This document shows positions 1 to 64,000 of a stretch of 64,000 nt of DNA, piece after piece (the first letter of the stretch is position 1; each line of letters opens with the position of its first letter). The translations under genes were made by a program, and so were the position numbers. The stretch is from assembly GCF_031326345.1 (NCBI RefSeq), contig NZ_CP133671.1, positions 3,720,001 through 3,784,000 on the forward strand, read 5' to 3'. This DNA is from Aureispira sp. CCB-E (GTDB taxonomy: Bacteria > Bacteroidota > Bacteroidia > Chitinophagales > Saprospiraceae). Under the pieces are notes generated by a model. It saw only the letters and a list, made by a program, of their open reading frames with translations, searched no databases and was not told where the DNA came from.

Positions 1-239
1 CCATTATGTTCTGGTGAAGCAAGAATAATAGAATCGTATTCTTGTATCAAATCATATAGTTGAGTAATGTTTTGAGGCAGACCAGTTGTTTTTTCGATGT
101 CTTCGCTATAAATAGGAGCATCATAGTCTCTTAGGTCAATAACATCTATCTCTTTTACTAACTTTGCAGCAGCGTGTACCAATCGTTGGTTAATAGAACT
201 TGAGCTGTTGCTTCCTGAAAATGCAAGTATTTTTTTCAT
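1..239 (-). CDS. NADPH-dependent FMN reductase family protein (3' end outside window)
   Basis: The reverse strand reads from an ATG at 239 to the window edge, about 79 residues. The protein begins MKKILAFSGSNSSSSINQ, the phosphate-binding first strand and loop of the flavodoxin-like NADPH:FMN/quinone reductase family. Further on come DLRDYDAPIYSEDIE and IILASPEHNG, where SPEHNG matches the second flavin-contacting loop (usually SPEYN). The expected role is cytoplasmic NAD(P)H-dependent reduction of flavin, quinones or azo compounds. It lies downstream of a MarR regulator on the same strand with a 61 bp gap that carries its own copy of the MarR operator, so the regulator probably controls it. 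The C-terminal half is not visible, so the exact subfamily is open. Confidence 0.85.
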   Translation of the reverse strand, partial: MKKILAFSGSNSSSSINQRLVHAAAKLVKEIDVIDLRDYDAPIYSEDIEKTTGLPQNITQLYDLIQEYDSIILASPEHN

Positions 240-267
240 AATATAGTATTTTAAGTGTTTGTACAAT

Positions 268-283
268 ATTTGTAATTACAGAT
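268..283. promoter_or_regulatory. MarR-type operator, third copy
   Basis: ATTTGTAATTACAGAT differs by one base from the perfect palindrome found twice in front of the MarR gene. It lies between the MarR stop and the flavin reductase start, so the reductase may have its own repressed promoter. I did not find a convincing -7 box here. Binding by the adjacent MarR protein is inferred. Confidence 0.7.
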
Positions 284-300
284 GTTGATTTAAAAAAAAA

Positions 301-750
301 TTATTTTCTTATTTTATCTAATAATAAACTGAGCTGAGTGGCTTCTGCTTCTGTTAAATTCTTTTTTATCGCTTCAGTAGTTTTTATCTCAGATTTGAGT
401 TTTTTTAGCAAAGCAATGCCAGCTGCTGTGATTTTAATATCTACCATTCGTCTATTGGTCGGGTTGGTAGCTCGTTCTACATAACCTAGTTTATCTAGCT
501 TGTCTAGTAGCCGAGTTAGGTCTCCTCGCTTGTTGAGTAAAACTGCCTTAATATCTCCAGGGCAAGCTACATCGGGATATCTTCCATTCAGAATACGTAA
601 AATATTGTAGTGTTGATCATGAATAGAATAAGGTTTTAGTATTGCCAATAATCGGTCACTAAATACATTGCTTGTGAAGTGTAGATTGACAAGTGCTTTT
701 TCCCACTCATTTTCGAATTTCTTTTGTTGTATTGCTTCGTTTATGTCCAT
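301..750 (-). CDS. MarR family transcriptional regulator
   Basis: A 149-residue protein, the usual length for MarR. An N-terminal helical region (about 1-45) is followed by a winged helix-turn-helix: helices around ILRILNGRYPD and LLNKRGDLTRLLDKLDKLGYVER, then the wing NPTNRRMVDIKITAAGIALLKKL. The last helices form the dimer interface. Such proteins repress their own gene and a neighbouring detoxification gene until a small ligand or oxidant binds. Here the downstream neighbour is a flavin reductase, which fits redox or quinone sensing. Two perfect palindromes overlap its promoter and a third lies before the reductase, so autoregulation is very likely. The ligand cannot be read from the sequence. 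Confidence 0.9.
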   Translation of the reverse strand: MDINEAIQQKKFENEWEKALVNLHFTSNVFSDRLLAILKPYSIHDQHYNILRILNGRYPDVACPGDIKAVLLNKRGDLTRLLDKLDKLGYVERATNPTNRRMVDIKITAAGIALLKKLKSEIKTTEAIKKNLTEAEATQLSLLLDKIRK

Positions 751-767
751 ATTTATGTTATTCCGTT

Positions 768-783
768 ATTTGTAATTACAAAT
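768..783. promoter_or_regulatory. MarR operator O1, overlapping the -7 box
   Basis: ATTTGTAATTACAAAT is a perfect 16 bp palindrome. It overlaps the reverse-strand -7 box TACATTTG (786-779) and the predicted start of transcription of the MarR gene. Its centre is 28 bp from that of the second copy. Confidence 0.8.
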
Positions 784-810
784 GTACAATTTTTTATTTG
801 TAATTACAAA
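779..810 (-). promoter_or_regulatory. Promoter of the MarR-flavin reductase pair
   Basis: Read on the reverse strand, TTTG (810-807), a 20 bp spacer and TACATTTG (786-779) match the Bacteroidota -33/-7 consensus. Both boxes lie within the two palindromic operators. Transcription should start near 772, about 20 bases before the MarR ATG. Confidence 0.7.
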
Positions 811-814
811 TAAA
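793..814. promoter_or_regulatory. MarR operator O2, overlapping the -33 box
   Basis: A perfect 22 bp palindrome whose core is the same ATTTGTAATTACAAAT (796-811) as O1. It covers the -33 TTTG of the MarR promoter. Being the longest palindrome of the three, it is the likely high-affinity site. Confidence 0.8.
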
Positions 815-1253
815 TGTGCCTTTTTTCAAAAAAAATGTATTCTCTAAAATAAAAAGGCAGATGGATTATGATTATTTCGAACTTTCTATTTTGAATTATT
901 CTACAGTACTCTGTTTTTTGTCGAAGTATTGCTACCTTAATAACAATAACAGAATCATTTGCTCTAGTTATGCCTTTGTAAATATTTAATTTAGAATTGT
1001 GATGCGTCAACCTAAACAGCATTTATTTGTTCTGTTAATAATTGTAATACTTAGCTACACTACTCAATTCTTTTCATCAATCCTAAATTTCCAAACTTAG
1101 CTTGTTGGTTGGAGTTTTTGATAAAAGATAGCTCAAATTATGTTGGTTTTAAATGTTTTGCCAATTTAAATTGTATCGTGTTGATTATTAGTGTGGTATG
1201 ATTTTATTGTGAAGTAATGATGATTATTGAATTATTATAAAAAAAAATACGCC
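815..1253. other. Intergenic region without recognised gene
   Basis: AT-rich, about 440 bases between the divergent MarR and acyl-CoA oxidase-like genes. A 72-codon reverse reading frame crosses it but has no family resemblance and an atypical composition. I found no promoter of the TAnnTTTG form for the forward gene and no RNA signature. Confidence 0.5.
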
Positions 1254-3554
1254 ATGTTACCCGAAAAGTATTCTCCACAAGTTGCTTCTTTAATTCCTTT
1301 GTTTTATATCGGATGGTCTGATGCGGTGCTAGGACCTAGTGAAATAAAGTTGATACAAAATAAGATTAATAATTTTGACTGGATAAAAGAAAGAGACAAA
1401 CAGCTTTTATTATCATGGATGGATCCAACGAATCCGCCATCAGATAGTCTCCATCAAGAATGGGCAGAAAGTATCCAATCGACCGCTCAAAGCATGAATT
1501 CAGATGGACGACAAACTTTGGTAGATTTGGGAATTGAAATGGCAAAAATACAATCCGATAATCAAACATGGTTGACTCCCAAGGTTGTTGAAGCTTTAAA
1601 AAAACTAGAAGAGGCGATTGGTATTGTTAGCTTAGAATTGCACAGCCACCTTCTAACACAACAACAAATTATAGAAGAAAGAGAAGCGACGCTAAATCAT
1701 TCTAACATTGATGTGAAAGCCTTGCAACACATATTGGATGATGATTATATAGAAATACGAGCCAATGTTTTCAAAATCTTGCACGACCCAATGTTTAATT
1801 TGGAGACCATTCGGAACAAAGAAACGTATAGAGAACATGTATTAAAATGGGTACACCTACTTGCTGAACAAGGATACGGTGCATTGCATTTTCCTAAAGA
1901 ATATGGTGGCATTGACGACATGGGAGCTTATGCAGCTGTATTTGAAACGTTAGGTTATCACGATTTGAGTTTGGTAGTAAAGTTTGGGGTACAGTTTGGA
2001 TTATGGGGTGGTTCTGTCTTGTGGTTGGGTACTGAAAAACACCACAAGCGTTATTTGAATGATATTGGGACAATGAAACTGCCTGGATGTTTTGCCATGA
2101 CAGAGACTGGACATGGATCAAATGTTCGAGATTGTGAAACAACGGCGACTTATGACCCTGTTAGGGATGAAATTATTATCAATTCTCCAACGCTGTCTTC
2201 TGGAAAGGATTATATAGGCAATGCAGCAGCGCATGGTCAGATGGCTTCGGTTTTTGCTCAATTGATTGTCGATGGCAAAAATCACGGGGTACATGCTATA
2301 TTGGTAGATATTCGAGATGAAGAAGGAAATATAGCGCCTGGAGTTAGTATTGAAGATTGTGCGTATAAATTGGGGTTAAATGGTGTTGATAATGGTCGTA
2401 TTTGGTTCGACCAAGTTCGAGTACCTCGTTTCAATTTATTGAATCGATTTGGGAATATAGACGAACACGGGATCTATTCGAGTCCAATAGAGAAAGAGTC
2501 AAAGCGATTTTTTACGATGTTAGGTACTTTGGTTGGAGGGCGTATGTGCGTGCCTAGAGCGGGTTTAAGTGCTGCTAAAGCAAGTTTGACAATTGCCATT
2601 CGGTATGCTTTGAAACGGAGGCAATTTGGTGAAGATGGTAAGCCCGAAATGCTTATTATGGATTATCCTTCGCATCAACGTCGATTAATGCCTCCTTTGG
2701 CAAAAGCATATGCTTTAGATTTTGCTTTGACGTATCTAACAGATCGTTTTTCAAATCGAACAGAGGAAGATATGCGAGAAATAGAAACCTTAGCAGCGGG
2801 TTTAAAATCTGTCGCAACTTGGTATACGACCAAAACAATTCAAGAGTGCCGAGAGGCTTGTGGGGGAAAAGGCTATTTGGCTGAAAATCGTTTTGCTGAT
2901 TTTAAAGCAGACTCAGATATTTTTACCACCTTTGAAGGAGATAATACGGTGCTCATGCAATTGGTGGCAAAAGGAGTGTTGGGCGATTTTAACAAAGAGA
3001 TTGTTAGTGGCGGGTTGCTAGGAATGGTCAATTTTGCCTCGGAGCGTTTTATTGCAACGATTCGAGAAAAGAACTTTGTCAATACTCACAACACCGACGA
3101 AGGCCATCTCAAAGACCCTACTTTTCAGTTAGATGCTTTTGTTTATAGAGAACGAGATTTAATGGTTTCGGTAGGACAGCGTTTGCGGAAATTTATCAAG
3201 CGAGGTATTCCTTCCTATCAAGCCTTTCTGCGTTGTCAGACGCATATGATAGAGGTCGCTCATGCTTATATTGATCGTATTATCTTGGAGCAGTTTTTAG
3301 CACAAATTGAGGGTTGTGAAGATGCTGCACTCAAAAAAACATTAAAAATGCTTTGCGATCTATATGCATTGCATACCATAGAAGAAAATAAAGGATGGTA
3401 CTTGGAACAAGGCTGTATGTCTGGTGCTAAAACGAGAGCAATTAGAAGGGTAGTAGACAAGCTCTGTAAGGAAGTTCGCAACGATGCTTTTGCGCTGGTG
3501 GAAGCATTTGGTATTCCTGATGCTTGTCTCGCGGCACCCATTGCTGTTTTTTAG
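1254..3554 (+). CDS. Acyl-CoA dehydrogenase/oxidase family protein (ACOX-like)
   Basis: The protein has 766 residues from the ATG at 1254; a TTG at 1227 in the same frame would add nine residues. The flavin and substrate-binding core is clear: FAMTETGHGSNVRDCETTATYD (from about residue 280), CREACGGKGY (about 531-540) and FEGDNTVLMQL (from about 559). The Glu in EGDN is the catalytic base of peroxisomal acyl-CoA oxidases, and overall length and the long helical C-terminus also match oxidases rather than the 380-residue dehydrogenases. It should catalyse the first, FAD-dependent step of fatty acid beta-oxidation. The first 100 or so residues (from LIPLFYIGWSDAVLGPSEI) are an extra helical segment that faintly resembles TerB domains. 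Whether the electron acceptor is oxygen or an electron-transfer flavoprotein cannot be told. Confidence 0.88.
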   Translation: MLPEKYSPQVASLIPLFYIGWSDAVLGPSEIKLIQNKINNFDWIKERDKQLLLSWMDPTNPPSDSLHQEWAESIQSTAQSMNSDGRQTLVDLGIEMAKIQSDNQTWLTPKVVEALKKLEEAIGIVSLELHSHLLTQQQIIEEREATLNHSNIDVKALQHILDDDYIEIRANVFKILHDPMFNLETIRNKETYREHVLKWVHLLAEQGYGALHFPKEYGGIDDMGAYAAVFETLGYHDLSLVVKFGVQFGLWGGSVLWLGTEKHHKRYLNDIGTMKLPGCFAMTETGHGSNVRDCETTATYDPVRDEIIINSPTLSSGKDYIGNAAAHGQMASVFAQLIVDGKNHGVHAILVDIRDEEGNIAPGVSIEDCAYKLGLNGVDNGRIWFDQVRVPRFNLLNRFGNIDEHGIYSSPIEKESKRFFTMLGTLVGGRMCVPRAGLSAAKASLTIAIRYALKRRQFGEDGKPEMLIMDYPSHQRRLMPPLAKAYALDFALTYLTDRFSNRTEEDMREIETLAAGLKSVATWYTTKTIQECREACGGKGYLAENRFADFKADSDIFTTFEGDNTVLMQLVAKGVLGDFNKEIVSGGLLGMVNFASERFIATIREKNFVNTHNTDEGHLKDPTFQLDAFVYRERDLMVSVGQRLRKFIKRGIPSYQAFLRCQTHMIEVAHAYIDRIILEQFLAQIEGCEDAALKKTLKMLCDLYALHTIEENKGWYLEQGCMSGAKTRAIRRVVDKLCKEVRNDAFALVEAFGIPDACLAAPIAVF

Positions 3555-3599
3555 AGGGGTAGAGTAGGCGTTAATTATAATGAATAATCAAAAAATAGA

Positions 3600-4064
3600 A
3601 TGAATTATACCATAAGAAAGGCAACAGAAAATGATTTTGAAGCCATATTAGGACTTATCAAAGAGTTGGCAGCCTTTGAGAATGCCCCTGAAAAAGTATT
3701 CAATACGGTCGAGCAAATGAAGGAGGAACAGGAGTTGTTTCAGTGCTATGTTGTAGAGTTGGATGATCGTAAAATTATAGGCATGGCATTGTATTATTTT
3801 GCCTATTATACTTGGGTGGGGAAATCTTTGTACTTAGATGACTTGTATGTTAAGAAAGCTTATCGTGGTCATGGAATTGGTTCCGAATTATTAGAATTGC
3901 TTTTTGAAGCTGCGAAGGAAAATAATTGTAAACGAGTACGTTGGCAAGTGTTAAACTGGAATGAGTCTGCTATTGCGTTGTACAAAAAATGCGGTGCAGA
4001 TATTGATAATGAATGGAGTAATTGTGATTTTGATGTAAATCAAATTCATGCCTTTAAGATTTAG
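3600..4064 (+). CDS. GNAT N-acetyltransferase, spermidine/thialysine acetyltransferase-like
   Basis: A 154-residue single GNAT domain. The acetyl-CoA pyrophosphate-binding motif is YRGHGIGSELLE (from residue 86), preceded by the strand LYLDDLYVKKA and followed by VRWQVLNWNESAIALYKKCGA. The stretches IKELAAFE, ALYYFAYYTWVGKSLYLDDLYV and the WNESAIALYKKCGA block are the pattern of the SSAT/thialysine acetyltransferase group, which acetylates polyamines or amino-acid side-chain amines. It is cytoplasmic, with no signal sequence. It follows the acyl-CoA oxidase-like gene by 45 bases on the same strand and may be co-transcribed. The family call is firm, the substrate is inferred. Confidence 0.9.
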   Translation: MNYTIRKATENDFEAILGLIKELAAFENAPEKVFNTVEQMKEEQELFQCYVVELDDRKIIGMALYYFAYYTWVGKSLYLDDLYVKKAYRGHGIGSELLELLFEAAKENNCKRVRWQVLNWNESAIALYKKCGADIDNEWSNCDFDVNQIHAFKI

Positions 4065-4190
4065 TGTTATAACTAAGGAATTTTTAACACTCAAGTCGGA
4101 GTGAAGTGTATGTTGTTGATAATTATGTTGTTGTAGGCTAGGGCTGTGTTGGTGATGGCAAGCGAAATAGAGATGTTACAAAAAGGCTTG

Positions 4191-4221
4191 TTGTTAATAT
4201 ATGTTTTTTTGTTTACTTTTG
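4191..4221 (+). promoter_or_regulatory. Promoter of the delta-60 T9SS gene
   Basis: TTG (4191-4193), a 20 bp spacer and TACTTTTG (4214-4221) fit the Bacteroidota consensus. Transcription would start near 4228, leaving a leader of about 108 bases before the ATG at 4336. Confidence 0.65.
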
Positions 4222-4335
4222 GGGGCTTTAAAATTAAGAGCTTATTAATTACTTTGATAGGACAGCAAGATTCTTATTGCTTGTGCTTCAAAGGTTTTAG
4301 TTCCTAAGAAAACGTTAATCACCAAAACAAACAAA

Positions 4336-6453
4336 ATGAAAACAATACAACTCATTTTATTATCTTTTTTATGTTCAAACCTTATTGCGCAGCAAGCGGG
4401 AAGCCTTGATCCAAGTTTTGGCATAGGCGGAAAAGTAGTTACTTCAATTACAAATGGCTTAGACCAAGCTCATGGTGTTGCTATTCAAACCAATGGGAAA
4501 ATCGTAGTAGCAGGTAATTCTAGTAGCTTGATTACAGGCAAAGATTTTGTTTGCGCTCGATATAATACGAATGGCACACTTGATAGCACTTTTGGAAATG
4601 GAGGAATCGTGACAACTGATTTGCAAATAGGCAGTGAGGATGTCGCATATGATTTGGTTATCCAAACCAATGGGAAAATTATTTTGGCAGGATCTAGTGA
4701 TAATGGAACCAAAAAAGATGCTGCATTAGTTCGTTATAATACCAATGGTTCTATTGATAGTACTTTTGGTACAAATGGGATTGTTATCAGTACCTTTGTT
4801 TCTAACCAACAAGATGAAATTAAAGTTGTCAAAATTCATGCATTGACTGGAAATATTATAGTGGGAGGAAATACTGAAATTTCTTCTAACGAAGCAAAGC
4901 CTATTGTAGCACGTTACCTGTCTACAGGAAATTTGGATTTGACCTTTGGAGTTCAACAACTGCCAATTGGTACAACTTTAGGTAATACTTATTATTTGTG
5001 TATTGAGGATTTGGAAGTTCGACCTAATGGAAAAATAGTAGCGGCAGGATGGAGAGATATTGTATCGTCTTCAAGGTACTCCGATTTCTATGCTGCCCGC
5101 ATCAATTCTAATGGAACAATGGACAATACTTTTTCAGCAGATGGTGTTATGTCGTATGATTATGGAGGGAGTATAGATGGTAGAGATCAAGATCGTGCCT
5201 ATTCTGTATCCATTCGCCCTGATGGTGATATACTTTTGATCGGAACGAGTCATCAAAGTTTGGCTTTGGATAAATTTTCTTTGGTAGAGCTGGACGATGC
5301 AGGGGGAATTAAAGGCCCTAAAACACGAAAAGATGTTGGAAATTTGTATGACGTAGCCTATGGTTTTGCAGAAGATAACAATGGTCAATTTATTTTAGCA
5401 GGATCAAGTGGATATACTTCTAAGGAATTTACAATTGTTAGAACTTTGGAATCTAGTAATTATGATTTGGATGTTTCCTTTGGCAACGGGGGAGTTGTAC
5501 ATACTTCTTTTAACAACAATTCAATTAGTGAAAGCTTTGACGTGCTTGTTCAGCCTGCTGACAACAAAATTGTTGCTGTTGGATATACAGGAAATGATCT
5601 TGCAATAGCAAGATATTTGGGAACAGATATTCCTCAGTTGGACTCTTTTCAATTGACCTCACCTGCGAATCTGGCAACCGAGCAAAGTTACAGCACCTTA
5701 CCTTTGGTTTGGACGACTGCCTTTGGAGCTACTTCTTATGAAATAGACGTAGATACATTGCCAAGCTTTGCGACAGCTCAAACGTATACGAGTTCAAATA
5801 CAAATATAGGATTAAGTGGTCTGTTGTCTAGCACAAAGTATTATTGGAGAGTACGTGCAACAGATGGTACTTCATGGGGGCAATATAGCGCTGTATGGTG
5901 CTTTACAACAAATTCATTGGATAACTTTAATTTGATAGCACCAGCTGATTTAGCAACCAATCAAGTGTATGTGAATTTAGTATTTGATTGGACAACAGCT
6001 GTGGGAGCTTCTTCTTATGAAATGTTGATTGATTCCAGTGCTACTTTTGCTAGTAATCCACAAACATATACTGCTTCTAGTTCTACATGGACTGTAAACA
6101 ACCTTCAACCTAAAACAGAATATTTCTGGAAAGTTAGAGCATTAAATGGGACAACTGCTGGTCCGTGGAGTTCGACATGGAGCTTTAGAACAGAAGATCT
6201 TAACTCAATATCGAAACTGCTCCAATTACAACTAAATATTTATCCTAACCCAACAAATACAGATTTGTATTTAGAACTTCCTAAATCTTTGAATAGCTCT
6301 ACTTATAGAGTTGTGGGAATTACGGGCGAAATTGTTAAAGAAGGTAGGATAGATCAACCAATTATAAAAATAAATCTAGAAGATATCCTGCCAGGAATGT
6401 ATTTCTTAGATGTCGATCATATTGTTGGTCAACCATTTCAAATTATACGATAA
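4336..6453 (+). CDS. Secreted delta-60 repeat and fibronectin-III-like protein with T9SS sorting domain
   Basis: A 705-residue exported protein. Residues 1-19 are a signal peptide ending in LIAQ. Residues 20-430 hold delta-60 repeats, seen as recurring DPSFGIGGKVVT, DSTFGNGGIVTTD and DNTFSADGVM units with NGKIVVAG-like strands, which form a beta-propeller-like structure. Two fibronectin-III-like repeats follow at about 435-625, each with a YYWRVRATDGTSWGQYS or YFWKVRALNGTTAGPWS strand. The last 80 residues (LNIYPNPTNTDLYLELP to the end) are a type A T9SS sorting domain, which directs export across the outer membrane and is normally cleaved there. It probably ends on the cell surface or outside. 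The ligand is unknown. It is a single transcription unit, flanked by its own promoter and terminator. Confidence 0.9.
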   Translation: MKTIQLILLSFLCSNLIAQQAGSLDPSFGIGGKVVTSITNGLDQAHGVAIQTNGKIVVAGNSSSLITGKDFVCARYNTNGTLDSTFGNGGIVTTDLQIGSEDVAYDLVIQTNGKIILAGSSDNGTKKDAALVRYNTNGSIDSTFGTNGIVISTFVSNQQDEIKVVKIHALTGNIIVGGNTEISSNEAKPIVARYLSTGNLDLTFGVQQLPIGTTLGNTYYLCIEDLEVRPNGKIVAAGWRDIVSSSRYSDFYAARINSNGTMDNTFSADGVMSYDYGGSIDGRDQDRAYSVSIRPDGDILLIGTSHQSLALDKFSLVELDDAGGIKGPKTRKDVGNLYDVAYGFAEDNNGQFILAGSSGYTSKEFTIVRTLESSNYDLDVSFGNGGVVHTSFNNNSISESFDVLVQPADNKIVAVGYTGNDLAIARYLGTDIPQLDSFQLTSPANLATEQSYSTLPLVWTTAFGATSYEIDVDTLPSFATAQTYTSSNTNIGLSGLLSSTKYYWRVRATDGTSWGQYSAVWCFTTNSLDNFNLIAPADLATNQVYVNLVFDWTTAVGASSYEMLIDSSATFASNPQTYTASSSTWTVNNLQPKTEYFWKVRALNGTTAGPWSSTWSFRTEDLNSISKLLQLQLNIYPNPTNTDLYLELPKSLNSSTYRVVGITGEIVKEGRIDQPIIKINLEDILPGMYFLDVDHIVGQPFQIIR

Positions 6454-6511
6454 TGATAAAAAAGTTCATGTTTAATTAGAGTTTGAACTTCAGTGTAACT
6501 AATTTAGGTAG

Positions 6512-6546
6512 GAGCAGAACAACATTATTGTCGTTCTGCTCTTTTT
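6512..6546 (+). terminator. Rho-independent terminator
   Basis: GAGCAGAACAACA and TGTCGTTCTGCTC form a 13 bp stem with one mismatch, closed by a short AT loop and followed by TTTTT. It ends the delta-60 T9SS gene and separates it from the beta-galactosidase gene. Confidence 0.85.
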
Positions 6547-6550
6547 ATAG

Positions 6551-9799
<3,249 letters not shown>

Positions 9800-9860
9800 A
9801 AGTTGTCTAGTTCGGTATGATTTTGAGTTCTTGTTGTAATCGCTCATTGAATACCATCAA

Positions 9861-10397
9861 TTAATCTCGACTCAGTTGGAGTAATGTTTCCGCTTCTTGC
9901 TCCCTATAGACAAATGTTCTAGTGCACTGATTGGTCCAATAACTGTTGGGGAGTTGGAGTGCTTTTAAATTCGTAAAAGAAGTATAGTTGTAAAGATAGT
10001 TGTTGTAAATGCTGGCGTAGATGGTAAAATCTTCCCCAACTTTAAACCATGTAAAACCACAAGCCGCCCCCGAACGAGGAGTAAAAATGATAAGGGTATC
10101 GTTTATATTTTCTCCTTTGTAAACCTTGGTGCGCTTTATACTTACTTTTTGAATGATTGCATTATCAAAAAAGGCTGCATTGGGATGCCGTTGCTGATAC
10201 TCTTTTCGAACCTGCATTCTTTTGTCAGAAGTGACCGTTTCCCACAAAGAAACGTTTTCTATTTGAATGACGGTGCCTGAAAAAATAACTTGCGTCATAA
10301 AATAAGCATCCTCGATAGAGGGAATTTCTGCACAGCTACAAGCCAATGAAGCTTTAAAGAAATAGAAACAGGCAATGAATGTTAATAAAGTTCTCAT
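9861..10397 (-). CDS. Secreted Cys-rich protein, TIMP/netrin-like fold suspected
   Basis: A 178-residue protein with an N-terminal signal peptide (MRTLLTFIACFYFFKASLA) followed at once by CSCAEIPSIEDAYFMTQVIFSGTV. A Cys-x-Cys at the mature N-terminus followed by a strand VIFSGTVIQIE is the pattern of bacterial proteins with a tissue-inhibitor-of-metalloproteinase or netrin-like (NTR) barrel. Other cysteines occur at SGAACGFTW and WTNQCTRTF and could pair. In this fold the Cys-x-Cys N-terminus can chelate the zinc of a target metalloprotease, but that role is inference here. It lies 23 bases after the DUF1152 gene on the same strand and converges on the beta-galactosidase gene. Confidence 0.7.
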   Translation of the reverse strand: MRTLLTFIACFYFFKASLACSCAEIPSIEDAYFMTQVIFSGTVIQIENVSLWETVTSDKRMQVRKEYQQRHPNAAFFDNAIIQKVSIKRTKVYKGENINDTLIIFTPRSGAACGFTWFKVGEDFTIYASIYNNYLYNYTSFTNLKALQLPNSYWTNQCTRTFVYREQEAETLLQLSRD

Positions 10398-10420
10398 TTT
10401 GAAGAGGAGTAATTGTTTTA

Positions 10421-11386
10421 TTAAATGGGAAGCTGTTTGTAAGGTCTTGTCTGTTTTAAACCACTTCTATATTGAGCTAACTTTTTATTAAAATCACCCA
10501 TCGTAACAGAATCTTTTACGGCTTCTAGATACTCTATTTTGCTAGCTAGAGCATTTAATTCAAAGCACCAATAAATTGTCATCAAAGGATTAATCCAAAG
10601 TTCACTTCCTATAGTTCTGGTCGTAGCATGAATATTTCCATAGGCTCCTTGTAGAGCACTTACGATAGAATTGGAGACAATACTAGGAGCTTGGGGCATT
10701 TGTTGGTTGGCAAAATGAACGGCCTTAATGTAATGCTGTGCCTCTGGCATTTCTTGTGTGAGCTGAAATAAGCCCAAATAACCACCCTCTTTGGCGAGTG
10801 CCGCAACATTTTCTAAGAAGCGAAAGTGAGATACCCCATGAAAATGGTCGATGCCAAAACCAATACTAGCGAGCAATTGAGTTGGAATACCACTTTCTTG
10901 AACGGCTGCAATTGTGCACATATCTTCTTGAGGGGTACCCAAGAGTTCTTCGTCTCCGAAGAGTACACTATCCGTGCCTCCATCTACCAAAAGGACGCTA
11001 TCAATTTGATGTTTCTTTTGTAAGTAGATGTACGCCTCTTTTAGAGGTTGGACTCCCATTCTATCAAAGGCATACAATGCGGGAAACTCTTTTTGTTGGG
11101 CTAGCCATTGTTTTAAAAATTTTTCAGGAAAATAATTTCGCCCTGATTGATCTATATCCTTAGCTTCTATTTGATAACATTTGGAGCAGACTTCTTTCGC
11201 TGTTGTGTGATCCAGCCATGTAAAAGAAAAATTGGCTAATGTTACGGTTTTGCCTAATTGTTTAAGCGCAAAATAAAGTGGAATGCCAGCGTAAATATCA
11301 AAGCCCCCACCAGCACCTGCTAGTAAAATATGTTGGCTATTTTCTAAAGCTTGAAATAAGGGGATTTTAGTTAATGAATGGTTCAT
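10421..11386 (-). CDS. DUF1152 domain protein
   Basis: A 321-residue cytoplasmic protein. The N-terminal ILLAGAGGGFDIYAGIPLYFALKQLG is a glycine-rich nucleotide-binding-like loop typical of DUF1152, and VLLVDGGTDSVLFGDEELLGTPQED with SIGFGIDHFHGVSH are the other conserved blocks of the family. DUF1152 proteins have no settled function; the fold suggests a Rossmann-like ligand-binding enzyme. A CSKC motif (VCSKCYQIEA) stands near residue 68. It may form a unit with the flanking reverse-strand genes, 99 bases after one and 23 bases before the other, but their functions do not obviously connect. Confidence 0.8.
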   Translation of the reverse strand: MNHSLTKIPLFQALENSQHILLAGAGGGFDIYAGIPLYFALKQLGKTVTLANFSFTWLDHTTAKEVCSKCYQIEAKDIDQSGRNYFPEKFLKQWLAQQKEFPALYAFDRMGVQPLKEAYIYLQKKHQIDSVLLVDGGTDSVLFGDEELLGTPQEDMCTIAAVQESGIPTQLLASIGFGIDHFHGVSHFRFLENVAALAKEGGYLGLFQLTQEMPEAQHYIKAVHFANQQMPQAPSIVSNSIVSALQGAYGNIHATTRTIGSELWINPLMTIYWCFELNALASKIEYLEAVKDSVTMGDFNKKLAQYRSGLKQTRPYKQLPI

Positions 11387-11485
11387 GGGTTTTGTTTTAT
11401 AGTTTATAAATTTGATGAGAAAAATGCGTAAGGTACTGTTCTACGTTGCTTTTCTGAGCAAAAAATCATTGTTAACCAGTTTCCA

Positions 11486-12019
11486 TTATTGTTTTACTTT
11501 AAAAGACCAAGTAAATGTAAATCTAGATACTTCTACTTCCTGTCCATTTTTATCTATTTGAGTACCAATAGTTAGTATGCTAACCTCTTGCCCTTCTCCT
11601 GTCTCAATGGCTTTTTGAACAGCCGCTATGATTTTATCCCCTTCCTTACAGGTAAATGTAGCAGTGCTGACAGCTTTTTTACCATACGTAGCTTCCATTT
11701 TGGTAATCAGCATTGATATTTTACCTCGTCCTTGAAGTGCCAACATAGCCAAGACGCCAGTAGACATTTCAGCGGCTGCCGCTTGTGCCGCAAAATAAGT
11801 AGACTTGAATGGATTTTGAGAACGCCAAGAATAGGGAACCGTAACCTTTGCTTCTTGAGGGCTTACAGATTGGACTTTAACACCCATAAAAAATGCAGCG
11901 GGAAGTTTGGCAAGCAAAAACAAGCGTTGCAAAACAGGATTACTTAATTGTTTGAGGTATTTTTTGATGTGTGGGTTACTATTGTCAAAAGGGAGTGTTA
12001 GATTATTGGTGATTGCCAT
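11486..12019 (-). CDS. Hotdog-fold DUF4442 protein, thioesterase-like
   Basis: From the ATG at 12019 the protein has 177 residues; a TTG at 12217 in the same frame would add 66 lysine- and tyrosine-rich residues with no family match, so I rejected it. The core is a single hotdog domain: a long helix with NPFKSTYFAAQAAAAEMSTGVLAMLAL packed against strands KVTVPYSWRSQ and TFTCKEGDKI. DUF4442 proteins are related to acyl-CoA thioesterases such as the YiiD C-terminal domain, and NPFKSTYFAAQAAAAE corresponds to the N-P-F-x-T/S signature of that group. It is cytoplasmic. The reaction, probably acyl thioester hydrolysis, is inferred from the fold. Confidence 0.78.
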   Translation of the reverse strand: MAITNNLTLPFDNSNPHIKKYLKQLSNPVLQRLFLLAKLPAAFFMGVKVQSVSPQEAKVTVPYSWRSQNPFKSTYFAAQAAAAEMSTGVLAMLALQGRGKISMLITKMEATYGKKAVSTATFTCKEGDKIIAAVQKAIETGEGQEVSILTIGTQIDKNGQEVEVSRFTFTWSFKVKQ

Positions 12020-12519
12020 TGATGATTTTTTATGATATGATGATAATGTCGAATTGACAGCCTTAAAATAAGACAGAATACGATAATTATTATACTCTAA
12101 GATGAATTTTATGTAAATTTTAGTGTGTTTTTTATAAAAAGAAACAACCCCGAAAGCAACAATTTTAGTGTATTGATAGTTTATTTTACGACCTTTTTTG
12201 TATACTGTGGCATTCAAACTATATTTTGAGGTCTAAAAAAAAATTGTACTTTTGCATTCTAATAGGATCTTTCGAAGTTAAAAGAGGCGTTTGAATGCGC
12301 ATAAAAAGGATTTAATAAATATAATTTTTTTGAACGATTACTTAAATCCAACGAATAAACATCTTGGTGAGAATTATGGTTTGAGCTATTTTAGGGATTA
12401 ATGACAATCAATAAATTACTATTTTTGATAATCTACTAAAACCATGCAATAGGAGCGGACTTGGCTTATTAACTTGCAGACTGTCACCAAATTTTGAAAA
12501 AGTAGCAATACTCAAGCTC
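12020..12519. other. Long region upstream of topA, no recognised gene
   Basis: This stretch holds a promoter at 12225-12254 and a 15 bp word, TGAACGATTACTTAA (12331-12345), that recurs before the M16 peptidase gene. The rest is AT-rich and non-coding. If the promoter drives topA, most of this is leader RNA of about 545 bases. I found no known riboswitch or small-RNA signature. Confidence 0.5.
12225..12254 (+). promoter_or_regulatory. Bacteroidota-type promoter upstream of topA
   Basis: TTTG (12225-12228), an 18 bp spacer and TACTTTTG (12247-12254). No forward reading frame follows before topA at 12806, so it either gives topA a very long leader or serves an untranslated RNA. Confidence 0.6.
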
Positions 12520-12712
12520 AATAGTTCGTTGAAACCACGCAGTAGCAGCAAAGCTAACTAAAAGCGCAGCGCTCACGAAGTAAACTTTATTAGTTTGATG
12601 ATCAATAAATTGTAGATTTATTGTGTTTCGCGTTAAAGCTTTGATCGTCAAGTTGTTGTAGGTGTGTTTTTTTGTCTTTTTGGGTAGAAAAGTAAAAAAA
12701 CAACGAACTATT
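12520..12712 (+). repeat. Nested foldback repeat, copy A
   Basis: A 193 bp non-coding element bounded by perfect 12 bp inverted ends, AATAGTTCGTTG and CAACGAACTATT. Inside the left end is the GC-richer module CCACGCAGTAGCAGC, then AAAGCGCAGCGCTCACG, then a core with TTAGTTTGATGATCAA and TTTTTTTGTCTTTTTGG. The same order of parts is seen in copies C and D. It lies between the promoter and the start codon of topA. Confidence 0.85.
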
Positions 12713-12805
12713 ATAAGCTAATACAATAGCCGTTTAGAACGCTCGAAACTGCAAGGATAACAAACGACTATATTTATATAACTAGGGAAAAACGGATTTT
12801 GCAAC

Positions 12806-15442
12806 ATGGCAAAACATTTATTGATAGTGGAGTCTCCCGCTAAAGCGAAGACAATTGAAAAAATTTTAGGAAAAGATTTTACAGTTAAATCTAGTTATGG
12901 GCATATCCGTGACTTAATCAAAGACTCGAAAGATAAAAAAGCCATAGAGGTTGACAATTCATACAAACCTAATTATGCAATTTCTACAGGCAAACAAAAA
13001 GTAGTTAAAGAGCTCAAAGATTGGGTCAAGAAAGTGGATGAAGTGTGGTTGGCAACGGATGAAGACCGCGAAGGAGAGGCTATTTCTTGGCATCTAGCAA
13101 AGGTGTTAAAATTGGACTTGGACTCTACCAAGCGGATTTCGTTTAGAGAAATTACAAAACCTGCTTTGCAAAATGCCATTCAAAACCCTGGTAGAGTAGA
13201 TATAAATTTAGTCAATGCACAACAAGCAAGACGTGTATTGGATCGTTTGGTCGGGTTTGAGCTGTCGGGGTTGTTGTGGCGCAAGGTTAGAGGGAAATTA
13301 TCGGCAGGACGTGTGCAGTCTGTTGCTGTGAAATTGGTAGTAGAGCGAGAGCGAGAAATTAATAATTTTGCCCCCAAGCCCTTTTTTAAGGTAGTAGCAC
13401 AATTTGAAGTTCAGGATTCAAAAAATAAAACAGTTCATTTCAAAGCCAACCTAAACAAGAATTTTGATTCTGAAAAAGAAGCACAAGCATTCTTAGAAAA
13501 ATGTGCGCCGGCTAATTATAAAGTAGGCAATATTGCTGTTAAGCCTGCGTATAGAAAACCTGCTGCTCCATTTACGACATCTACCTTACAACAAGAAGCT
13601 AGTCGAAAATTAGGTTTTTCTGTTTCCAGAACAATGTCTGTTGCACAACGCCTGTACGAAGCGGGACACATTACCTATATGCGTACAGATTCTACTACGT
13701 TGAGCGAAACAGCCTTGGCGGCTTTGGCAGATACAATTAAGAAATTATACGGTGACAATTATCTAAATACAAAACAATATACCAATAACAAAGCTTCTGC
13801 TCAAGAAGCGCATGAGGCAATACGTCCGACTTATGCTGAGAATAGTGCCGTAAACATGGGCAGTGATGAGAATCGTTTGTACGATTTAATCTGGAAACGT
13901 ACCATTGCGTCTCAGATGGCAAAAGCTCAGTTGCAAAAGACAACAATAGATATTGATATTTCGACGATAAATGACCTAAAATTGGTCGCTACGGGGCAAG
14001 TGTTAAAATTTGATGGTTTCTTGAAGGTCTATTTAGAGTCTAAAGAAGAAGACGAGCAAGAAGATGACGATAATACGGACGATAAAATTTTGCCACCAAT
14101 GACCGTAGGGCAACCATTAATGTTAGAAAAAATGGATGCCATAGAGCGTTTTACTCGCCCCAAACCACATTATACAGAAGCTAGTTTGGTTAAGAAACTA
14201 GAGGAATTGGGAATTGGTCGTCCGTCTACTTATGCGCCAACGATTAGCCGAATTATGGACCCTAATAGAGGTTATGTGGTTAAACAGACTAGATTAGGAA
14301 AAGATAGAGAATACAAAGTGTTGACGTTGGACGGCAAAAAAACAACGATTGCTACGGCTACTCAGACGGAACATGTGGGATACGAAAAAAATAAATTGTT
14401 TGCAAGTGATTTGGGAATGCAAGTAACCGATTTCCTATCAGAACATTTTGCGAACATCATGAAGTATAGCTTTACAGCAGCAATCGAAGATCAACTGGAT
14501 ATTGTCGCAGAAGGAAAAGAGGATTGGGTAAAGATGTTGGATGATATTTACAAACCATTTCACGATCAAGTAGAAGATACGTTGGAAAATGCAGATCGTG
14601 TTACAGGGGAACGGATTTTGGGCAAAGATCCCAAAACTGGCTTGTCGGTATTGGTGAGAATTGGTCGATTTGGTCCTATTGCTCAAATTGGTTTGACAGA
14701 AGAATTGGGCGAAGAAAAACCTCAATATGCCAATTTAAAAGAAACGCAATCTATAGAAACGATCACCTTTGAAGAAGCGATGGAATTGTTCCAGTTTCCT
14801 AAAAACTTAGGAGAATATGAAGGCAAAGAAGTTGTTATAGGAGAGGGGCGTTATGGACCTTTTGTGAAATATGATGGTGCTTTTATTTCTATCCCTAGAA
14901 CAGAAGATGTACATCAAGTTGGGATGGAACGAGCAATCGAATTGATTAAAGAAAAACAAAAGGCAGATGCTCCAATTGGGTATTATCAAGATAAACCAAT
15001 AACAAAGGGAGAAGGTCGATTTGGTCCTTTTGTGAAATGGGAGGGGTTGTATTGTTCGATTACCAAAGGCTCAGGCTTTCAGTTAGAAACGATTACAGAA
15101 GAAGAAGCGATTGTTCTAGTAAAGGCTAAAATTGAGAAAGAAGCCAATCGTTATATTCACAAATGGGACGAAGAAGGTTTGTCTGTTCAAAATGGTCGTT
15201 GGGGACCTTTTATCAAAATTGATAAAGATCGTAAGAGTTATAAGTTGTTGAATAAGAAGGGAGAGAAAATGACTCCTGAAGAAGCGAAAGAAGTTACTTT
15301 GGAGTATGTTATTCAATTGGTAGAAGAACAAGGAGGGGTGTTGAAAAAGAAGAAGGCTGCCAAAAAGAAACCTGCGGCAAAGAAAAAAACAACGAAGAAA
15401 AAAACAACGGGAACCAAGAAGAAAACGACAACAAAAAAATAG
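12806..15442 (+). CDS. topA: DNA topoisomerase I (type IA)
   Basis: An 878-residue type IA topoisomerase that relaxes negatively supercoiled DNA. The Toprim domain opens with LLIVESPAKAKTIEKILG and carries the metal-binding DEDREGEAISWHLA. The active-site tyrosine is Tyr 291 in GHITYMRTDSTTLS, and LEELGIGRPSTYAPT is the conserved DNA-gate motif. After the core come four C-terminal topoisomerase repeats, each with a GRFGPF or GRWGPF-like turn, in place of the zinc fingers of E. coli TopA. The final 33 or so residues are almost all Lys, Thr and Ala, a disordered DNA-binding tail common in this phylum. The leader is unusually long and contains repeat copy A. Confidence 0.97.
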   Translation: MAKHLLIVESPAKAKTIEKILGKDFTVKSSYGHIRDLIKDSKDKKAIEVDNSYKPNYAISTGKQKVVKELKDWVKKVDEVWLATDEDREGEAISWHLAKVLKLDLDSTKRISFREITKPALQNAIQNPGRVDINLVNAQQARRVLDRLVGFELSGLLWRKVRGKLSAGRVQSVAVKLVVEREREINNFAPKPFFKVVAQFEVQDSKNKTVHFKANLNKNFDSEKEAQAFLEKCAPANYKVGNIAVKPAYRKPAAPFTTSTLQQEASRKLGFSVSRTMSVAQRLYEAGHITYMRTDSTTLSETALAALADTIKKLYGDNYLNTKQYTNNKASAQEAHEAIRPTYAENSAVNMGSDENRLYDLIWKRTIASQMAKAQLQKTTIDIDISTINDLKLVATGQVLKFDGFLKVYLESKEEDEQEDDDNTDDKILPPMTVGQPLMLEKMDAIERFTRPKPHYTEASLVKKLEELGIGRPSTYAPTISRIMDPNRGYVVKQTRLGKDREYKVLTLDGKKTTIATATQTEHVGYEKNKLFASDLGMQVTDFLSEHFANIMKYSFTAAIEDQLDIVAEGKEDWVKMLDDIYKPFHDQVEDTLENADRVTGERILGKDPKTGLSVLVRIGRFGPIAQIGLTEELGEEKPQYANLKETQSIETITFEEAMELFQFPKNLGEYEGKEVVIGEGRYGPFVKYDGAFISIPRTEDVHQVGMERAIELIKEKQKADAPIGYYQDKPITKGEGRFGPFVKWEGLYCSITKGSGFQLETITEEEAIVLVKAKIEKEANRYIHKWDEEGLSVQNGRWGPFIKIDKDRKSYKLLNKKGEKMTPEEAKEVTLEYVIQLVEEQGGVLKKKKAAKKKPAAKKKTTKKKTTGTKKKTTTKK

Positions 15443-15600
15443 AGATACGGTATAGTAATAGTTTAGCCATGTTGCTATTAATATAGTTTATAAGATACAA
15501 AATGATTCAAGGAGCGGATGAGTTACTTGGATCATTTTTTTTTAGTTATATTAGATTTCTATTGACCGATCTTATTGAACTACATAGCATTAAAAGGGAG

Positions 15601-16350
15601 ATGAAACGAACAAAAGAAAATTTTTCGAAGCAGGCGCATTTATACCGAAAATTTAGACCCCAGTACCCTAAAGCTTTGTTGCAAATGTTGGCAGAATTGC
15701 CCGAAAACAATATTTGTTTGTGGGATTGTGGAACAGGAAATGGTCAGGTAGCCGCAGCCTTATCTACTGCTTTTAAAACAGTTCAAGCAACAGACATTAG
15801 CACAGAACAAATTAAATACGCTATTCCTAAAGATAATATTCATTATAGCGTACAAGCTGCTGAAAAAACGTCTTTTGATGCCAATCAATTTGATTTGATT
15901 ACGGTTGCACAAGCAATGCATTGGTTTGATTTTGATGCTTTTTATAAAGAAGTTCAGCGAGTTGCTAAGAAAAATGCCATTCTTGCTATTTGGGGATATG
16001 GTTTGTTGCGAATCAGTGAAGAAATTGATGTTCTGATAGATGATTATTATACACAAATTATTGGACCTTATTGGGATGTCGAACGCAAGCATATTGACAA
16101 TCACTACACTTCCATTCCGTTTCCATTTGAAGCGCTCGAAATCAATCGTTCTTATTCAATAGACCTTCAGTGGAAGCTAGATGAATTGGAGGGGTATTTG
16201 AACACTTGGTCAAGCTTACAAAAATATTTAAGGGAACATGCAACCAATCCTGTTGACACAGTAATTAAACAAATAGAAGCTTATTGGGGAAAAGAAGAAA
16301 TAAAAGAAGTTTCTTTTCCTATTTTTTTGAAAATAGGGCGCCTTACTTAA
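15601..16350 (+). CDS. Class I SAM-dependent methyltransferase
   Basis: From the ATG at 15601 the protein has 249 residues and begins MKRTKENFSKQAHLYRKFRPQYP, which is how this methyltransferase family usually starts. A start at 15502 would add 33 residues without family character. Motif I is CLWDCGTGNGQVAAALS, followed by QATDISTEQIKYA (motif II) and DLITVAQAMHWFDFDAFYKEVQRV, the methyltransferase type 11 pattern. It should transfer a methyl group from S-adenosylmethionine to a small molecule. The closest family I know is the yeast Crg1/trans-aconitate methyltransferase-like group, but the substrate cannot be assigned. It is cytoplasmic. Confidence 0.88.
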   Translation: MKRTKENFSKQAHLYRKFRPQYPKALLQMLAELPENNICLWDCGTGNGQVAAALSTAFKTVQATDISTEQIKYAIPKDNIHYSVQAAEKTSFDANQFDLITVAQAMHWFDFDAFYKEVQRVAKKNAILAIWGYGLLRISEEIDVLIDDYYTQIIGPYWDVERKHIDNHYTSIPFPFEALEINRSYSIDLQWKLDELEGYLNTWSSLQKYLREHATNPVDTVIKQIEAYWGKEEIKEVSFPIFLKIGRLT

Positions 16351-16497
16351 AATTGGTGTGTGATTTTAATGAATCGATGTGATAAAGGGTCAATCCCAAT
16401 GTTTATCTTTGTTAACGTTGAACTACCCTCTTTTATAGCTTGACGGGAAGGACGCTATTATTACCTATTATTTTTAGGGCTATCCGTGCATTTTTTT

Positions 16498-16505
16498 TAG
16501 CTTTG
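16498..16505 (+). promoter_or_regulatory. Candidate -7 box for murF
   Basis: TAGCTTTG matches TAnnTTTG and lies 45 bases before the murF ATG. There is no TTG at the expected -33 position, only TTTTTAG, so this is a weak call. Confidence 0.35.
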
Positions 16506-16550
16506 AGCAATTGAATTGATTCGCAATAAATCCAAGATCAAACAACCTTT

Positions 16551-17858
16551 ATGGAAGAATTATACCAACATTATTTGAACCATCCTTTTGTGTTTATTGA
16601 TACACGCAAAGAGTTGTCTAATGGCATTTTTGTAGCTGTGGGACAAAAAGATACTCGTGGTGTACATCGAGGAAATCAATTTGCAGAATTGGCAATTAAT
16701 AGCGGAAAAGCAGCTTATGCCATTATTAATGATCCTGAACTAAAAGAAAAACATAAATTGGACCAACGGTATATTTTGGTAGAGGATGGTGAAGTGACAT
16801 TACAGGACTTGGCGCGGTATCATCGACAGCAGTTAAAATGCCCTATTTTAGCCATTGCTGGTTCTAATGGTAAAACAACAATCAAAGAATTGTTGCATCG
16901 TGTTTTGGGACAGCAGTACAAAACTTTTTCTACACAAGGGAATTTGAACAATCATTTGGGAGTGCCGTTGAGTTTGCTTTCTATTGATGCAACTTATGAG
17001 ATGGCAATTTTGGAAATAGGTGCCAATCATTTGGAAGAAACATTGTTTTTGGCAAAATTGATTGCACCAGATTATGGTTTGGTTACCAATTGTGGGAAAG
17101 ATCATTTGGGAGAATATGGTTCTATTGAAAATATTATCAATGCTAATAAAGAGCTATACGATGTTTTAGCAGCAACGAATAAGACGGCTTTTGTTTGTAA
17201 AAATGATGCTTTATTAGTAGATATATCTAAGGAAGTCGCTCAACGAGTTTTTTATGGAAATGGGTGTACGGTGGATGGAACCATTACTGATACGCCATTT
17301 TTGAAATTGGTGTTGTCGATAAATCAAACTCAATGGGACGTGCAAACGAACTTATTTGGTCGATTTTGGTTGGATGCCTTACTTGGCGCAGCGGCTGTAG
17401 GGCATTATTTCAATATAGAAGGGGGGGCAATAAAAGAAGGTTTGGAAAGTTATCAACCTGCGGCACTGCGTTCTCAGCAGATTAGTTGGAACGAAAACAA
17501 AGTCTTGTTGGATTGTTATAATGCTAATCCTAGTAGCATGGAAGTATTTCTAGATGAAATCCATCAAAGTAATCTGCAAGAGGCTAAAATACTAATTTTA
17601 GGCGAAATGCTAGAACTGGGAGCGTATAGCAAGGACGAACACCAGCAACTTGTGAATCGCATTGACTATGCTCAATTTGAAAAGGTCTTGTTGGTTGGTG
17701 AGTCATTTGCCAATATTCACCTTCCAAAGTCAGGTAACATTCAACATTTTGAGACTAGGGCAGCCGTAAAGGCATTTATTGCTGCTCAAAATTACCAACA
17801 AAGGTACTTTTTTGTCAAAGGCTCAAGAGGAAATCGTTTAGAAAACTTGTTTGTATAA
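16551..17858 (+). CDS. murF: UDP-N-acetylmuramoyl-tripeptide--D-alanyl-D-alanine ligase
   Basis: A 435-residue Mur ligase that adds D-Ala-D-Ala to UDP-MurNAc-tripeptide, the last cytoplasmic step of peptidoglycan precursor assembly. The three-domain order is visible: an N-terminal domain recognising the nucleotide substrate (SNGIFVAVGQKDTRGVHRGNQF), the central ATPase domain with the P-loop AIAGSNGKTTIKELL, and the C-terminal domain with LLDCYNANPSSMEVFLDEI and ILGEMLELGAYSKDEHQ. EIGANHLEE and NCGKDHLGEYGS are the conserved metal and substrate motifs. NCGKDHLGEYGS replaces the more common NIGxAHLExFGS, as in other Bacteroidota. It stands alone, outside a dcw cluster. Confidence 0.95.
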   Translation: MEELYQHYLNHPFVFIDTRKELSNGIFVAVGQKDTRGVHRGNQFAELAINSGKAAYAIINDPELKEKHKLDQRYILVEDGEVTLQDLARYHRQQLKCPILAIAGSNGKTTIKELLHRVLGQQYKTFSTQGNLNNHLGVPLSLLSIDATYEMAILEIGANHLEETLFLAKLIAPDYGLVTNCGKDHLGEYGSIENIINANKELYDVLAATNKTAFVCKNDALLVDISKEVAQRVFYGNGCTVDGTITDTPFLKLVLSINQTQWDVQTNLFGRFWLDALLGAAAVGHYFNIEGGAIKEGLESYQPAALRSQQISWNENKVLLDCYNANPSSMEVFLDEIHQSNLQEAKILILGEMLELGAYSKDEHQQLVNRIDYAQFEKVLLVGESFANIHLPKSGNIQHFETRAAVKAFIAAQNYQQRYFFVKGSRGNRLENLFV

Positions 17859-17873
17859 ATCTTTAGCAAGGTG

Positions 17874-18761
17874 CTAGGAATGAGATAAATTCTCTTGAGT
17901 AGATTGATGCAAGGCAACAGCACTTCCTATATTAATTAATTTCAAACTCAATCGGCAGAGGACAAAAATCTGAGAGATTGCAAAAGAAAGCCAAATGGCA
18001 TTTTCAGAATTGAACTCAATCTGAGTCGAAATCCAATAATTAATAAAGACCATTACAAACCATATTCCCAAATTCAGTAGATAGAGACCATAGGTTTGTT
18101 TTAGATGTTTAATTATGAATTTCAATGCTGGCCAGAGGGATTGAAAAATCCATGTTTTATCTTGGTCTACCAAAAATATTTTAGCATAATCTTGCCACAT
18201 AAAAAAGAAAGCGGCGACTAAGATATAAATGGGAGCAATAATTTTGAAATTAAACGCTATGGTTCCTTCATTTTCTAAAGTAAAGGGAGATAAGCCATTA
18301 GACGAAGTATAAAATACAAAGGCAAAAAGTGCAAAAACAAAGCTATGTATTAGCAAAAAATAAAAGGTCAGTCGTAAACATCGCCAGAAAAACTCGGCGC
18401 TTTGTCCCCAAAAAATACTTCGATTATAGGTCTGTGGTTGCTGAATAAATGTTGCGAAAATACCACCTGTAACAAATATAAATAGGAGTAGGTAGAGTAT
18501 TAAGATGACAATAGATTGGTCAATGATAGGTAGAAAACCATCGCCATGTGCGTTTTTAAAGTCATTTAAGAATGTATAATCAAAGCCTTTTACTAGGTCA
18601 GTAATCATCATCGAATGCCCAACAGTAGACTCAAGTAAACTTTTGAGCGGGTAGGCAACAAATGCAGCCAGTAGAAAAGTTAGTAAATACAAGAAAAAAA
18701 TCATTGGCTTGTATTGCCAAGTTTGCTTGATTCCTTGTTGTAATGCTTGGAGTAAATTCAT
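17874..18761 (-). CDS. Multi-pass membrane protein of unknown function
   Basis: From the ATG at 18761 the protein has 295 residues, beginning MNLLQALQQGIKQTWQYKP; a start at 18836 would overlap the upstream gene and has no support. Five to six hydrophobic segments are visible: about residues 21-40, 85-105, 130-155, 175-195, 225-245 and 250-275. The pattern of an N-terminal amphipathic helix followed by MIFFLYLLTFLLAAF resembles uncharacterised integral membrane proteins often called DUF975-like or glycerophosphodiester-phosphodiesterase-membrane-domain-like, but I cannot place it. It follows the M1 peptidase gene by 32 bases on the same strand and is probably co-transcribed with it. Confidence 0.7.
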   Translation of the reverse strand: MNLLQALQQGIKQTWQYKPMIFFLYLLTFLLAAFVAYPLKSLLESTVGHSMMITDLVKGFDYTFLNDFKNAHGDGFLPIIDQSIVILILYLLLFIFVTGGIFATFIQQPQTYNRSIFWGQSAEFFWRCLRLTFYFLLIHSFVFALFAFVFYTSSNGLSPFTLENEGTIAFNFKIIAPIYILVAAFFFMWQDYAKIFLVDQDKTWIFQSLWPALKFIIKHLKQTYGLYLLNLGIWFVMVFINYWISTQIEFNSENAIWLSFAISQIFVLCRLSLKLINIGSAVALHQSTQENLSHS

Positions 18762-18793
18762 AGTATTAAAGTAATATAACGTACCATCTATAT

Positions 18794-20809
18794 TTAAATG
18801 AGAGCACTTGCTGTAACCATAGCCCCTTGCATCCAAGTTAAAAAAGACGTAAAATAACGAGTAATTCCAGCTGATTGTGGTTCTACAACATAACTATTAT
18901 TGATAAGGTTTTTGTCTAATGGAATTTTTAAAGCTGGGTCAATTTCCACGGCAACAATTTTTCGATTGCCAATATAAGTAAAGTCGTGGCTCCTTGCTTT
19001 TCCATCCCATCGTTCAAGTACCACATCACCATTGTCAAATGTAATTTTAACATCTTGAGGTAACCACAATTCCCCCAAGCGATACAAGACTACTTTTGCT
19101 TCATAAGTTTTAGAGGTCTTGTTGGTAGGAACGAGGGCTTGAGTTGTATTATCAAAGTACCCCAGTGGCTCAACGACTTCTTTGTTTGTAATAGAATGGA
19201 CACTATAATCACATACTTCTGTTCCATAAATTACCTGATCTAAAAACCAATTCATATCGGTTCCAAAAAGATCTCCGTGATGTTGCGGAACAATTTCATT
19301 CACAATATCTATAAAATCGAATCGGCAGGGATGTTTGAATTTCCAACGTTTAAAGTAAGTTTTGATAATATCTTGCATACATGCCTCGCCAACCATTCCT
19401 TCTAGGGTTTTTAGCCAAACCGCTGCCTTGCCATATACAATTTCTCGATGTCCGCCATGTTTAAACAGCCATCCAAATTGACTCATTGGACCAATTTTAA
19501 TATTGTCCGCATTAAAAAAGCGCCCCCTACGGTATTCTTCCGATCCTACATTGATGTTCATATAATCCCAATAAAAAACACCTTTGGGGTAATATTTATC
19601 CATCATTTTTGCTTCAAAAAACGCTGTAAAACCTTCGTCCATCCATGCCTCTTCCTGTTCGTTGGTAGAAAGCATTTGCATGAAATACTGATGCGTTAAC
19701 TCGTGCATGGTCAAGGTTTCGGTAGTTCGAATGTTGGGCGGCAAAATACATAAAGTTGGCGCAGTAAATAGCGTAGGGTATTCCATAGCGCCTGAAAATA
19801 ATCCATAATAAGGAGGGCTAACAATGGTAAGGGTTGGGTAAGGATATTTTTCGAGGTAGGCTTCAAAAAAATCAAGGGTGTATTTGGCTGCCGTTAAAAA
19901 ACGTTCTTTGTTGCAAATGTGTTCTGGCATAATTAGCAACTTGATTTTTACCCCTTTCCATGTTTCTTCTATAATTGTAAAGTGTGGACTAGCAGTCCAA
20001 GTAAAATCAATGACATCTTCTGCCAAATAAGTATATGTTTTTAGAGGGCGTTGGAGACTTAGTTTATTGGGAGTAGGTTTTTCTTCTACTAAAAAACCAC
20101 TGGCACCGACCACAAAGTTGTCAGGAACGGTCAGATTTACCTTGTAGACTCCAAATTCACCAAAGTACTCGGTGTTGGCGTGGTACTGATGGCAGTTCCA
20201 TTGTCCTGTTTTGGCAAAACGGCTGCCAGCAGGCTCGTAAACTCCTAATTTGGGGTACCATTGCGCCATGAAGAAGTAATCTCTATTATAACCCGTTCGG
20301 ATGGATGTCTTAGGAATTTGAGAAGTCCATTTCATCTGGATACCGTAGGTTTGATGTGGGAGAATAGGTTCTTTTAAACGCAAGATTAAAACAGTATGAT
20401 CTTGTTCATTTTGATCGTCTACAGCAACAAAATGAAGGCTGTCTGATAAAATATTTCCTTGTTGGTCAATTACTTCATCAACTTTTATCCAACTCCAAAT
20501 GCCGTTTTCGATGTCTTCCTGACTCTTGGTGCCCAAGATACTATTTGCTTCTAAGGCAAAGGTGCTTTTATTATTTTTAAACGCATTGTAGTACATGTGG
20601 AAAGGCATCGTCCAAATGGTGTCTGACGATGGATTCTTGAAGGTTAGGTATTGGCTAGCATACACTTGCTTTTTTTCGACATCTAAAGTTAAGTCAATTT
20701 CGTAGTTGGCTGTTCTAAGAGAAAGTGGGGTTGCTAATTTGGAGTCTTGAGTGGAAGCTCCAAGTCCTAAACATAGTAAAAGTACGAGGAGTGGTTTATA
20801 AAAATTCAT
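18794..20809 (-). CDS. M1 family metallopeptidase
   Basis: A 671-residue zinc aminopeptidase-like protein with a signal peptide (about residues 1-20). The zinc site is His 369, Glu 370 and His 373 in MHELTHQYF, with the third ligand Glu 392 in WMDEGFTAFFE, giving the classic HEXXH-x18-E spacing. SGAMEYPTLFTA stands in for the GxMEN substrate motif, with Tyr in place of Asn; that Asn is also lost in several Bacteroidota M1 proteins. The N-terminal beta-saddle domain (YEIDLTLDVEKKQVYASQYLTFKN) is present. It probably trims peptides in the periplasm. A TATGTTTG -7-like box lies at 20842-20835 on the reverse strand. Confidence 0.9.
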   Translation of the reverse strand: MNFYKPLLVLLLCLGLGASTQDSKLATPLSLRTANYEIDLTLDVEKKQVYASQYLTFKNPSSDTIWTMPFHMYYNAFKNNKSTFALEANSILGTKSQEDIENGIWSWIKVDEVIDQQGNILSDSLHFVAVDDQNEQDHTVLILRLKEPILPHQTYGIQMKWTSQIPKTSIRTGYNRDYFFMAQWYPKLGVYEPAGSRFAKTGQWNCHQYHANTEYFGEFGVYKVNLTVPDNFVVGASGFLVEEKPTPNKLSLQRPLKTYTYLAEDVIDFTWTASPHFTIIEETWKGVKIKLLIMPEHICNKERFLTAAKYTLDFFEAYLEKYPYPTLTIVSPPYYGLFSGAMEYPTLFTAPTLCILPPNIRTTETLTMHELTHQYFMQMLSTNEQEEAWMDEGFTAFFEAKMMDKYYPKGVFYWDYMNINVGSEEYRRGRFFNADNIKIGPMSQFGWLFKHGGHREIVYGKAAVWLKTLEGMVGEACMQDIIKTYFKRWKFKHPCRFDFIDIVNEIVPQHHGDLFGTDMNWFLDQVIYGTEVCDYSVHSITNKEVVEPLGYFDNTTQALVPTNKTSKTYEAKVVLYRLGELWLPQDVKITFDNGDVVLERWDGKARSHDFTYIGNRKIVAVEIDPALKIPLDKNLINNSYVVEPQSAGITRYFTSFLTWMQGAMVTASALI

Positions 20810-21199
20810 AGTATAGTCCTTTTGATCATAACAACAAACATACTAATAACAAGTTTAAAATAGAATAAAGAACCAATGTTTTCGACAGACTATTTGTTGA
20901 TTGTGGATAGTATATAGTCACTGGTCGATATTGTGGTTGTAAATCAAGTGTATTCTCATAAAAAAAACTTAGTTTTGCTAGAAACAATAAGAAGTTTTGT
21001 GATGCAAAAAAATAGAGAAGAATAAGAAGCAAGCATTTTGCTTGAATACTTTTCGCTAAAATTGCATTATAATATCTTAAGTAAGTGGGCAGAAAAAAAT
21101 ATAGCTAAAAAATAGACTTATTTTTATATGATTTTTTCTGAACGATTACTTAATACTTCGTAGTTAAGTAAAACCTTTTCACCACAAAAGCGCAAAATA
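20810..21199. other. Divergent intergenic region, M1 and M16 peptidase genes
   Basis: It holds a -7-like box for the M1 gene (reverse strand, 20842-20835) and the 15 bp word TGAACGATTACTTAA at 21139-21153, 46 bases before the M16 start and also present upstream of topA. A 68-codon hydrophobic reverse frame at 20826-21032 crosses it but overlaps the M1 promoter region and looks spurious. Confidence 0.5.
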
Positions 21200-24160
21200 A
21201 TGAAATTAGCAACTATGTTTTTTTCTGCAATTTTATTGGTGTCCTTTATTTGTGCTACTCAGGCACAGAGTGGGAAATACCAATATGAGACTGTAGAGGG
21301 AGATCCTTTAAAAACAAAAATTTATACCCTTAAAAATGGCTTGAAAGTGTACATGAGCGTTTATAAAGATGCTCCTAGAATCCAAACTTTTGTAGCTGTC
21401 AAAACAGGTTCTAGAAACGATCCTTCTGATGCGACTGGATTAGCACACTATTTGGAGCATATGATGTTCAAAGGGACGAGTAAAATAGCTTCTTTGGACT
21501 GGGAAAAAGAGAAGGTGTTGTTGAAGCAAATTTCTGATTTGTACGAAAAAAATAGAACTGCTGATGAGGCAGAGCGCAAGGCTAATTTAGAAAAAATTGA
21601 TGCCTTGTCTTATGAAGCAGCGAAGTATGTTGCTACCAATGAATACGACAAAATGGTTTCTTCTTTAGGGGCAAAAGGAACCAATGCTTACACTTGGTTG
21701 GATCAGACCGTATATGTTAATGATATTCCTTCTAATGCCCTAGGAAAATGGTTGGAACTAGAAGGCGAGCGTTTTAGTGAGTTGGTGTTGAGGTTGTTTC
21801 ATACAGAATTAGAGGCGGTATACGAAGAGTTTAATATTAGCCAAAACAATGCTTTTCGTAAAGTCAACAAAGCTTTGATGGAAAGCCTATATCCTAACCA
21901 TCCTTATGGTCAACAAACAACCATTGGAAAAGGAGAGCATTTGAAGCGCCCTTCGATGGAAAAGATTCATGAATATTTTGATACTTATTATGTGCCGAAT
22001 AATATGGCCATTATTTTGGCAGGGGATTTTAATCCAGATGATGTTATCCCAATGGTTGAAAAACATTTTGGAGATTATAAAAGCAAAGAAGTACCGAAGT
22101 GGACGAATCCTGCCCAACCAGAGTTTAAGGTGCCGGTAGAAAGAGACGTGTTTAGTAAAGAGAGCCCTACAGTGACAATGGCTTGGAGATTGGACGGTAT
22201 TGGTAGCCGTGAGGCTTTGGTTTGTGAATTGATGGATATGATTGTTGCTAATGGGAGTGCTGGTCTAATTGATTTAAACTTAGTCAAAACACAACGTACT
22301 GGAGCTAGAACATACTCTTACTTTAGTGGTGCATACGATTATAGTTTCTACTGTATGGCTGGGCAGCCTAAGACTGGACAGAGCTTAGAAGAAGTGCAAA
22401 AATTGTTGTTAGGTCAATTGGCAATGGTGAAAAAAGGAGCGTTTCCAGATTGGTTGATTGATGCTGTTATCAATGATAAGGAATATAGCGAAATCAAAAA
22501 AATGGAGTCCAACTATGGGCGTGCGGACAAAATGCTAAATGCGTTTTTGTACGATCAAGACTGGAAGGATATTGTGAATCATTATGATAAAATGCGCAAG
22601 TTAACCAAAGAAGATTTGGTGGCATTTGCTAATGAAAAGTTGAAGGATAGTCAATACGCTGTTATTTATAAGCGAGAGGGCAAGCCAAAAGATATTTATA
22701 CAGTAGAAAAACCTAAAATTACGCCTGTAGAAGTCAATAGAGAGGCTATCTCTGAATTCAAAAAAGAATGGGATAAGATAAATACCCCTGCTTTGCAACC
22801 AGTGTTTTTAGATTTTGACAAGCAAATTGTTACCACTAAATTGTCAAATGGCATTCAGCTAGATCATATTACCAACCCATACAATAAAACATTCTCTTTG
22901 AATTATATTGTGAATATGGGATCAGAGCATGATGAACTATTGCCAATAGCTATTAAGTATTTGCCATTTTTAGGAACTGATAAATATACTCCTGCTGAAG
23001 TGCAAGAAGAATTTTATAAACTAGGAGTTAGTTTTGATGTATTTGCTGCCAATGATGTTGCTTATGTTACGCTAACAGGTTTGGAAAGTTCTTTGGAAGA
23101 AGGGGTAGAATTGTTTGAGCACATTTTGGCGAATGCTAAAGGAAACGAAGAGGCATTAAAGAATATGATTGCTTCTATCAAGAAAAGCCGTGCAGATCAA
23201 AAGAAAGAGAAAGGAGCCATTTTGTACAATGGTATGTTGAATTATGCTAAATACGGTAAAAATTCTCCTTTGATGGATCGCTTATCGGAAAAGGCTTTAG
23301 ATGATATTGCTGCTAGTGAATTGATTGATAAAATTCATAACTTGACTTCTTATGAGCACGATGTTTTCTACTATGGTACCAAGACACCTGCCGAGGTTTC
23401 TAAAATCTTAGACACACATCACGAAGTTCCTGCAAAACTAAAACCAATTCCTGCTAAGAAAGAATATAAAGAATTGGATACGAATGAGGATAAAGTGATT
23501 TTTGTAAGCTTTCCTGATATGACACAAGCAGAGATTATGATGTTGTCAAAAGGAACAGATCATTTTGATTTGAATGAGTATGTAGACAGCCGTTTATACA
23601 ATCAATATTTTGGTAGTGGACTTTCCTCAATTGTATTTCAAGAAATCAGAGAATCTAGAGCGTTAGCGTATTCTGCATATGCTAGTAATACTACTCCGTA
23701 TAAAAAGGATGAACCACATTACTTTAGAGCATTTGTAGGAACTCAAGTCGATAAAATGGATCAAGCAATTCCTGCTATGAAAGAAATTGTTGAGGAAATG
23801 CCTGTTTCTGAAGGTTTGATGCAAGGTGCTGCAGAAGCATTAACTAAGAAAATTGAGTCAGAGCGCATTACCAAAAGCGGTATTTATTGGACGTATAGAA
23901 ACAATAAAAAGAAAGGCGTTGACCACGATATTCGTAAAGATGTTTATGATAAAGTTAGTGCATTGGCAAAAGATAAAGAAGCTGTAATTGCTGCTATCAA
24001 AAAGTTTCAAGAAGAAAAAATCAAGGGACGTAAATATACATACTTGGTCTTGGGAGATAAAGAAAAAGTAGATATGAAGTTCTTGGAATCTTTGGGAACA
24101 GTGGAAGAATTTACTATTGATGAAATTTTTGGAGATAGCGAAGCTACTAAAAAGCCATAA
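21200..24160 (+). CDS. M16 family zinc metallopeptidase (pitrilysin-like, fused two-half protein)
   Basis: A 986-residue secreted protease with a signal peptide ending TQAQ near residue 23. The inverted zinc motif is His 83, Glu 86 and His 87 in HYLEHMMFKGT, and the third ligand lies in HTELEAVYEEFNISQNN near residue 209. The distance between them is longer than usual because of a charged helical insertion (roughly residues 95-150). The second half (from about residue 530) repeats the fold without the zinc motif, as is normal for fused M16 proteins, and contains the FGSGLSSIVFQEIRESRALAYSAY block. It should degrade peptides in the periplasm. It is monocistronic and ends with a strong terminator. 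Confidence 0.92.
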   Translation: MKLATMFFSAILLVSFICATQAQSGKYQYETVEGDPLKTKIYTLKNGLKVYMSVYKDAPRIQTFVAVKTGSRNDPSDATGLAHYLEHMMFKGTSKIASLDWEKEKVLLKQISDLYEKNRTADEAERKANLEKIDALSYEAAKYVATNEYDKMVSSLGAKGTNAYTWLDQTVYVNDIPSNALGKWLELEGERFSELVLRLFHTELEAVYEEFNISQNNAFRKVNKALMESLYPNHPYGQQTTIGKGEHLKRPSMEKIHEYFDTYYVPNNMAIILAGDFNPDDVIPMVEKHFGDYKSKEVPKWTNPAQPEFKVPVERDVFSKESPTVTMAWRLDGIGSREALVCELMDMIVANGSAGLIDLNLVKTQRTGARTYSYFSGAYDYSFYCMAGQPKTGQSLEEVQKLLLGQLAMVKKGAFPDWLIDAVINDKEYSEIKKMESNYGRADKMLNAFLYDQDWKDIVNHYDKMRKLTKEDLVAFANEKLKDSQYAVIYKREGKPKDIYTVEKPKITPVEVNREAISEFKKEWDKINTPALQPVFLDFDKQIVTTKLSNGIQLDHITNPYNKTFSLNYIVNMGSEHDELLPIAIKYLPFLGTDKYTPAEVQEEFYKLGVSFDVFAANDVAYVTLTGLESSLEEGVELFEHILANAKGNEEALKNMIASIKKSRADQKKEKGAILYNGMLNYAKYGKNSPLMDRLSEKALDDIAASELIDKIHNLTSYEHDVFYYGTKTPAEVSKILDTHHEVPAKLKPIPAKKEYKELDTNEDKVIFVSFPDMTQAEIMMLSKGTDHFDLNEYVDSRLYNQYFGSGLSSIVFQEIRESRALAYSAYASNTTPYKKDEPHYFRAFVGTQVDKMDQAIPAMKEIVEEMPVSEGLMQGAAEALTKKIESERITKSGIYWTYRNNKKKGVDHDIRKDVYDKVSALAKDKEAVIAAIKKFQEEKIKGRKYTYLVLGDKEKVDMKFLESLGTVEEFTIDEIFGDSEATKKP

Positions 24161-24205
24161 GAGAAGAAGTTCATCGTGAAATTTTGAATTTCTAAACCAA
24201 TGATT

Positions 24206-24257
24206 AAAAGCCTCTTTTTAAGAGTTCCTAAGGGAATTTATTAAGAAGAGGCTTTTT
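24206..24257 (+). terminator. Rho-independent terminator
   Basis: AAAAGCCTCTTTTTAA pairs with TTAAGAAGAGGCTTTT across a 19-base loop and is followed by a T run. It ends the M16 peptidase gene. Confidence 0.8.
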
Positions 24258-24263
24258 TATGAC

Positions 24264-24410
24264 AATAGTTCGTTGAAAAACTTTATTAGTTTGATAATCA
24301 ATAAGTTGTAAGTTTGCCGTGTTTTGTGTTAAAGCTTTGATTATCAAACTAATATAAATGTGCTTTTTTATCTTTTTGGTAAAAAAGTAAAAAATCAACG
24401 AACTACTATT
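24264..24410 (+). repeat. Nested foldback repeat, copy B (short form)
   Basis: The shortest copy, 147 bp, and the best view of the bare core. The ends are AATAGTTCGTTGA and TCAACGAACTACTATT, complementary apart from three extra bases on the right. An inner perfect 17 bp inverted repeat, ATTAGTTTGATAATCAA and TTGATTATCAAACTAAT, encloses a 43-base centre. None of the GC-rich modules of the other copies is present, which shows that those are insertions or losses. Confidence 0.88.
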
Positions 24411-24419
24411 ATGAAGTAT

Positions 24420-24708
24420 TATTACAATAATACTCTGTTGTTTATTATTCGCTACGCTCATGAGATCGCAAGGCTAGTTCCCTCTGGTCATGAGCTTGGG
24501 CTTTTGTGCTACTGGCACAAGCCTACTCGGCAAGCTTAGTTTTTTAGTTTTTCTACGAACCCGTAGGCTCAGGAAGTAAAAACATAAAAAAAGCATCTTG
24601 CTGATAATCAACGAAAAAAAAAGCCCTCGTGTGGTAAATTAATACGATACTGCGTGAGCGCTTTGCTTTTAGTTTGCTGCGCTGCTACTGCGTGGTTTCA
24701 ACGGAGTA
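24420..24708 (-). repeat. Diverged, reverse-oriented foldback repeat (copy F)
   Basis: Read on the reverse strand, CGTTGAAACCACGCAGTAG (24702-24684) is the left end of the family, followed by GCAGCAAACTAAAAGCAAAG and, further on, ACTAAGCTTGCCGAG and CTCATGAGCGTAGCGAA modules. The core between them is altered and expanded. It sits right beside copy B in the opposite orientation. Confidence 0.6.
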
Positions 24709-24905
24709 ATGTTAGAAAGAAGACAGGAATAAAAAAAAGGTGGAAGTCATTAAATAGCCAATTATGATGACTTGCCACCTATAACCAAATAATACTCACC
24801 TGGAAGTATATTACTTGACAGGGTAAGGGTTGAATAGCTATGAATTGGGATTGTATGGTATGTTATTTTTATGAATTTTAATAGGACAATTGGCGTAGTT
24901 AAATA

Positions 24906-25697
24906 TTAGAGAACAATAGCTTGAAAAGTAGCAATATTAGCAATATTGCCTACAGCATCGTAAGCTCTCAGTTCAAAATCATAGGTGCCACTAACAAATG
25001 AACTTGGAATCGTATAATTTAAATTGTAGTTATAGGTATTGCTAACGGTATTGTCTAAACGAAGAGACTGAGCGGTTCCTTTATTGCCAGAAGGCGTAAA
25101 ATAAATCAATTCGAGTCGACCGTTTTCCAAATTATTATTATCCATCAAGGAACCTTGCACATTCAAGGTATTGCCTTTGTTGATGTTTATACTAGAACTA
25201 GTGGGTTGAGTTAAATGGAGCGTAGGAGGGATGGTATCGGTGCTATTTTGAATTTTTAATGTGTAAAAAATAGTTGGGGCTTGATTTCCTGCTTCGTCCA
25301 AAAGCAAAATAGAGCAATGGTAACTTCCCGCTGTTACATCATTAGGGACAGTAATACTTTTTGTAATGGAACTTGTTTGACCACTTAAATTGATTACTTC
25401 TTGCAAATTCCAGTCTACTGTGATAGGTCCTCTGTGACCATGGCAATCGAAATTATTATGAATATCAATTTTGTACTGAGAGAGTGCTTCATCATCCTCA
25501 AAAACAAAGTCGAATGTAATGGTTTCAGCACTTTTGACATAAATAACATTACTTTCCATAGAGCCACAAACTAATCCACTTACTGGATTTGGACTGATAT
25601 TTTGGATGTTGATAACAGGATTGGCGATGTCAATATTGGGTTCTGTGCAAGCCGAAAAAATAACACAAGCTCCTACCAATAAGTAAATGAATTTCAT
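24906..25697 (-). CDS. DUF4625-like lipoprotein
   Basis: From the ATG at 25697 the protein has 263 residues, starting MKFIYLLVGACVIFSACTEP, a clean lipoprotein signal with the lipid-bearing Cys in FSAC at residue 17. A start at 25748 would bury that signal. Two or three immunoglobulin-like beta-sandwich repeats follow, ending in YDFELRAYDAVGNIANIATF. The segment DIHNNFDCHGHRGP is rich in His and Cys and could bind a metal. The architecture matches DUF4625 lipoproteins of Bacteroidota, whose function is not known to me. It follows another lipoprotein gene by 72 bases and shares its operator-controlled promoter. Confidence 0.72.
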   Translation of the reverse strand: MKFIYLLVGACVIFSACTEPNIDIANPVINIQNISPNPVSGLVCGSMESNVIYVKSAETITFDFVFEDDEALSQYKIDIHNNFDCHGHRGPITVDWNLQEVINLSGQTSSITKSITVPNDVTAGSYHCSILLLDEAGNQAPTIFYTLKIQNSTDTIPPTLHLTQPTSSSININKGNTLNVQGSLMDNNNLENGRLELIYFTPSGNKGTAQSLRLDNTVSNTYNYNLNYTIPSSFVSGTYDFELRAYDAVGNIANIATFQAIVL

Positions 25698-25769
25698 AGT
25701 CAATTGTAATTTTAAATAGCTGAAAGCCAACAACAGCACGCCATACATGGAGTGCTGTTGTCAAATGTT

Positions 25770-26171
25770 TTAAATACTAAATGAGATACTTTCGGTTTCT
25801 TTTTCCGAACAATCGTGGTCTTCACAAGCTTCAATAGTCAAGGTGAATTTTTCACCAGCAGCGTAACTTGAAAGATCTACTACTTCATCGATTGTAGTGG
25901 ATTTGGTGTGCGAATGAACATCTAGTGGATTAAAAGGAGCGATAGAGTTGTTATTAGAATCTTTTAACGTAACCTCTACATCATGCAATTCAACATCAGC
26001 AGTCAAATTGATTTTTATAGCTGTCGTATTAGGAGTGCTGACAGTACCATTATTGGTAGGAGAAAGCACATCAATGGTAATGTGGTTGTGTACTTCTTCC
26101 TCTTTTTGTGTACAACTGATAAAGTTGAAAAGGATAATAATTAAAATAGATAGTTTAAATAACTTGTGCAT
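25770..26171 (-). CDS. Small lipoprotein, possible metal-binding
   Basis: A 133-residue lipoprotein; the signal ends in NFISC with Cys at residue 20. The mature part looks like one immunoglobulin-like sandwich: ITIDVLSPTNNGTVSTPN, INLTADVELHDVEVTLKD, LDVHSHTKSTTI and FTLTIEACEDHDCSE. The HNH, HSH and EDHDCSE groups give it several possible metal ligands. It is the first gene of a two-gene reverse-strand unit with the DUF4625-like gene. The promoter in front is flanked by two identical palindromes, so the pair is likely switched by a dedicated repressor, possibly a zinc-sensing Fur-family protein. The function itself is unassigned. Confidence 0.75.
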   Translation of the reverse strand: MHKLFKLSILIIILFNFISCTQKEEEVHNHITIDVLSPTNNGTVSTPNTTAIKINLTADVELHDVEVTLKDSNNNSIAPFNPLDVHSHTKSTTIDEVVDLSSYAAGEKFTLTIEACEDHDCSEKETESISFSI

Positions 26172-26207
26172 GATTAATAATTTTTTTTATTTAGTTTAAA
26201 GCTTAAA

Positions 26208-26220
26208 GCAACACTGTTGC
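26208..26220. promoter_or_regulatory. Palindromic operator at the start of transcription
   Basis: GCAACACTGTTGC is a perfect 6-1-6 palindrome placed just downstream of the -7 box of the lipoprotein operon. An identical copy lies 42 bp away, about four helical turns. Confidence 0.75.
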
Positions 26221-26222
26221 AA

Positions 26223-26253
26223 CAAAGGTAGAAGATTATTTTTATTAATGCAA
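26223..26253 (-). promoter_or_regulatory. Promoter of the lipoprotein pair
   Basis: On the reverse strand, TTG (26253-26251), a 20 bp spacer and TACCTTTG (26230-26223) match the Bacteroidota consensus exactly. The -33 TTG is part of the upstream palindrome, and transcription should begin inside the downstream one. Confidence 0.75.
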
Positions 26254-26262
26254 CACTGTTGC
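26250..26262. promoter_or_regulatory. Palindromic operator covering the -33 box
   Basis: A second exact GCAACACTGTTGC. It includes the -33 TTG of the lipoprotein promoter. A further half-site, TGTTGCAT, follows at 26269-26276. Confidence 0.75.
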
Positions 26263-26446
26263 GTTTTTTGTTGCATAAAAATTCCCTGAATTTATTTTAT
26301 CTCCATATTTGAACAAAAATCAGAGAACCATTCTTTGAGTTTTTAAAATATAAAATGCTAAATTCGCACGCCTAAACATTCTAGGTGCCCAATTATTTTG
26401 GGGATATTAATCATTGTATTGACTTAAATAAAAATTTATTCATTTT

Positions 26447-27391
26447 ATGAAAATTTTAAATTTGTTGGCTTTGTCTGTATTCCTATTGTCTTTGACAATG
26501 GTTTCTTGTACAAACGAAGGAAAAGAAGAAAGTAATAAGAACACTCCAGAATATAGCTTAGGATATGCTTATGGTGCTCAAATGGGAAAATCATTGAAGC
26601 AAGCAACTATGTTCACTGAAGACGAAAAAAATGTAGATCAATTTGTAGAGGGGATGAAAGAAGCTCTAAAGGGAGATTCGGCTACTGTTGCAAAAGCAAA
26701 AGAAGAAATGCAAGCACGCATGCAATCTCAAAAACCATCTGAAACACCAGAAGCAGGCGGTAAGATTGCTTACAATTTTGGTCTTACATCTGGTTTGGGA
26801 GATATGTCACAAAAAGTAGATATTCCAGCGTCTGCTTTCGATTTCCAAGGAGTAAAAGATGGTTATGTTGATGGATTGACAAAAGATTCATTGGAAATGA
26901 CTCAAACAGAAATGGATAGTGTTTTGAAAGCATTTTTAGAGCCTAAATTTACAGAGTATCAAAATATCATGAAAGCGGAAGCGGAAGCTAAAGCAGCTGT
27001 AGCTATTGAGGCTGGAGAAGCTTTCTTGGCTGCTAACAAAGAAAAAGAAGGTGTTATTACAACAGAATCTGGGTTGCAATACGAGGTTATCCAAGAGGGA
27101 ACAGGAGCTAAACCAACAGCTGCTGATAGAGTAAAAACACACTACCACGGTACGTTGATTGATGGGACTGTATTTGATAGTTCTGTAGAGCGTGGAGAGC
27201 CTGCTACATTTGGCGTTGGACAAGTAATTCCAGGGTGGCAAGAAGGTATTCCTTTGATGTCTGAGGGCGCAAAATATCGTTTTTACATTCCTCAAAACTT
27301 AGCTTACGGAATGCAAGCACCATCTCCAAAAATTCCAGCGGGTTCTGCTTTGATTTTTGATGTAGAGTTGATTGAGGTAAATCCTGAATAA
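26447..27391 (+). CDS. FKBP-type prolyl isomerase lipoprotein (cluster member 1)
   Basis: A 314-residue lipoprotein (lipobox ending MVSC, Cys 21) with an N-terminal FKBP dimerisation domain (about 35-190, starting YSLGYAYGAQMGKSLKQ) and one C-terminal FKBP domain (about 210-312). The domain carries the active-site sequence [20 protein letters not shown] and [23 protein letters not shown], with the Tyr, Phe-Asp and Trp positions of FKBPs. This is the FkpA/Mip arrangement: a dimer that isomerises Xaa-Pro bonds and chaperones exported proteins at the membrane. It is the first of five FKBP genes within 11 kb and is followed by its own terminator. Confidence 0.93.
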   Translation: MKILNLLALSVFLLSLTMVSCTNEGKEESNKNTPEYSLGYAYGAQMGKSLKQATMFTEDEKNVDQFVEGMKEALKGDSATVAKAKEEMQARMQSQKPSETPEAGGKIAYNFGLTSGLGDMSQKVDIPASAFDFQGVKDGYVDGLTKDSLEMTQTEMDSVLKAFLEPKFTEYQNIMKAEAEAKAAVAIEAGEAFLAANKEKEGVITTESGLQYEVIQEGTGAKPTAADRVKTHYHGTLIDGTVFDSSVERGEPATFGVGQVIPGWQEGIPLMSEGAKYRFYIPQNLAYGMQAPSPKIPAGSALIFDVELIEVNPE

Positions 27392-27467
27392 TTTGATTTT
27401 ATAGGTAAATGGTTAGATAAAAATAGCTCTAAAATATAGACTCATTTTTGATACTAACCAAAGAACA

Positions 27468-27504
27468 AAAAGGAAATCTTAGCTTGCTAAGGTTTCCTTT
27501 TTTT
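27468..27504 (+). terminator. Rho-independent terminator
   Basis: A 16 bp stem, AAAAGGAAATCTTAGC with GCTAAGGTTTCCTTTT (one G-T pair), a two-base loop as drawn and a T run. It ends the first FKBP gene. The rest of 27392-27816 is AT-rich with nothing recognised. Confidence 0.85.
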
Positions 27505-27816
27505 GATCTCTTTAGAGAACCCTTCCATTTATTTGATAATAATAAAGTAATTGAGGTTTTTTTTTCTAAAATTTAATTGCTATAAACTGTAAACTTCTGA
27601 ATAGGAACTAATCTGCTGTGTATGAGCATCTATAGGCTAGATCAATATACGTTTTGGTAATAATTTAGTGGGGAGCAGTTGTAAGAAATGGATAAAAATG
27701 GTGATATATAAAAAAAAATAATTCGGAAATTGATAAGTAGTTATTTTCATAAGCTAAAAACGGTTTTAGATTATAACTATTCATAATATATTATCAAACC
27801 AAATTAAAACCAAATT

Positions 27817-29076
27817 ATGCATTTTAAACAAATCATTGCCCCTTTGGCAATCTTTAGCGCCATGTCTTTTTCAGGCTATTCCCAAAATGTATTTCCTTCA
27901 AATGGACATGCTGGTATAGGAACAACTACTCCTAGCAGTCACTTAGAAATCAACGAACGAAGCAATCAAGCCGTGCAAATAATGTTGAGGAACACGAGTG
28001 CTTCTAATGGGGGATTCTTTATAGAGTTGCTGGATAATGACATCTCACTCAATCTGAAAGAAAAAGGTAACCTTCGATTTTTTACAAATGGCACGGAGTG
28101 GATGCGATTGAATGAGAAAGGCTTTGTAGGCATAGGAACCAATAGCCCAAACAATCCATTGAGTGTAGAAGGCAAAATAGAGTCTCTTAGAGGTGGTTTT
28201 GTATTTCCAGATGGAACGGTACAGACAACGGCAGCAGTTCACTCTAATATCTTTACTTCCTTGTATGCGACGGATTTTATTAAAGTAGGAAACAACTCTA
28301 TTTACATTGATGAAACGAACCTAGGAGGAGGGGCAACACCAGAGAATCACATTTATTCTTCGAATACTAGTGGCAATCTTTTTATCAACTGTGCTGATCC
28401 AAGTTTTGTAAATCCAGGAAGCCCAACAGCCAATACTATTTTTCATTTTAATGGTAATAAGGGAGGAGTAGGAATCGCAACAGATGTATTGGATCAATAT
28501 GTGAAACTTCATGTCGCAGATGGATTTGCTTTGTTTGATGGAGATCAAGCCTCTGTACTTTTTGACAAGCATTCTTCTTCGGTATATGGTCAATATGGGA
28601 TTGAGTATCTTTCAACCAACGAGACGGGATCTTTAGGAGGGTTAAATTTTTGGAAACCCTTTGGTTCAAATGCTGGTCTAAAGAACTATCAGATGTTTAT
28701 TAGTGATGGAGGACAAGTAGGGATTGGTGTCAATCCGTCTGAATTTGTTCCTGGATATAAATTATTTGTAGATGATGGAATCTTGTGCGAACAAGTAAAA
28801 GTGGCATTAAGAAGCACAGCTGATTGGGCAGATTTTGTGTTTGACATAGATTATGAGTTAAAACCTTTAAAAGAGGTTAAGGAGTTTATTGAAGAGAACA
28901 AACATTTGCCAGACGTGCCAAGTGCTTCGGATGTTGTGAAAAATGGGATTAATATGGCTGAAATGGATGCCACCTTACTCCAAAAAATTGAGGAACTAAC
29001 GCTCTACACAATCAAACAACAAGAGTTGATTGAGGAAATGCAAAAAGAAATCGAACGTTTAAAATCTAAACAATAA
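27817..29076 (+). CDS. Exported surface protein with Bacteroidota tail/stalk C-terminus
   Basis: A 419-residue protein with a signal peptide ending GYSQ. The body contains short fibre-like units: NGHAGIGTTTPSSHLEI, EWMRLNEKGFVGIGTNSPNNPLSVEGKIE and GGFVFPDGTVQTTAA. These recur in long trimeric or tail-fibre-like proteins of the phylum. The last 80 residues (LKPLKEVKEFIEENKHLPDVPSASDV and MDATLLQKIEELTLYTIKQQELIEE) are a conserved C-terminal block ending in a coiled coil, reminiscent of intramolecular chaperone domains of tail fibres. No T9SS domain is visible. It precedes the next gene, a T9SS protein, by only four bases, so the two are surely co-expressed and may act together on the surface. 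Confidence 0.8.
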   Translation: MHFKQIIAPLAIFSAMSFSGYSQNVFPSNGHAGIGTTTPSSHLEINERSNQAVQIMLRNTSASNGGFFIELLDNDISLNLKEKGNLRFFTNGTEWMRLNEKGFVGIGTNSPNNPLSVEGKIESLRGGFVFPDGTVQTTAAVHSNIFTSLYATDFIKVGNNSIYIDETNLGGGATPENHIYSSNTSGNLFINCADPSFVNPGSPTANTIFHFNGNKGGVGIATDVLDQYVKLHVADGFALFDGDQASVLFDKHSSSVYGQYGIEYLSTNETGSLGGLNFWKPFGSNAGLKNYQMFISDGGQVGIGVNPSEFVPGYKLFVDDGILCEQVKVALRSTADWADFVFDIDYELKPLKEVKEFIEENKHLPDVPSASDVVKNGINMAEMDATLLQKIEELTLYTIKQQELIEEMQKEIERLKSKQ

Positions 29077-29080
29077 ACCA

Positions 29081-32000
29081 ATGGACATATTAAAAAAAGC
29101 TGTCTTGCTTCTATGCTGTGTCACTCCATGGTTTGCTTCGGCACAGGTTGTCTCAGTAGATGATATGAGAACCAAGACGTATTTTGAAATTGTAGAAGAG
29201 AAAGAGCGATATTTTGCAGGACTACCACCTAGACAATTAGAGGGTGAGGGGAGTGAGTACAATCGATTTCAACGATGGAAAGAAAAATGGGAACCTAGAG
29301 TGGCAACACACGGTAGTTTTAGGCAATATTTTGAATATGAGAAAAAAATGTTCCAAACGAATCCCAATTGTAATCCCAATGTCATTAACTCCAACCCTTG
29401 GTTAGAAATTGGACCAACCGAACAACCTGTAGGTCCCTTTGAAGATCCCTCTAATGGAGGAACAGCGGATGGAATTGGACCAACCGAACAATTGATTTTT
29501 GCGCCTTCTAATCCACTAGTAATGTTAGTGGCTTCACTTTCTGGAGGTTTGTTTTACTCTACCAATGGTGGAAATGATTGGTTGCAATCGGGAAGTGACA
29601 AGTGGCCACAACCAGGGTGTAGTTCTGCGGATATTCATCCTTCTAATCCCAATATTTGGTTGGCGACTTCTGTCGATAATAATAACGGAGAAGGGGGAGT
29701 AATAGGATATACAGGGGGAATTTATCGAACAGTAGATCAAGGAGCCACTTGGGAAAGAATAGGAAGTCAATTGCAGTTAAACTGGTTGTATAATGCTTTG
29801 TTTGGCGTGAAATTCGATCTAATTGACCCCAATATTGCTTACACCAATACACAGTATGGATTGTACAAAAGTACGAATGTTTTATCGGCAAGTGTGACTT
29901 GGACACGTTTGAATATTACTGCCCCAGTTTCTGTAACAAGTGCGTATCCTACGTTTGATTTTTCAGGTCTAGATCATCGAGTTCACGATTTAGAATTTAG
30001 ACCAATCAATCCCTCTAGTCCAGGAAGTTCTATACAGGATTTATATGCTAGTGTGCGTTTTTATGGAACAAAAACAGTTAGCGGAGAGCTAATAAAAAAA
30101 TATGTTTGGAGGCTAATGAAATCTAATGATGGTGGAGCAACATGGTCTGAAGTCGTAACACCGTCTAGTATTGATAACCTAGTTCATTTAACGATTGAAA
30201 TGACGAAGGCAAATAGAGATATTGTGACACTTTTGTATGCGGGAGCGCCTCCTTATGGGATTCATAGATATAATGTTAATACAAATATTTGGACAACATT
30301 AACTCCAAGTTCAACTATTAATTTTGGTTCTGGGCATACCTTTGGAATTTCTCCTTTTGATGAAAACTTAATTTATTATTCTAATGGAGATCGTTACAAA
30401 GTATATGATAATGGAAGTGTTAGTACTTATACCTCTGGTAGTGCTAATAAATTCGAGTACCATGTAGACTTAGAGGATTTTGTCAGTCATCCAACCAATC
30501 CAAACGAAGTTTGGATGTGTAATCATGGTGGGGTCGCGAGGTCACTTAATAAAGGAGTGAATTGGGAAACCAAAACGGATGGGCTTGGAGTAGCAGAAAT
30601 AATGGATATGATGACTGCTCGAACCGATGCTTCTAAACTGGTTATTGCAACTTATCATGATGGTTCATCTATTACCACGACAGGGCATTACAATGGTTGG
30701 GATCCAGAGTGGCACCATGTTTATGGAGGCGATGGCGTAACACCTATGGTAGATCGAACAGATCCTAAGCACGTTTGGGTGAATACTCAAGGTGGTAAAC
30801 AGGCTTATTCAGATGATGGAGGTGCAGCAAATACGTTTAGTTATCAAGCAAGTGGTTCTGGCTGGACGGCCAGTATGGGACAGCATGCACATGATCCTAA
30901 GACGATTTTTTGGGCTTATCGAAATACTGTTTCAGGTATTTCAGGAGCCAATATCAGACGCTCATTTGATCATGGCGACACCTATCATCCTATTACAGAT
31001 TTTCACAGTCATCCAGATTTGGCAGGGATTACACCTGGGTGGCACGTTACAGAAATAGAAGAAGCACGAAGTAATGATAATTATCTGTATGTTACAATTT
31101 TAGAACAGCCAGCAAATAGTCCAAGTGTTTGGAGATTGTTTAGAACCAAACAAATAAACGAAGATGCTACTACTATTATTAATTCTTGGGAACAGCTTCC
31201 CATTCCTTTGGTCAATTCTTGGATTGCGGATATAGAAGTCGATCCCGAAAACCCTGAAATTGTCTATGTTGTATATACAACAGGGTTGAGTAGTGGTCCT
31301 GTTTTTAATAACAATGGTTGTGGTGAAAAGATTCTTTTTAAGATGGATTATACCAATCCTGCTTTAGTAAATTGTAGTACAGGTGCGAATTGTACCGATT
31401 ACACGTTTAATTTGCCGCCTACTAGTAGCCAAGGAAGCAACACATCTCATGAGGTGCTATCTATTGAGCAAGGCTCCAATGGAGGAATGTATTTTGCGAC
31501 TAGAGTGGGAGCTTTTTATATCAATAACAATTTGATTGCATCAGGAGATTATTGGCAACGATTTGGAACCAACCTTCCTTATGTTAGAGCCTCAGGTATG
31601 GAAATTGCCTATGATATTAATCGAATACGCATGAGTTTTGTAGGAAGAGGAGTATGGGAACATGAATTGCATTGTCCTGATGATTTAAGTTTTAATGAAA
31701 GTGGTGTATATACTTCTGATGAATATTTAGAGGCTATCTATCATATTAATTCTACGGCAGTCGTAAGCCCAACTCTAGATGTTCGTTATCGGGCAGGTTC
31801 TTTTGTGCATTTGAAGCCAGGTTTTAAAGCGAAACCAAATTCTGTTTTTCATGCATTTATTCATCGTTGTGACAAACCAGGAAATAGCTTTAAACGACTA
31901 GACAACTCAAATGGAGCGAGTCCCCAAGAAGCACTTGAAATCAAAGAATCAGCAGATTTAGGTATCAAGACATATCCTAATCCTAGTGACGGTCATTTTA

Positions 32001-32200
32001 CCGTAGGGGTAGATCTTGATGATATAGATGAATATTACTCTTTGCAAGTCATTGATTTAACAGGAAAAGTGATTTTTGAATCGTTGAAAAATTCTACAGA
32101 GAAAGTCGATATTAATCTAAGTGACCAACCGAATGGAATGTATATTATTCTATTTAAGTCTGGAGATAATCTTCTTTATAATAAAGTTATCAAGGAATAA
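29081..32200 (+). CDS. Large secreted BNR/sortilin-like propeller protein with T9SS sorting domain
   Basis: A 1039-residue exported protein; the signal peptide ends ASAQ near residue 22. From about residue 130 to 860 it has BNR or VPS10/sortilin-type propeller blades, seen as Asp-box-like turns: SLSGGLFYSTNGGNDWLQSG, GIYRTVDQGATWERIG, RLMKSNDGGATWSEV and NIRRSFDHGDTYHPI. A region with VVSPTLDVRYRAGSFVHLKPGFKAKPNSVFHAFI resembles the module placed before sorting domains in this phylum. The final 75 residues (IKTYPNPSDGHFTVGVD to IIKE) form a type A T9SS sorting domain. The motif IGPTEQ occurs twice near residues 111 and 131. The ligand or enzymatic activity, if any, is unknown. Confidence 0.88.
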   Translation: MDILKKAVLLLCCVTPWFASAQVVSVDDMRTKTYFEIVEEKERYFAGLPPRQLEGEGSEYNRFQRWKEKWEPRVATHGSFRQYFEYEKKMFQTNPNCNPNVINSNPWLEIGPTEQPVGPFEDPSNGGTADGIGPTEQLIFAPSNPLVMLVASLSGGLFYSTNGGNDWLQSGSDKWPQPGCSSADIHPSNPNIWLATSVDNNNGEGGVIGYTGGIYRTVDQGATWERIGSQLQLNWLYNALFGVKFDLIDPNIAYTNTQYGLYKSTNVLSASVTWTRLNITAPVSVTSAYPTFDFSGLDHRVHDLEFRPINPSSPGSSIQDLYASVRFYGTKTVSGELIKKYVWRLMKSNDGGATWSEVVTPSSIDNLVHLTIEMTKANRDIVTLLYAGAPPYGIHRYNVNTNIWTTLTPSSTINFGSGHTFGISPFDENLIYYSNGDRYKVYDNGSVSTYTSGSANKFEYHVDLEDFVSHPTNPNEVWMCNHGGVARSLNKGVNWETKTDGLGVAEIMDMMTARTDASKLVIATYHDGSSITTTGHYNGWDPEWHHVYGGDGVTPMVDRTDPKHVWVNTQGGKQAYSDDGGAANTFSYQASGSGWTASMGQHAHDPKTIFWAYRNTVSGISGANIRRSFDHGDTYHPITDFHSHPDLAGITPGWHVTEIEEARSNDNYLYVTILEQPANSPSVWRLFRTKQINEDATTIINSWEQLPIPLVNSWIADIEVDPENPEIVYVVYTTGLSSGPVFNNNGCGEKILFKMDYTNPALVNCSTGANCTDYTFNLPPTSSQGSNTSHEVLSIEQGSNGGMYFATRVGAFYINNNLIASGDYWQRFGTNLPYVRASGMEIAYDINRIRMSFVGRGVWEHELHCPDDLSFNESGVYTSDEYLEAIYHINSTAVVSPTLDVRYRAGSFVHLKPGFKAKPNSVFHAFIHRCDKPGNSFKRLDNSNGASPQEALEIKESADLGIKTYPNPSDGHFTVGVDLDDIDEYYSLQVIDLTGKVIFESLKNSTEKVDINLSDQPNGMYIILFKSGDNLLYNKVIKE

Positions 32201-32285
32201 AATTTTTTCTAAATGGAATGTGATAAGAAGTCCTAAAAACTTTGGTTGCAATACATTTAGAAGAAGTGTTAACATTTATTTAAAT

Positions 32286-32319
32286 AGAGCAAAGCAGTCC
32301 TGTTTTGCTCTGTTTTTTT
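32286..32319 (+). terminator. Rho-independent terminator
   Basis: AGAGCAAAGCAG pairs with CTGTTTTGCTCT (one G-T pair) and is followed by a seven-T run. It closes the two-gene surface-protein operon. Confidence 0.85.
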
Positions 32320-32454
32320 GTCTATTACCAGACAATTTCAAAGATAGATGGCATTGTTTTCGTTAGTTGTGTTACGAATATGTATTTTTATCCTCTGAAA
32401 AATAGTAGAGGAATTACCAATTATCCTATTAATTATTAAAACTTAACAATAGTA

Positions 32455-33807
32455 ATGATTATGAAAACATCATACTGGATGGTATGCTTTTCAGCGTTCT
32501 TGTTTTTGACAACAGGTTTATTTGCACAGGAAGCTCCTAAAGAAAATAAAAAAGAAGCCGTAGAAAATCGTAGTTATGCTTATGGAGCTATGATTTCTAA
32601 AGGTATAACTAGAATGGGCTTGAGCGAAGCAGAAAAAAATCCAGATAAATTTATTGAAGGAATAAAAGAAGGAACGAAAGGTAATAAAGAAGCTTTTCAA
32701 AAGGCACAAAGTGTCTTACAATCAAGGATGCAAACGAAAACAGTATCTGCTGATGACAAAGCAGCTGGAGAGATTGCCTTTAATTTGGGATTAAGTGCTA
32801 TCGGAGGTTTGGCTACTGAAGTAGACATTCCTCTATCTGATTTTGATTTTAAAGTTATGAAAAAAGCATTTGTAGCAGCAGAGGCAGGTGAAACTTTAAA
32901 AATGAGTGAAGAAGAAATGAATGCTGTATTGCAAGCCTATTTTGAGCCTAAAAACAAGGAATATCAAACCAAATTAAAAGCTAAAAAAGAAGCTGAGGCT
33001 GCCGAGAATATTGAGGCTGGTAAGAAATTTATGGAAGAAAATGCCAAAAAAGAAGGGGTTATTACAATGGCAAATGGTATGCAGTATGAAGTTATCAAAC
33101 CAGCAACAGGACCTAAACCCAAAGCGACTGATAAAGTAAAGACACATTATCACGGAACTTTGATTGATGGAAGTGTTTTTGATAGTTCTGTAGATCGTGG
33201 CGAACCAATAGAATTTCCGTTAAGTGGTGTGATAAAAGGTTGGCAAGAAGGCATTCCGTTGATGTCTGTAGGAGCCAAATATCGTTTTTACATTCCTCAA
33301 GAATTGGCATATGGCTTACAATCTCCGTCTCCAAAAATTCCAGCAGGTGCCACCTTGATTTTTGAAGTGGAATTATTAGATATTACAGTAGATCCTGCCA
33401 AAGCAGCACTTGAGAAAAATTTAGCAGAAGGAAAAGCGTTCTTGGAAGAAAATGGAAAAAAAGAAGGAGTGGTTACCTTGCCAAGTGGTTTGCAGTATTT
33501 AGTAATTGTAAAAGGAGATGGTCCTAAGCCTAGCTTGACTGATCGTGTCAAAGTTCATTATCATGGAACCCTGATTGATGGAACTGTATTTGATAGTTCT
33601 GTAGATCGTGGTACGCCAGCAGTTTTTGGTGTTAATCAGGTGATTAGAGGTTGGCAAGAAGGCATTCCATTGATGTCTCCTGGAGCAAAGTACCGTTTGT
33701 TTATCCCTGCTAATTTAGCATATGGCAATCAAGGTGCAGGGGCAAAGATAAAGGGTGGTTCTACTCTGATTTTTGACGTAGAATTATTTGAGATTAATCC
33801 TAAGTAA
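32455..33807 (+). CDS. Double-FKBP prolyl isomerase (cluster member 2)
   Basis: A 450-residue exported protein; an ATG at 32461 is an equally good start. The signal peptide ends GLFAQ, with no lipobox. An FKBP N-terminal domain (about 35-190, [18 protein letters not shown]) is followed by two FKBP domains at about 205-312 and 325-450. Both keep [19 protein letters not shown] and [10 protein letters not shown], so both look active. They differ in the flap: [11 protein letters not shown] in the first and [11 protein letters not shown] in the second. A tandem FKBP on one dimerisation domain is unusual beside single-domain FkpA. It should act in the periplasm on exported proteins. Confidence 0.92.
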
Positions 33808-33827
33808 ATCTTTTTACATAGTTAACA

Positions 33828-33867
33828 TTGCCAATCGAACTATTTAGGTTCGGTTGGTAATTTTTTT
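33828..33867 (+). terminator. Rho-independent terminator
   Basis: TTGCCAATCGAAC pairs with GTTCGGTTGGTAA (two G-T pairs) around a seven-base loop and is followed by a T run. It ends the double-FKBP gene. The TTG at 33854, a conceivable upstream start for the next gene, lies inside its right arm. Confidence 0.8.
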
Positions 33868-33913
33868 GGCAGTGTTCGTTGTAAAAAAAGGAAATAATAG
33901 AAATAAAATTATT

Positions 33914-34399
33914 ATGAATAAAGTATTGGTAGTTGGTGTTGTCGTTGTTTTGATTGTCATTGTTGGTATGTGGATGTCGAAAAGTATGCAACGCCAAAAA
34001 GAGGCTGCGGCGAAGGCAATTGTTGACGGACAACAGTTTTTGAAAAAAAATGCTCAAAGGGAGAATGTGGTGACAACTGCTTCTGGACTGCAATATGAAG
34101 TGCTTGTAGAGGGGAGTGGTGATCAACCTGTGTTGTCTTCAAAAGTGAAAACTCATTATCATGGAACCTTAATTGATGGAACTGTATTCGATAGTTCTGT
34201 AGAGCGAGGCGAACCAATAGAGTTTCCATTAAATGGTGTGATCAAAGGCTGGCAAGAAGGAATTCCGTTGATGTCTTCGGGGGCAAAATACCGTTTTTAC
34301 ATTCCACAAGAATTAGCTTATGGAATGCGTTCTCCTTCGCCTGCTATTCCTCCTGGTTCTACACTCATTTTTGAAGTAGAGCTACTTAGTTTTAGATAA
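33914..34399 (+). CDS. Membrane-anchored single-domain FKBP (cluster member 3)
   Basis: From the ATG at 33914 the protein has 161 residues. The start at TTG 33854 was rejected because it falls in a terminator stem. Residues 3-20 (KVLVVGVVVVLIVIVGMW) are an uncleaved membrane anchor followed by a basic helix. A single FKBP domain (about 50-161) with [25 protein letters not shown] and [13 protein letters not shown] is complete. The dimerisation domain of its neighbours is missing. It probably works as a monomer tethered to the inner membrane, facing the periplasm. It is closely similar to the first FKBP domain of member 2, so a partial duplication is likely. Confidence 0.9.
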   Translation: MNKVLVVGVVVVLIVIVGMWMSKSMQRQKEAAAKAIVDGQQFLKKNAQRENVVTTASGLQYEVLVEGSGDQPVLSSKVKTHYHGTLIDGTVFDSSVERGEPIEFPLNGVIKGWQEGIPLMSSGAKYRFYIPQELAYGMRSPSPAIPPGSTLIFEVELLSFR

Positions 34400-34508
34400 C
34401 CTCTAAACAACTAACGGAGTATTAAACAATAGAAACACTTATCAGAAAATAAGCAGCTAATTTATTATTGTATTAAAAAAGGCTGCCTAATAAAACAATA
34501 CACAGAAT

Positions 34509-36323
34509 ATGAAGAATAAATTGGGATGGATTGGCTTTTTTATCCTTGGTTTAGTGGGAAGTTTATTAGCCCAAGAACCGAAGGCGGATTCTACGAAACA
34601 AACAACTAAAAAGCCAAGTCCAGCAGTTCTTATCAAAGAATTTAGCTACTCTTATGGATATAGCTTTGCCAAAGATTTAAAAGAAAAATCAAGCTTTGAA
34701 GCGAATGAAATGGCAGCAAAGGAAGTGCTAAAAGGATTGAAAGACGGTTTGAAAGCAGATACTGCTAAGTTAGCAGAAACCAATCGCCACTTAGAGGAAC
34801 GATTAAACAGCGAAACACCCGCTAAAACAGAAGAAGAGGGAAAAAAAACGGCTTATCACTTAGGATATAATGCCATTGCGAATATGATGGTTATGTTAGA
34901 ACTACCTAGCTCAGATTTTCATTATGGCTGCATCAAAAAAGGGTACATGGATTTCACAAAGGGCAAGGATTCTAAGTTTACAGAAACGGAAAGGAATGAT
35001 AAGTTGAATGCTTATTTTCAAGAGAAACAAACTGCCATGCAAGAAAAGATGTTGGCAAAAAGAAAAGAAGAAGCGGCTCAAAATTTGGCATTGGGACAAA
35101 AGTTTTTGGAAGAAAATGCTAAAAAGGAAAATATTCAGACAACCGCTTCAGGCTTGCAATATCAAGTGATCAAAGAAGGTGAAGGAGAATACCCAACCTT
35201 AAAGAGTCAGGTTGTTACACATTATACAGGAACATTAATGGACGGACGAGTATTCGACAGTTCTATTGAAAGAGGTCAGCCTGCTGTATTCCCTCTAAAT
35301 GCTGTAATTCAAGGCTGGCAAGAAGGCATTCAATTGATGAAAAAAGGAAGCCGTTACCGCTTGTTTGTTCCTGCTGCTTTGGGCTATGGTGAAAATAGTC
35401 CTGCTTCTATACCTCCTAATTCTGTGTTGATTTTTGATGTTGAATTGATTGATATCAAAGAAGAAGACCCTGCAACCAGCAACGCCAAAAGTAAAATGAG
35501 TTACTCTTATGGTTACATGATTGGGAAAAGCCTTGAGAGAGTTAACTTTAGTGCAGACGAAAAAAGTCCCAATCAATTTGTGCAAGGTTTTGCCAAAGGA
35601 TTTGATGCAGCGCAACAAGATGTAGCCGTTGTAGAAAGTTTGTTGAAAGCAAGAATGGAAGCAGGAGAGCCAACCAAAGATGTAGAAGCGGCTAAGAAAA
35701 TTGCTTTTGGAATTGGTTTTTCTTCTGCGGCAGGAATTGCTACACAAATTGGAGCCATTTCTACGGAATTTGATTTTAATGCTGTAGGAGTAGGATACTC
35801 TACGGCACTAAAAGGAGAAGATTCTCAGTTTTCAGATGAAGAAATGAATGGCTTTTTGAAGACTTACTTTGAACCTAAGCAACAAGCGTTTAAAGAGCGT
35901 ATGGAAACAGAACAACAAGCCGAAGCGATGGCTAATATTGCTGCTGGTGAGAAATTTATGGCAGAAAATGCCAAAAAAGAGGGTGTTGTTCAGATGGAAA
36001 ATGGGATGCAGTATATGGTTTTAAAAGAAGGAGCAAAAGATGAGATTCGAGCTACTTTACAAGATAAAGTTACAACACATTATCATGGTACATTGATTGA
36101 CGGAACTGTATTTGACAGCTCTGTGGAGCGTGGCGAACCAGCTACTTTCCCATTAAATGGTGTTATAGAAGGTTGGCAAGCAGGAATTCCTTTGATGCCT
36201 GTAGGGGCAAAGTATCGATTTTTTATTCCAGCCAAATTAGCTTATGGCAATAGAGCGATGGGAGCAACCATAGGTCCTGGCTCAACTTTAATTTTCGACG
36301 TAGAGTTGATTAAAATAAACTAG
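34509..36323 (+). CDS. Two-unit FKBP prolyl isomerase (cluster member 4)
   Basis: A 604-residue exported protein with a signal peptide ending SLLAQ (residue 22). It is two complete FkpA-like units in tandem: N-domain 45-195, FKBP 205-315, N-domain 325-480, FKBP 495-604. The first FKBP has VVTHYTGTLMDGRVFDSSIERGQ, the second [11 protein letters not shown] with GVIEGWQAGIPLMP. Each N-domain starts with a SYSYGYS or SYSYGYMIGKSL signature. Since FkpA-type N-domains dimerise, this protein could fold as a covalent dimer. Family length is usually about 250-300 residues, so this is an internal duplication. Role as for the neighbours: periplasmic prolyl isomerase and chaperone. Confidence 0.92.
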   Translation: MKNKLGWIGFFILGLVGSLLAQEPKADSTKQTTKKPSPAVLIKEFSYSYGYSFAKDLKEKSSFEANEMAAKEVLKGLKDGLKADTAKLAETNRHLEERLNSETPAKTEEEGKKTAYHLGYNAIANMMVMLELPSSDFHYGCIKKGYMDFTKGKDSKFTETERNDKLNAYFQEKQTAMQEKMLAKRKEEAAQNLALGQKFLEENAKKENIQTTASGLQYQVIKEGEGEYPTLKSQVVTHYTGTLMDGRVFDSSIERGQPAVFPLNAVIQGWQEGIQLMKKGSRYRLFVPAALGYGENSPASIPPNSVLIFDVELIDIKEEDPATSNAKSKMSYSYGYMIGKSLERVNFSADEKSPNQFVQGFAKGFDAAQQDVAVVESLLKARMEAGEPTKDVEAAKKIAFGIGFSSAAGIATQIGAISTEFDFNAVGVGYSTALKGEDSQFSDEEMNGFLKTYFEPKQQAFKERMETEQQAEAMANIAAGEKFMAENAKKEGVVQMENGMQYMVLKEGAKDEIRATLQDKVTTHYHGTLIDGTVFDSSVERGEPATFPLNGVIEGWQAGIPLMPVGAKYRFFIPAKLAYGNRAMGATIGPGSTLIFDVELIKIN

Positions 36324-36382
36324 TTTATTCTAATGTCTAAGCGGCATTTTATACTTATTGGCGACAGTTCAGAGGCTATATT

Positions 36383-36412
36383 TTTGATTATAAATTAATA
36401 TTTTTACCTTTG
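36383..36412 (+). promoter_or_regulatory. Promoter of cluster member 5
   Basis: TTTG (36383-36386), an 18 bp spacer and TACCTTTG (36405-36412). Transcription would start near 36419, 40 bases before the ATG. The fifth FKBP gene therefore has its own promoter. Confidence 0.7.
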
Positions 36413-36458
36413 TGACTTGTAGATATTACAAATTATAAATTTTAAAAAAAAGACAATA

Positions 36459-37049
36459 ATGAGAGAGCAAAGTTATAGTTTAGGAATTTTGTTGGGAAAT
36501 AATTTAGTAGGGCAAGTAGATGTGGAAGGTTTGGATTTTGATGCATTGGGTAAAGGTCTTGTGGATGTATTGAAAGGTGGAGAGTTGGAAATGACAGAGG
36601 AAGAAGCAAACTATACAGCTCAAATGTTTCTACAAGAGTCAGCTGCTAAAATGGCTATGAAAGCTGGTGAAGAAGAGGCTAATTTTATGGCTGAAAATGG
36701 TGCTCGTGAAGGTGTTGTTACAACTGCTTCGGGCTTACAATATGAGATTTTGACGGAAGGCGATGGTGCTATCCCTAAAATTCACGAAAAAGTAGTTGCT
36801 CACTACGAAGGTAAATTGTTGACAGGTAAAATCTTTGATTCTTCTTACAAAAGAGGACAACCAGCTACTTTCCCTGTTAACGGTTTAATCAAAGGATGGC
36901 AAGAAGCTTTACAAATTATGCCTGTTGGTTCTAAATGGAGATTGTACATTCCTTCTAACCTAGGTTATGGGGCAAGAGGAGCAGGAAATGATATTCCTGG
37001 AAATGCTACTTTGATTTTTGATTTGGAGTTATTGCAAATTACACGCTAA
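36459..37049 (+). CDS. Cytoplasmic FKBP-type prolyl isomerase (cluster member 5)
   Basis: A 196-residue FKBP with no signal sequence, so likely cytoplasmic. It has a short dimerisation domain (1-65, REQSYSLGILLGNNLV) and one FKBP domain (about 85-196). The active-site region is VAHYEGKLLTGKIFDSSYKRG and GLIKGWQEALQIMPVGSKWRLYIP, which differs from the [10 protein letters not shown] form shared by the other four, so it is the most distant member. The layout is like E. coli FklB or SlyD-independent FKBP22. It has its own promoter and terminator. Confidence 0.93.
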   Translation: MREQSYSLGILLGNNLVGQVDVEGLDFDALGKGLVDVLKGGELEMTEEEANYTAQMFLQESAAKMAMKAGEEEANFMAENGAREGVVTTASGLQYEILTEGDGAIPKIHEKVVAHYEGKLLTGKIFDSSYKRGQPATFPVNGLIKGWQEALQIMPVGSKWRLYIPSNLGYGARGAGNDIPGNATLIFDLELLQITR

Positions 37050-37071
37050 GAAAATAAGCGTTCAATGATAT

Positions 37072-37108
37072 TAGGAGTTGTTCTTTAGGGGATAACTCCT
37101 ATTTTTTT
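37072..37108 (+). terminator. Rho-independent terminator
   Basis: TAGGAGTTGTTC pairs with GGATAACTCCTA (two G-T pairs) across a six-base loop, followed by eight T. It ends the fifth FKBP gene. Confidence 0.85.
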
Positions 37109-37114
37109 TAATAC

Positions 37115-37361
37115 AATAGTTCGTTGAAACCACGCAGTAGCAGCGCAGCTAAACTTTATTAGCTTGATAATTAGCAAGTTGTTCCCTTGTTGTGTTTTGT
37201 GTTAAAATTTTGATTATCAACTGCGCAGCACTCACGAAGTACCACGAAGTAGCAGCGAAGCTAAACTAATATAAATGTGCTTTTTTATCTTTTTGGTAAA
37301 AAAGTAAAAAACTAAGCTTGCGCCCTCATGAGCGTAGCGAACTAATCAACGAACTACTATT
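37115..37361 (+). repeat. Nested foldback repeat, copy C
   Basis: A 247 bp copy bounded by AATAGTTCGTTGA and TCAACGAACTACTATT. Compared with short copy B it carries three extra GC-rich modules: CCACGCAGTAGCAGCGCAGC after the left end, a block with CGCAGCACTCACGAAGTACC splitting the inner right arm between TTATCAA and ACTAAT, and CTAAGCTTGCGCCCTCATGA before the right end. Confidence 0.88.
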
Positions 37362-37412
37362 AATAAGAATGCTGCACAAAAAACAACTCGCTAAAATAAT
37401 ACAGTAACACAC

Positions 37413-37455
37413 AGTATTTCGTGGCTTTTTATGTTTTTATGAATCCACGAAGTGT
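37413..37455. repeat. Small related hairpin
   Basis: TATTTCGTGG (37415-37424) faces TCCACGAAGTG (37444-37454) across a short AT-rich loop. The arm sequence is the same as the altered ends of copy E, so it is probably a remnant or minimal form of the same family. Confidence 0.4.
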
Positions 37456-37471
37456 TAATAAATAAGAAGTT

Positions 37472-38023
37472 ATGAAATTACAAATTATCTGTTCGGCGCT
37501 CATCCTATTTTTGGTGGCTTGTGGTAATGAAAATACTAAAATTGATGATACCAACTCGAAAGGAGAGCCTACCGAAGAAGCATTGATTACTTACAAAAAG
37601 AAAATTGAGAACATTATTAAACGGGAGGATACTTCTTATGAAAAGTACATCAAACAGTTTGATGAGGATATAGCAATTCTCACTGGTGGCAATTATACTT
37701 ATGAAGTTAATTTTGTAGAATTAGACCGAATGTACGAAATGGCTAAAGAAAGCAATGAAGCAGCCATCAAAAAATTAAAAAATGTAACGGAAATTGTTCC
37801 CTCAATAAGGTATCAATCATATGCTTTAGAAGTGGCTGTCTTATCTCAAAACTTGGTGGAAGCTATCGAAAATTGGGTCAAGAGACTCAAAGAAAATCAG
37901 AGCGAAAGTACGATAGAGAATACACGAGAAATTTATGACATCAAAGAAAAACTTAGGGTAACTCAAGAGAAGTTTGATGCCGCAGAAGCCGCCTTATCCG
38001 CAAAAATAAACAAGGAAAACTAA
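37472..38023 (+). CDS. Lipoprotein of unknown function
   Basis: A 183-residue protein with a lipoprotein signal (MKLQIICSALILFLVACGNE, lipid Cys 17). The rest is almost entirely charged helix with long coiled-coil-like stretches (KKIENIIKREDTSYEKYIKQFDEDI, and the C-terminal DIKEKLRVTQEKFDAAEAALSAK). I do not recognise a family. It would sit in a membrane facing the periplasm. It stands alone, downstream of repeat C, and ends in a hairpin. Confidence 0.7.
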   Translation: MKLQIICSALILFLVACGNENTKIDDTNSKGEPTEEALITYKKKIENIIKREDTSYEKYIKQFDEDIAILTGGNYTYEVNFVELDRMYEMAKESNEAAIKKLKNVTEIVPSIRYQSYALEVAVLSQNLVEAIENWVKRLKENQSESTIENTREIYDIKEKLRVTQEKFDAAEAALSAKINKEN

Positions 38024-38024
38024 T

Positions 38025-38085
38025 CGAATTTGATGCTTAGATTTCTTGACAAGGCTCACAGAGGTGTAAGCATCAAATTCGTTTT
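38025..38085 (+). terminator. Terminator-like hairpin between convergent genes
   Basis: A perfect 15 bp stem, CGAATTTGATGCTTA with TAAGCATCAAATTCG, followed by TTTT. The 27-base loop is unusually large for a terminator and contains CAAGGCTCACAGAGGTG. Confidence 0.6.
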
Positions 38086-38123
38086 GTAGCGTTATTCAAA
38101 ATGGAGGTTTGTTTTACCGTGAC

Positions 38124-39290
38124 TTAATGTGTTTTGTTTTTTAGTCGCACTAATTTGTGATAATAATGTTCTGCTCTCAAAGAATCGTTTAAATAGTGGG
38201 CATAGAAACGGACAATCTTTTTTAACTTTAATGTAATTTCATGAATTTCTCTAGAAGTATATTGGAGTCCGTTGTGCAAGCCTTTTAAATAATATTTTTC
38301 TGCCTTGTCATAATCTTGCATTCTAAGATAAAGGTCTCCTAATCCTGTAAAAGAATAGTGGTGTTCGTCTCCTTTTTGAATGACTTTAAAAAAAAGTTGT
38401 TCTGCCTTTTCGTAGTTTCTAAAACCGTACATTTGAATATTAGCCATCGTATCCAACAAACTCGGATCATGTGGCAGAATATCAAGCCCTCTAGCTGCAA
38501 ACGCTTGCGCTTTGTGATAATCTCGAATCGGGTGCATCAAAAGATTCGCATAATTATTAAGCAAAATAGTATCATCAGGACAGAGTTTTAAACCTTCTTC
38601 ATAATAATGAACCGCCCGTTGAATAGCGCCAATATCTTGACACAATAAAGCCGCATTTCTATATGAAACGATATTCCGAGGTGTTTTATAAGAACGAATG
38701 TAATAGTTAAGCACTCGATCAACATCTTCCAAGCGTTGTCCTTTTTTGATATAGTGTGTGTGTACAATAGAAGCAAAACCAAAAGAAGCTTGCGTGTTGT
38801 CAGGATCTAGTTCCATTGCCTTTTCATAAAAAAAGAGCACTTTCTGATAATTATTCCACTCATTTTTAATTCTATTGGCCAAAAGTGTGTATATCTTAGC
38901 ATAAGGAGCTGGATTGATACGAAAAAAGGGCATATACTTCTCTATCGCATTTTCATGTAGTTCTAACAGCAAACGAAGTGGATTTTTATAGGTGTTCCAA
39001 CCTTCAACAACTTTAAACTTGTATTGAGCATAATTCAGAATTAAGATTTGATCTTGTAAATCTCTAACACAAGCTTCGGGCAAATTTTGAATCAGTAAAT
39101 CGTGTGCCAAGCCTTCTATATGCGCTTGGTTGTCATTGGATAAATAAGCGACAATTGTCAAAGGAATTTGCAATTGATTGACAACTTGTGGACTGTTTTG
39201 AATGAGACCTAAAGCAATACTTTTATTGGTATCTTCAGGTGATAATAGGAGGTTGCTTAGTTGTGTGATTTCTTGTTTTGTAAAACTCAT
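38124..39290 (-). CDS. Tetratricopeptide repeat protein
   Basis: A 388-residue protein without signal peptide. The first 85 residues look like HEAT-type helices (LSNLLLSPEDTNKSIALGLIQ). From about residue 120 come six or more TPR units, for example VLFFYEKAMELDPDNTQASFGFASI, AVHYYEEGLKLCPDDTILLNNYANLL, AQAFAARGLDILPHDPSLLDTMANI and AEKYYLKGLHNG. TPRs make protein-binding surfaces, so this is a scaffold or adaptor of unknown partner. The N-terminal segment resembles leading parts of other Bacteroidota TPR proteins of unknown role. It runs opposite to argH, which starts divergently 268 bases away. Confidence 0.82.
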   Translation of the reverse strand: MSFTKQEITQLSNLLLSPEDTNKSIALGLIQNSPQVVNQLQIPLTIVAYLSNDNQAHIEGLAHDLLIQNLPEACVRDLQDQILILNYAQYKFKVVEGWNTYKNPLRLLLELHENAIEKYMPFFRINPAPYAKIYTLLANRIKNEWNNYQKVLFFYEKAMELDPDNTQASFGFASIVHTHYIKKGQRLEDVDRVLNYYIRSYKTPRNIVSYRNAALLCQDIGAIQRAVHYYEEGLKLCPDDTILLNNYANLLMHPIRDYHKAQAFAARGLDILPHDPSLLDTMANIQMYGFRNYEKAEQLFFKVIQKGDEHHYSFTGLGDLYLRMQDYDKAEKYYLKGLHNGLQYTSREIHEITLKLKKIVRFYAHYLNDSLRAEHYYHKLVRLKNKTH

Positions 39291-39483
39291 GGTTTAAAAA
39301 TAATTTATTTCTAGTGCTTTTGCAAGAGATGAGCGTCCTTGTAAAAAAATAAAAGCAACAATAGCAGTTATTGAGAATTAGGCTGTCCAGAAGTTGGTTC
39401 AAAAGCAACTTAAGTTGCTGCGGAGAGAGTATACAAGAATCGTTCATTAAAACAAGAAAAAATAAATCTTCAAATTTGCTTAC

Positions 39484-39514
39484 TTGGTTATTTGGATTGA
39501 ATGCGTTAGCTTTG
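39484..39514 (+). promoter_or_regulatory. argH promoter
   Basis: TTG (39484-39486), a 20 bp spacer and TAGCTTTG (39507-39514). Transcription should begin near 39521. This rules out a start codon at 39484 and supports the ATG at 39559. Confidence 0.65.
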
Positions 39515-39558
39515 CGGTCAATTTCGAACCTTATTCAAAAAAGATAAACTTAGTAGGC

Positions 39559-40893
39559 ATGAAACTTTGGCAAAAAGAAGGAGCTATTAACAAAGAAATT
39601 GAACGATTCACAGTAGGAAAAGATCGTGAATTGGATGTTTTGTTAGCAAAACATGACATTACAGGTACTTTGGCGCATATTACAATGCTTGAAAGTATTG
39701 ATTTGTTGACAAAAGAAGAGTTGGATGCGTTGGTAAAGGAATTGAGAGGACTTTATAAGGAAGTTTTAGCTGGAAATTTTGAAATCGAGGATGGGGTAGA
39801 AGATGTACATTCTCAGGTGGAGTTGATTTTGACACAACGGTTGGGCGATGTGGGTAAAAAAATTCACAGTGGTCGTTCTAGAAATGATCAAGTTTTGGTG
39901 GATTTAAAGTTGTTTACTCGTACGGAGTTGCGTGAAGTAGTAGAATTGATTGTCCCTTTATTTGAACAGTTGATTACGTTAAGTAATCAATACAAGGACA
40001 TTAAAATCCCAGGATACACACACTATCAAGTAGCCATGCCTTCTTCATTTGGATTGTGGTTTGGAGCATATGCAGAAAGTTTGGTAGACGACATGCACAC
40101 ATTGTTGGCAGCGTATCGTATTACAAATAAAAATCCTTTGGGGTCTGCTGCTGGTTATGGTTCTTCATTCCCGCTAAATCGTACGATGACGACAAACTTA
40201 TTAGGGTTTGACGATTTGAACTACAATGTGGTTTATGCTCAAATGGGGCGTGGAAAAACAGAGCGCTCTGTTGCGCAAGCTTTGTCTTCTGTAGCAAGCA
40301 CATTGAGCAAGTTGGCGCAAGATATTTGTTTGTACAACAGCCAAAATTTTGCTTTTGTAAAATTCCCTGATCACTTAACAACAGGTTCTAGTATTATGCC
40401 ACACAAAAAGAACCCTGATGTATTTGAATTAATTCGAGCACGTTGCAATAAAATGATTGCACTGCCAATCGAAATTGCCATGATTACCACCAACTTGGCT
40501 TCGGGATACCATAGAGATTTACAAATTATCAAAGAGAGTTTCTTACCTGTTTTTGAAAACATGAAAAGTTGTTTGTACATCAGTAAGTACATGTTGGAAA
40601 ATATTATTGTGAACGACAGTGCCATTCACGATGAAAAGTACAAGTATATTTTTAGTGTTGATGTTGTTAATGACATGGTACTAAATGGAACTTCTTTTAG
40701 AGATGCTTACAAACAAGTTGGTTTGGATATTGAAGCAGGAAATTTTGAACCAATTATGGATTTGCAACACACACACGAAGGTAGTATGGGGAACTTGTGT
40801 AACGACAAAATTACGGCAATGATGAATGCTGTTGTCGCTGAGTTTTCTTTTGATAAAATGGATACTGCTTTAGCTAATTTGTTAGGCGAATAA
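39559..40893 (+). CDS. argH: Argininosuccinate lyase
   Basis: From the ATG at 39559 the protein has 444 residues. It cleaves argininosuccinate to arginine and fumarate, the last step of arginine synthesis, in the cytoplasm as a homotetramer. Conserved blocks of the fumarase/aspartase superfamily are present: HSGRSRNDQV, GYTHYQVAMPSSFGLWFGAYAE with the catalytic His, and the signature GSSIMPHKKNPD (from about residue 276) with the catalytic Ser loop. No other arginine gene is in the window. The upstream 25 residues that a longer frame would give fall within the promoter. Confidence 0.95.
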   Translation: MKLWQKEGAINKEIERFTVGKDRELDVLLAKHDITGTLAHITMLESIDLLTKEELDALVKELRGLYKEVLAGNFEIEDGVEDVHSQVELILTQRLGDVGKKIHSGRSRNDQVLVDLKLFTRTELREVVELIVPLFEQLITLSNQYKDIKIPGYTHYQVAMPSSFGLWFGAYAESLVDDMHTLLAAYRITNKNPLGSAAGYGSSFPLNRTMTTNLLGFDDLNYNVVYAQMGRGKTERSVAQALSSVASTLSKLAQDICLYNSQNFAFVKFPDHLTTGSSIMPHKKNPDVFELIRARCNKMIALPIEIAMITTNLASGYHRDLQIIKESFLPVFENMKSCLYISKYMLENIIVNDSAIHDEKYKYIFSVDVVNDMVLNGTSFRDAYKQVGLDIEAGNFEPIMDLQHTHEGSMGNLCNDKITAMMNAVVAEFSFDKMDTALANLLGE

Positions 40894-41002
40894 TTAAAAA
40901 AGAACAAAATGCAAAGTTTTTGATTTTGAGAGAATAGCTTTGACTTGGCAAAATATTATTTATTTCCCTTGTTGAATTTCGTGCTTTTACAAAACAAAAT
41001 TT

Positions 41003-41010
41003 TAACTTTG
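41003..41010 (+). promoter_or_regulatory. Candidate -7 box for the amidohydrolase gene
   Basis: TAACTTTG fits TAnnTTTG and is 55 bases before the ATG at 41066. The nearest TTG upstream (40972) is 28 bases away, too far, so the call is tentative. Confidence 0.35.
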
Positions 41011-41065
41011 CGGCACAATTATAGTTCAATTCTATTAAAAATAATTTCATATAATCTATAGAACA

Positions 41066-42028
41066 ATGAATCCAAAACAGTTAATTCTTGACAAAATCAA
41101 AGCCAATGGTGGATGGGTAAACACACATGCACATTTGGACAGAGCTTACACGTTAAATGAGGATAATTTTAATTATTCTTATTCTTACTTAAAAGAGAAA
41201 TGGCATTTGGTTGATGAAATGAAAAAGGCAGCAACCGTAGATGATATTTATAGACGTATGTGTAAAGCTACTGAAGTTTTATTGGAGCAAGGCACACAGG
41301 CGATGGGTACATTTATAGATGTAGATGAGAAGATAGAGGACAAAGCGATCAAAGCTGCACACAAATTGCGTGAAACTTACGGTAAAGACATTGAAATGCG
41401 TTTTGCTTGTCAGGTACTAAAAGGAGTAATTGATCCTAAGGCTCGTTATTGGTTTGATATGTCTTTGGACTTTGTGGACATTGTGGGTGGTTTGCCAGCA
41501 AAAGATTTTGGTCGTGAAGAGGAGCATTTAGATATTTTAATGTCTTCTGCTAAAGAGCATGGAAAGTTGGTACACGTACATGTTGATCAGTTTAATACGG
41601 ACGAAGAAAAGGAAACAGAGCAATTGGCACGCAAAACAATTGAGCATGGTATGCAAGGAAAAGTTTCAGCTATCCACTGTATTTCTTTGGCGGCACATCC
41701 TAAAAAATATCGTCACAAAGTATATGAGTTGTGTCGTGAAGCGGATATGCACATTATTTCTTGTCCTACGGCATGGATCGACCACAACCGTACAGAGCGT
41801 TTGCAAGTAAGCCACAACTCAATTACTCCAGTAGATGAGATGGTTCCAGCTGGTTTAACCGTTGCTTTTGGTACAGATAATATTTGTGATATCTACAAGC
41901 CGTTCTCTGATGCTGATTTGTGGACAGAAATGCGTGTGATGTTAGAAGCATGTCATTACTATGATGTTGATAATTTAGTGAAAATCGCTACTGAAAATGG
42001 TTTGAAGGTTTTGGGAATTGAGAAATAG
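41066..42028 (+). CDS. Amidohydrolase, cytosine-deaminase-like
   Basis: A 320-residue TIM-barrel metal-dependent hydrolase, shorter than CodA (about 427). Metal-binding positions look like WVNTHAHLDRAYTL (first His-x-His), HVHVDQFNTDEEKETEQLA (His ligand), HCISLAAHP (second His) and AFGTDNICDIYKPFSDADL, where the Asp after Gly-Thr is the catalytic Asp. The last two blocks match E. coli cytosine deaminase. Where CodA has Glu in HCDEID, this protein has Gln in HVDQF, so it may act on a different substrate, such as another cyclic amide. It is cytoplasmic and monocistronic with a strong terminator. Confidence 0.85.
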   Translation: MNPKQLILDKIKANGGWVNTHAHLDRAYTLNEDNFNYSYSYLKEKWHLVDEMKKAATVDDIYRRMCKATEVLLEQGTQAMGTFIDVDEKIEDKAIKAAHKLRETYGKDIEMRFACQVLKGVIDPKARYWFDMSLDFVDIVGGLPAKDFGREEEHLDILMSSAKEHGKLVHVHVDQFNTDEEKETEQLARKTIEHGMQGKVSAIHCISLAAHPKKYRHKVYELCREADMHIISCPTAWIDHNRTERLQVSHNSITPVDEMVPAGLTVAFGTDNICDIYKPFSDADLWTEMRVMLEACHYYDVDNLVKIATENGLKVLGIEK

Positions 42029-42052
42029 TAAAGCCTTTTAAGATAAAATTCT

Positions 42053-42092
42053 AAGCTGCTTGAATGACCTTTCATTCAAGCAGCTTTTTTTT
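42053..42092 (+). terminator. Rho-independent terminator
   Basis: A perfect 15 bp stem, AAGCTGCTTGAATGA with TCATTCAAGCAGCTT, a four-base loop and a T run. It ends the amidohydrolase gene. Confidence 0.92.
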
Positions 42093-42166
42093 AGCTGTGG
42101 CCAAAGTTTGACGCTCTAAAAATAAATAGGGATTACTGTAAAGGAGTTTTTTTTGATTTTTTATCC

Positions 42167-42197
42167 TTGATTAATAAGAACTTATCTTTTATTTTTG
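42167..42197 (+). promoter_or_regulatory. Promoter of the oligopeptide-binding protein gene
   Basis: TTG (42167-42169), a 20 bp spacer and TATTTTTG (42190-42197). Transcription would begin near 42204, giving a leader of about 180 bases. Confidence 0.6.
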
Positions 42198-42386
42198 TGT
42201 GAAGCAAGCTTTTTCTTAATTTTTGGATATTTCTTTGATAAAGAAAGAGTGCTGGATTGCTTTGTGCGATGTTTCTCTTATTCCATACAAGAGTTTCAAA
42301 ACTAGTTTGAATGCTTATAAGGAAAGAGTTGGTCGGCACATTGTTGGCAGCTTAATATGATATTTTCTAACTAAATTTTTAACTAA

Positions 42387-44102
42387 ATGCAATACGTAAT
42401 AACCCTTTTAATTGCGTTGTTTTGTTTTCCTGTTTTGGGGCAAAAGGACTTTACCATCAATGTTCACGAATCAGGTGACCCCGATGGATTGAACCCACTG
42501 ACTTCAAAAGCCGCCAATGCGGAGAATATTGAGGATAATTTGTTTTGTCGTTTACTGGAGTTCAATCGAGAAAGTTTTCAGCTAGAACCAGCTTTGGCAG
42601 TTCGCAGACCAATTATCAAAACTCTAGATAAAGGGAAATATAAAGGTGGAATGTCTCTAAGCTATGAAATCCACCCCAAAGCAGTGTGGGACAATGGGAG
42701 TCCAGTGACAGGGAACGACTATTTGTTCACAATCAAAGCATTAAAGCATCAGAAGGTAGAAAGTGGAGGTAGACGCTTGAGAGCAGAATTTATTGCAGAC
42801 GTAGAGGTTGACCCCTCTGATCCTAAAAAGTTTACCATTTATTCCAAAAAAGTGATGTTTATGGCGGAGGCAATTAGTGGCAACTCGTTTCACATTTTGC
42901 CAGAGTACGTTTATGATGCTAAAAAAGTATTGCGTGGAATTTCAATTCCCGAATTGGATGATAAACGAAAGGCATATAGTGAAGCCGTGAATGAATTTGC
43001 TGATGATTTTAATTCTGCCAAATATTCGAGTGAAGAAGGTTTTGTTGTTGGTTGCGGTCCTTATCGATTGGTAGAATGGTCCACTGGGGATTTGATAAGC
43101 TTGGAGCGAAAAAAAGATTGGTGGGGTGACCAAGTGGATAATAAATACTTAAAAGCTTATCCCAGCAAAATTAATTACCACATCATTTCCTCTATAGGAT
43201 GGGCATTTTCTAAATTCGAAAAGGGGGAGTTGGATATTATTAGAAATGTTCCTCCGAAGCGTTTTAAGGAAGCTAAGGAAGATGAGGCTTATTTGAAAAT
43301 GACAGAGTTTCACGATCCTTCTCAATTTGCGTATCATTATTTGGCATTTAATTCTAGAAATCCAAAGTTATCAGACAAAAGGGTAAGGGAGGCAATTGCT
43401 TGTGCTGTAGACCAAGATAGAATTGTCAATGAATTGTTCGGTGGTGCTGCAATGAAAGCCAAAACGCCAATTTCACCCCATCGAATGCACTACAATATTA
43501 ATATAAAAGGTGTGACATATGATCTGGATAAAGCAAAAGAACTATTGGCAAAAGCGGGCTGGAAAGATTCTGATGGAGATGATATTTTAGATAAAAAAAT
43601 TGATGGCAAGCAAGTAAAGTTGCGTTTGAAATATAACTACAACAAAGGAAATGTGGTTCGCAAAGCGATTGGCGAGATGCTAAAAACTAGCTTGGCAGAG
43701 ATTGGGATAAAGATGGATTTGTACCCCATTGATTTTGCGGATCTGTTGGCAACTGCCAATGAAAGAAACTTCGATATTATCGCTTTAGCTTGGGTAAATA
43801 CACCGGGTTCTGATGATTTAAAGAATGTGTGGCACACGTCTTCTGATGTTGATGGCGGTGGAAATCGGGTAGGTTTTGGCAACGCTAGAACAGATCGAAT
43901 GATTGATGAAATCTTAGTCACTTTGGATGAACAGCGTAGAAAAGAGTTGTACCTCGAATTGCAAGAGGAGATTGTGGCAGAACATCCTTATGTGTTTCTA
44001 GTAGTGCCCAATCAGTTAATCATGATTCGAAAAGGGTTTGATTATCCTGAACTAGGTCCTGTTAGCCCCGGTTTTGTGGTGCGTTGGTTTCAACAGAAAT
44101 AA
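42387..44102 (+). CDS. Peptide ABC transporter substrate-binding protein (SBP family 5)
   Basis: A 571-residue periplasmic binding protein; the signal peptide ends PVLGQ (residue 19). Family 5 landmarks are HESGDPDGLNPLTSKAANAENIEDNLFCRLLEF, WDNGSPVTGNDYLFTIKAL (the W-x-DG-x-PVT-A-D pattern), YHYLAFNSRNPKLSDKRVREAIACAVDQDRIV and DFADLLATANERNFDIIALAW. It should capture oligopeptides or similar ligands for an ABC importer. No permease or ATPase gene is adjacent, so the transporter lies elsewhere or the protein acts alone. The binding preference is unknown. It is longer than most family members by about 40 residues. Confidence 0.9.
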   Translation: MQYVITLLIALFCFPVLGQKDFTINVHESGDPDGLNPLTSKAANAENIEDNLFCRLLEFNRESFQLEPALAVRRPIIKTLDKGKYKGGMSLSYEIHPKAVWDNGSPVTGNDYLFTIKALKHQKVESGGRRLRAEFIADVEVDPSDPKKFTIYSKKVMFMAEAISGNSFHILPEYVYDAKKVLRGISIPELDDKRKAYSEAVNEFADDFNSAKYSSEEGFVVGCGPYRLVEWSTGDLISLERKKDWWGDQVDNKYLKAYPSKINYHIISSIGWAFSKFEKGELDIIRNVPPKRFKEAKEDEAYLKMTEFHDPSQFAYHYLAFNSRNPKLSDKRVREAIACAVDQDRIVNELFGGAAMKAKTPISPHRMHYNINIKGVTYDLDKAKELLAKAGWKDSDGDDILDKKIDGKQVKLRLKYNYNKGNVVRKAIGEMLKTSLAEIGIKMDLYPIDFADLLATANERNFDIIALAWVNTPGSDDLKNVWHTSSDVDGGGNRVGFGNARTDRMIDEILVTLDEQRRKELYLELQEEIVAEHPYVFLVVPNQLIMIRKGFDYPELGPVSPGFVVRWFQQK

Positions 44103-44124
44103 TTGAACTACGAAAAGTAATTAA

Positions 44125-44162
44125 AATAGGGCAATTGGATGAATTCTTCCAATTGCCCTATT
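44125..44162. terminator. Bidirectional hairpin between convergent genes
   Basis: A perfect 15 bp stem, AATAGGGCAATTGGA with TCCAATTGCCCTATT, lies 22 bases from either convergent stop codon. There is no clear T tract, but it is symmetric and placed as a shared terminator. Confidence 0.6.
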
Positions 44163-44183
44163 GATTAAGGGAGTTTGTTTAAT

Positions 44184-47100
44184 CTACTCCATTTTCCAGT
44201 CAGGAATTTGAATCCTACCAGGCGTATAAGGACCACCCAAGTCATTCAATTGCTCTTCCAATTTGTTAATATCTCCTCGCAGATTATTTAAATCAACCAA
44301 AAACTTTTCAAACATTTTACCAACCAAGGTATAATTCTTTTGAGCAGTTTGAGAAGGAGCGGAAGTAGCTCCCCACATATTCCAAATAGGACTTTCCATG
44401 CGCTCCAACAAACTTGGTTCTGCTTCAATATCTCGACCACTTAAACTACCATCACCGTATAATTCAACACCCATTTCTTTTAGTCGAATGCGGATGCTTT
44501 CTGCTTGTTCTAATAATTTTAAGTCAGCATTAGGCGTTTCTAAGATACCTTTTTGTAAGTGATCAATGCGATTGACCATTGTGTTATAAACAGAACTAGC
44601 AGCGCGCCCTGCTCGACGCATTTTAGTTAATTTTACCTCAAAAGCAGTTAATGCCGCCTTGTCTTGGGCACTTAGCGTAGCGTTGTTGAGTGATTTAATG
44701 GTAAAAGGAACTTTTTCTGTCAAAACGGTTACTTTCCCTGCTTGAATTTTAGACAGTTGAGCAAAATATTCGCCAGGAGCCGCCAAGGCACCACTAGGAG
44801 CAGAGCTATAACGACCAGGTTTTGATTCTTTTAATTGAACAGGAACCAAAGACTCATAGCGGAAGTCCCAAACCAAACGATTCATACCTTCGTGGGGTGT
44901 TGTTTTGATTCTACGAACCACCTCACCCGCTTTATTGGTAATTGTCATAATAGCAAATGGTTTTTGTTCCCAATCCTCGGCATGAAATTCTTCTAAAGTT
45001 GGGTAACGAATATCTTTTTTGTCCTTTGTCAACTGCGCCTCATATTTGTAGCGAGATTCTTTTAACGTCATTAGCGTCGTATCCGAGAAATAGTACGAAA
45101 ACACAGCACCAACAGGTGGGTTTTTAGCAGCATAGTAGGATTCTCCTTGAGAGGCGATGCCCGTCAAGCCCAAGGGAGCTCTTTCAATAAAAATCCAAGC
45201 ATCTTTAATGGGATATAAAGTAGCCAACTTATTTTTGTCCTCATCTTTGTAATTGCGTAAAGGAGTATAATCGTCCAAGACATAGAAGCCACGACCAAAA
45301 GATGCCAAAACCAAATCATTCTCCCGTTTTTGAATTTCAATATCTCTAATGGCAATAGTAGGCAAACCTCCTTTTAGCTGATGCCAATTCTTGCCGCCGT
45401 TTTTACTATAAAAAACACCAAATTCCGTTCCTGCAAACAAAAGATTTTTATCAACATGATCTTCGGCAATGTCGTATACACTACCACGTTTGGGCAAATC
45501 CCCATGCACAGCCGTCCATGTTGCGCCTTTATCAATACTCTTGTAAATATAGGGTTTGAAATCGCCATTTTTATGATTATTAAAAATAGCATAAACCGTA
45601 TGCTTGTCATGCTGGGAAGCAACCAATGCATTGACATAAGTATTGGTAGGAACTGCGCCTACTTTGTCAATTTTTCGCCATGTTTTAGCATCTTCAGAAA
45701 CTTGTATTAATCCATCATCTGTGCCTACGTATAGTAAATTTTCCTGCAAAGGCGACTCGTCCAAAGCAACTATATTACCATAAATAGAAGTACTCTTATT
45801 TTTCATAACAGCCTCTGCCGACCAAACACGCCCCATAACTTTTAATGCGTTTCTATCTATTTTTTGCGTTAGATCATCAGAAATAACGGTCCAATCGTCG
45901 CCACGGGTTTCACTCATAAATACTTTGTTGGCAGCAAAATACAAGCGTTTAGGGTTGTGTGGGCTAATCAACAAAGGAGCGTCCCAGTTCCAACGATACG
46001 CTAGTTCACCCTCGCCTGGTCTAGGTTTGATTCCCACACGCTCGCCACTCTTTTTGTCGTAACGCACCAACCAACCATATTGTGCCTGTGCATAAACAAT
46101 ATCAGGATTGGTAGGGTCAATTTGGGATTCAAAACCATCGCCACCATTAGTAATGTACCAATCTGCGTTGACAATTCCCGCTGAGTTGGTTGTACGGCTT
46201 GGACCACCCATGGAATTGTTGTCTTGTGTCCCGCCATAAATATTGTAAAAAGGAGTCGCATTATCTACTGCCACCTTATAAAATTGTGTGACAGGAAGGT
46301 TGGCTTTAAATTGCCAATCTTGGGCATGGTTCCAAGTTTCGTAGATACCTCCATCACAACCTACAATCCAGTGATCTAGATTGGTCGGGTCTTGCCACAT
46401 ACAGTGGTTGTCAACGTGTTTGTGTTTTTCTCCTGTTCTTTTAAATGTTTTTCCACCATCTAATGAATGATGAAACCAAGTATTCATAGAATAGACCTTG
46501 TCTACATTTTCTAAGTCACAATAGATTTCTTGATAATAATTACCAGAAGTGCTATACCCTCCTCTTTTTGTCCAGCTAGCACCTCTATCTGTCGAGCGAT
46601 ACGTACCTCCCTTGCCCTTAGAAGCTTCAACAATTGCATAAATATAATCTGGGTTAGCAGGCGATATAGCTAAGCCAATTCTACCTAGAAAATCACCAGA
46701 AGGCAAACCACTGGTTAATTTTTTCCAAGACTTTCCTCCATCTTCTGATTTGTGAATACCAGAGCCAGGACCACCCCCCAAATAAGTGAATACATGACGG
46801 CGGCGTTGGTGAGAAACGGCATACAAAACATTCGGATCTCTTGGGTCAAGGTGCACCTCACTAATTCCAGTATGTTCGTCAATTTCTAGAATAGCTTTCC
46901 AAGTATTTCCTCCATCTTCTGTTTTGTACAAACCTCGTTCTCCACCTGCACTCCAAAGAGGTCCATAGGCAGCAACATAAACAATATTTGGATTTTGTGG
47001 GTGCACTTGAATCATTCCAATATGCTCACTTTTTTGAAGCCCCATATTTTTCCAAGACTTCCCCCCATCTTCCGATTTATAAACCCCATCTCCATAAGCC

Positions 47101-47486
47101 ACAGAACGTTGGTTGTTGTTTTCTCCTGTTCCAACCCAAACAATATTTTCGTTGCTAGGGGCTAAGGTAATACAGCCGATAGAATAAGAGCCATAGTTTT
47201 CAAAAATAGGCTCATAAGTAGTGCCTGCGTTGGTTGTTTTCCAGACATTTCCAGAAGCTACAGCGACATAATACTCCGCATGTTTTTTAGGATTAACGGC
47301 AATGTCGATGATTCGACCAGATGTAAAAGCTGGACCAATCGACCTGAATTTTAAGGCATTAAAATTAGGTCCCTTGTCTTTTTTCTCTGTTTGTTCCTTG
47401 TCTTCCTTTTTAGACTTTTTGCCTTTTTGTGCAAAAAATAGCGTTGGCATTGCCCATAGGGCAAGGAATAAAAATAGTTTTTTCAT
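44184..47486 (-). CDS. Exported VPS10/sortilin-like BNR-repeat propeller protein
   Basis: A 1100-residue exported protein with a signal peptide (MKKLFLFLALWAMPTLFFAQ) followed by a very lysine-rich linker (KGKKSKKEDKEQTEKKDKG). From about residue 45 to 740 come many propeller blades with Asp-box turns: NVWKTTNAGTTYEPIF, GVYKSEDGGKSWKNM, GLYKTEDGGNTWKAI, TYRSTDRGASWTKRG and YIYKSIDKGATWTAV. The remaining 300 or so residues are a beta domain and helices, ending in an LLEQAESIRIRLKEMG coil. It matches the large sortilin-type family of Bacteroidota, sometimes annotated as glycosyl hydrolase, without a clear active site. Unlike the propeller protein at 29081-32200, it has no T9SS domain. Confidence 0.87.
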   Translation of the reverse strand: MKKLFLFLALWAMPTLFFAQKGKKSKKEDKEQTEKKDKGPNFNALKFRSIGPAFTSGRIIDIAVNPKKHAEYYVAVASGNVWKTTNAGTTYEPIFENYGSYSIGCITLAPSNENIVWVGTGENNNQRSVAYGDGVYKSEDGGKSWKNMGLQKSEHIGMIQVHPQNPNIVYVAAYGPLWSAGGERGLYKTEDGGNTWKAILEIDEHTGISEVHLDPRDPNVLYAVSHQRRRHVFTYLGGGPGSGIHKSEDGGKSWKKLTSGLPSGDFLGRIGLAISPANPDYIYAIVEASKGKGGTYRSTDRGASWTKRGGYSTSGNYYQEIYCDLENVDKVYSMNTWFHHSLDGGKTFKRTGEKHKHVDNHCMWQDPTNLDHWIVGCDGGIYETWNHAQDWQFKANLPVTQFYKVAVDNATPFYNIYGGTQDNNSMGGPSRTTNSAGIVNADWYITNGGDGFESQIDPTNPDIVYAQAQYGWLVRYDKKSGERVGIKPRPGEGELAYRWNWDAPLLISPHNPKRLYFAANKVFMSETRGDDWTVISDDLTQKIDRNALKVMGRVWSAEAVMKNKSTSIYGNIVALDESPLQENLLYVGTDDGLIQVSEDAKTWRKIDKVGAVPTNTYVNALVASQHDKHTVYAIFNNHKNGDFKPYIYKSIDKGATWTAVHGDLPKRGSVYDIAEDHVDKNLLFAGTEFGVFYSKNGGKNWHQLKGGLPTIAIRDIEIQKRENDLVLASFGRGFYVLDDYTPLRNYKDEDKNKLATLYPIKDAWIFIERAPLGLTGIASQGESYYAAKNPPVGAVFSYYFSDTTLMTLKESRYKYEAQLTKDKKDIRYPTLEEFHAEDWEQKPFAIMTITNKAGEVVRRIKTTPHEGMNRLVWDFRYESLVPVQLKESKPGRYSSAPSGALAAPGEYFAQLSKIQAGKVTVLTEKVPFTIKSLNNATLSAQDKAALTAFEVKLTKMRRAGRAASSVYNTMVNRIDHLQKGILETPNADLKLLEQAESIRIRLKEMGVELYGDGSLSGRDIEAEPSLLERMESPIWNMWGATSAPSQTAQKNYTLVGKMFEKFLVDLNNLRGDINKLEEQLNDLGGPYTPGRIQIPDWKME

Positions 47487-47925
47487 TAGGTGTATGTTAT
47501 AATTGAATTAAAACGAAATGTTGAGCCATGACATGGGGACCTAAGGTGAGGGTTTCCCGAATTCTTACTCAAAATATGAAGATATTTTCATTTTAAAGAT
47601 ATTTTTTGTTGAATCACAGTTTTTTTTCGATGAGCAATTTTGAAATTTATACCAATGCAAAACGATAGTTGTAGGATGGATAGGTTGCCTACGTTTAAAC
47701 TCATTGAAGTCCTATTTGAGATTTGTACAATATAAATAAAGGTCTGACGTTTAAGTAGATGGAATGAGCCTTAGAATAAACACGGACACAAGTAATTATT
47801 TACAATTTCCCTTCCCAAAAAAAATAAAAATAAGAAGGTTTAGTTTAATATTCCTATAGTGTTGTTTTGTAATGGCTTTTAGTAAGCTGCTCGCTAGATA
47901 CCTAAAAAAATGTTTTTAAATTAAC
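47487..47925. other. Intergenic region without recognised gene
   Basis: AT-rich, about 440 bases upstream of both the BNR protein (reverse) and repeat copy D. I saw no consensus promoter, RNA or coding sequence. Confidence 0.4.
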
Positions 47926-48180
47926 AATAGTTCGTTGAAACCACGCAGTAGCAGCGAAGCTAACTAAAAGCGCAGCGCTCACGAAGTAAACTTTATTAGT
48001 TTACTTCGTGAGTGCTGCGCAGTTGATAATTAACAAGTTACACCTTTGTTGTGCTTTGTGTTAAAACTTTGATTATCAAACTAATATAAATGTTATTTTT
48101 TATCTTTTTGGTGAAAAAGTAAACAACTAAGCGATAGCGATCTCACGACCGCAGGGAGCTAATTAACGAACTACTAAATT
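47926..48180 (+). repeat. Nested foldback repeat, copy D (longest)
   Basis: A 255 bp copy with AATAGTTCGTTGA on the left and TTAACGAACTACTAA on the right. Its left half contains an inner hairpin, arms 47970-47992 and 47998-48020, of 23 bp with one G-T pair and a five-base loop (TTATT). That hairpin joins the CGCAGCGCTCACGAAGTAAA module to an inverted copy of itself. A module with CTAAGCGATAGCGATCTCAC precedes the right end. Confidence 0.88.
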
Positions 48181-48198
48181 AATACATCGAACCACAAA

Positions 48199-49308
48199 AT
48201 GATACCAATGCTACGCTACCTATTTGTAATCACTTTAGTATTTTTAACTGCCCTTAGTTGCGAGAAAGAAAAAACATTGCAAGAAGAATTTGAAGAAGCC
48301 GCAGAAAAAGAAACTTGGCATTTTATCCCCATTCCAGGAATGATTTGTCGTGACAATAGCAATACAGGGATTGGAGTACGTCTAAAGAATAATTCCAATA
48401 AGGTCATTATTTATTTAGAGGGAGGCGGCGGCTGTTTTAATGCGGTTACTTGTGTTGCGAATCCAAGTGCTTTTGGTCAAATCTCTTTTGACAGTTGGCA
48501 AACAGTAGGATTGCAGTTTGGAATTTTTGACAAAGGGAGTTCTTACAACCCATTTAAAGACTGGAACTATATCTATATTCCTTATTGTACGGGAGATGTA
48601 CACAGTGGAACAAGTTATAATTCATATGTTAATATTGTACACCAAGATCAAAAAATGGTTGGACATAATAACATTACTTTGGCTTTGGAGGCTTTAAAAA
48701 CGTATTTTGGAACTCGTTTGGATGAAGTATTTTTGACAGGGTCTAGTGCTGGTGGATATGGAACATTAATCAATGCCAATCAAGTGATAGAAGCTTTTCC
48801 GAATGCTACAGCAACTGTTTTAGACGATTCTGGTCCTGTTTTAATGGATCAAAACGTTCAACCCGACTGCTTGGATGATTTGTGGCAAGGAATTTTTCAT
48901 ACCCATATCCCTGATGATTTTGCAGATTATACTTCTGGGCAATACAGCACTTCTATGAAATCCATCTATGAATATCTAAGCAACAAACATCCCAATGTTC
49001 AGTTTGGGTTAATATCTGCGTTGGAGGATATCGTTATTCGAGAATTTTATGGTTATGGTGTTAATAATTGTGCCGAGTCTACAGTTGTTCCTGCACCTTT
49101 GCCTGCTATAGATTATAAAAATGCTTTAATTTATTTGAGAGACTCTGTCTTTTCACGGCATACCAATTGGAAGACATTTTATGTTAATGATGCGAGCCAT
49201 ACCTTTAATTTATTGCCAGGAACCATGCAAAAAGAAGTGAATGGGGTGCAGTATGGTCAGTGGATTAATGCTTTGCGAAATCGAACAGCAACGCATGTTT
49301 ATGAGTAG
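48199..49308 (+). CDS. Pectin acetylesterase-family lipoprotein
   Basis: A 369-residue lipoprotein (signal ends TALSC, lipid Cys near residue 21; an ATG at 48208 is an equally good start). The serine hydrolase core is clear: VIIYLEGGGGCFNAVTCV is the oxyanion-hole and disulphide region, and FLTGSSAGGYGTLINANQVIEAF carries the nucleophile Ser in GSSAGG. DDSGPV and the late NDASHTF supply candidate Asp and His of the triad. This is the pectinacetylesterase/Notum family, which removes acetyl or acyl groups from polysaccharides or proteins. No other pectin gene is near. It would sit on a membrane, probably facing the outside. Confidence 0.88.
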   Translation: MIPMLRYLFVITLVFLTALSCEKEKTLQEEFEEAAEKETWHFIPIPGMICRDNSNTGIGVRLKNNSNKVIIYLEGGGGCFNAVTCVANPSAFGQISFDSWQTVGLQFGIFDKGSSYNPFKDWNYIYIPYCTGDVHSGTSYNSYVNIVHQDQKMVGHNNITLALEALKTYFGTRLDEVFLTGSSAGGYGTLINANQVIEAFPNATATVLDDSGPVLMDQNVQPDCLDDLWQGIFHTHIPDDFADYTSGQYSTSMKSIYEYLSNKHPNVQFGLISALEDIVIREFYGYGVNNCAESTVVPAPLPAIDYKNALIYLRDSVFSRHTNWKTFYVNDASHTFNLLPGTMQKEVNGVQYGQWINALRNRTATHVYE

Positions 49309-49358
49309 TGGTCGATAAATCTTAAGCAGATGTCAATTAGGCAAATCGAAAGATTATG

Positions 49359-50315
49359 TTAGTAGTTTTTGACAACGTCTTTTACAATTTGATCGTAATA
49401 ACCTGAGTAAGGGTGCCAAGGATAACTACTGGGATCATTGAAGCCTTTCGCCCATTTTTCAAAGGTATCAGGGAGGTAATAAAACCAAAGTTGAGGTTGC
49501 GGTTTGATCCCTTTGCTTTGACAATAGGGGAGCCAGATGGTACGATAAAAAATAGCTGTTTCTTGGGCTGCTTTATATTCCAAACGAGCATAGCGCATGA
49601 TATAATCTTTTCTGCTACAAGCAAAGTATTTGGCATCTCGTTCAATTTTTTGAAACTCAGGACCATTTTTGATGTTGTGCAATTCATAGACAATACCAGC
49701 CCACATTTCCTCTGATGTAATATCATCTGCCACCCAAACACGTCCTTCTGATTTGGGAGTAGGATAAGCATGCACAGCATTGACACCAGTTGGAATAGGA
49801 AAGTTTTTGTTTGAGTTTGCTTGCCAGTAAATAGGAGATTGAACATCTTCGCCAGCTAGTTTATAAAGAACCCATTGCCAAATAAGATCATCTTTTTGGA
49901 CAATATCAGCAAGAGCAGGTCGATCAACCAACATTTGCAACAATTCATGCTCACCATGCTGAATATTTTCTCTAGAAAGAGAAAAGTCGTTGCGCAACAA
50001 ACGAACAAAAGTATTGGCTTTCCAAATGCCTTTTTTTATTTGACCATTTTCATAAAAAAGAATGCCTTCTCCATCCATTTTTCCTTTTTTCCAACCCCCA
50101 ATAAATTTGCGCTTGTTTTGCCAATAAAAAACACCATAACCATTCATTTTGCCATTGCTAAAATTCCCAATATACTCTTCCCCGCTGTGCCATTCAAATC
50201 GACCGTAGCCATTTTGACAATTGCCCGATACACACGTTCCGTCTTGTGCAAAGGTGTTTGTACTAGCAAAAATTAAAATAAAGTAAAAGAGAAGGAACCT
50301 TTGTAGCATATTCAT
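49359..50315 (-). CDS. Exported MORN-repeat protein
   Basis: A 318-residue protein with a signal peptide ending TFAQ (residue 24; an ATG at 50309 is an alternative start). Three to four MORN units follow: GNCQNGYGRFEWHSGEEYIGNF, NGKMNGYGVFYWQNKRKFIGGW, KGKMDGEGILFYENGQIKKGIW. The rest (from about residue 105) is a helical region with aromatic residues (WLPYCQSKGIKPQPQLWFYYL) that I do not recognise. MORN repeats form extended beta-sheets that bind lipids or proteins. It would act outside the cytoplasm. The gene is divergent from ybaK. Confidence 0.82.
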   Translation of the reverse strand: MNMLQRFLLFYFILIFASTNTFAQDGTCVSGNCQNGYGRFEWHSGEEYIGNFSNGKMNGYGVFYWQNKRKFIGGWKKGKMDGEGILFYENGQIKKGIWKANTFVRLLRNDFSLSRENIQHGEHELLQMLVDRPALADIVQKDDLIWQWVLYKLAGEDVQSPIYWQANSNKNFPIPTGVNAVHAYPTPKSEGRVWVADDITSEEMWAGIVYELHNIKNGPEFQKIERDAKYFACSRKDYIMRYARLEYKAAQETAIFYRTIWLPYCQSKGIKPQPQLWFYYLPDTFEKWAKGFNDPSSYPWHPYSGYYDQIVKDVVKNY

Positions 50316-50397
50316 TATTTTGTAAGTAGAAATCTATTAAAATAGATGCATCAAGTTGATAAATGGTTGTGCTAGATATTAAAAATACAAAATAAGA

Positions 50398-50865
50398 ATG
50401 AAAAAGACCAATGCAATACGGTTGTTACAGCAGAAAAAAGTAACTTTTGATACAATAGAGTATACTTATGATAGTGAGAATTTGAACGTACAAAAAATAG
50501 CTGAAGATAACGGCTTAACCTTGACGCATATTTATAAGACTCTAGTATTGAAAGGAGACAAGACAGGCGTTTTTGTTGCCTTAGTAGCTGGCGATGCTTC
50601 TTTGTCTTTAAAAAAGATGGCGGCTGTAAGCCAAAATAAAAAGGTAGCAATGCTGGCGGTTAAAGATTTGCAAAAGCATACTGGTTATGTTCGGGGCGGT
50701 TGCTCACCTATTGGCATGAAAAAACAATATTCAGTTTATATTTCAGAAGAAGCAAAAGACTTAGAAAAGTTGTATATTAATGCAGGAACTAGAGGTCTCT
50801 TGGTTGGACTTGTACCCAAAGATTTGTATAATTTGGCTCAAGCAGAATGGGTCGAAATTGTTTAA
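50398..50865 (+). CDS. ybaK: Cys-tRNA(Pro)/Cys-tRNA(Cys) deacylase, YbaK/EbsC family
   Basis: A 155-residue single-domain protein of the YbaK/ProX family, which frees cysteine from mischarged tRNA(Pro). Family landmarks: KTLVLKGDKTGVFVALVAGDASLSLKKMAAV, with the conserved Lys, and GYVRGGCSPIGMKK, the substrate-recognition loop typical of YbaK. The C-terminal INAGTRGLLVGLVPKDLYNLAQAEW is also conserved. It is cytoplasmic, and its length matches E. coli YbaK (159). It precedes the Crp/Fnr regulator gene by 19 bases, so the two are probably co-transcribed, although no functional link is obvious. Confidence 0.92.
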   Translation: MKKTNAIRLLQQKKVTFDTIEYTYDSENLNVQKIAEDNGLTLTHIYKTLVLKGDKTGVFVALVAGDASLSLKKMAAVSQNKKVAMLAVKDLQKHTGYVRGGCSPIGMKKQYSVYISEEAKDLEKLYINAGTRGLLVGLVPKDLYNLAQAEWVEIV

Positions 50866-50884
50866 TTGACTTTTGAATGTATAA

Positions 50885-51463
50885 ATGAGCAAAATAACAG
50901 AGTTTTTTAGTCATTTTCCCTTTTTAAAAGCAGATGATATTGCTGAAATTGAAGCCATTTCTGTCATGAAAAGCTATCAAACAGGAGAACAGTTTATCAA
51001 ACTTGGAGCCACTCGCAAAAAGGTTGGTATCATAGAAACAGGACTGATAAGAGGGTATAGCATTAAAAGTTCAGGAGAAGAAGTATCTGTTATTTTTGCA
51101 AAAGAAGGAGAAATTGCTTCTACCCATGAGCTTATTTTTTATGAGGAACCGAGTCGCCAAATTGTAGAGTTTTTGGAACCTACAACCATGTTAGTTTTTG
51201 ACTATCGAGATATAGAGCGGTTGGCCACTGTTAATCCTAGAATAGATCAAATGCGCAATCAATTTATTCAAGATTTTCTTGTAAAAGTACTTCAACGATT
51301 AGAAACTTTTCTAATCTGTAGTCCCGAAGAGCGGTATTTGTGGTTGATTAGAGAAGAACCTAGCTTAATGCAGCGTGTTCAGCAAAAACACTTGGCTTCC
51401 TTCTTAGGCATTACTCCTGTCTCTCTGTCTCGGTTACGTTCTAGAATGAGTAAAAAGCATTGA
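50885..51463 (+). CDS. Crp/Fnr family transcriptional regulator
   Basis: A 192-residue regulator. Residues 15-125 form the cyclic-nucleotide-type beta-roll (YQTGEQFIKLGATRKKVGIIETGLIRGYSIKSSGEEVSVIFAKEGE), without the cluster-binding cysteines of Fnr or the full cAMP-binding RxS motif of Crp, so the ligand is unknown. The C-terminal helix-turn-helix is QKHLASFLGITPVSLSRLRSRMSKK, the short form typical of Bacteroidota Crp-like regulators. It likely binds DNA as a dimer in response to a small molecule. Targets cannot be read here. It is the second gene of a pair with ybaK. Confidence 0.9.
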   Translation: MSKITEFFSHFPFLKADDIAEIEAISVMKSYQTGEQFIKLGATRKKVGIIETGLIRGYSIKSSGEEVSVIFAKEGEIASTHELIFYEEPSRQIVEFLEPTTMLVFDYRDIERLATVNPRIDQMRNQFIQDFLVKVLQRLETFLICSPEERYLWLIREEPSLMQRVQQKHLASFLGITPVSLSRLRSRMSKKH

Positions 51464-51782
51464 TGACGGATGTCTAGATTCTTAAAAAGAAAAGCAAACC
51501 TTAACAAGATAATTCCTAACTACAGTAATTAATGATTTATTGAACTCACACAGTACTACTGATGGAGCACGTACATATTTTTGCAAAAAAAAATAAAGAT
51601 TTTCATATTTGAATAAATCTAAATTATCGGATCTTTTTTCAGGGAAAAATCTCCTTGTAAGGCTTTAGGAGTATATTTTTAGATAATTTGTGGTTTTATA
51701 AATCAGATAATTGCTGTAAAAAGTCTTTTTTTGTGGGGTAAATTTGTTGCATCTTTGAATTGTGAAGAAAGTTAAAAGGAAA

Positions 51783-51833
51783 AACCAAGGATATGTTGCA
51801 AGTGCGGTGCAATATGTTCTTGGTTCTTTTTTT
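51783..51833 (+). ncRNA. Candidate small RNA end or orphan terminator
   Basis: An 18 bp stem, AACCAAGGATATGTTGCA with TGCAATATGTTCTTGGTT (three G-T pairs), a seven-base loop AGTGCGG, and a C followed by seven T. It lies 320 bases after the Crp/Fnr stop, too far for an ordinary gene terminator, and a TTTG...CATCTTTG promoter-like pair stands at 51730-51757. A short untranslated transcript of about 70 bases is possible; the stem itself is clear, the RNA is inference. Confidence 0.4.
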
Positions 51834-52015
51834 AAAGTGAGAATAAACGATTTATTAGGTTTGTTTAAATAATATGATTGGCTCATAAAGTACTATAACT
51901 AGCAGATAACCAAAAGTTAAATCAAGTATTAAAGTCCCTATAATACTGAGAATTACTTATAGAGTTTGTTAGGGGTAATAAATTCTAATTATATTAATTT
52001 CGGGATGTAAAAACA

Positions 52016-52046
52016 AAAACTAGCACTGGTGTGGTGCTAGTTTTTT
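52016..52046 (-). terminator. Rho-independent terminator
   Basis: AAAACTAGCAC faces GTGCTAGTTTT across a short loop. Read on the reverse strand it is followed by a T-rich tail, so it ends the operon whose last stop is at 52061. Confidence 0.8.
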
Positions 52047-52060
52047 ATTTTTCAACATTC

Positions 52061-52813
52061 TTAGGGCTCGATTTGAGCCTTTAAACGTTCGATTTCTGCT
52101 CTTAATGCTTTGAGTTCTGCTAAAACAGCTACGGTGCCATTTGCTGTCAAAAATTTGAGGTCGCCATTATTGCCGTCAATAGAAATTGTTGTTTTGTTTT
52201 GGCGATTTTTGATAATAAGTTCTCCATCTTGCTCCTTATTGCCCAAAATAAGAGCTCCTGAAAGCCCATTCATTCGAATTGTCTCGCTACCTTGAGCACC
52301 CAAATTTATTTGACCTAATAAGCCATCTAGTTGTACAAAATCTTCTCCAGTATTACTTTTAAGAAGAAGTTTACCAGGGCTTCTTTGCCGCCCTAAGCTA
52401 AGCGTTGCGGTATCACCATCGAGCTTAGACGTTATTTTTCCTGCGTGATTTCTAAGATAAAGGTTACCATCCTTGCCATTAGTGCCAAGTGTTAGGTTGC
52501 CATATTGCCCATCTAAATGGATGGTTGTCTTTCCTGCGCTATTTTTAATATATAAATCACCATCATTTTTACCCTCTGCATCTCCCAAAACCAAGGAGGC
52601 ATTATCTCCATTAAATATTATAGTGTCTTTTCCCAAGACGTTTTTAATATTCATGCTTCTTTGTTTGGGATTAATTTCTACAAAGATTTTATTTGTTGTT
52701 TTATTCTTAAATTGGTTGTTCTCATTGTTGATTTCCAACTGTAAGCCTGTCACTTTGGTATTGTCGCCAAGGATTTCTATTGTTGAGTTATCTAATTTTA
52801 TATCGCTATTCAT
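52061..52813 (-). CDS. Beta-repeat protein with C-terminal coiled coil
   Basis: A 250-residue protein without signal peptide. Residues 60-225 consist of five to six repeats of about 28-32 residues, each with a strand pattern like LYIKNSAGKTTIHLDGQYGNLTLG: NLYLRNHAGKITSKLDG, KLLLKSNTGEDFVQLDG, ELIIKNRQNKTTISIDG. The regular alternation suggests a beta-helix or fibre. The end (VLAELKALRAEIERLKAQIE) is a coiled coil that could trimerise it, as in tail fibres. I know no family name for it. It is the last gene of the reverse-strand operon and probably acts with its neighbours, outside the cytoplasm only if a non-classical export route exists. Confidence 0.75.
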   Translation of the reverse strand: MNSDIKLDNSTIEILGDNTKVTGLQLEINNENNQFKNKTTNKIFVEINPKQRSMNIKNVLGKDTIIFNGDNASLVLGDAEGKNDGDLYIKNSAGKTTIHLDGQYGNLTLGTNGKDGNLYLRNHAGKITSKLDGDTATLSLGRQRSPGKLLLKSNTGEDFVQLDGLLGQINLGAQGSETIRMNGLSGALILGNKEQDGELIIKNRQNKTTISIDGNNGDLKFLTANGTVAVLAELKALRAEIERLKAQIEP

Positions 52814-52875
52814 AATAATTTAATTTTTTAATTTGAAGGTTAGGTTGGTAAGTAGTATTGGAGTTGGTCGGTTGA

Positions 52876-53868
52876 CTATTGTTGTAAAATACTAGCAGCT
52901 TTTCGAGTTTCACCAAGTGTCTTTAGGATATGTACTGCTTGGTGTTTTAAGAAAGAATTGTGACTGGCAGCAATTTTTAAAGCAAGCGTTTTAGCCTGTG
53001 TTTTTTTATTGTCATAAACACTAGCCCAAGCTTTTGCAAAAAGAATCATATTTTGATTTTTTTGCGTTGATGAAAATCTTCGTTCTAGTTTTTTGAGAGA
53101 AGAATGAATCAAAGCAGGTTTTTGATACCTAAGCCCTATATCAACCAAAGACGATTGTCCCAGTGTCTTCATAGTCACAGCTAATTCTGACCGCTTCCTA
53201 GAGTTAGCTAAAGTTTGAAAATAGCCCAAACTTTGTTGTAATTGTATGTTGTTCTTCGTATACCAAGACAAACTATATCGCTGCGCTACAAATTGCAAAT
53301 AAGTATTTTTAGGATAGCTCTTTAAAGCATCTCGTATCAATTGTCGTGTTTCAAAGTGAACGTCTGCACTAGATTGAGTCAACTTAACTTTTATCGGGAG
53401 TATTTTTCTCCAACCATAGCCTATAATAATTGCAGCTTCATACGTTCCATCATCCCAATCCATATATCCTTTGCGACGTAATTCTTGATAAAAAGAAATA
53501 TCCGTTAACAAAAGACTCAAGGCATGAATTGTCTGGTGTTCATTCTCCAAATTCTCGAAAGGACCTGCTGTGATTTTATTTTTTATAAAACGATGTTCTT
53601 TGATTAAATCAACAATGTTTTTTTCTTGATGTTTGAAAATCTGATAAGCTGTATTTTTCAAAATTTGCCTAAAAATATCAGGGTGAACCTTTAGATAATT
53701 ATCTGTAGCAGAGTAATAGCCGTAAACCTCTTGATGACCACCAGAAATAGTGACTAGTAGAGATATTGCCGATTCGATAGGATTCCAGTAATGAGGATTG
53801 TCGCCAACCATAAATTTGGAATTCCCTAAGATGGCAGATTGTATGTTAGAGTGATTCAAGGTAGCCAT
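52876..53868 (-). CDS. Helical protein of unknown function
   Basis: From the ATG at 53868 the protein has 330 residues; a start at 53904 would enlarge the overlap with the upstream gene from 23 to 59 bases. It has no signal peptide and is mostly helical, with TPR- or HEAT-like pairs in the second half (LQLQQSLGYFQTLANSRKRSELAVTMKTLG, LIHSSLKKLERRFSS, HQAVHILKTLGETRKAASILQ). The stretch TYEAAIIIGYGWRKILPIKVKLTQSSADVHFETRQLIRDALKSYPKN is a less regular middle region. I do not recognise the family. Its translation is coupled to the preceding gene by the overlap, so the two products are likely made together. Confidence 0.72.
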   Translation of the reverse strand: MATLNHSNIQSAILGNSKFMVGDNPHYWNPIESAISLLVTISGGHQEVYGYYSATDNYLKVHPDIFRQILKNTAYQIFKHQEKNIVDLIKEHRFIKNKITAGPFENLENEHQTIHALSLLLTDISFYQELRRKGYMDWDDGTYEAAIIIGYGWRKILPIKVKLTQSSADVHFETRQLIRDALKSYPKNTYLQFVAQRYSLSWYTKNNIQLQQSLGYFQTLANSRKRSELAVTMKTLGQSSLVDIGLRYQKPALIHSSLKKLERRFSSTQKNQNMILFAKAWASVYDNKKTQAKTLALKIAASHNSFLKHQAVHILKTLGETRKAASILQQ

Positions 53869-55864
53869 GTTTTTGTGTCCGTTCAATGTTAATAATCCAT
53901 TCATGTGAGGTGAAGCGGTTACGACCTTGCCCTCTTATTTTTAATCTGGTAGAACGATTATCGCTTCTAATTAAACTAAAGTGTCGAGGATCGCCTATGA
54001 TATAATCTTCGTTGAGTGCATCTAGATGTTTCGGTCCTTTCATAACAACGTTAATATTATCAATTGCTTCATTGCCCCAGTCGGTGCCATACCATTCAAC
54101 TCCACAATCCCTAATGACAAGCGGCATTCTATCTAAGACCCAAACTCGGTGTGTTGTATTTTTCTTAAATGTTTTGCCTGCACGAATATTGCCATTCCAC
54201 CAAGCAGACCACATGCCATTAACACCATAATATAAATGCCATTCATTGCCAAACGTACTGCCTTTGATATTGACTTTCATTTCTTCAAAAGTAACTTCAT
54301 ACTCCTGTAGTAAATGGAAACCTAATTCACTCCAACCGCATTCTAATATAGCATAATAGCCAACAGGAATATCAGTCATGCCAGATAGGTTAGCCTCTAC
54401 CTCAAAGTAAGCAGGTGCACCATCAGGACCATGGATTAAAGTGGCCTTTGGCTGAAAGTTTATAGGAGTATCAATAGGAGTAAAGCCCGTTATACTATGC
54501 CAATCTCTAAATCCTTTGTGTTTGCCGCCTTTAGAAGGGTTGTCGTATTGCGTTAAGCTTAAAAAATCGTCCAGCTGCTCCCCATCCTTAACAGTAATAT
54601 GTTGACAAAACTTTATATTAAAAACTAAAGAAGCTGTGGGGCTAGGGCGTTTGACAGGAGGATAAAATTTAAACTTGAGGGGATGTTTTTTTAGATTGGT
54701 AGCCCAACAATCTTTCGAGTCGCCTGTAACTCCTTTAGGAATGCCACCAAATTCGTGTTTCCATCTTGTTTTGGTGCCATTAGGAAAGCCGCCAGATAGA
54801 CCCATTCCAATGTAAGCTTGATTGACAGGAACAATAGCACCATTGTCACCAATATGACTAGCTGTAGTATGTTCTCGGATCATGGTGTGCATGGGATGAA
54901 TTTCTGTGCGAACAGGAGCGTGTCCTGTATCCCAAACATGCCGCCCCCAAAAGGTAATATATTCTCCCCAAAAAGGTCGCCATTGAACAGGAAAAGATCC
55001 CGTTTCTGATTCGTTGTGTATAAAAGGAACCATTTCGTTGCCTTGCCCTTTTGTTTTCATACCTTCACCCAGCAGATACATAAACTGAGGATCAGGAAAC
55101 AAGTCCCAATTCCAGTCGCGTGTTTCGTGACTAGTTGGGTTGTCGGTAGCTGTAACACGACTATATTCTTGAAAACCTGCTATTTGATGGCTCAATTCAT
55201 TGGAGACCTTGTGCCAATTGTCTCCATGAAAAAACGTTCTTCTTTGACTCGAACGTGGTTTATTGGAATGGTAGGTCTTTTTACTAAAAAAATTGCAATG
55301 TGTCTGTACCCATTCTCTAACCGAAGCCGTGTTGTTTTTAGCACCATCTTGCGAGGCATGGCGATTAAACGTTTCCCTTAGGCTAATCACTTCATTTCCG
55401 ATTTGATAAATGCTTGGTTCTAAAATTCTAGTACGGTGTTGTTTAATATCTAAGAGTCCTCTACCCATGCGGCTAAAGAAGTCACGGATATTAAGACGTC
55501 CTAGTTTGGGCTCAAATAGTTGAGGGGCATCTTCTGCCACAATTAAATCAAAAATGAGCTCGTAGTCAGACTCGTCTCTAGTAAAGGAAGCGGTTGCATC
55601 GTACATAGAAACCCGACCATCAAAGGTGTGCATGCCTAATTTGTCATCGCTACTTAAGGGATCTTCATCATATACTTCTAGAGTGATTTTGTGCTCAAAG
55701 GTATAAGAACGATTGATCGACCAAGTTTGACCATTGTCAAAATCACTATTTCGAAGGGTAACCCCTCGATGCCCATCCGCTTTTATTCTTAATTTGATTT
55801 CGTCGTCTCCAAGATCATCTTCATTTTCATAACACCGCATTCTTTTGATAATGATTGTATTCAT
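53846..55864 (-). CDS. Large C2-like protein with conserved DTGH...EIHP motif
   Basis: From the ATG at 55864 the protein has 672 residues and no signal peptide; the longer frame from 55912 would run into the stop of the small gene before it. Residues 1-110 form a C2-like beta-sandwich (VTLRNSDFDNGQTWSI, KITLEVYDEDPLSSDDKLGMHTFDG). The centre carries HVWDTGHAPVRTEIHPMH (309-326), a His/Asp/Glu cluster that could bind metal, beside a Trp-rich stretch. A second beta-sandwich region (about 490-600) is aromatic and ends in Trp-rich IRDCGVEWYGTDWGNEA. I remember the D-x-GH-P-EIHP pattern from other large uncharacterised proteins but cannot name them. Enzymatic activity is possible, not shown. Confidence 0.75.
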   Translation of the reverse strand: MNTIIIKRMRCYENEDDLGDDEIKLRIKADGHRGVTLRNSDFDNGQTWSINRSYTFEHKITLEVYDEDPLSSDDKLGMHTFDGRVSMYDATASFTRDESDYELIFDLIVAEDAPQLFEPKLGRLNIRDFFSRMGRGLLDIKQHRTRILEPSIYQIGNEVISLRETFNRHASQDGAKNNTASVREWVQTHCNFFSKKTYHSNKPRSSQRRTFFHGDNWHKVSNELSHQIAGFQEYSRVTATDNPTSHETRDWNWDLFPDPQFMYLLGEGMKTKGQGNEMVPFIHNESETGSFPVQWRPFWGEYITFWGRHVWDTGHAPVRTEIHPMHTMIREHTTASHIGDNGAIVPVNQAYIGMGLSGGFPNGTKTRWKHEFGGIPKGVTGDSKDCWATNLKKHPLKFKFYPPVKRPSPTASLVFNIKFCQHITVKDGEQLDDFLSLTQYDNPSKGGKHKGFRDWHSITGFTPIDTPINFQPKATLIHGPDGAPAYFEVEANLSGMTDIPVGYYAILECGWSELGFHLLQEYEVTFEEMKVNIKGSTFGNEWHLYYGVNGMWSAWWNGNIRAGKTFKKNTTHRVWVLDRMPLVIRDCGVEWYGTDWGNEAIDNINVVMKGPKHLDALNEDYIIGDPRHFSLIRSDNRSTRLKIRGQGRNRFTSHEWIINIERTQKHGYLESL

Positions 55865-55866
55865 AA

Positions 55867-56064
55867 TTAAGGTGTTTTGATGAAAAGTGAACCAATTGTA
55901 GACAATCCCCAAAAGAGTAGAGCAAAAGCAAAAAATTCAAAAGTGAAACTGCCCAACTTAACGAAGGTTTCGGTTAATAATAGAGCAATACTGAGCGGAA
56001 TTGCTTTGGTTAAAAGCAGCTTTTCGACTCCTACATTACGGAGGAGTAAAATCAATTCTTTCAT
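55867..56064 (-). CDS. Small two-helix membrane protein
   Basis: A 65-residue reading frame on the reverse strand, starting MKELILLLRNVGVEKLLLTK. It has two hydrophobic segments (about 21-34, 44-60) and stops two bases before the start of the C2-like gene, an arrangement typical of translational coupling. The opposite strand has a longer but lower-quality frame. Similar small holin-like or anchor proteins occur in other operons, but I cannot assign this one. It would be the first gene of the four-gene operon. Confidence 0.5.
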   Translation of the reverse strand: MKELILLLRNVGVEKLLLTKAIPLSIALLLTETFVKLGSFTFEFFAFALLFWGLSTIGSLFIKTP

Positions 56065-56198
56065 TGGTGTAATAATTTTAAGGATGATAATGAGAATACT
56101 TTGTATTGAATTGGGTGAGGCAATCAATATTTTTGTGTTTAGGAGAAGTCTAGTGTAATACTCACTCCCTTAAACCAAATTTCGATCAAAAAATAAAA

Positions 56199-56230
56199 AA
56201 GAGAAATCCCGCTTTTTCGGGATTTCTCTT
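56199..56230 (-). terminator. Rho-independent terminator
   Basis: A perfect 13 bp stem, AAGAGAAATCCCG with CGGGATTTCTCTT, six-base loop. On the reverse strand it is followed by TTTTTATTTTTT. It ends the sensor kinase/response regulator operon and isolates the four-gene operon downstream. Confidence 0.92.
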
Positions 56231-56321
56231 GTCCGTAAAATTACGGATGGATATCAGAAAGGTTTAAAGTCTATCGTATTTTTACTAGAATATGGATTCG
56301 TTACTCAGCTTAATGAATAGG

Positions 56322-56978
56322 CTAAAGCTCAATGATACCTTCCTTGATAGCATATTTGATTAAGTCGGCTTGATTCTGAAAATTGAGTTTTTTGAAAATG
56401 TTCTTTTTATGCGTTTCGACTGTTCTAGGACTTATAAACAAAGCCATGCCTATCTCTTTATAGCTTTGCCCATTGGCAAAACCTCGAACGACTTCAATTT
56501 CTCGTTCTGTTAAATTGGAATTAGTGATAAGTTTGGATTTTCCAGAGACTTGATTGGCAAAACTTTGATACACGATAGGAGCAATATCTTTTCCAAAATA
56601 ATGTTCTCCATTGGCAATACGCTCGATAGCTAGCAACAATTCTTCTTTCCGACATTCTTTGGGCAAGAAACCATGCACACCTACTTTTACAGCTTTTAAA
56701 ATTGTATTTTTATCTGTATTGGCGGTTAACATCAATATTCGTATATTGTTGTATTCTTCAATAATTTTTTTTGTAATTTCAATGCCATTAACAAGCGGCA
56801 AATTCATATCCAATAACAAGACATCAGGTTGTTTGTGGCGCAACAGTTCCCAGAGTTTTTGAGCTTCTAAGGCGGTACCAATTACTCGGATGGTTTTGTT
56901 CGTTAGTAGCATGGCACGAATACCGTCAATGACAATTTGGTGATCATCAACAATGATAATATGAATGGGACTTTTCAT
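56322..56978 (-). CDS. LuxR/NarL-type response regulator
   Basis: A 218-residue response regulator. The receiver domain (1-125) has the acidic pair in IIVDDHQ, the phosphorylated Asp in DVLLLDMNLPLVNG (about residue 57), the Thr in LMLTANTD and the Lys in FLPKECRKEE. The C-terminal LuxR-type helix-turn-helix is LTEREIEVVRGFANGQSYKEIGMALFISPRTVETHKKNIFKKL (about 148-190). It should bind DNA when phosphorylated by the kinase encoded one base upstream. The two are clearly a two-component pair. Its targets are unknown; the four-gene operon that follows is separated by a terminator. Confidence 0.95.
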   Translation of the reverse strand: MKSPIHIIIVDDHQIVIDGIRAMLLTNKTIRVIGTALEAQKLWELLRHKQPDVLLLDMNLPLVNGIEITKKIIEEYNNIRILMLTANTDKNTILKAVKVGVHGFLPKECRKEELLLAIERIANGEHYFGKDIAPIVYQSFANQVSGKSKLITNSNLTEREIEVVRGFANGQSYKEIGMALFISPRTVETHKKNIFKKLNFQNQADLIKYAIKEGIIEL

Positions 56979-56979
56979 T

Positions 56980-59133
56980 TTAAATATTTTTGGATGGAGT
57001 GGGAAGCGTAAAACTAAAGGTGCTGCCTAAGGAAGAAGTATCTTCTAACCATATATTTCCGCCTTGTTGCTCTACTAATTCCTTGCATAGTATAAGTCCT
57101 AAGCCTGTTCCTTTTCCTTCCACTTCATTTCGTTCGTTTTTGCTAGAATTGAGCATAAATAGTGTTGGAGCAATATGGGGTGGGATTCCTTTTCCTGTAT
57201 CAGTCACCGAAATAGTCAACATCGAATTATTGATGTTGGAAGAAACAGATATGTTCCCTCCATTAGGGGTAAACTTAATGGCATTGGCTATTAAATTCCT
57301 TAAAATGGTGTGCGTCATTTTTTGATCTGCCCAAGCAACAGTTTCTGTGGAGATGGTATTGGATAGTCCAATGTTCTTAATATTAGCGCTACTTTCTAAT
57401 AGGCTAAAAACATCGTCGGTAGTCTCAGTTAAAGTAATTTTCTGAGGCTGAAATTCTAGACGTCCTGTTTGAGAAATAGACCAATACAATAAGTTTTGAA
57501 GCAAATCGAAGAGATTGCTAGCAGAAGTATTGAGTTGTTTGATAAAATAATCTAAATCGTCTCGGCTGATGTCAAAAATGTCTTCGGATAGCGATTGAGT
57601 AATAGAACGAAACGCAGACAATGGATTTTTTAAGTCATGAGCAATAATACTAAATAACTTGTCTTTGGTGTTGTTTAATGTTTCCAATTCCAAATTGACT
57701 TTTGAACGCCATTTATTCAGACGATACAAAAATCCAACAATAAGAAGCATAACGATAATGATAATCACCATGAAGTAAAGACTTTGGTTGAGTCGTTCGT
57801 TTTTTAAATTCGAAATTTCTTGTTGTTGCTCTAATGACTTGATTCGTTGCTCTTTTAGTTGATCTTCGTATGTAAGTAAAAGTTTGTATACTTTTTGGTC
57901 TATATTTCGTTGGTGCAGTGTATCTATTAGGTCTGCATATTCTTGCGAATAAATTCTTGCATTGGCAAAATCTTTTTTTGACCAAGCCAATAACTGCCAA
58001 AGCTCTAAATTTTGCTTCATTCTATTGCTGATAGAAGCCTTATTGTTATAAAGTATTTGTTTGCTTTTGTTTAATAGCTTTTCAGCTTTTTCAAAATTAG
58101 ACTCTGTAATATAAACCCTTGCCAACTCTTGATAACTATTGACAATTCGACTGTTATAGGGAAGTTTTAAAAAATTAAAAAGAGAAATAGCCTGTAATAG
58201 GTATTCTTTTGCACGGGCATAATCGCCATTGATAGAGTGAATGATACCTATGGCTTCTAAAGATTGCATAATGAAGATACTATCTTTGTATATCTTGGCA
58301 TTTTTAAGTGCCAACTCATAGAAATAAAGGGCACTATCTTGTTTGGCGAGATCTCTATAGGTAGTTCCTAGGTTAAAGTATGTATTTCCTAATAAATTAT
58401 CTTGCTTGTTCTTTTTTTTTAGGGCAATACTTTTATTAAAATAGATCAAAGCTTGGTCAAATAGTTTGGCATTCAAATAATCCAAACCAACACTATTATA
58501 GCTTTTTCCTAACTGGTTAGAATGAGTTGCTTCTTGTATTTCTAATGCTTTTAAATCAAAAATAACCGCAGAATCGTGTTTCTCTTGTTCTGCGTAACTA
58601 GCAGCTATGTTAAAATAAGATTGTACAATCAGGTTGCTATCATTCCAAGAAATGCTATACGCTAGCATTTTTTGAAAAGCATTAACTGCTGCTGTAAAAT
58701 TACTTCCAAATCGATGAGCATGACCTACAAACGCAATCAGCTGTACTTGTATAGCAGGTACCCACGAAGATGTATCCCCTTCTAGAATATTTAACCCTCT
58801 TCGAGCCACATTGATGGTAGAGTCAGGAACATGGTACAGGTAGGCATATGCCAGTTTCATGATGTAGGTCGTTTTTATAGAGTCGTTTTCTGCCTGTTCG
58901 ATTTTTTGAGAAAGGCGGTTGATTAAGGCTTTGTCTACATGATTGTGTTGAGCCTCTGGTTTGTCCTTTTCTTGAGCAAAAGATTTTGGAACACTAAAAA
59001 CAAATAAGAGCACAAAGAATAAGACGTAGTTTCGGTAATTGCTCAAAGTGAGCTGAGACAAAGGGGATTTTGTTAATATTAGTTTGGGAAATGCCATTAC
59101 TAATATTAACACAAGAATTAATTGGTGGTGCAT
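56980..59133 (-). CDS. TPR-containing sensor histidine kinase
   Basis: A 717-residue kinase. A signal-like hydrophobic segment lies near residues 35-55 (NYVLFFVLLFVFSVPKSFAQ), so the true start may lie downstream of 59133, for example at 59097. Residues 90-370 are TPR repeats predicted to be periplasmic (ALIYFNKSIALKKKNKQDNLLGNTYFNLGTTY). A coiled-coil segment and a membrane helix (LYFMVIIIIVMLLIVGFLY) follow near 455. The HisKA helix has the phosphorylated His in FSIIAHDLKNPLSAFRS, and the ATPase domain has NLIANAIKFTPNGG, TDTGKGIPP and GKGTGLGLILCKELVEQQGGNI. It is the partner of the adjacent response regulator. The stimulus is unknown. Confidence 0.92.
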   Translation of the reverse strand: MHHQLILVLILVMAFPKLILTKSPLSQLTLSNYRNYVLFFVLLFVFSVPKSFAQEKDKPEAQHNHVDKALINRLSQKIEQAENDSIKTTYIMKLAYAYLYHVPDSTINVARRGLNILEGDTSSWVPAIQVQLIAFVGHAHRFGSNFTAAVNAFQKMLAYSISWNDSNLIVQSYFNIAASYAEQEKHDSAVIFDLKALEIQEATHSNQLGKSYNSVGLDYLNAKLFDQALIYFNKSIALKKKNKQDNLLGNTYFNLGTTYRDLAKQDSALYFYELALKNAKIYKDSIFIMQSLEAIGIIHSINGDYARAKEYLLQAISLFNFLKLPYNSRIVNSYQELARVYITESNFEKAEKLLNKSKQILYNNKASISNRMKQNLELWQLLAWSKKDFANARIYSQEYADLIDTLHQRNIDQKVYKLLLTYEDQLKEQRIKSLEQQQEISNLKNERLNQSLYFMVIIIIVMLLIVGFLYRLNKWRSKVNLELETLNNTKDKLFSIIAHDLKNPLSAFRSITQSLSEDIFDISRDDLDYFIKQLNTSASNLFDLLQNLLYWSISQTGRLEFQPQKITLTETTDDVFSLLESSANIKNIGLSNTISTETVAWADQKMTHTILRNLIANAIKFTPNGGNISVSSNINNSMLTISVTDTGKGIPPHIAPTLFMLNSSKNERNEVEGKGTGLGLILCKELVEQQGGNIWLEDTSSLGSTFSFTLPTPSKNI

Positions 59134-59283
59134 GCATCTTATTTTTAGTAAAAAAAATACTGTAGTTTTGGGAACGATTGATTAGCAACCCTTAATATAA
59201 AAAAGATACTCTATATACCAAAAGAGGACACTTGCTTTTAGGACGAAAAAAGGGTAAGCTAGTTGTATTTTTTTTATATAAAT

Positions 59284-60039
59284 TTATAAGATTTGGCTCC
59301 ATGTCGTTTTTGCCAAAGCAATTTCTTCCCCATCTGATAAGCGCACCAAACGATGTAAATAGACCGTCTCATCTACTTTTTGTGTACTTACCTCTACTGT
59401 ATCTTTCCAATAACACTCTGCTTTGTAAATAATATCCAGTTCCTCTAATTTGCCTGTATGTTTTAAATAATAATCAACGGTCTCAAACATCCACTGCATA
59501 TAACGTACATTATTAAGATGTTCGTTAAAATCCATATCGTGCCAGTTGACAATAAATGTTTTTTGTAGATCCACTCTTGTTAATTTAGGCAATTTGTTTT
59601 TGGCATGAGGAAGGCATTTAGAGGTGTCAAAATCACCTCTCACACGAATTTCTTCGGGAATTCTAGCTATACTTCGTCTAATGGTATTCATTAACAACCA
59701 AGTCGAAGAAGATTCAGCTAACAACGTATTGTTTTGATCAAAAACTTTATAATCTCTATAAGTAAATAATTTGTCAAAACCAGCAGGATACGTTTGTATT
59801 TTGATGGTTTCTCCAAGAGAAGGTAAGCGGTATAATTTAAGGTTTTTGCGCATCAAAACCCAAGAGATGTTTTTCTCAGCCATGTCCCAAACAGAAACTT
59901 TGAGTTCAATAACATTTTGCATGGCAGCTTCTTGCATTAAATCAATAAAAGCCGTTGCTGTGACTTTTTTGGCGCGATCAATTTCACTAGTTCGAATGGT
60001 AAATTCACCTTCGTAAATAAATTCTTTAGGAACGGGCAT
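59284..60039 (-). CDS. Acyl-ACP thioesterase (hotdog fold)
   Basis: From the ATG at 60039 the protein has 251 residues; a start at 60099 would lie within the promoter region. It contains two hotdog halves, as plant FatA/FatB-type enzymes do: the first begins YEGEFTIRTSEIDRAKKVTATAFIDLMQEAAMQN, the second FIVNWHDMDFNEHLNNVRYMQWMFETVDYYL, whose N-x-H-x-NN motif is the active-site helix of acyl-ACP thioesterases. It should release free fatty acids from acyl carrier protein in the cytoplasm. A -7-like TAATTTTG lies at 60104-60097 (reverse). It is divergent from nusB. Confidence 0.9.
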   Translation of the reverse strand: MPVPKEFIYEGEFTIRTSEIDRAKKVTATAFIDLMQEAAMQNVIELKVSVWDMAEKNISWVLMRKNLKLYRLPSLGETIKIQTYPAGFDKLFTYRDYKVFDQNNTLLAESSSTWLLMNTIRRSIARIPEEIRVRGDFDTSKCLPHAKNKLPKLTRVDLQKTFIVNWHDMDFNEHLNNVRYMQWMFETVDYYLKHTGKLEELDIIYKAECYWKDTVEVSTQKVDETVYLHRLVRLSDGEEIALAKTTWSQIL

Positions 60040-60131
60040 GGTGTTATTTTGAGTAAATTTGGATAATAGATTTAAATAAAGTCTTATTATGGGACACAAA
60101 ATTAAATACTCTTCTTAAAAAAGAAAGTAAA

Positions 60132-60165
60132 TTGACAACGCATTTATAAACTTTTTGTACATTTG
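60132..60165 (+). promoter_or_regulatory. nusB promoter
   Basis: TACATTTG (60158-60165) is a perfect -7 box, with TTG (60132-60134) 23 bases upstream, at the long end of the allowed spacing. Transcription would start near 60172, about 50 bases before the ATG. Confidence 0.6.
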
Positions 60166-60220
60166 CACTTCAATGTAAATAGTTCTTATCTCACTACTAT
60201 ACTTATATCTATAATTTAGT

Positions 60221-61159
60221 ATGCTTAGTCGTCACAATATTCGTATCAAGGTATTGCAAACATTATATGCTTATTTACAAAGCGAACATACGAATACTGC
60301 CATTGCAGAGAAAGATTATCTCAAAGCAGTCCAAGAGAGTTATCGTTTGTATTTGTTGAATATGCTTTACCTGATAAGGGTTGCTAATTATTCAAAGAAA
60401 GATTTTGACATAAAATCTAAAAAATTTGTACCTACAGAAGAAGATAAAAAAGCTTCTCTTAGGCTTTATGAAAATCCTGTTTTAGAAGCTCTTCGAGAGA
60501 ACGAAGATTTTCATGCTAGGATTAGAAAAGAAAAATTGAGTAACATCATTGACGATGACTTGGTGCGCAAGTTGTATCAAAACTTTGCGAAATCAGAATA
60601 TTATAATTCCTACCTAGAAATGTCTCCTATGCCAGCTAGAGAACACCAGTATTGTTTGGTGAACTTATATAAATCTATGCTGGAGAATGAGCACTTCTTG
60701 GAACACCTCGAAGATATTTCTCCAACTTCAGAAGACGATCAATCTTTGATCTTTGGTGCTATCAAACGTTCTGTACGTTCTTTACCAGAAGAGGATGAGT
60801 TTTATATTGCTCAATTGCCTAATGAGGAATTTGTGCATGACTTTGGAAAGGAGTTGTTGTACAAGGCTATTCGTCACAACGATGAATTACACGACTTAGT
60901 CGTTGATAAACTAAAAAACTGGAACGAAGACCGAGTTGCTGTGTTGGATATGTTGTTGCTCAAATTAGGAATTTGTGAGTTCTTATATTTTCCATCAATT
61001 CCAACCAAAGTGACGATTAACGAATATGTTAGTTTAGCGAAGGATTATAGCACGGACAAAAGTAAGCGTTTTATTAATGGTATCTTGGATCGTTTGATGA
61101 AGGATTTGATGGAAAAGGGGTTGATTAGCAAAGAGGGCAGAGGACTCAAAGAAAATTGA
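60221..61159 (+). CDS. nusB: Transcription antitermination factor NusB
   Basis: A 312-residue NusB, about twice the length of the E. coli protein, as is normal in Bacteroidota. It begins MLSRHNIRIKVLQTLYAYLQSE, the conserved N-terminal RNA-binding region. The NusB core is at the C-terminus: VLDMLLLKLGICEFLYFPSIPTKVTINEYVSLAKDYSTDKSKRFINGILDRLM. The middle insertion (about 60-200) is helical and acidic. NusB with NusE binds boxA RNA and keeps polymerase processive through rRNA operons. It acts in the cytoplasm. It is monocistronic, with its own promoter and terminator. Confidence 0.94.
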   Translation: MLSRHNIRIKVLQTLYAYLQSEHTNTAIAEKDYLKAVQESYRLYLLNMLYLIRVANYSKKDFDIKSKKFVPTEEDKKASLRLYENPVLEALRENEDFHARIRKEKLSNIIDDDLVRKLYQNFAKSEYYNSYLEMSPMPAREHQYCLVNLYKSMLENEHFLEHLEDISPTSEDDQSLIFGAIKRSVRSLPEEDEFYIAQLPNEEFVHDFGKELLYKAIRHNDELHDLVVDKLKNWNEDRVAVLDMLLLKLGICEFLYFPSIPTKVTINEYVSLAKDYSTDKSKRFINGILDRLMKDLMEKGLISKEGRGLKEN

Positions 61160-61240
61160 TTCAATAGAAACTAAATAAAAGTAGTAACCTGCTAGATTAA
61201 ATTACTTTTTTCATGTAGTAATTTTTAGTACATTTAATAG

Positions 61241-61282
61241 ACAAAAACTTATTTGAGTGGATGTGCTCGAATAAGTTTTTGT
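61241..61282 (+). terminator. Rho-independent terminator-like hairpin
   Basis: A 17 bp stem, ACAAAAACTTATTTGAG with CTCGAATAAGTTTTTGT (one G-T pair), loop of eight bases. The T run is within the right arm. It lies after nusB. Confidence 0.7.
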
Positions 61283-61336
61283 AAATAATAGAGCTTGTCA
61301 TCTCATGTGAGCAAATCTTAACCAAACTACCAATCA

Positions 61337-61972
61337 ATGCGTATTATTTTCCTATGGTTTTGTTGTGTCCTGTCTCTGCAAGTGGTTGCCCAAATATCTA
61401 CAACCAAAAACGGCTTAACTTATAAGTTTGTAATTACAGATTACAATACTTTAGATACCGTTTTTCAAGTAGCTAACTCTGGGCGTATATTGCATCCAGA
61501 GGATGTTAATTATGCTGGGGAAATAGGTTTTTTTAGGCATATTAATAAATCTTTGAATATAGGACTGCCTTTGAGAATAGGTAGTATAGATGCACATCAC
61601 CTCATTTTTGATGCGACAGATAGTTTGTGTCAACCATGTTCTAGGCGAAAACGGAATGAGTTGTTTTTTGGAGGCGATTTGGTAGCAGTTTATAAGTTTA
61701 ACAATGATTACCTTTTGAAAGAAGACTTTTTGATTGCACCTTATATTTTGTTGGGGGTAGGAGGCTTGTACTTGTCCCAAAGAAATGGAAATTTTGATTT
61801 TCAAATTCCCATGGGGGCAGGAGTGAACATCAGGCTGTCAAAAATGTTGTATTTGCAAGCACAGTTTGAGTATCGAAAATCTTTGGTTATTCAAAAAGAT
61901 AATTTGGCTATATCAGGGGGAATACTTTGGCTATTGGAGTTTTCGAAACAGTCAAAGCCAGATAAAATATAA
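61337..61972 (+). CDS. Predicted outer-membrane barrel-like protein
   Basis: A 211-residue exported protein; the signal peptide ends VVAQ (residue 19). Alternating strands such as VNYAGEIGFFRHINKSLNIGLPLRIGSI, NELFFGGDLVAVYKFN, IAPYILLGVGGLYLSQR, GAGVNIRLSKMLYLQAQFEYRKSL and LAISGGILWLLEF suggest an eight-stranded OmpA- or porin-type barrel. The last strand ends in LEF, near the usual C-terminal aromatic. The CxxC in DSLCQPCSRRKR is unusual. The barrel fits the N-terminal domain of OmpA-family proteins but no peptidoglycan-binding domain follows. Function unknown. Confidence 0.68.
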   Translation: MRIIFLWFCCVLSLQVVAQISTTKNGLTYKFVITDYNTLDTVFQVANSGRILHPEDVNYAGEIGFFRHINKSLNIGLPLRIGSIDAHHLIFDATDSLCQPCSRRKRNELFFGGDLVAVYKFNNDYLLKEDFLIAPYILLGVGGLYLSQRNGNFDFQIPMGAGVNIRLSKMLYLQAQFEYRKSLVIQKDNLAISGGILWLLEFSKQSKPDKI

Positions 61973-62042
61973 AAAATATTGCTTCATAGTGGTGTCTGTC
62001 GCATTAATTGGCTACAGGAAGCTTGTGAAGTGTCAAAAATTC

Positions 62043-62224
62043 ATTACTTCGTGGAAACCACGCAGTAGCAGCGCAGCTAAATCGCATCAGTTTGATTATC
62101 GATATTCTTTAAAGGGTTGATAATTAAAGTAATGCAAAGATGCTTTTTTAATTTTTTACAAAAAAGCTAAAAAACTAAGCTTGCGCTCTCACGACCACAG
62201 GGAGCTAATCCACGAAGTACTAAA
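62043..62224 (+). repeat. Nested foldback repeat, copy E (variant ends)
   Basis: A diverged 182 bp copy. The ends read TACTTCGTGGA (62045-62055) and TCCACGAAGTA (62209-62219), still perfect inverses although two positions differ from the TAGTTCGTTGA form of the other copies. The module CCACGCAGTAGCAGCGCAGC follows the left end and CTAAGCTTGCGCTCTCACGA precedes the right. The inner core is degraded. Confidence 0.8.
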
Positions 62225-62248
62225 ATTAATAGTATAAAATAATAAACA

Positions 62249-62800
62249 ATGAGTAAATTAATCTTGTTATTGAGTGTCCTTTATGTATTTACGGCTTGTT
62301 CATCGGCAGATGAACCTAAAAAAACAGTGCCTACTGCTACAGAAGTTCAACAAATGGATGGCATTAGCAATTCATCACTAATTAGCAATCCTGTAACCGC
62401 AGACGAAGCTATTTCACCAGAAACAGCTGCTAAAATTGAATTTGAAGAAGAGGTATTTGATTTTGGAACGTTAGTAGAAGGAGAATCCGTAGAACATATT
62501 TTTAAGTTTAAGAATGTAGGGAAAAATCCCTTGATTATTGGTCATGCACAGGGAAGCTGTGGATGTACAGTACCAGAGTGGCCTTCAGAACCAATTGCTC
62601 CTGGTGATGGTGGAGAAATCAGAGTGAAGTTTAGTAGTAAAGGTAAGAATGGAGAACAAGATAAAACCGTGACTATTTCAGCCAATACAATTCCTAATAA
62701 AACGAAGATTCGAATAGTCGGTGCTGTAGAAAAAAATCCAGAAACGGAGAAAAAAGAATTAGAGAACAAAGCGGCTCGAGAGGAAAAAGAAAATAGCTAA
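62249..62800 (+). CDS. DUF1573 lipoprotein
   Basis: A 183-residue lipoprotein (signal ends FTACS, Cys near residue 17). The DUF1573 domain (about 65-160) is an ASH/MSP-like beta-sandwich: EVFDFGTLVEGESVEHIFKFKNVGKNPLIIGHAQGSCGCTVPEW, with the conserved CGC turn. These domains are common and uncharacterised in Bacteroidota, probably protein-binding. A charged tail (NPETEKKELENKAAREEKENS) follows. The gene lies just after repeat copy E and before the ankyrin gene, with a hairpin in the gap. Confidence 0.88.
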   Translation: MSKLILLLSVLYVFTACSSADEPKKTVPTATEVQQMDGISNSSLISNPVTADEAISPETAAKIEFEEEVFDFGTLVEGESVEHIFKFKNVGKNPLIIGHAQGSCGCTVPEWPSEPIAPGDGGEIRVKFSSKGKNGEQDKTVTISANTIPNKTKIRIVGAVEKNPETEKKELENKAAREEKENS

Positions 62801-62828
62801 GTTTTATTTTTTATGCTCTAAAATTTGC

Positions 62829-62873
62829 TAGCCGATGAGCTTTGGTATTCCTACTGAAAATTCTCATCGGCTA
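62829..62873 (+). other. Hairpin between the DUF1573 and ankyrin genes
   Basis: TAGCCGATGAG pairs with CTCATCGGCTA across a 23-base loop. No T tract follows, so it may be a weak terminator or RNA structure rather than a standard terminator. Confidence 0.45.
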
Positions 62874-62906
62874 TTAAACAATTTTACTTATTAAATAAAT
62901 CAAGCT

Positions 62907-64000
62907 ATGAATGAAACATTAGATCAAGCAATAGTTGTTGCCGCAGAAACTGGCAATTTAGACGGAGTTCAAAAGGCTCTAGAAGAAGGGGCTAGTCCTA
63001 ATGCAATGGGACCCAACTCGGGGGCCTTGCATTGTGCTGCATTCAATGGGCATGGTACTGTTGTTGAGTTGTTGTTAAGCAAAGGAGCAAAAGCAGATGC
63101 AAACGATGTACAAGGATATTATCCGATACATCTAGCTTCTAGTAGAGGGCACGTGGCAATTGCCAAACAATTAATTAATGCTGGGGCTAATGTTGATGCC
63201 TTGACCTCTCAAAAGGGAACGGCACTGCATGTAGCCGCTGCGTCCAATTATGCTGCGGTGATCCCTGTGTTGTTAGAAGCAGGTGCCAATATAGAAGCAC
63301 AGGATGTTAATGGTTTGACCCCTTTGGCTGCTGCTGCAAGCTTGGGGAACACAGAAGTTGTTCGCCTTTTGATAGATGCAGGAGCAGACGCGAACAACAA
63401 AGATTTAGGAGGAGATACGCCATTGATCAAGGCTTTGAGGCAGTTGTACGGCACTAGAACAGCAGAGTGGATATACGAAGAGAAAGAAGATGAACGTTTG
63501 ATTCGTTATGAAATCAAAAAGGGTTGCTTTAGATGTGATCGAGATTATAATCCAAGTGAGGCAGATCAATTAGGCGATCTGTTGACTATTGAGGAACAAA
63601 GAATATACGTAAACAAAGATTGGGGACCTAAAAATCATTTGAGGTATTTGGATGCCTTAGATACGGCTATGTTTTTGATCCAAGCAGGGGCGGATGTCAA
63701 TGCTGCTAATGATACTAAACAGACTCCAATCAATATGGCTTGCCATACTGGGGAGGCATTGGTCATTCAACAACTTTACGACAAGGGGGCAGTTCTAGAT
63801 GTTCGTGGGTATCAAAATGCTACTCCACTACATCGGGTTTCTGGGAGTGGTCGCTTAGATGGGTTAGAGCAATTTTTGAAGCTAGGGGCAGTAATAGACG
63901 CAAATGCTGTAGATGATTTTGGATGGACGGCTTTGCATTATTTGGCAGATATTGGAGGACCCTTGAAGATGGCAACTTTATTGCTTGAAAAAGGCGTTGA
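62907..64000 (+). CDS. Ankyrin repeat protein (3' end outside window)
   Basis: From the ATG at 62907 the reading frame is open to the window edge, 364 residues so far. Ankyrin repeats are obvious: GALHCAAFNGHGTVVELLLSKGAKADANDV, YYPIHLASSRGHVAIAKQLINAGANVDALT, GTALHVAAASNYAAVIPVLLEAGANIEAQD and TPLAAAASLGNTEVVRLLIDAGADANNKD. After these an insertion (about residues 180-245) with CFRCDRDYNPSEADQLGDLLT breaks the series; more repeats follow (DTAMFLIQAGADVNAAN, TPLHRVSGSGRLDGLEQFLKLGAVID). No signal peptide is seen, so it is cytoplasmic or exported non-classically. Ankyrin repeats bind partner proteins; the partner is unknown. Confidence 0.9.
   Translation, partial: MNETLDQAIVVAAETGNLDGVQKALEEGASPNAMGPNSGALHCAAFNGHGTVVELLLSKGAKADANDVQGYYPIHLASSRGHVAIAKQLINAGANVDALTSQKGTALHVAAASNYAAVIPVLLEAGANIEAQDVNGLTPLAAAASLGNTEVVRLLIDAGADANNKDLGGDTPLIKALRQLYGTRTAEWIYEEKEDERLIRYEIKKGCFRCDRDYNPSEADQLGDLLTIEEQRIYVNKDWGPKNHLRYLDALDTAMFLIQAGADVNAANDTKQTPINMACHTGEALVIQQLYDKGAVLDVRGYQNATPLHRVSGSGRLDGLEQFLKLGAVIDANAVDDFGWTALHYLADIGGPLKMATLLLEKGV

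Follow-up and report, generated by a model that had tools for sequence, protein, structure and literature searches.

A four-gene cassette in Aureispira and a recurring small membrane protein suggest a possible module, simple and so far undescribed, for export or docking at the membrane

A set of four tightly packed genes in Aureispira sp. CCB-E is a real conserved unit, present in Aureispira and in flavobacteria, and judging from the sequences around it the cassette is probably mobile. Gene 1 encodes a small membrane protein (P0004) and genes 2–4 encode three larger proteins that lack signal peptides by hydropathy (P0003, P0002 and P0001). Numerous bacterial proteins that look extracellular carry no export signal, and P0004, which lies beside several unrelated signal-less proteins in Bacteroidota and Pseudomonadota, is a concrete and easily tested candidate for a route by which they leave the cell. 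The cassette also brings an EIHP core and further proteins, none of which matches a curated profile. Our tentative explanation, to which we give somewhat less than an even chance, is that the probably mobile cassette encodes an assembly of signal-less proteins along with a small membrane protein dedicated to it, which would serve as a holin-like exporter or in regulated release.

RESULTS

Architecture of the cassette

The window analysed here is a stretch of 64,000 nucleotides, positions 3,720,001–3,784,000 of a 7.3-Mb contig. The cassette lies on its minus strand at 52061–56064 (Table 1), with 2 bases between genes 1 and 2, a 23-base overlap of genes 2 and 3, and 62 bases between genes 3 and 4. 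An earlier note on this DNA had described this packing, with flanking terminators and products free of signal peptides. The spacing is confirmed, terminator-like hairpins were recovered on both sides, and the three larger proteins have no hydrophobic N-terminus in a hydropathy scan, which is a different measure from a signal-peptide predictor. The hairpin 5′ of the cassette is the end of the upstream unit; the segment 50000–58500 contains nine terminator-like sites compared with 4.9 (sd 2.3) in shuffled sequence. The genes directly 5′ of the cassette, read as a response regulator and a TPR histidine kinase, occupy the same position in the second Aureispira species and are possible regulators of the cassette. 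Elsewhere in the window (26447–37049), several consecutive genes read as peptidyl-prolyl isomerases of the FKBP type, and in some of them the domain occurs in two repeats.

Table 1. Features of the cassette and its flanks, in window coordinates
Feature	Position	Strand	Description
Gene 1, P0004	55867..56064	-	65-aa small membrane protein; 1–2 hydrophobic segments
Gene 2, P0003	53846..55864	-	672-aa signal-less protein; C2-like N-terminus, EIHP core, C-terminal sandwich
P0003 residues 1–103	55556..55864	-	C2-like domain; related to stand-alone ~111-aa plasmid proteins
P0003 residues 234–358	54791..55165	-	Conserved core; alignments, hhalign
P0003 residues 515–668	53861..54322	-	C-terminal C2-like sandwich; low-confidence model
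Gene 3, P0002	52876..53868	-	330-aa helical-looking protein
Gene 4, P0001	52061..52813	-	250-aa G-rich beta-repeat protein, coiled-coil-like tail
Hairpin 5′ of cassette	56199..56230	-	Terminator-like, 13 pairs; behind response regulator gene
Hairpin 3′ of cassette	52015..52045	both	Terminator-like
Response regulator	56322..56978	-	Name by reading the sequence, without family search
TPR histidine kinase	56980..59133	-	Name by reading the sequence, without family search

Conservation and distribution

The four-gene order is retained in all six genomes inspected, which represent the five species found with a full-length P0003: two Aureispira species, Algibacter, Aquimarina muelleri and a Flavobacteriales MAG. 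The nearest named record, Aureispira sp. CCB-QB1, belongs to the same species as the window and has a P0003 that is 99% identical. In the second Aureispira species (G740), synteny with the window covers the four genes and extends into both flanks, and identities for genes 1–4 are 73, 58, 53 and 45%. The Algibacter, A. muelleri and Flavobacteriales loci also have the four genes, tightly packed and in an identical order, set in flanks that by reading are unlike those of Aureispira and unlike one another. Because the flanks differ between lineages, we regard the cassette as real and probably mobile. Downstream of three cassette loci (L038–L040) are genes reading as a ParB-like protein, a C5 DNA methyltransferase, toxin–antitoxin pairs and a nuclease-type transposase.

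Full-length P0003 is rare. Within the genus Aureispira it occurs in three of nine genomes, counting the window's own. Among the 67 candidate stretches that a pattern scan of 84,980 species genomes returned, 18 are relatives, including four with the full-length protein (CCB-QB1, an uncultured Algibacter, A. muelleri and the Flavobacteriales MAG). In the family of Aquimarina the full-length protein is present in 2 of 397 genomes, both already among those found, and a third genome has the core only. A draw of 295 genomes from the class yielded full-length P0003 only in the window's own genome and core matches in 19 others, whereas the window's own genome was the sole match of the core profile in a phylum-wide draw of 395, indicating that the wider core family is thinly spread. 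Such rare and patchy occurrence is as expected for a horizontally moved cassette.

All four behave as real genes and are under purifying selection. Comparison of the two Aureispira species gives pN/pS values of 0.24, 0.38, 0.44 and 0.40 for genes 1–4, with synonymous sites near saturation; between Algibacter and Aquimarina, where synonymous sites are unsaturated, the values are 0.33, 0.13, 0.20 and 0.15. The earlier note had named a conserved gene order across genomes as support for a functional system, and the linkage found here, which extends to distant relatives, supports reading the genes as a functional unit.

The P0004 family and its neighbours

Members of the P0004 family are 61–71 residues long and have the motif [ED]-x-[FA]-x-K-x-x-S-F-x-x-E in common. 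The charged positions 32 (E or D), K36 and E43 are conserved in all nine aligned members. A 19-residue hydropathy peak above 1.6 is present in 9 of 11 members, the exceptions being those of Aquimarina and G1386. Few members have two such peaks.

A search with P0004 alone identified clear relatives in two genomes from another family of the same order (G110, E = 1.1e-13; G1386, E = 4.5e-20); three more lie on plasmids, one from Microvirga terrae and two from Ruegeria (E = 2e-8 to 9e-7). Clear hits were obtained in two genomes of each of four overlapping draws (295, 248, 121 and 130 genomes), counts that include the window's genome or others already known. Weak matches occurred in 12 genomes of the 295-genome draw (E = 3.4e-5 to 0.0093) and in two of the 248-genome draw (G1189 and G1187); the three inspected (G092, G217 and G061, all from the former draw) each lie inside or opposite another reading frame and were rejected.

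A large signal-less protein is encoded beside the P0004 relative, on the same strand, at all five loci, at distances of ~190 bases (G110), 12 bases (G1386) and 224, 36 and 35 bases (the three plasmids). Since the two Ruegeria loci are orthologous, these represent four independent pairings. The neighbours span 553 aa in G110, 1181 aa in G1386, 1028 aa in Microvirga, and 365 and 425 aa in Ruegeria. Of these, the one in Microvirga has above-cut-off matches to Vps10/BNR profiles and the one in G1386 a sub-cut-off match to BNR_2; those of G110 and Ruegeria have no Pfam match and are propeller-like by reading alone. In Ruegeria and G1386, the P0004 gene follows that of its partner. All 23 partner proteins scanned lack a hydrophobic N-terminus as measured by hydropathy (maximum 0.83).

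A further pairing was found with the P0003 profile. In G925, a P0004 relative heads a cluster in which it is followed by a 103-aa protein, a 485-aa core protein and a protein with an above-cut-off Pfam Crystall match. By eye, the 103-aa protein resembles the two ends of P0001. Searches starting from P0004 and from P0003 thus converge on the same pairing from opposite sides. The recurrence of P0004 beside other large signal-less proteins lends independent support to a dedicated delivery route, which the earlier note had raised as a possibility. Near the G925 cluster is also a 70-aa ORF (L062 4278–4490) with GG followed by a cysteine-containing stretch, as in a peptide that carries a leader.

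C2-like ends and the EIHP core of P0003

The N-terminus of P0003 matches the Pfam C2 profile (PF00168) with E = 0.12 and 13.1 bits, below the gathering cut-off of 22, and two of five orthologues also match under the cut-off (best E = 0.044). The same region matches a Synechococcus plasmid protein (31.5%, E = 1e-6), through which a C2-like protein on a Streptomyces plasmid was found. These stand-alone proteins of ~111 aa (L025 8001–8336 and L033 5986–6324, respectively) have no Pfam match. The predicted model of P0003 has a mean pLDDT of 47.3, and its comparison with PDB structures mainly covers residues 515–667, where the match is C2-like; the C-terminal sandwich may be a second C2-like domain. 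The N-terminal C2-like sandwich of the earlier note is a fair assignment, weak by profile and helped by the second match at the C-terminus, although that match comes from a low-confidence model.

In an eight-row alignment of the core, H246, D250, E285, D312, G314, H315, E321, I322, H323 and P324 are invariant; in a 17-row alignment, I322 is replaced by methionine in one row. A further alignment leaves out two of the 17 rows, L043 (a fragment) and L051, and does not include L031. The hhalign probabilities of the P0003 core are 97.9% against secreted-type relatives and 98.2% against the G925 relative. The EIHP core, a conserved domain that no curated profile matched, probably holds an active site, and our guess from its conserved residues is that it binds metal. 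A match of P0003 to an IS1249 transposase model (E = 0.0039) was set aside as probable chance.

P0002, P0001 and searches against known systems

P0002 has two conserved blocks, MDWDDGTYE.A..Y.WR and KLTQS..VHFE.R, and gave a single match in each of the five genomes searched. P0001 ranges from 250 to 364 aa depending on the species and has a conserved, coiled-coil-like tail (LAELxALRxEIxxLK). Several of its matches were set aside as probable chance: those to CE2_N (E = 0.0034), hemicentin (0.0041) and Cass2 (0.011), that of residues 209–240 to phrog_27317, a family of unknown function (5e-4), and that of an orthologue to a restriction-enzyme model (6e-4).

None of P0001–P0004 has a match above the curated cut-offs of Pfam or NCBIfam, searches of PDB sequences were empty or at chance level, and scans of phage and viral contigs found no relative. 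In agreement with the earlier note, the cassette could not be matched to any named system, and none of its genes is assignable to a well-understood family. No member of the P0004 family (0/9) matches a holin-named family in PHROGs or Pfam; the best PHROG match is to a nameless family, for one member (E = 0.018). Searches of Pfam, PHROGs and NCBIfam likewise gave no peptidoglycan hydrolase or spanin match for P0001–P0004. The definition of a type 10 secretion system includes endolysin and spanin genes in the unit; since the searches turned up neither an endolysin or spanin nor a recognisable holin, we do not assign the cassette to this class on its sequence matches.

DISCUSSION

A small membrane protein tied to unrelated signal-less proteins is best explained as performing a general service, either release or holding at the membrane. 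On the explanation that we tentatively prefer, P0004 would oligomerise in the inner membrane and let its folded partners out in a holin-like manner, or alternatively would fire under regulation and so release them. The exported set would comprise P0003 as a membrane-binding protein whose C2-like ends flank a core that probably binds metal, P0002 as a helical partner and P0001 as a beta-repeat/coiled-coil scaffold. Clostridial toxins with linked holins provide a known precedent for export (PMC9527704). Counting against an exporter are the lack of holin, peptidoglycan hydrolase and spanin matches, the two P0004 members that show no membrane-like hydropathy peak, and the position of P0004 behind its partner in Ruegeria and G1386; in what is a small sample, the independent P0004 pairings are also few, and the family is rare. 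The cargo may instead act inside the cell: P0004 would then be an anchor or receptor that holds a cytoplasmic P0003–P0002–P0001 assembly at the inner face of the membrane, where a lipid or small molecule would be the target of the P0003 core. We consider this arrangement possible, if on the unlikely side. The C2-like ends of P0003, both weak matches, suggest membrane affinity; the three conserved charged positions of P0004 could form a docking site; and no lysis genes were matched. However, partners as different as C2/EIHP, crystallin-like and BNR-type proteins are more in keeping with a generic route than with a specific dock. Export is placed slightly ahead of docking because the partners are so varied and because the homologues that the P0003 core has outside the cassette appear to be secreted.

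A broader proposal, which we regard as unlikely, is that P0004 is the founder of a cross-phylum class of minimal one-gene exporters or docks recruited by C2/EIHP proteins, a crystallin-like cluster and BNR-type proteins, and that the Aureispira cassette is one elaborated version of a distinct kind of secretion strategy, dispensing with Sec, an injection machine or a lysis cassette. We give little credence to a role in defence, toxin immunity or other antagonism within variable islands. The scattered distribution speaks for it, as do the genes beside the cassette in L038–L040 that read as a methyltransferase, toxin–antitoxin pairs and a nuclease, but the chromosomal neighbourhood is conserved in both Aureispira species, no nuclease, NTPase or toxin family scored above a cut-off, and PADLOC gave no match for the four window proteins (E ≤ 1). 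Among three L040 orthologues, PADLOC matched the repeat protein alone, with two weak hits (E = 6e-4 and 0.09). It is similarly improbable that a secretion machine with its genes elsewhere takes these products as cargo, with the P0004 linkage incidental. Signal-less proteins are typical cargo of type VI and extracellular contractile injection systems, and Aureispira is a predator that is said to employ such machines; against this, reading of the loci brought up no genes of that kind next to the cassette, and the P0004 linkage recurs with unrelated partners.

Comparison with known systems

Relatives of the P0003 core occur in unnamed, secreted-type proteins of ~540 aa from uncultured Bacteroidia. 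These have the core H-x-[TS]-x-D ... H-x-E-x-E ... W-D-x-G-H-x-P ... E-[IM]-H-P in common with P0003, as well as much of the region C-terminal to it. Unlike P0003, they lack the N-terminal C2-like domain and have a hydrophobic N-terminus in both proteins measured (hydropathy maxima of 1.88 and 1.96, compared with −0.55 for P0003) and in others by reading. In the neighbourhoods read, no partner genes for P0001, P0002 or P0004 were seen.

Plasmid-encoded beta-repeat proteins of Rhodobacteraceae SC52 (QIE43444), Hymenobacter and Acaryochloris have G-rich repeats resembling those of P0001 but a different C-terminal domain, and none of their records coincides with the three plasmids on which the P0004 search found a relative. 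On the SC52 plasmid, the beta-repeat protein is followed by metzincin-like and HEAT-like proteins (sub-cut-off Pfam matches), a loose parallel to P0003 and P0002; this row spans L026 7791–11035, and the metzincin-like protein carries HEVGHYLRLRH. In the Hymenobacter (L035 4983–6990) and Acaryochloris (L034 4998–8272) plasmids, the beta-repeat protein is followed by a protein that reads as a beta-propeller and has no Pfam match.

The nearest described arrangement is holin-linked release, exemplified by TcdE with the clostridial toxins and by type 10 secretion systems, in which a small membrane protein is encoded beside large folded signal-less proteins (PMC9527704, PMC12150058, PMC13284979). 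P0004 and its large signal-less neighbours present the same gene pairing, differing in that P0004, here a putative exporter, matches no holin profile and that no endolysin or spanin match accompanies it. By our preferred explanation, the cassette would be a variation on holin-linked release built of proteins outside the curated profiles; should P0004 export its partners and have no relation to holins, it would represent a separate kind.
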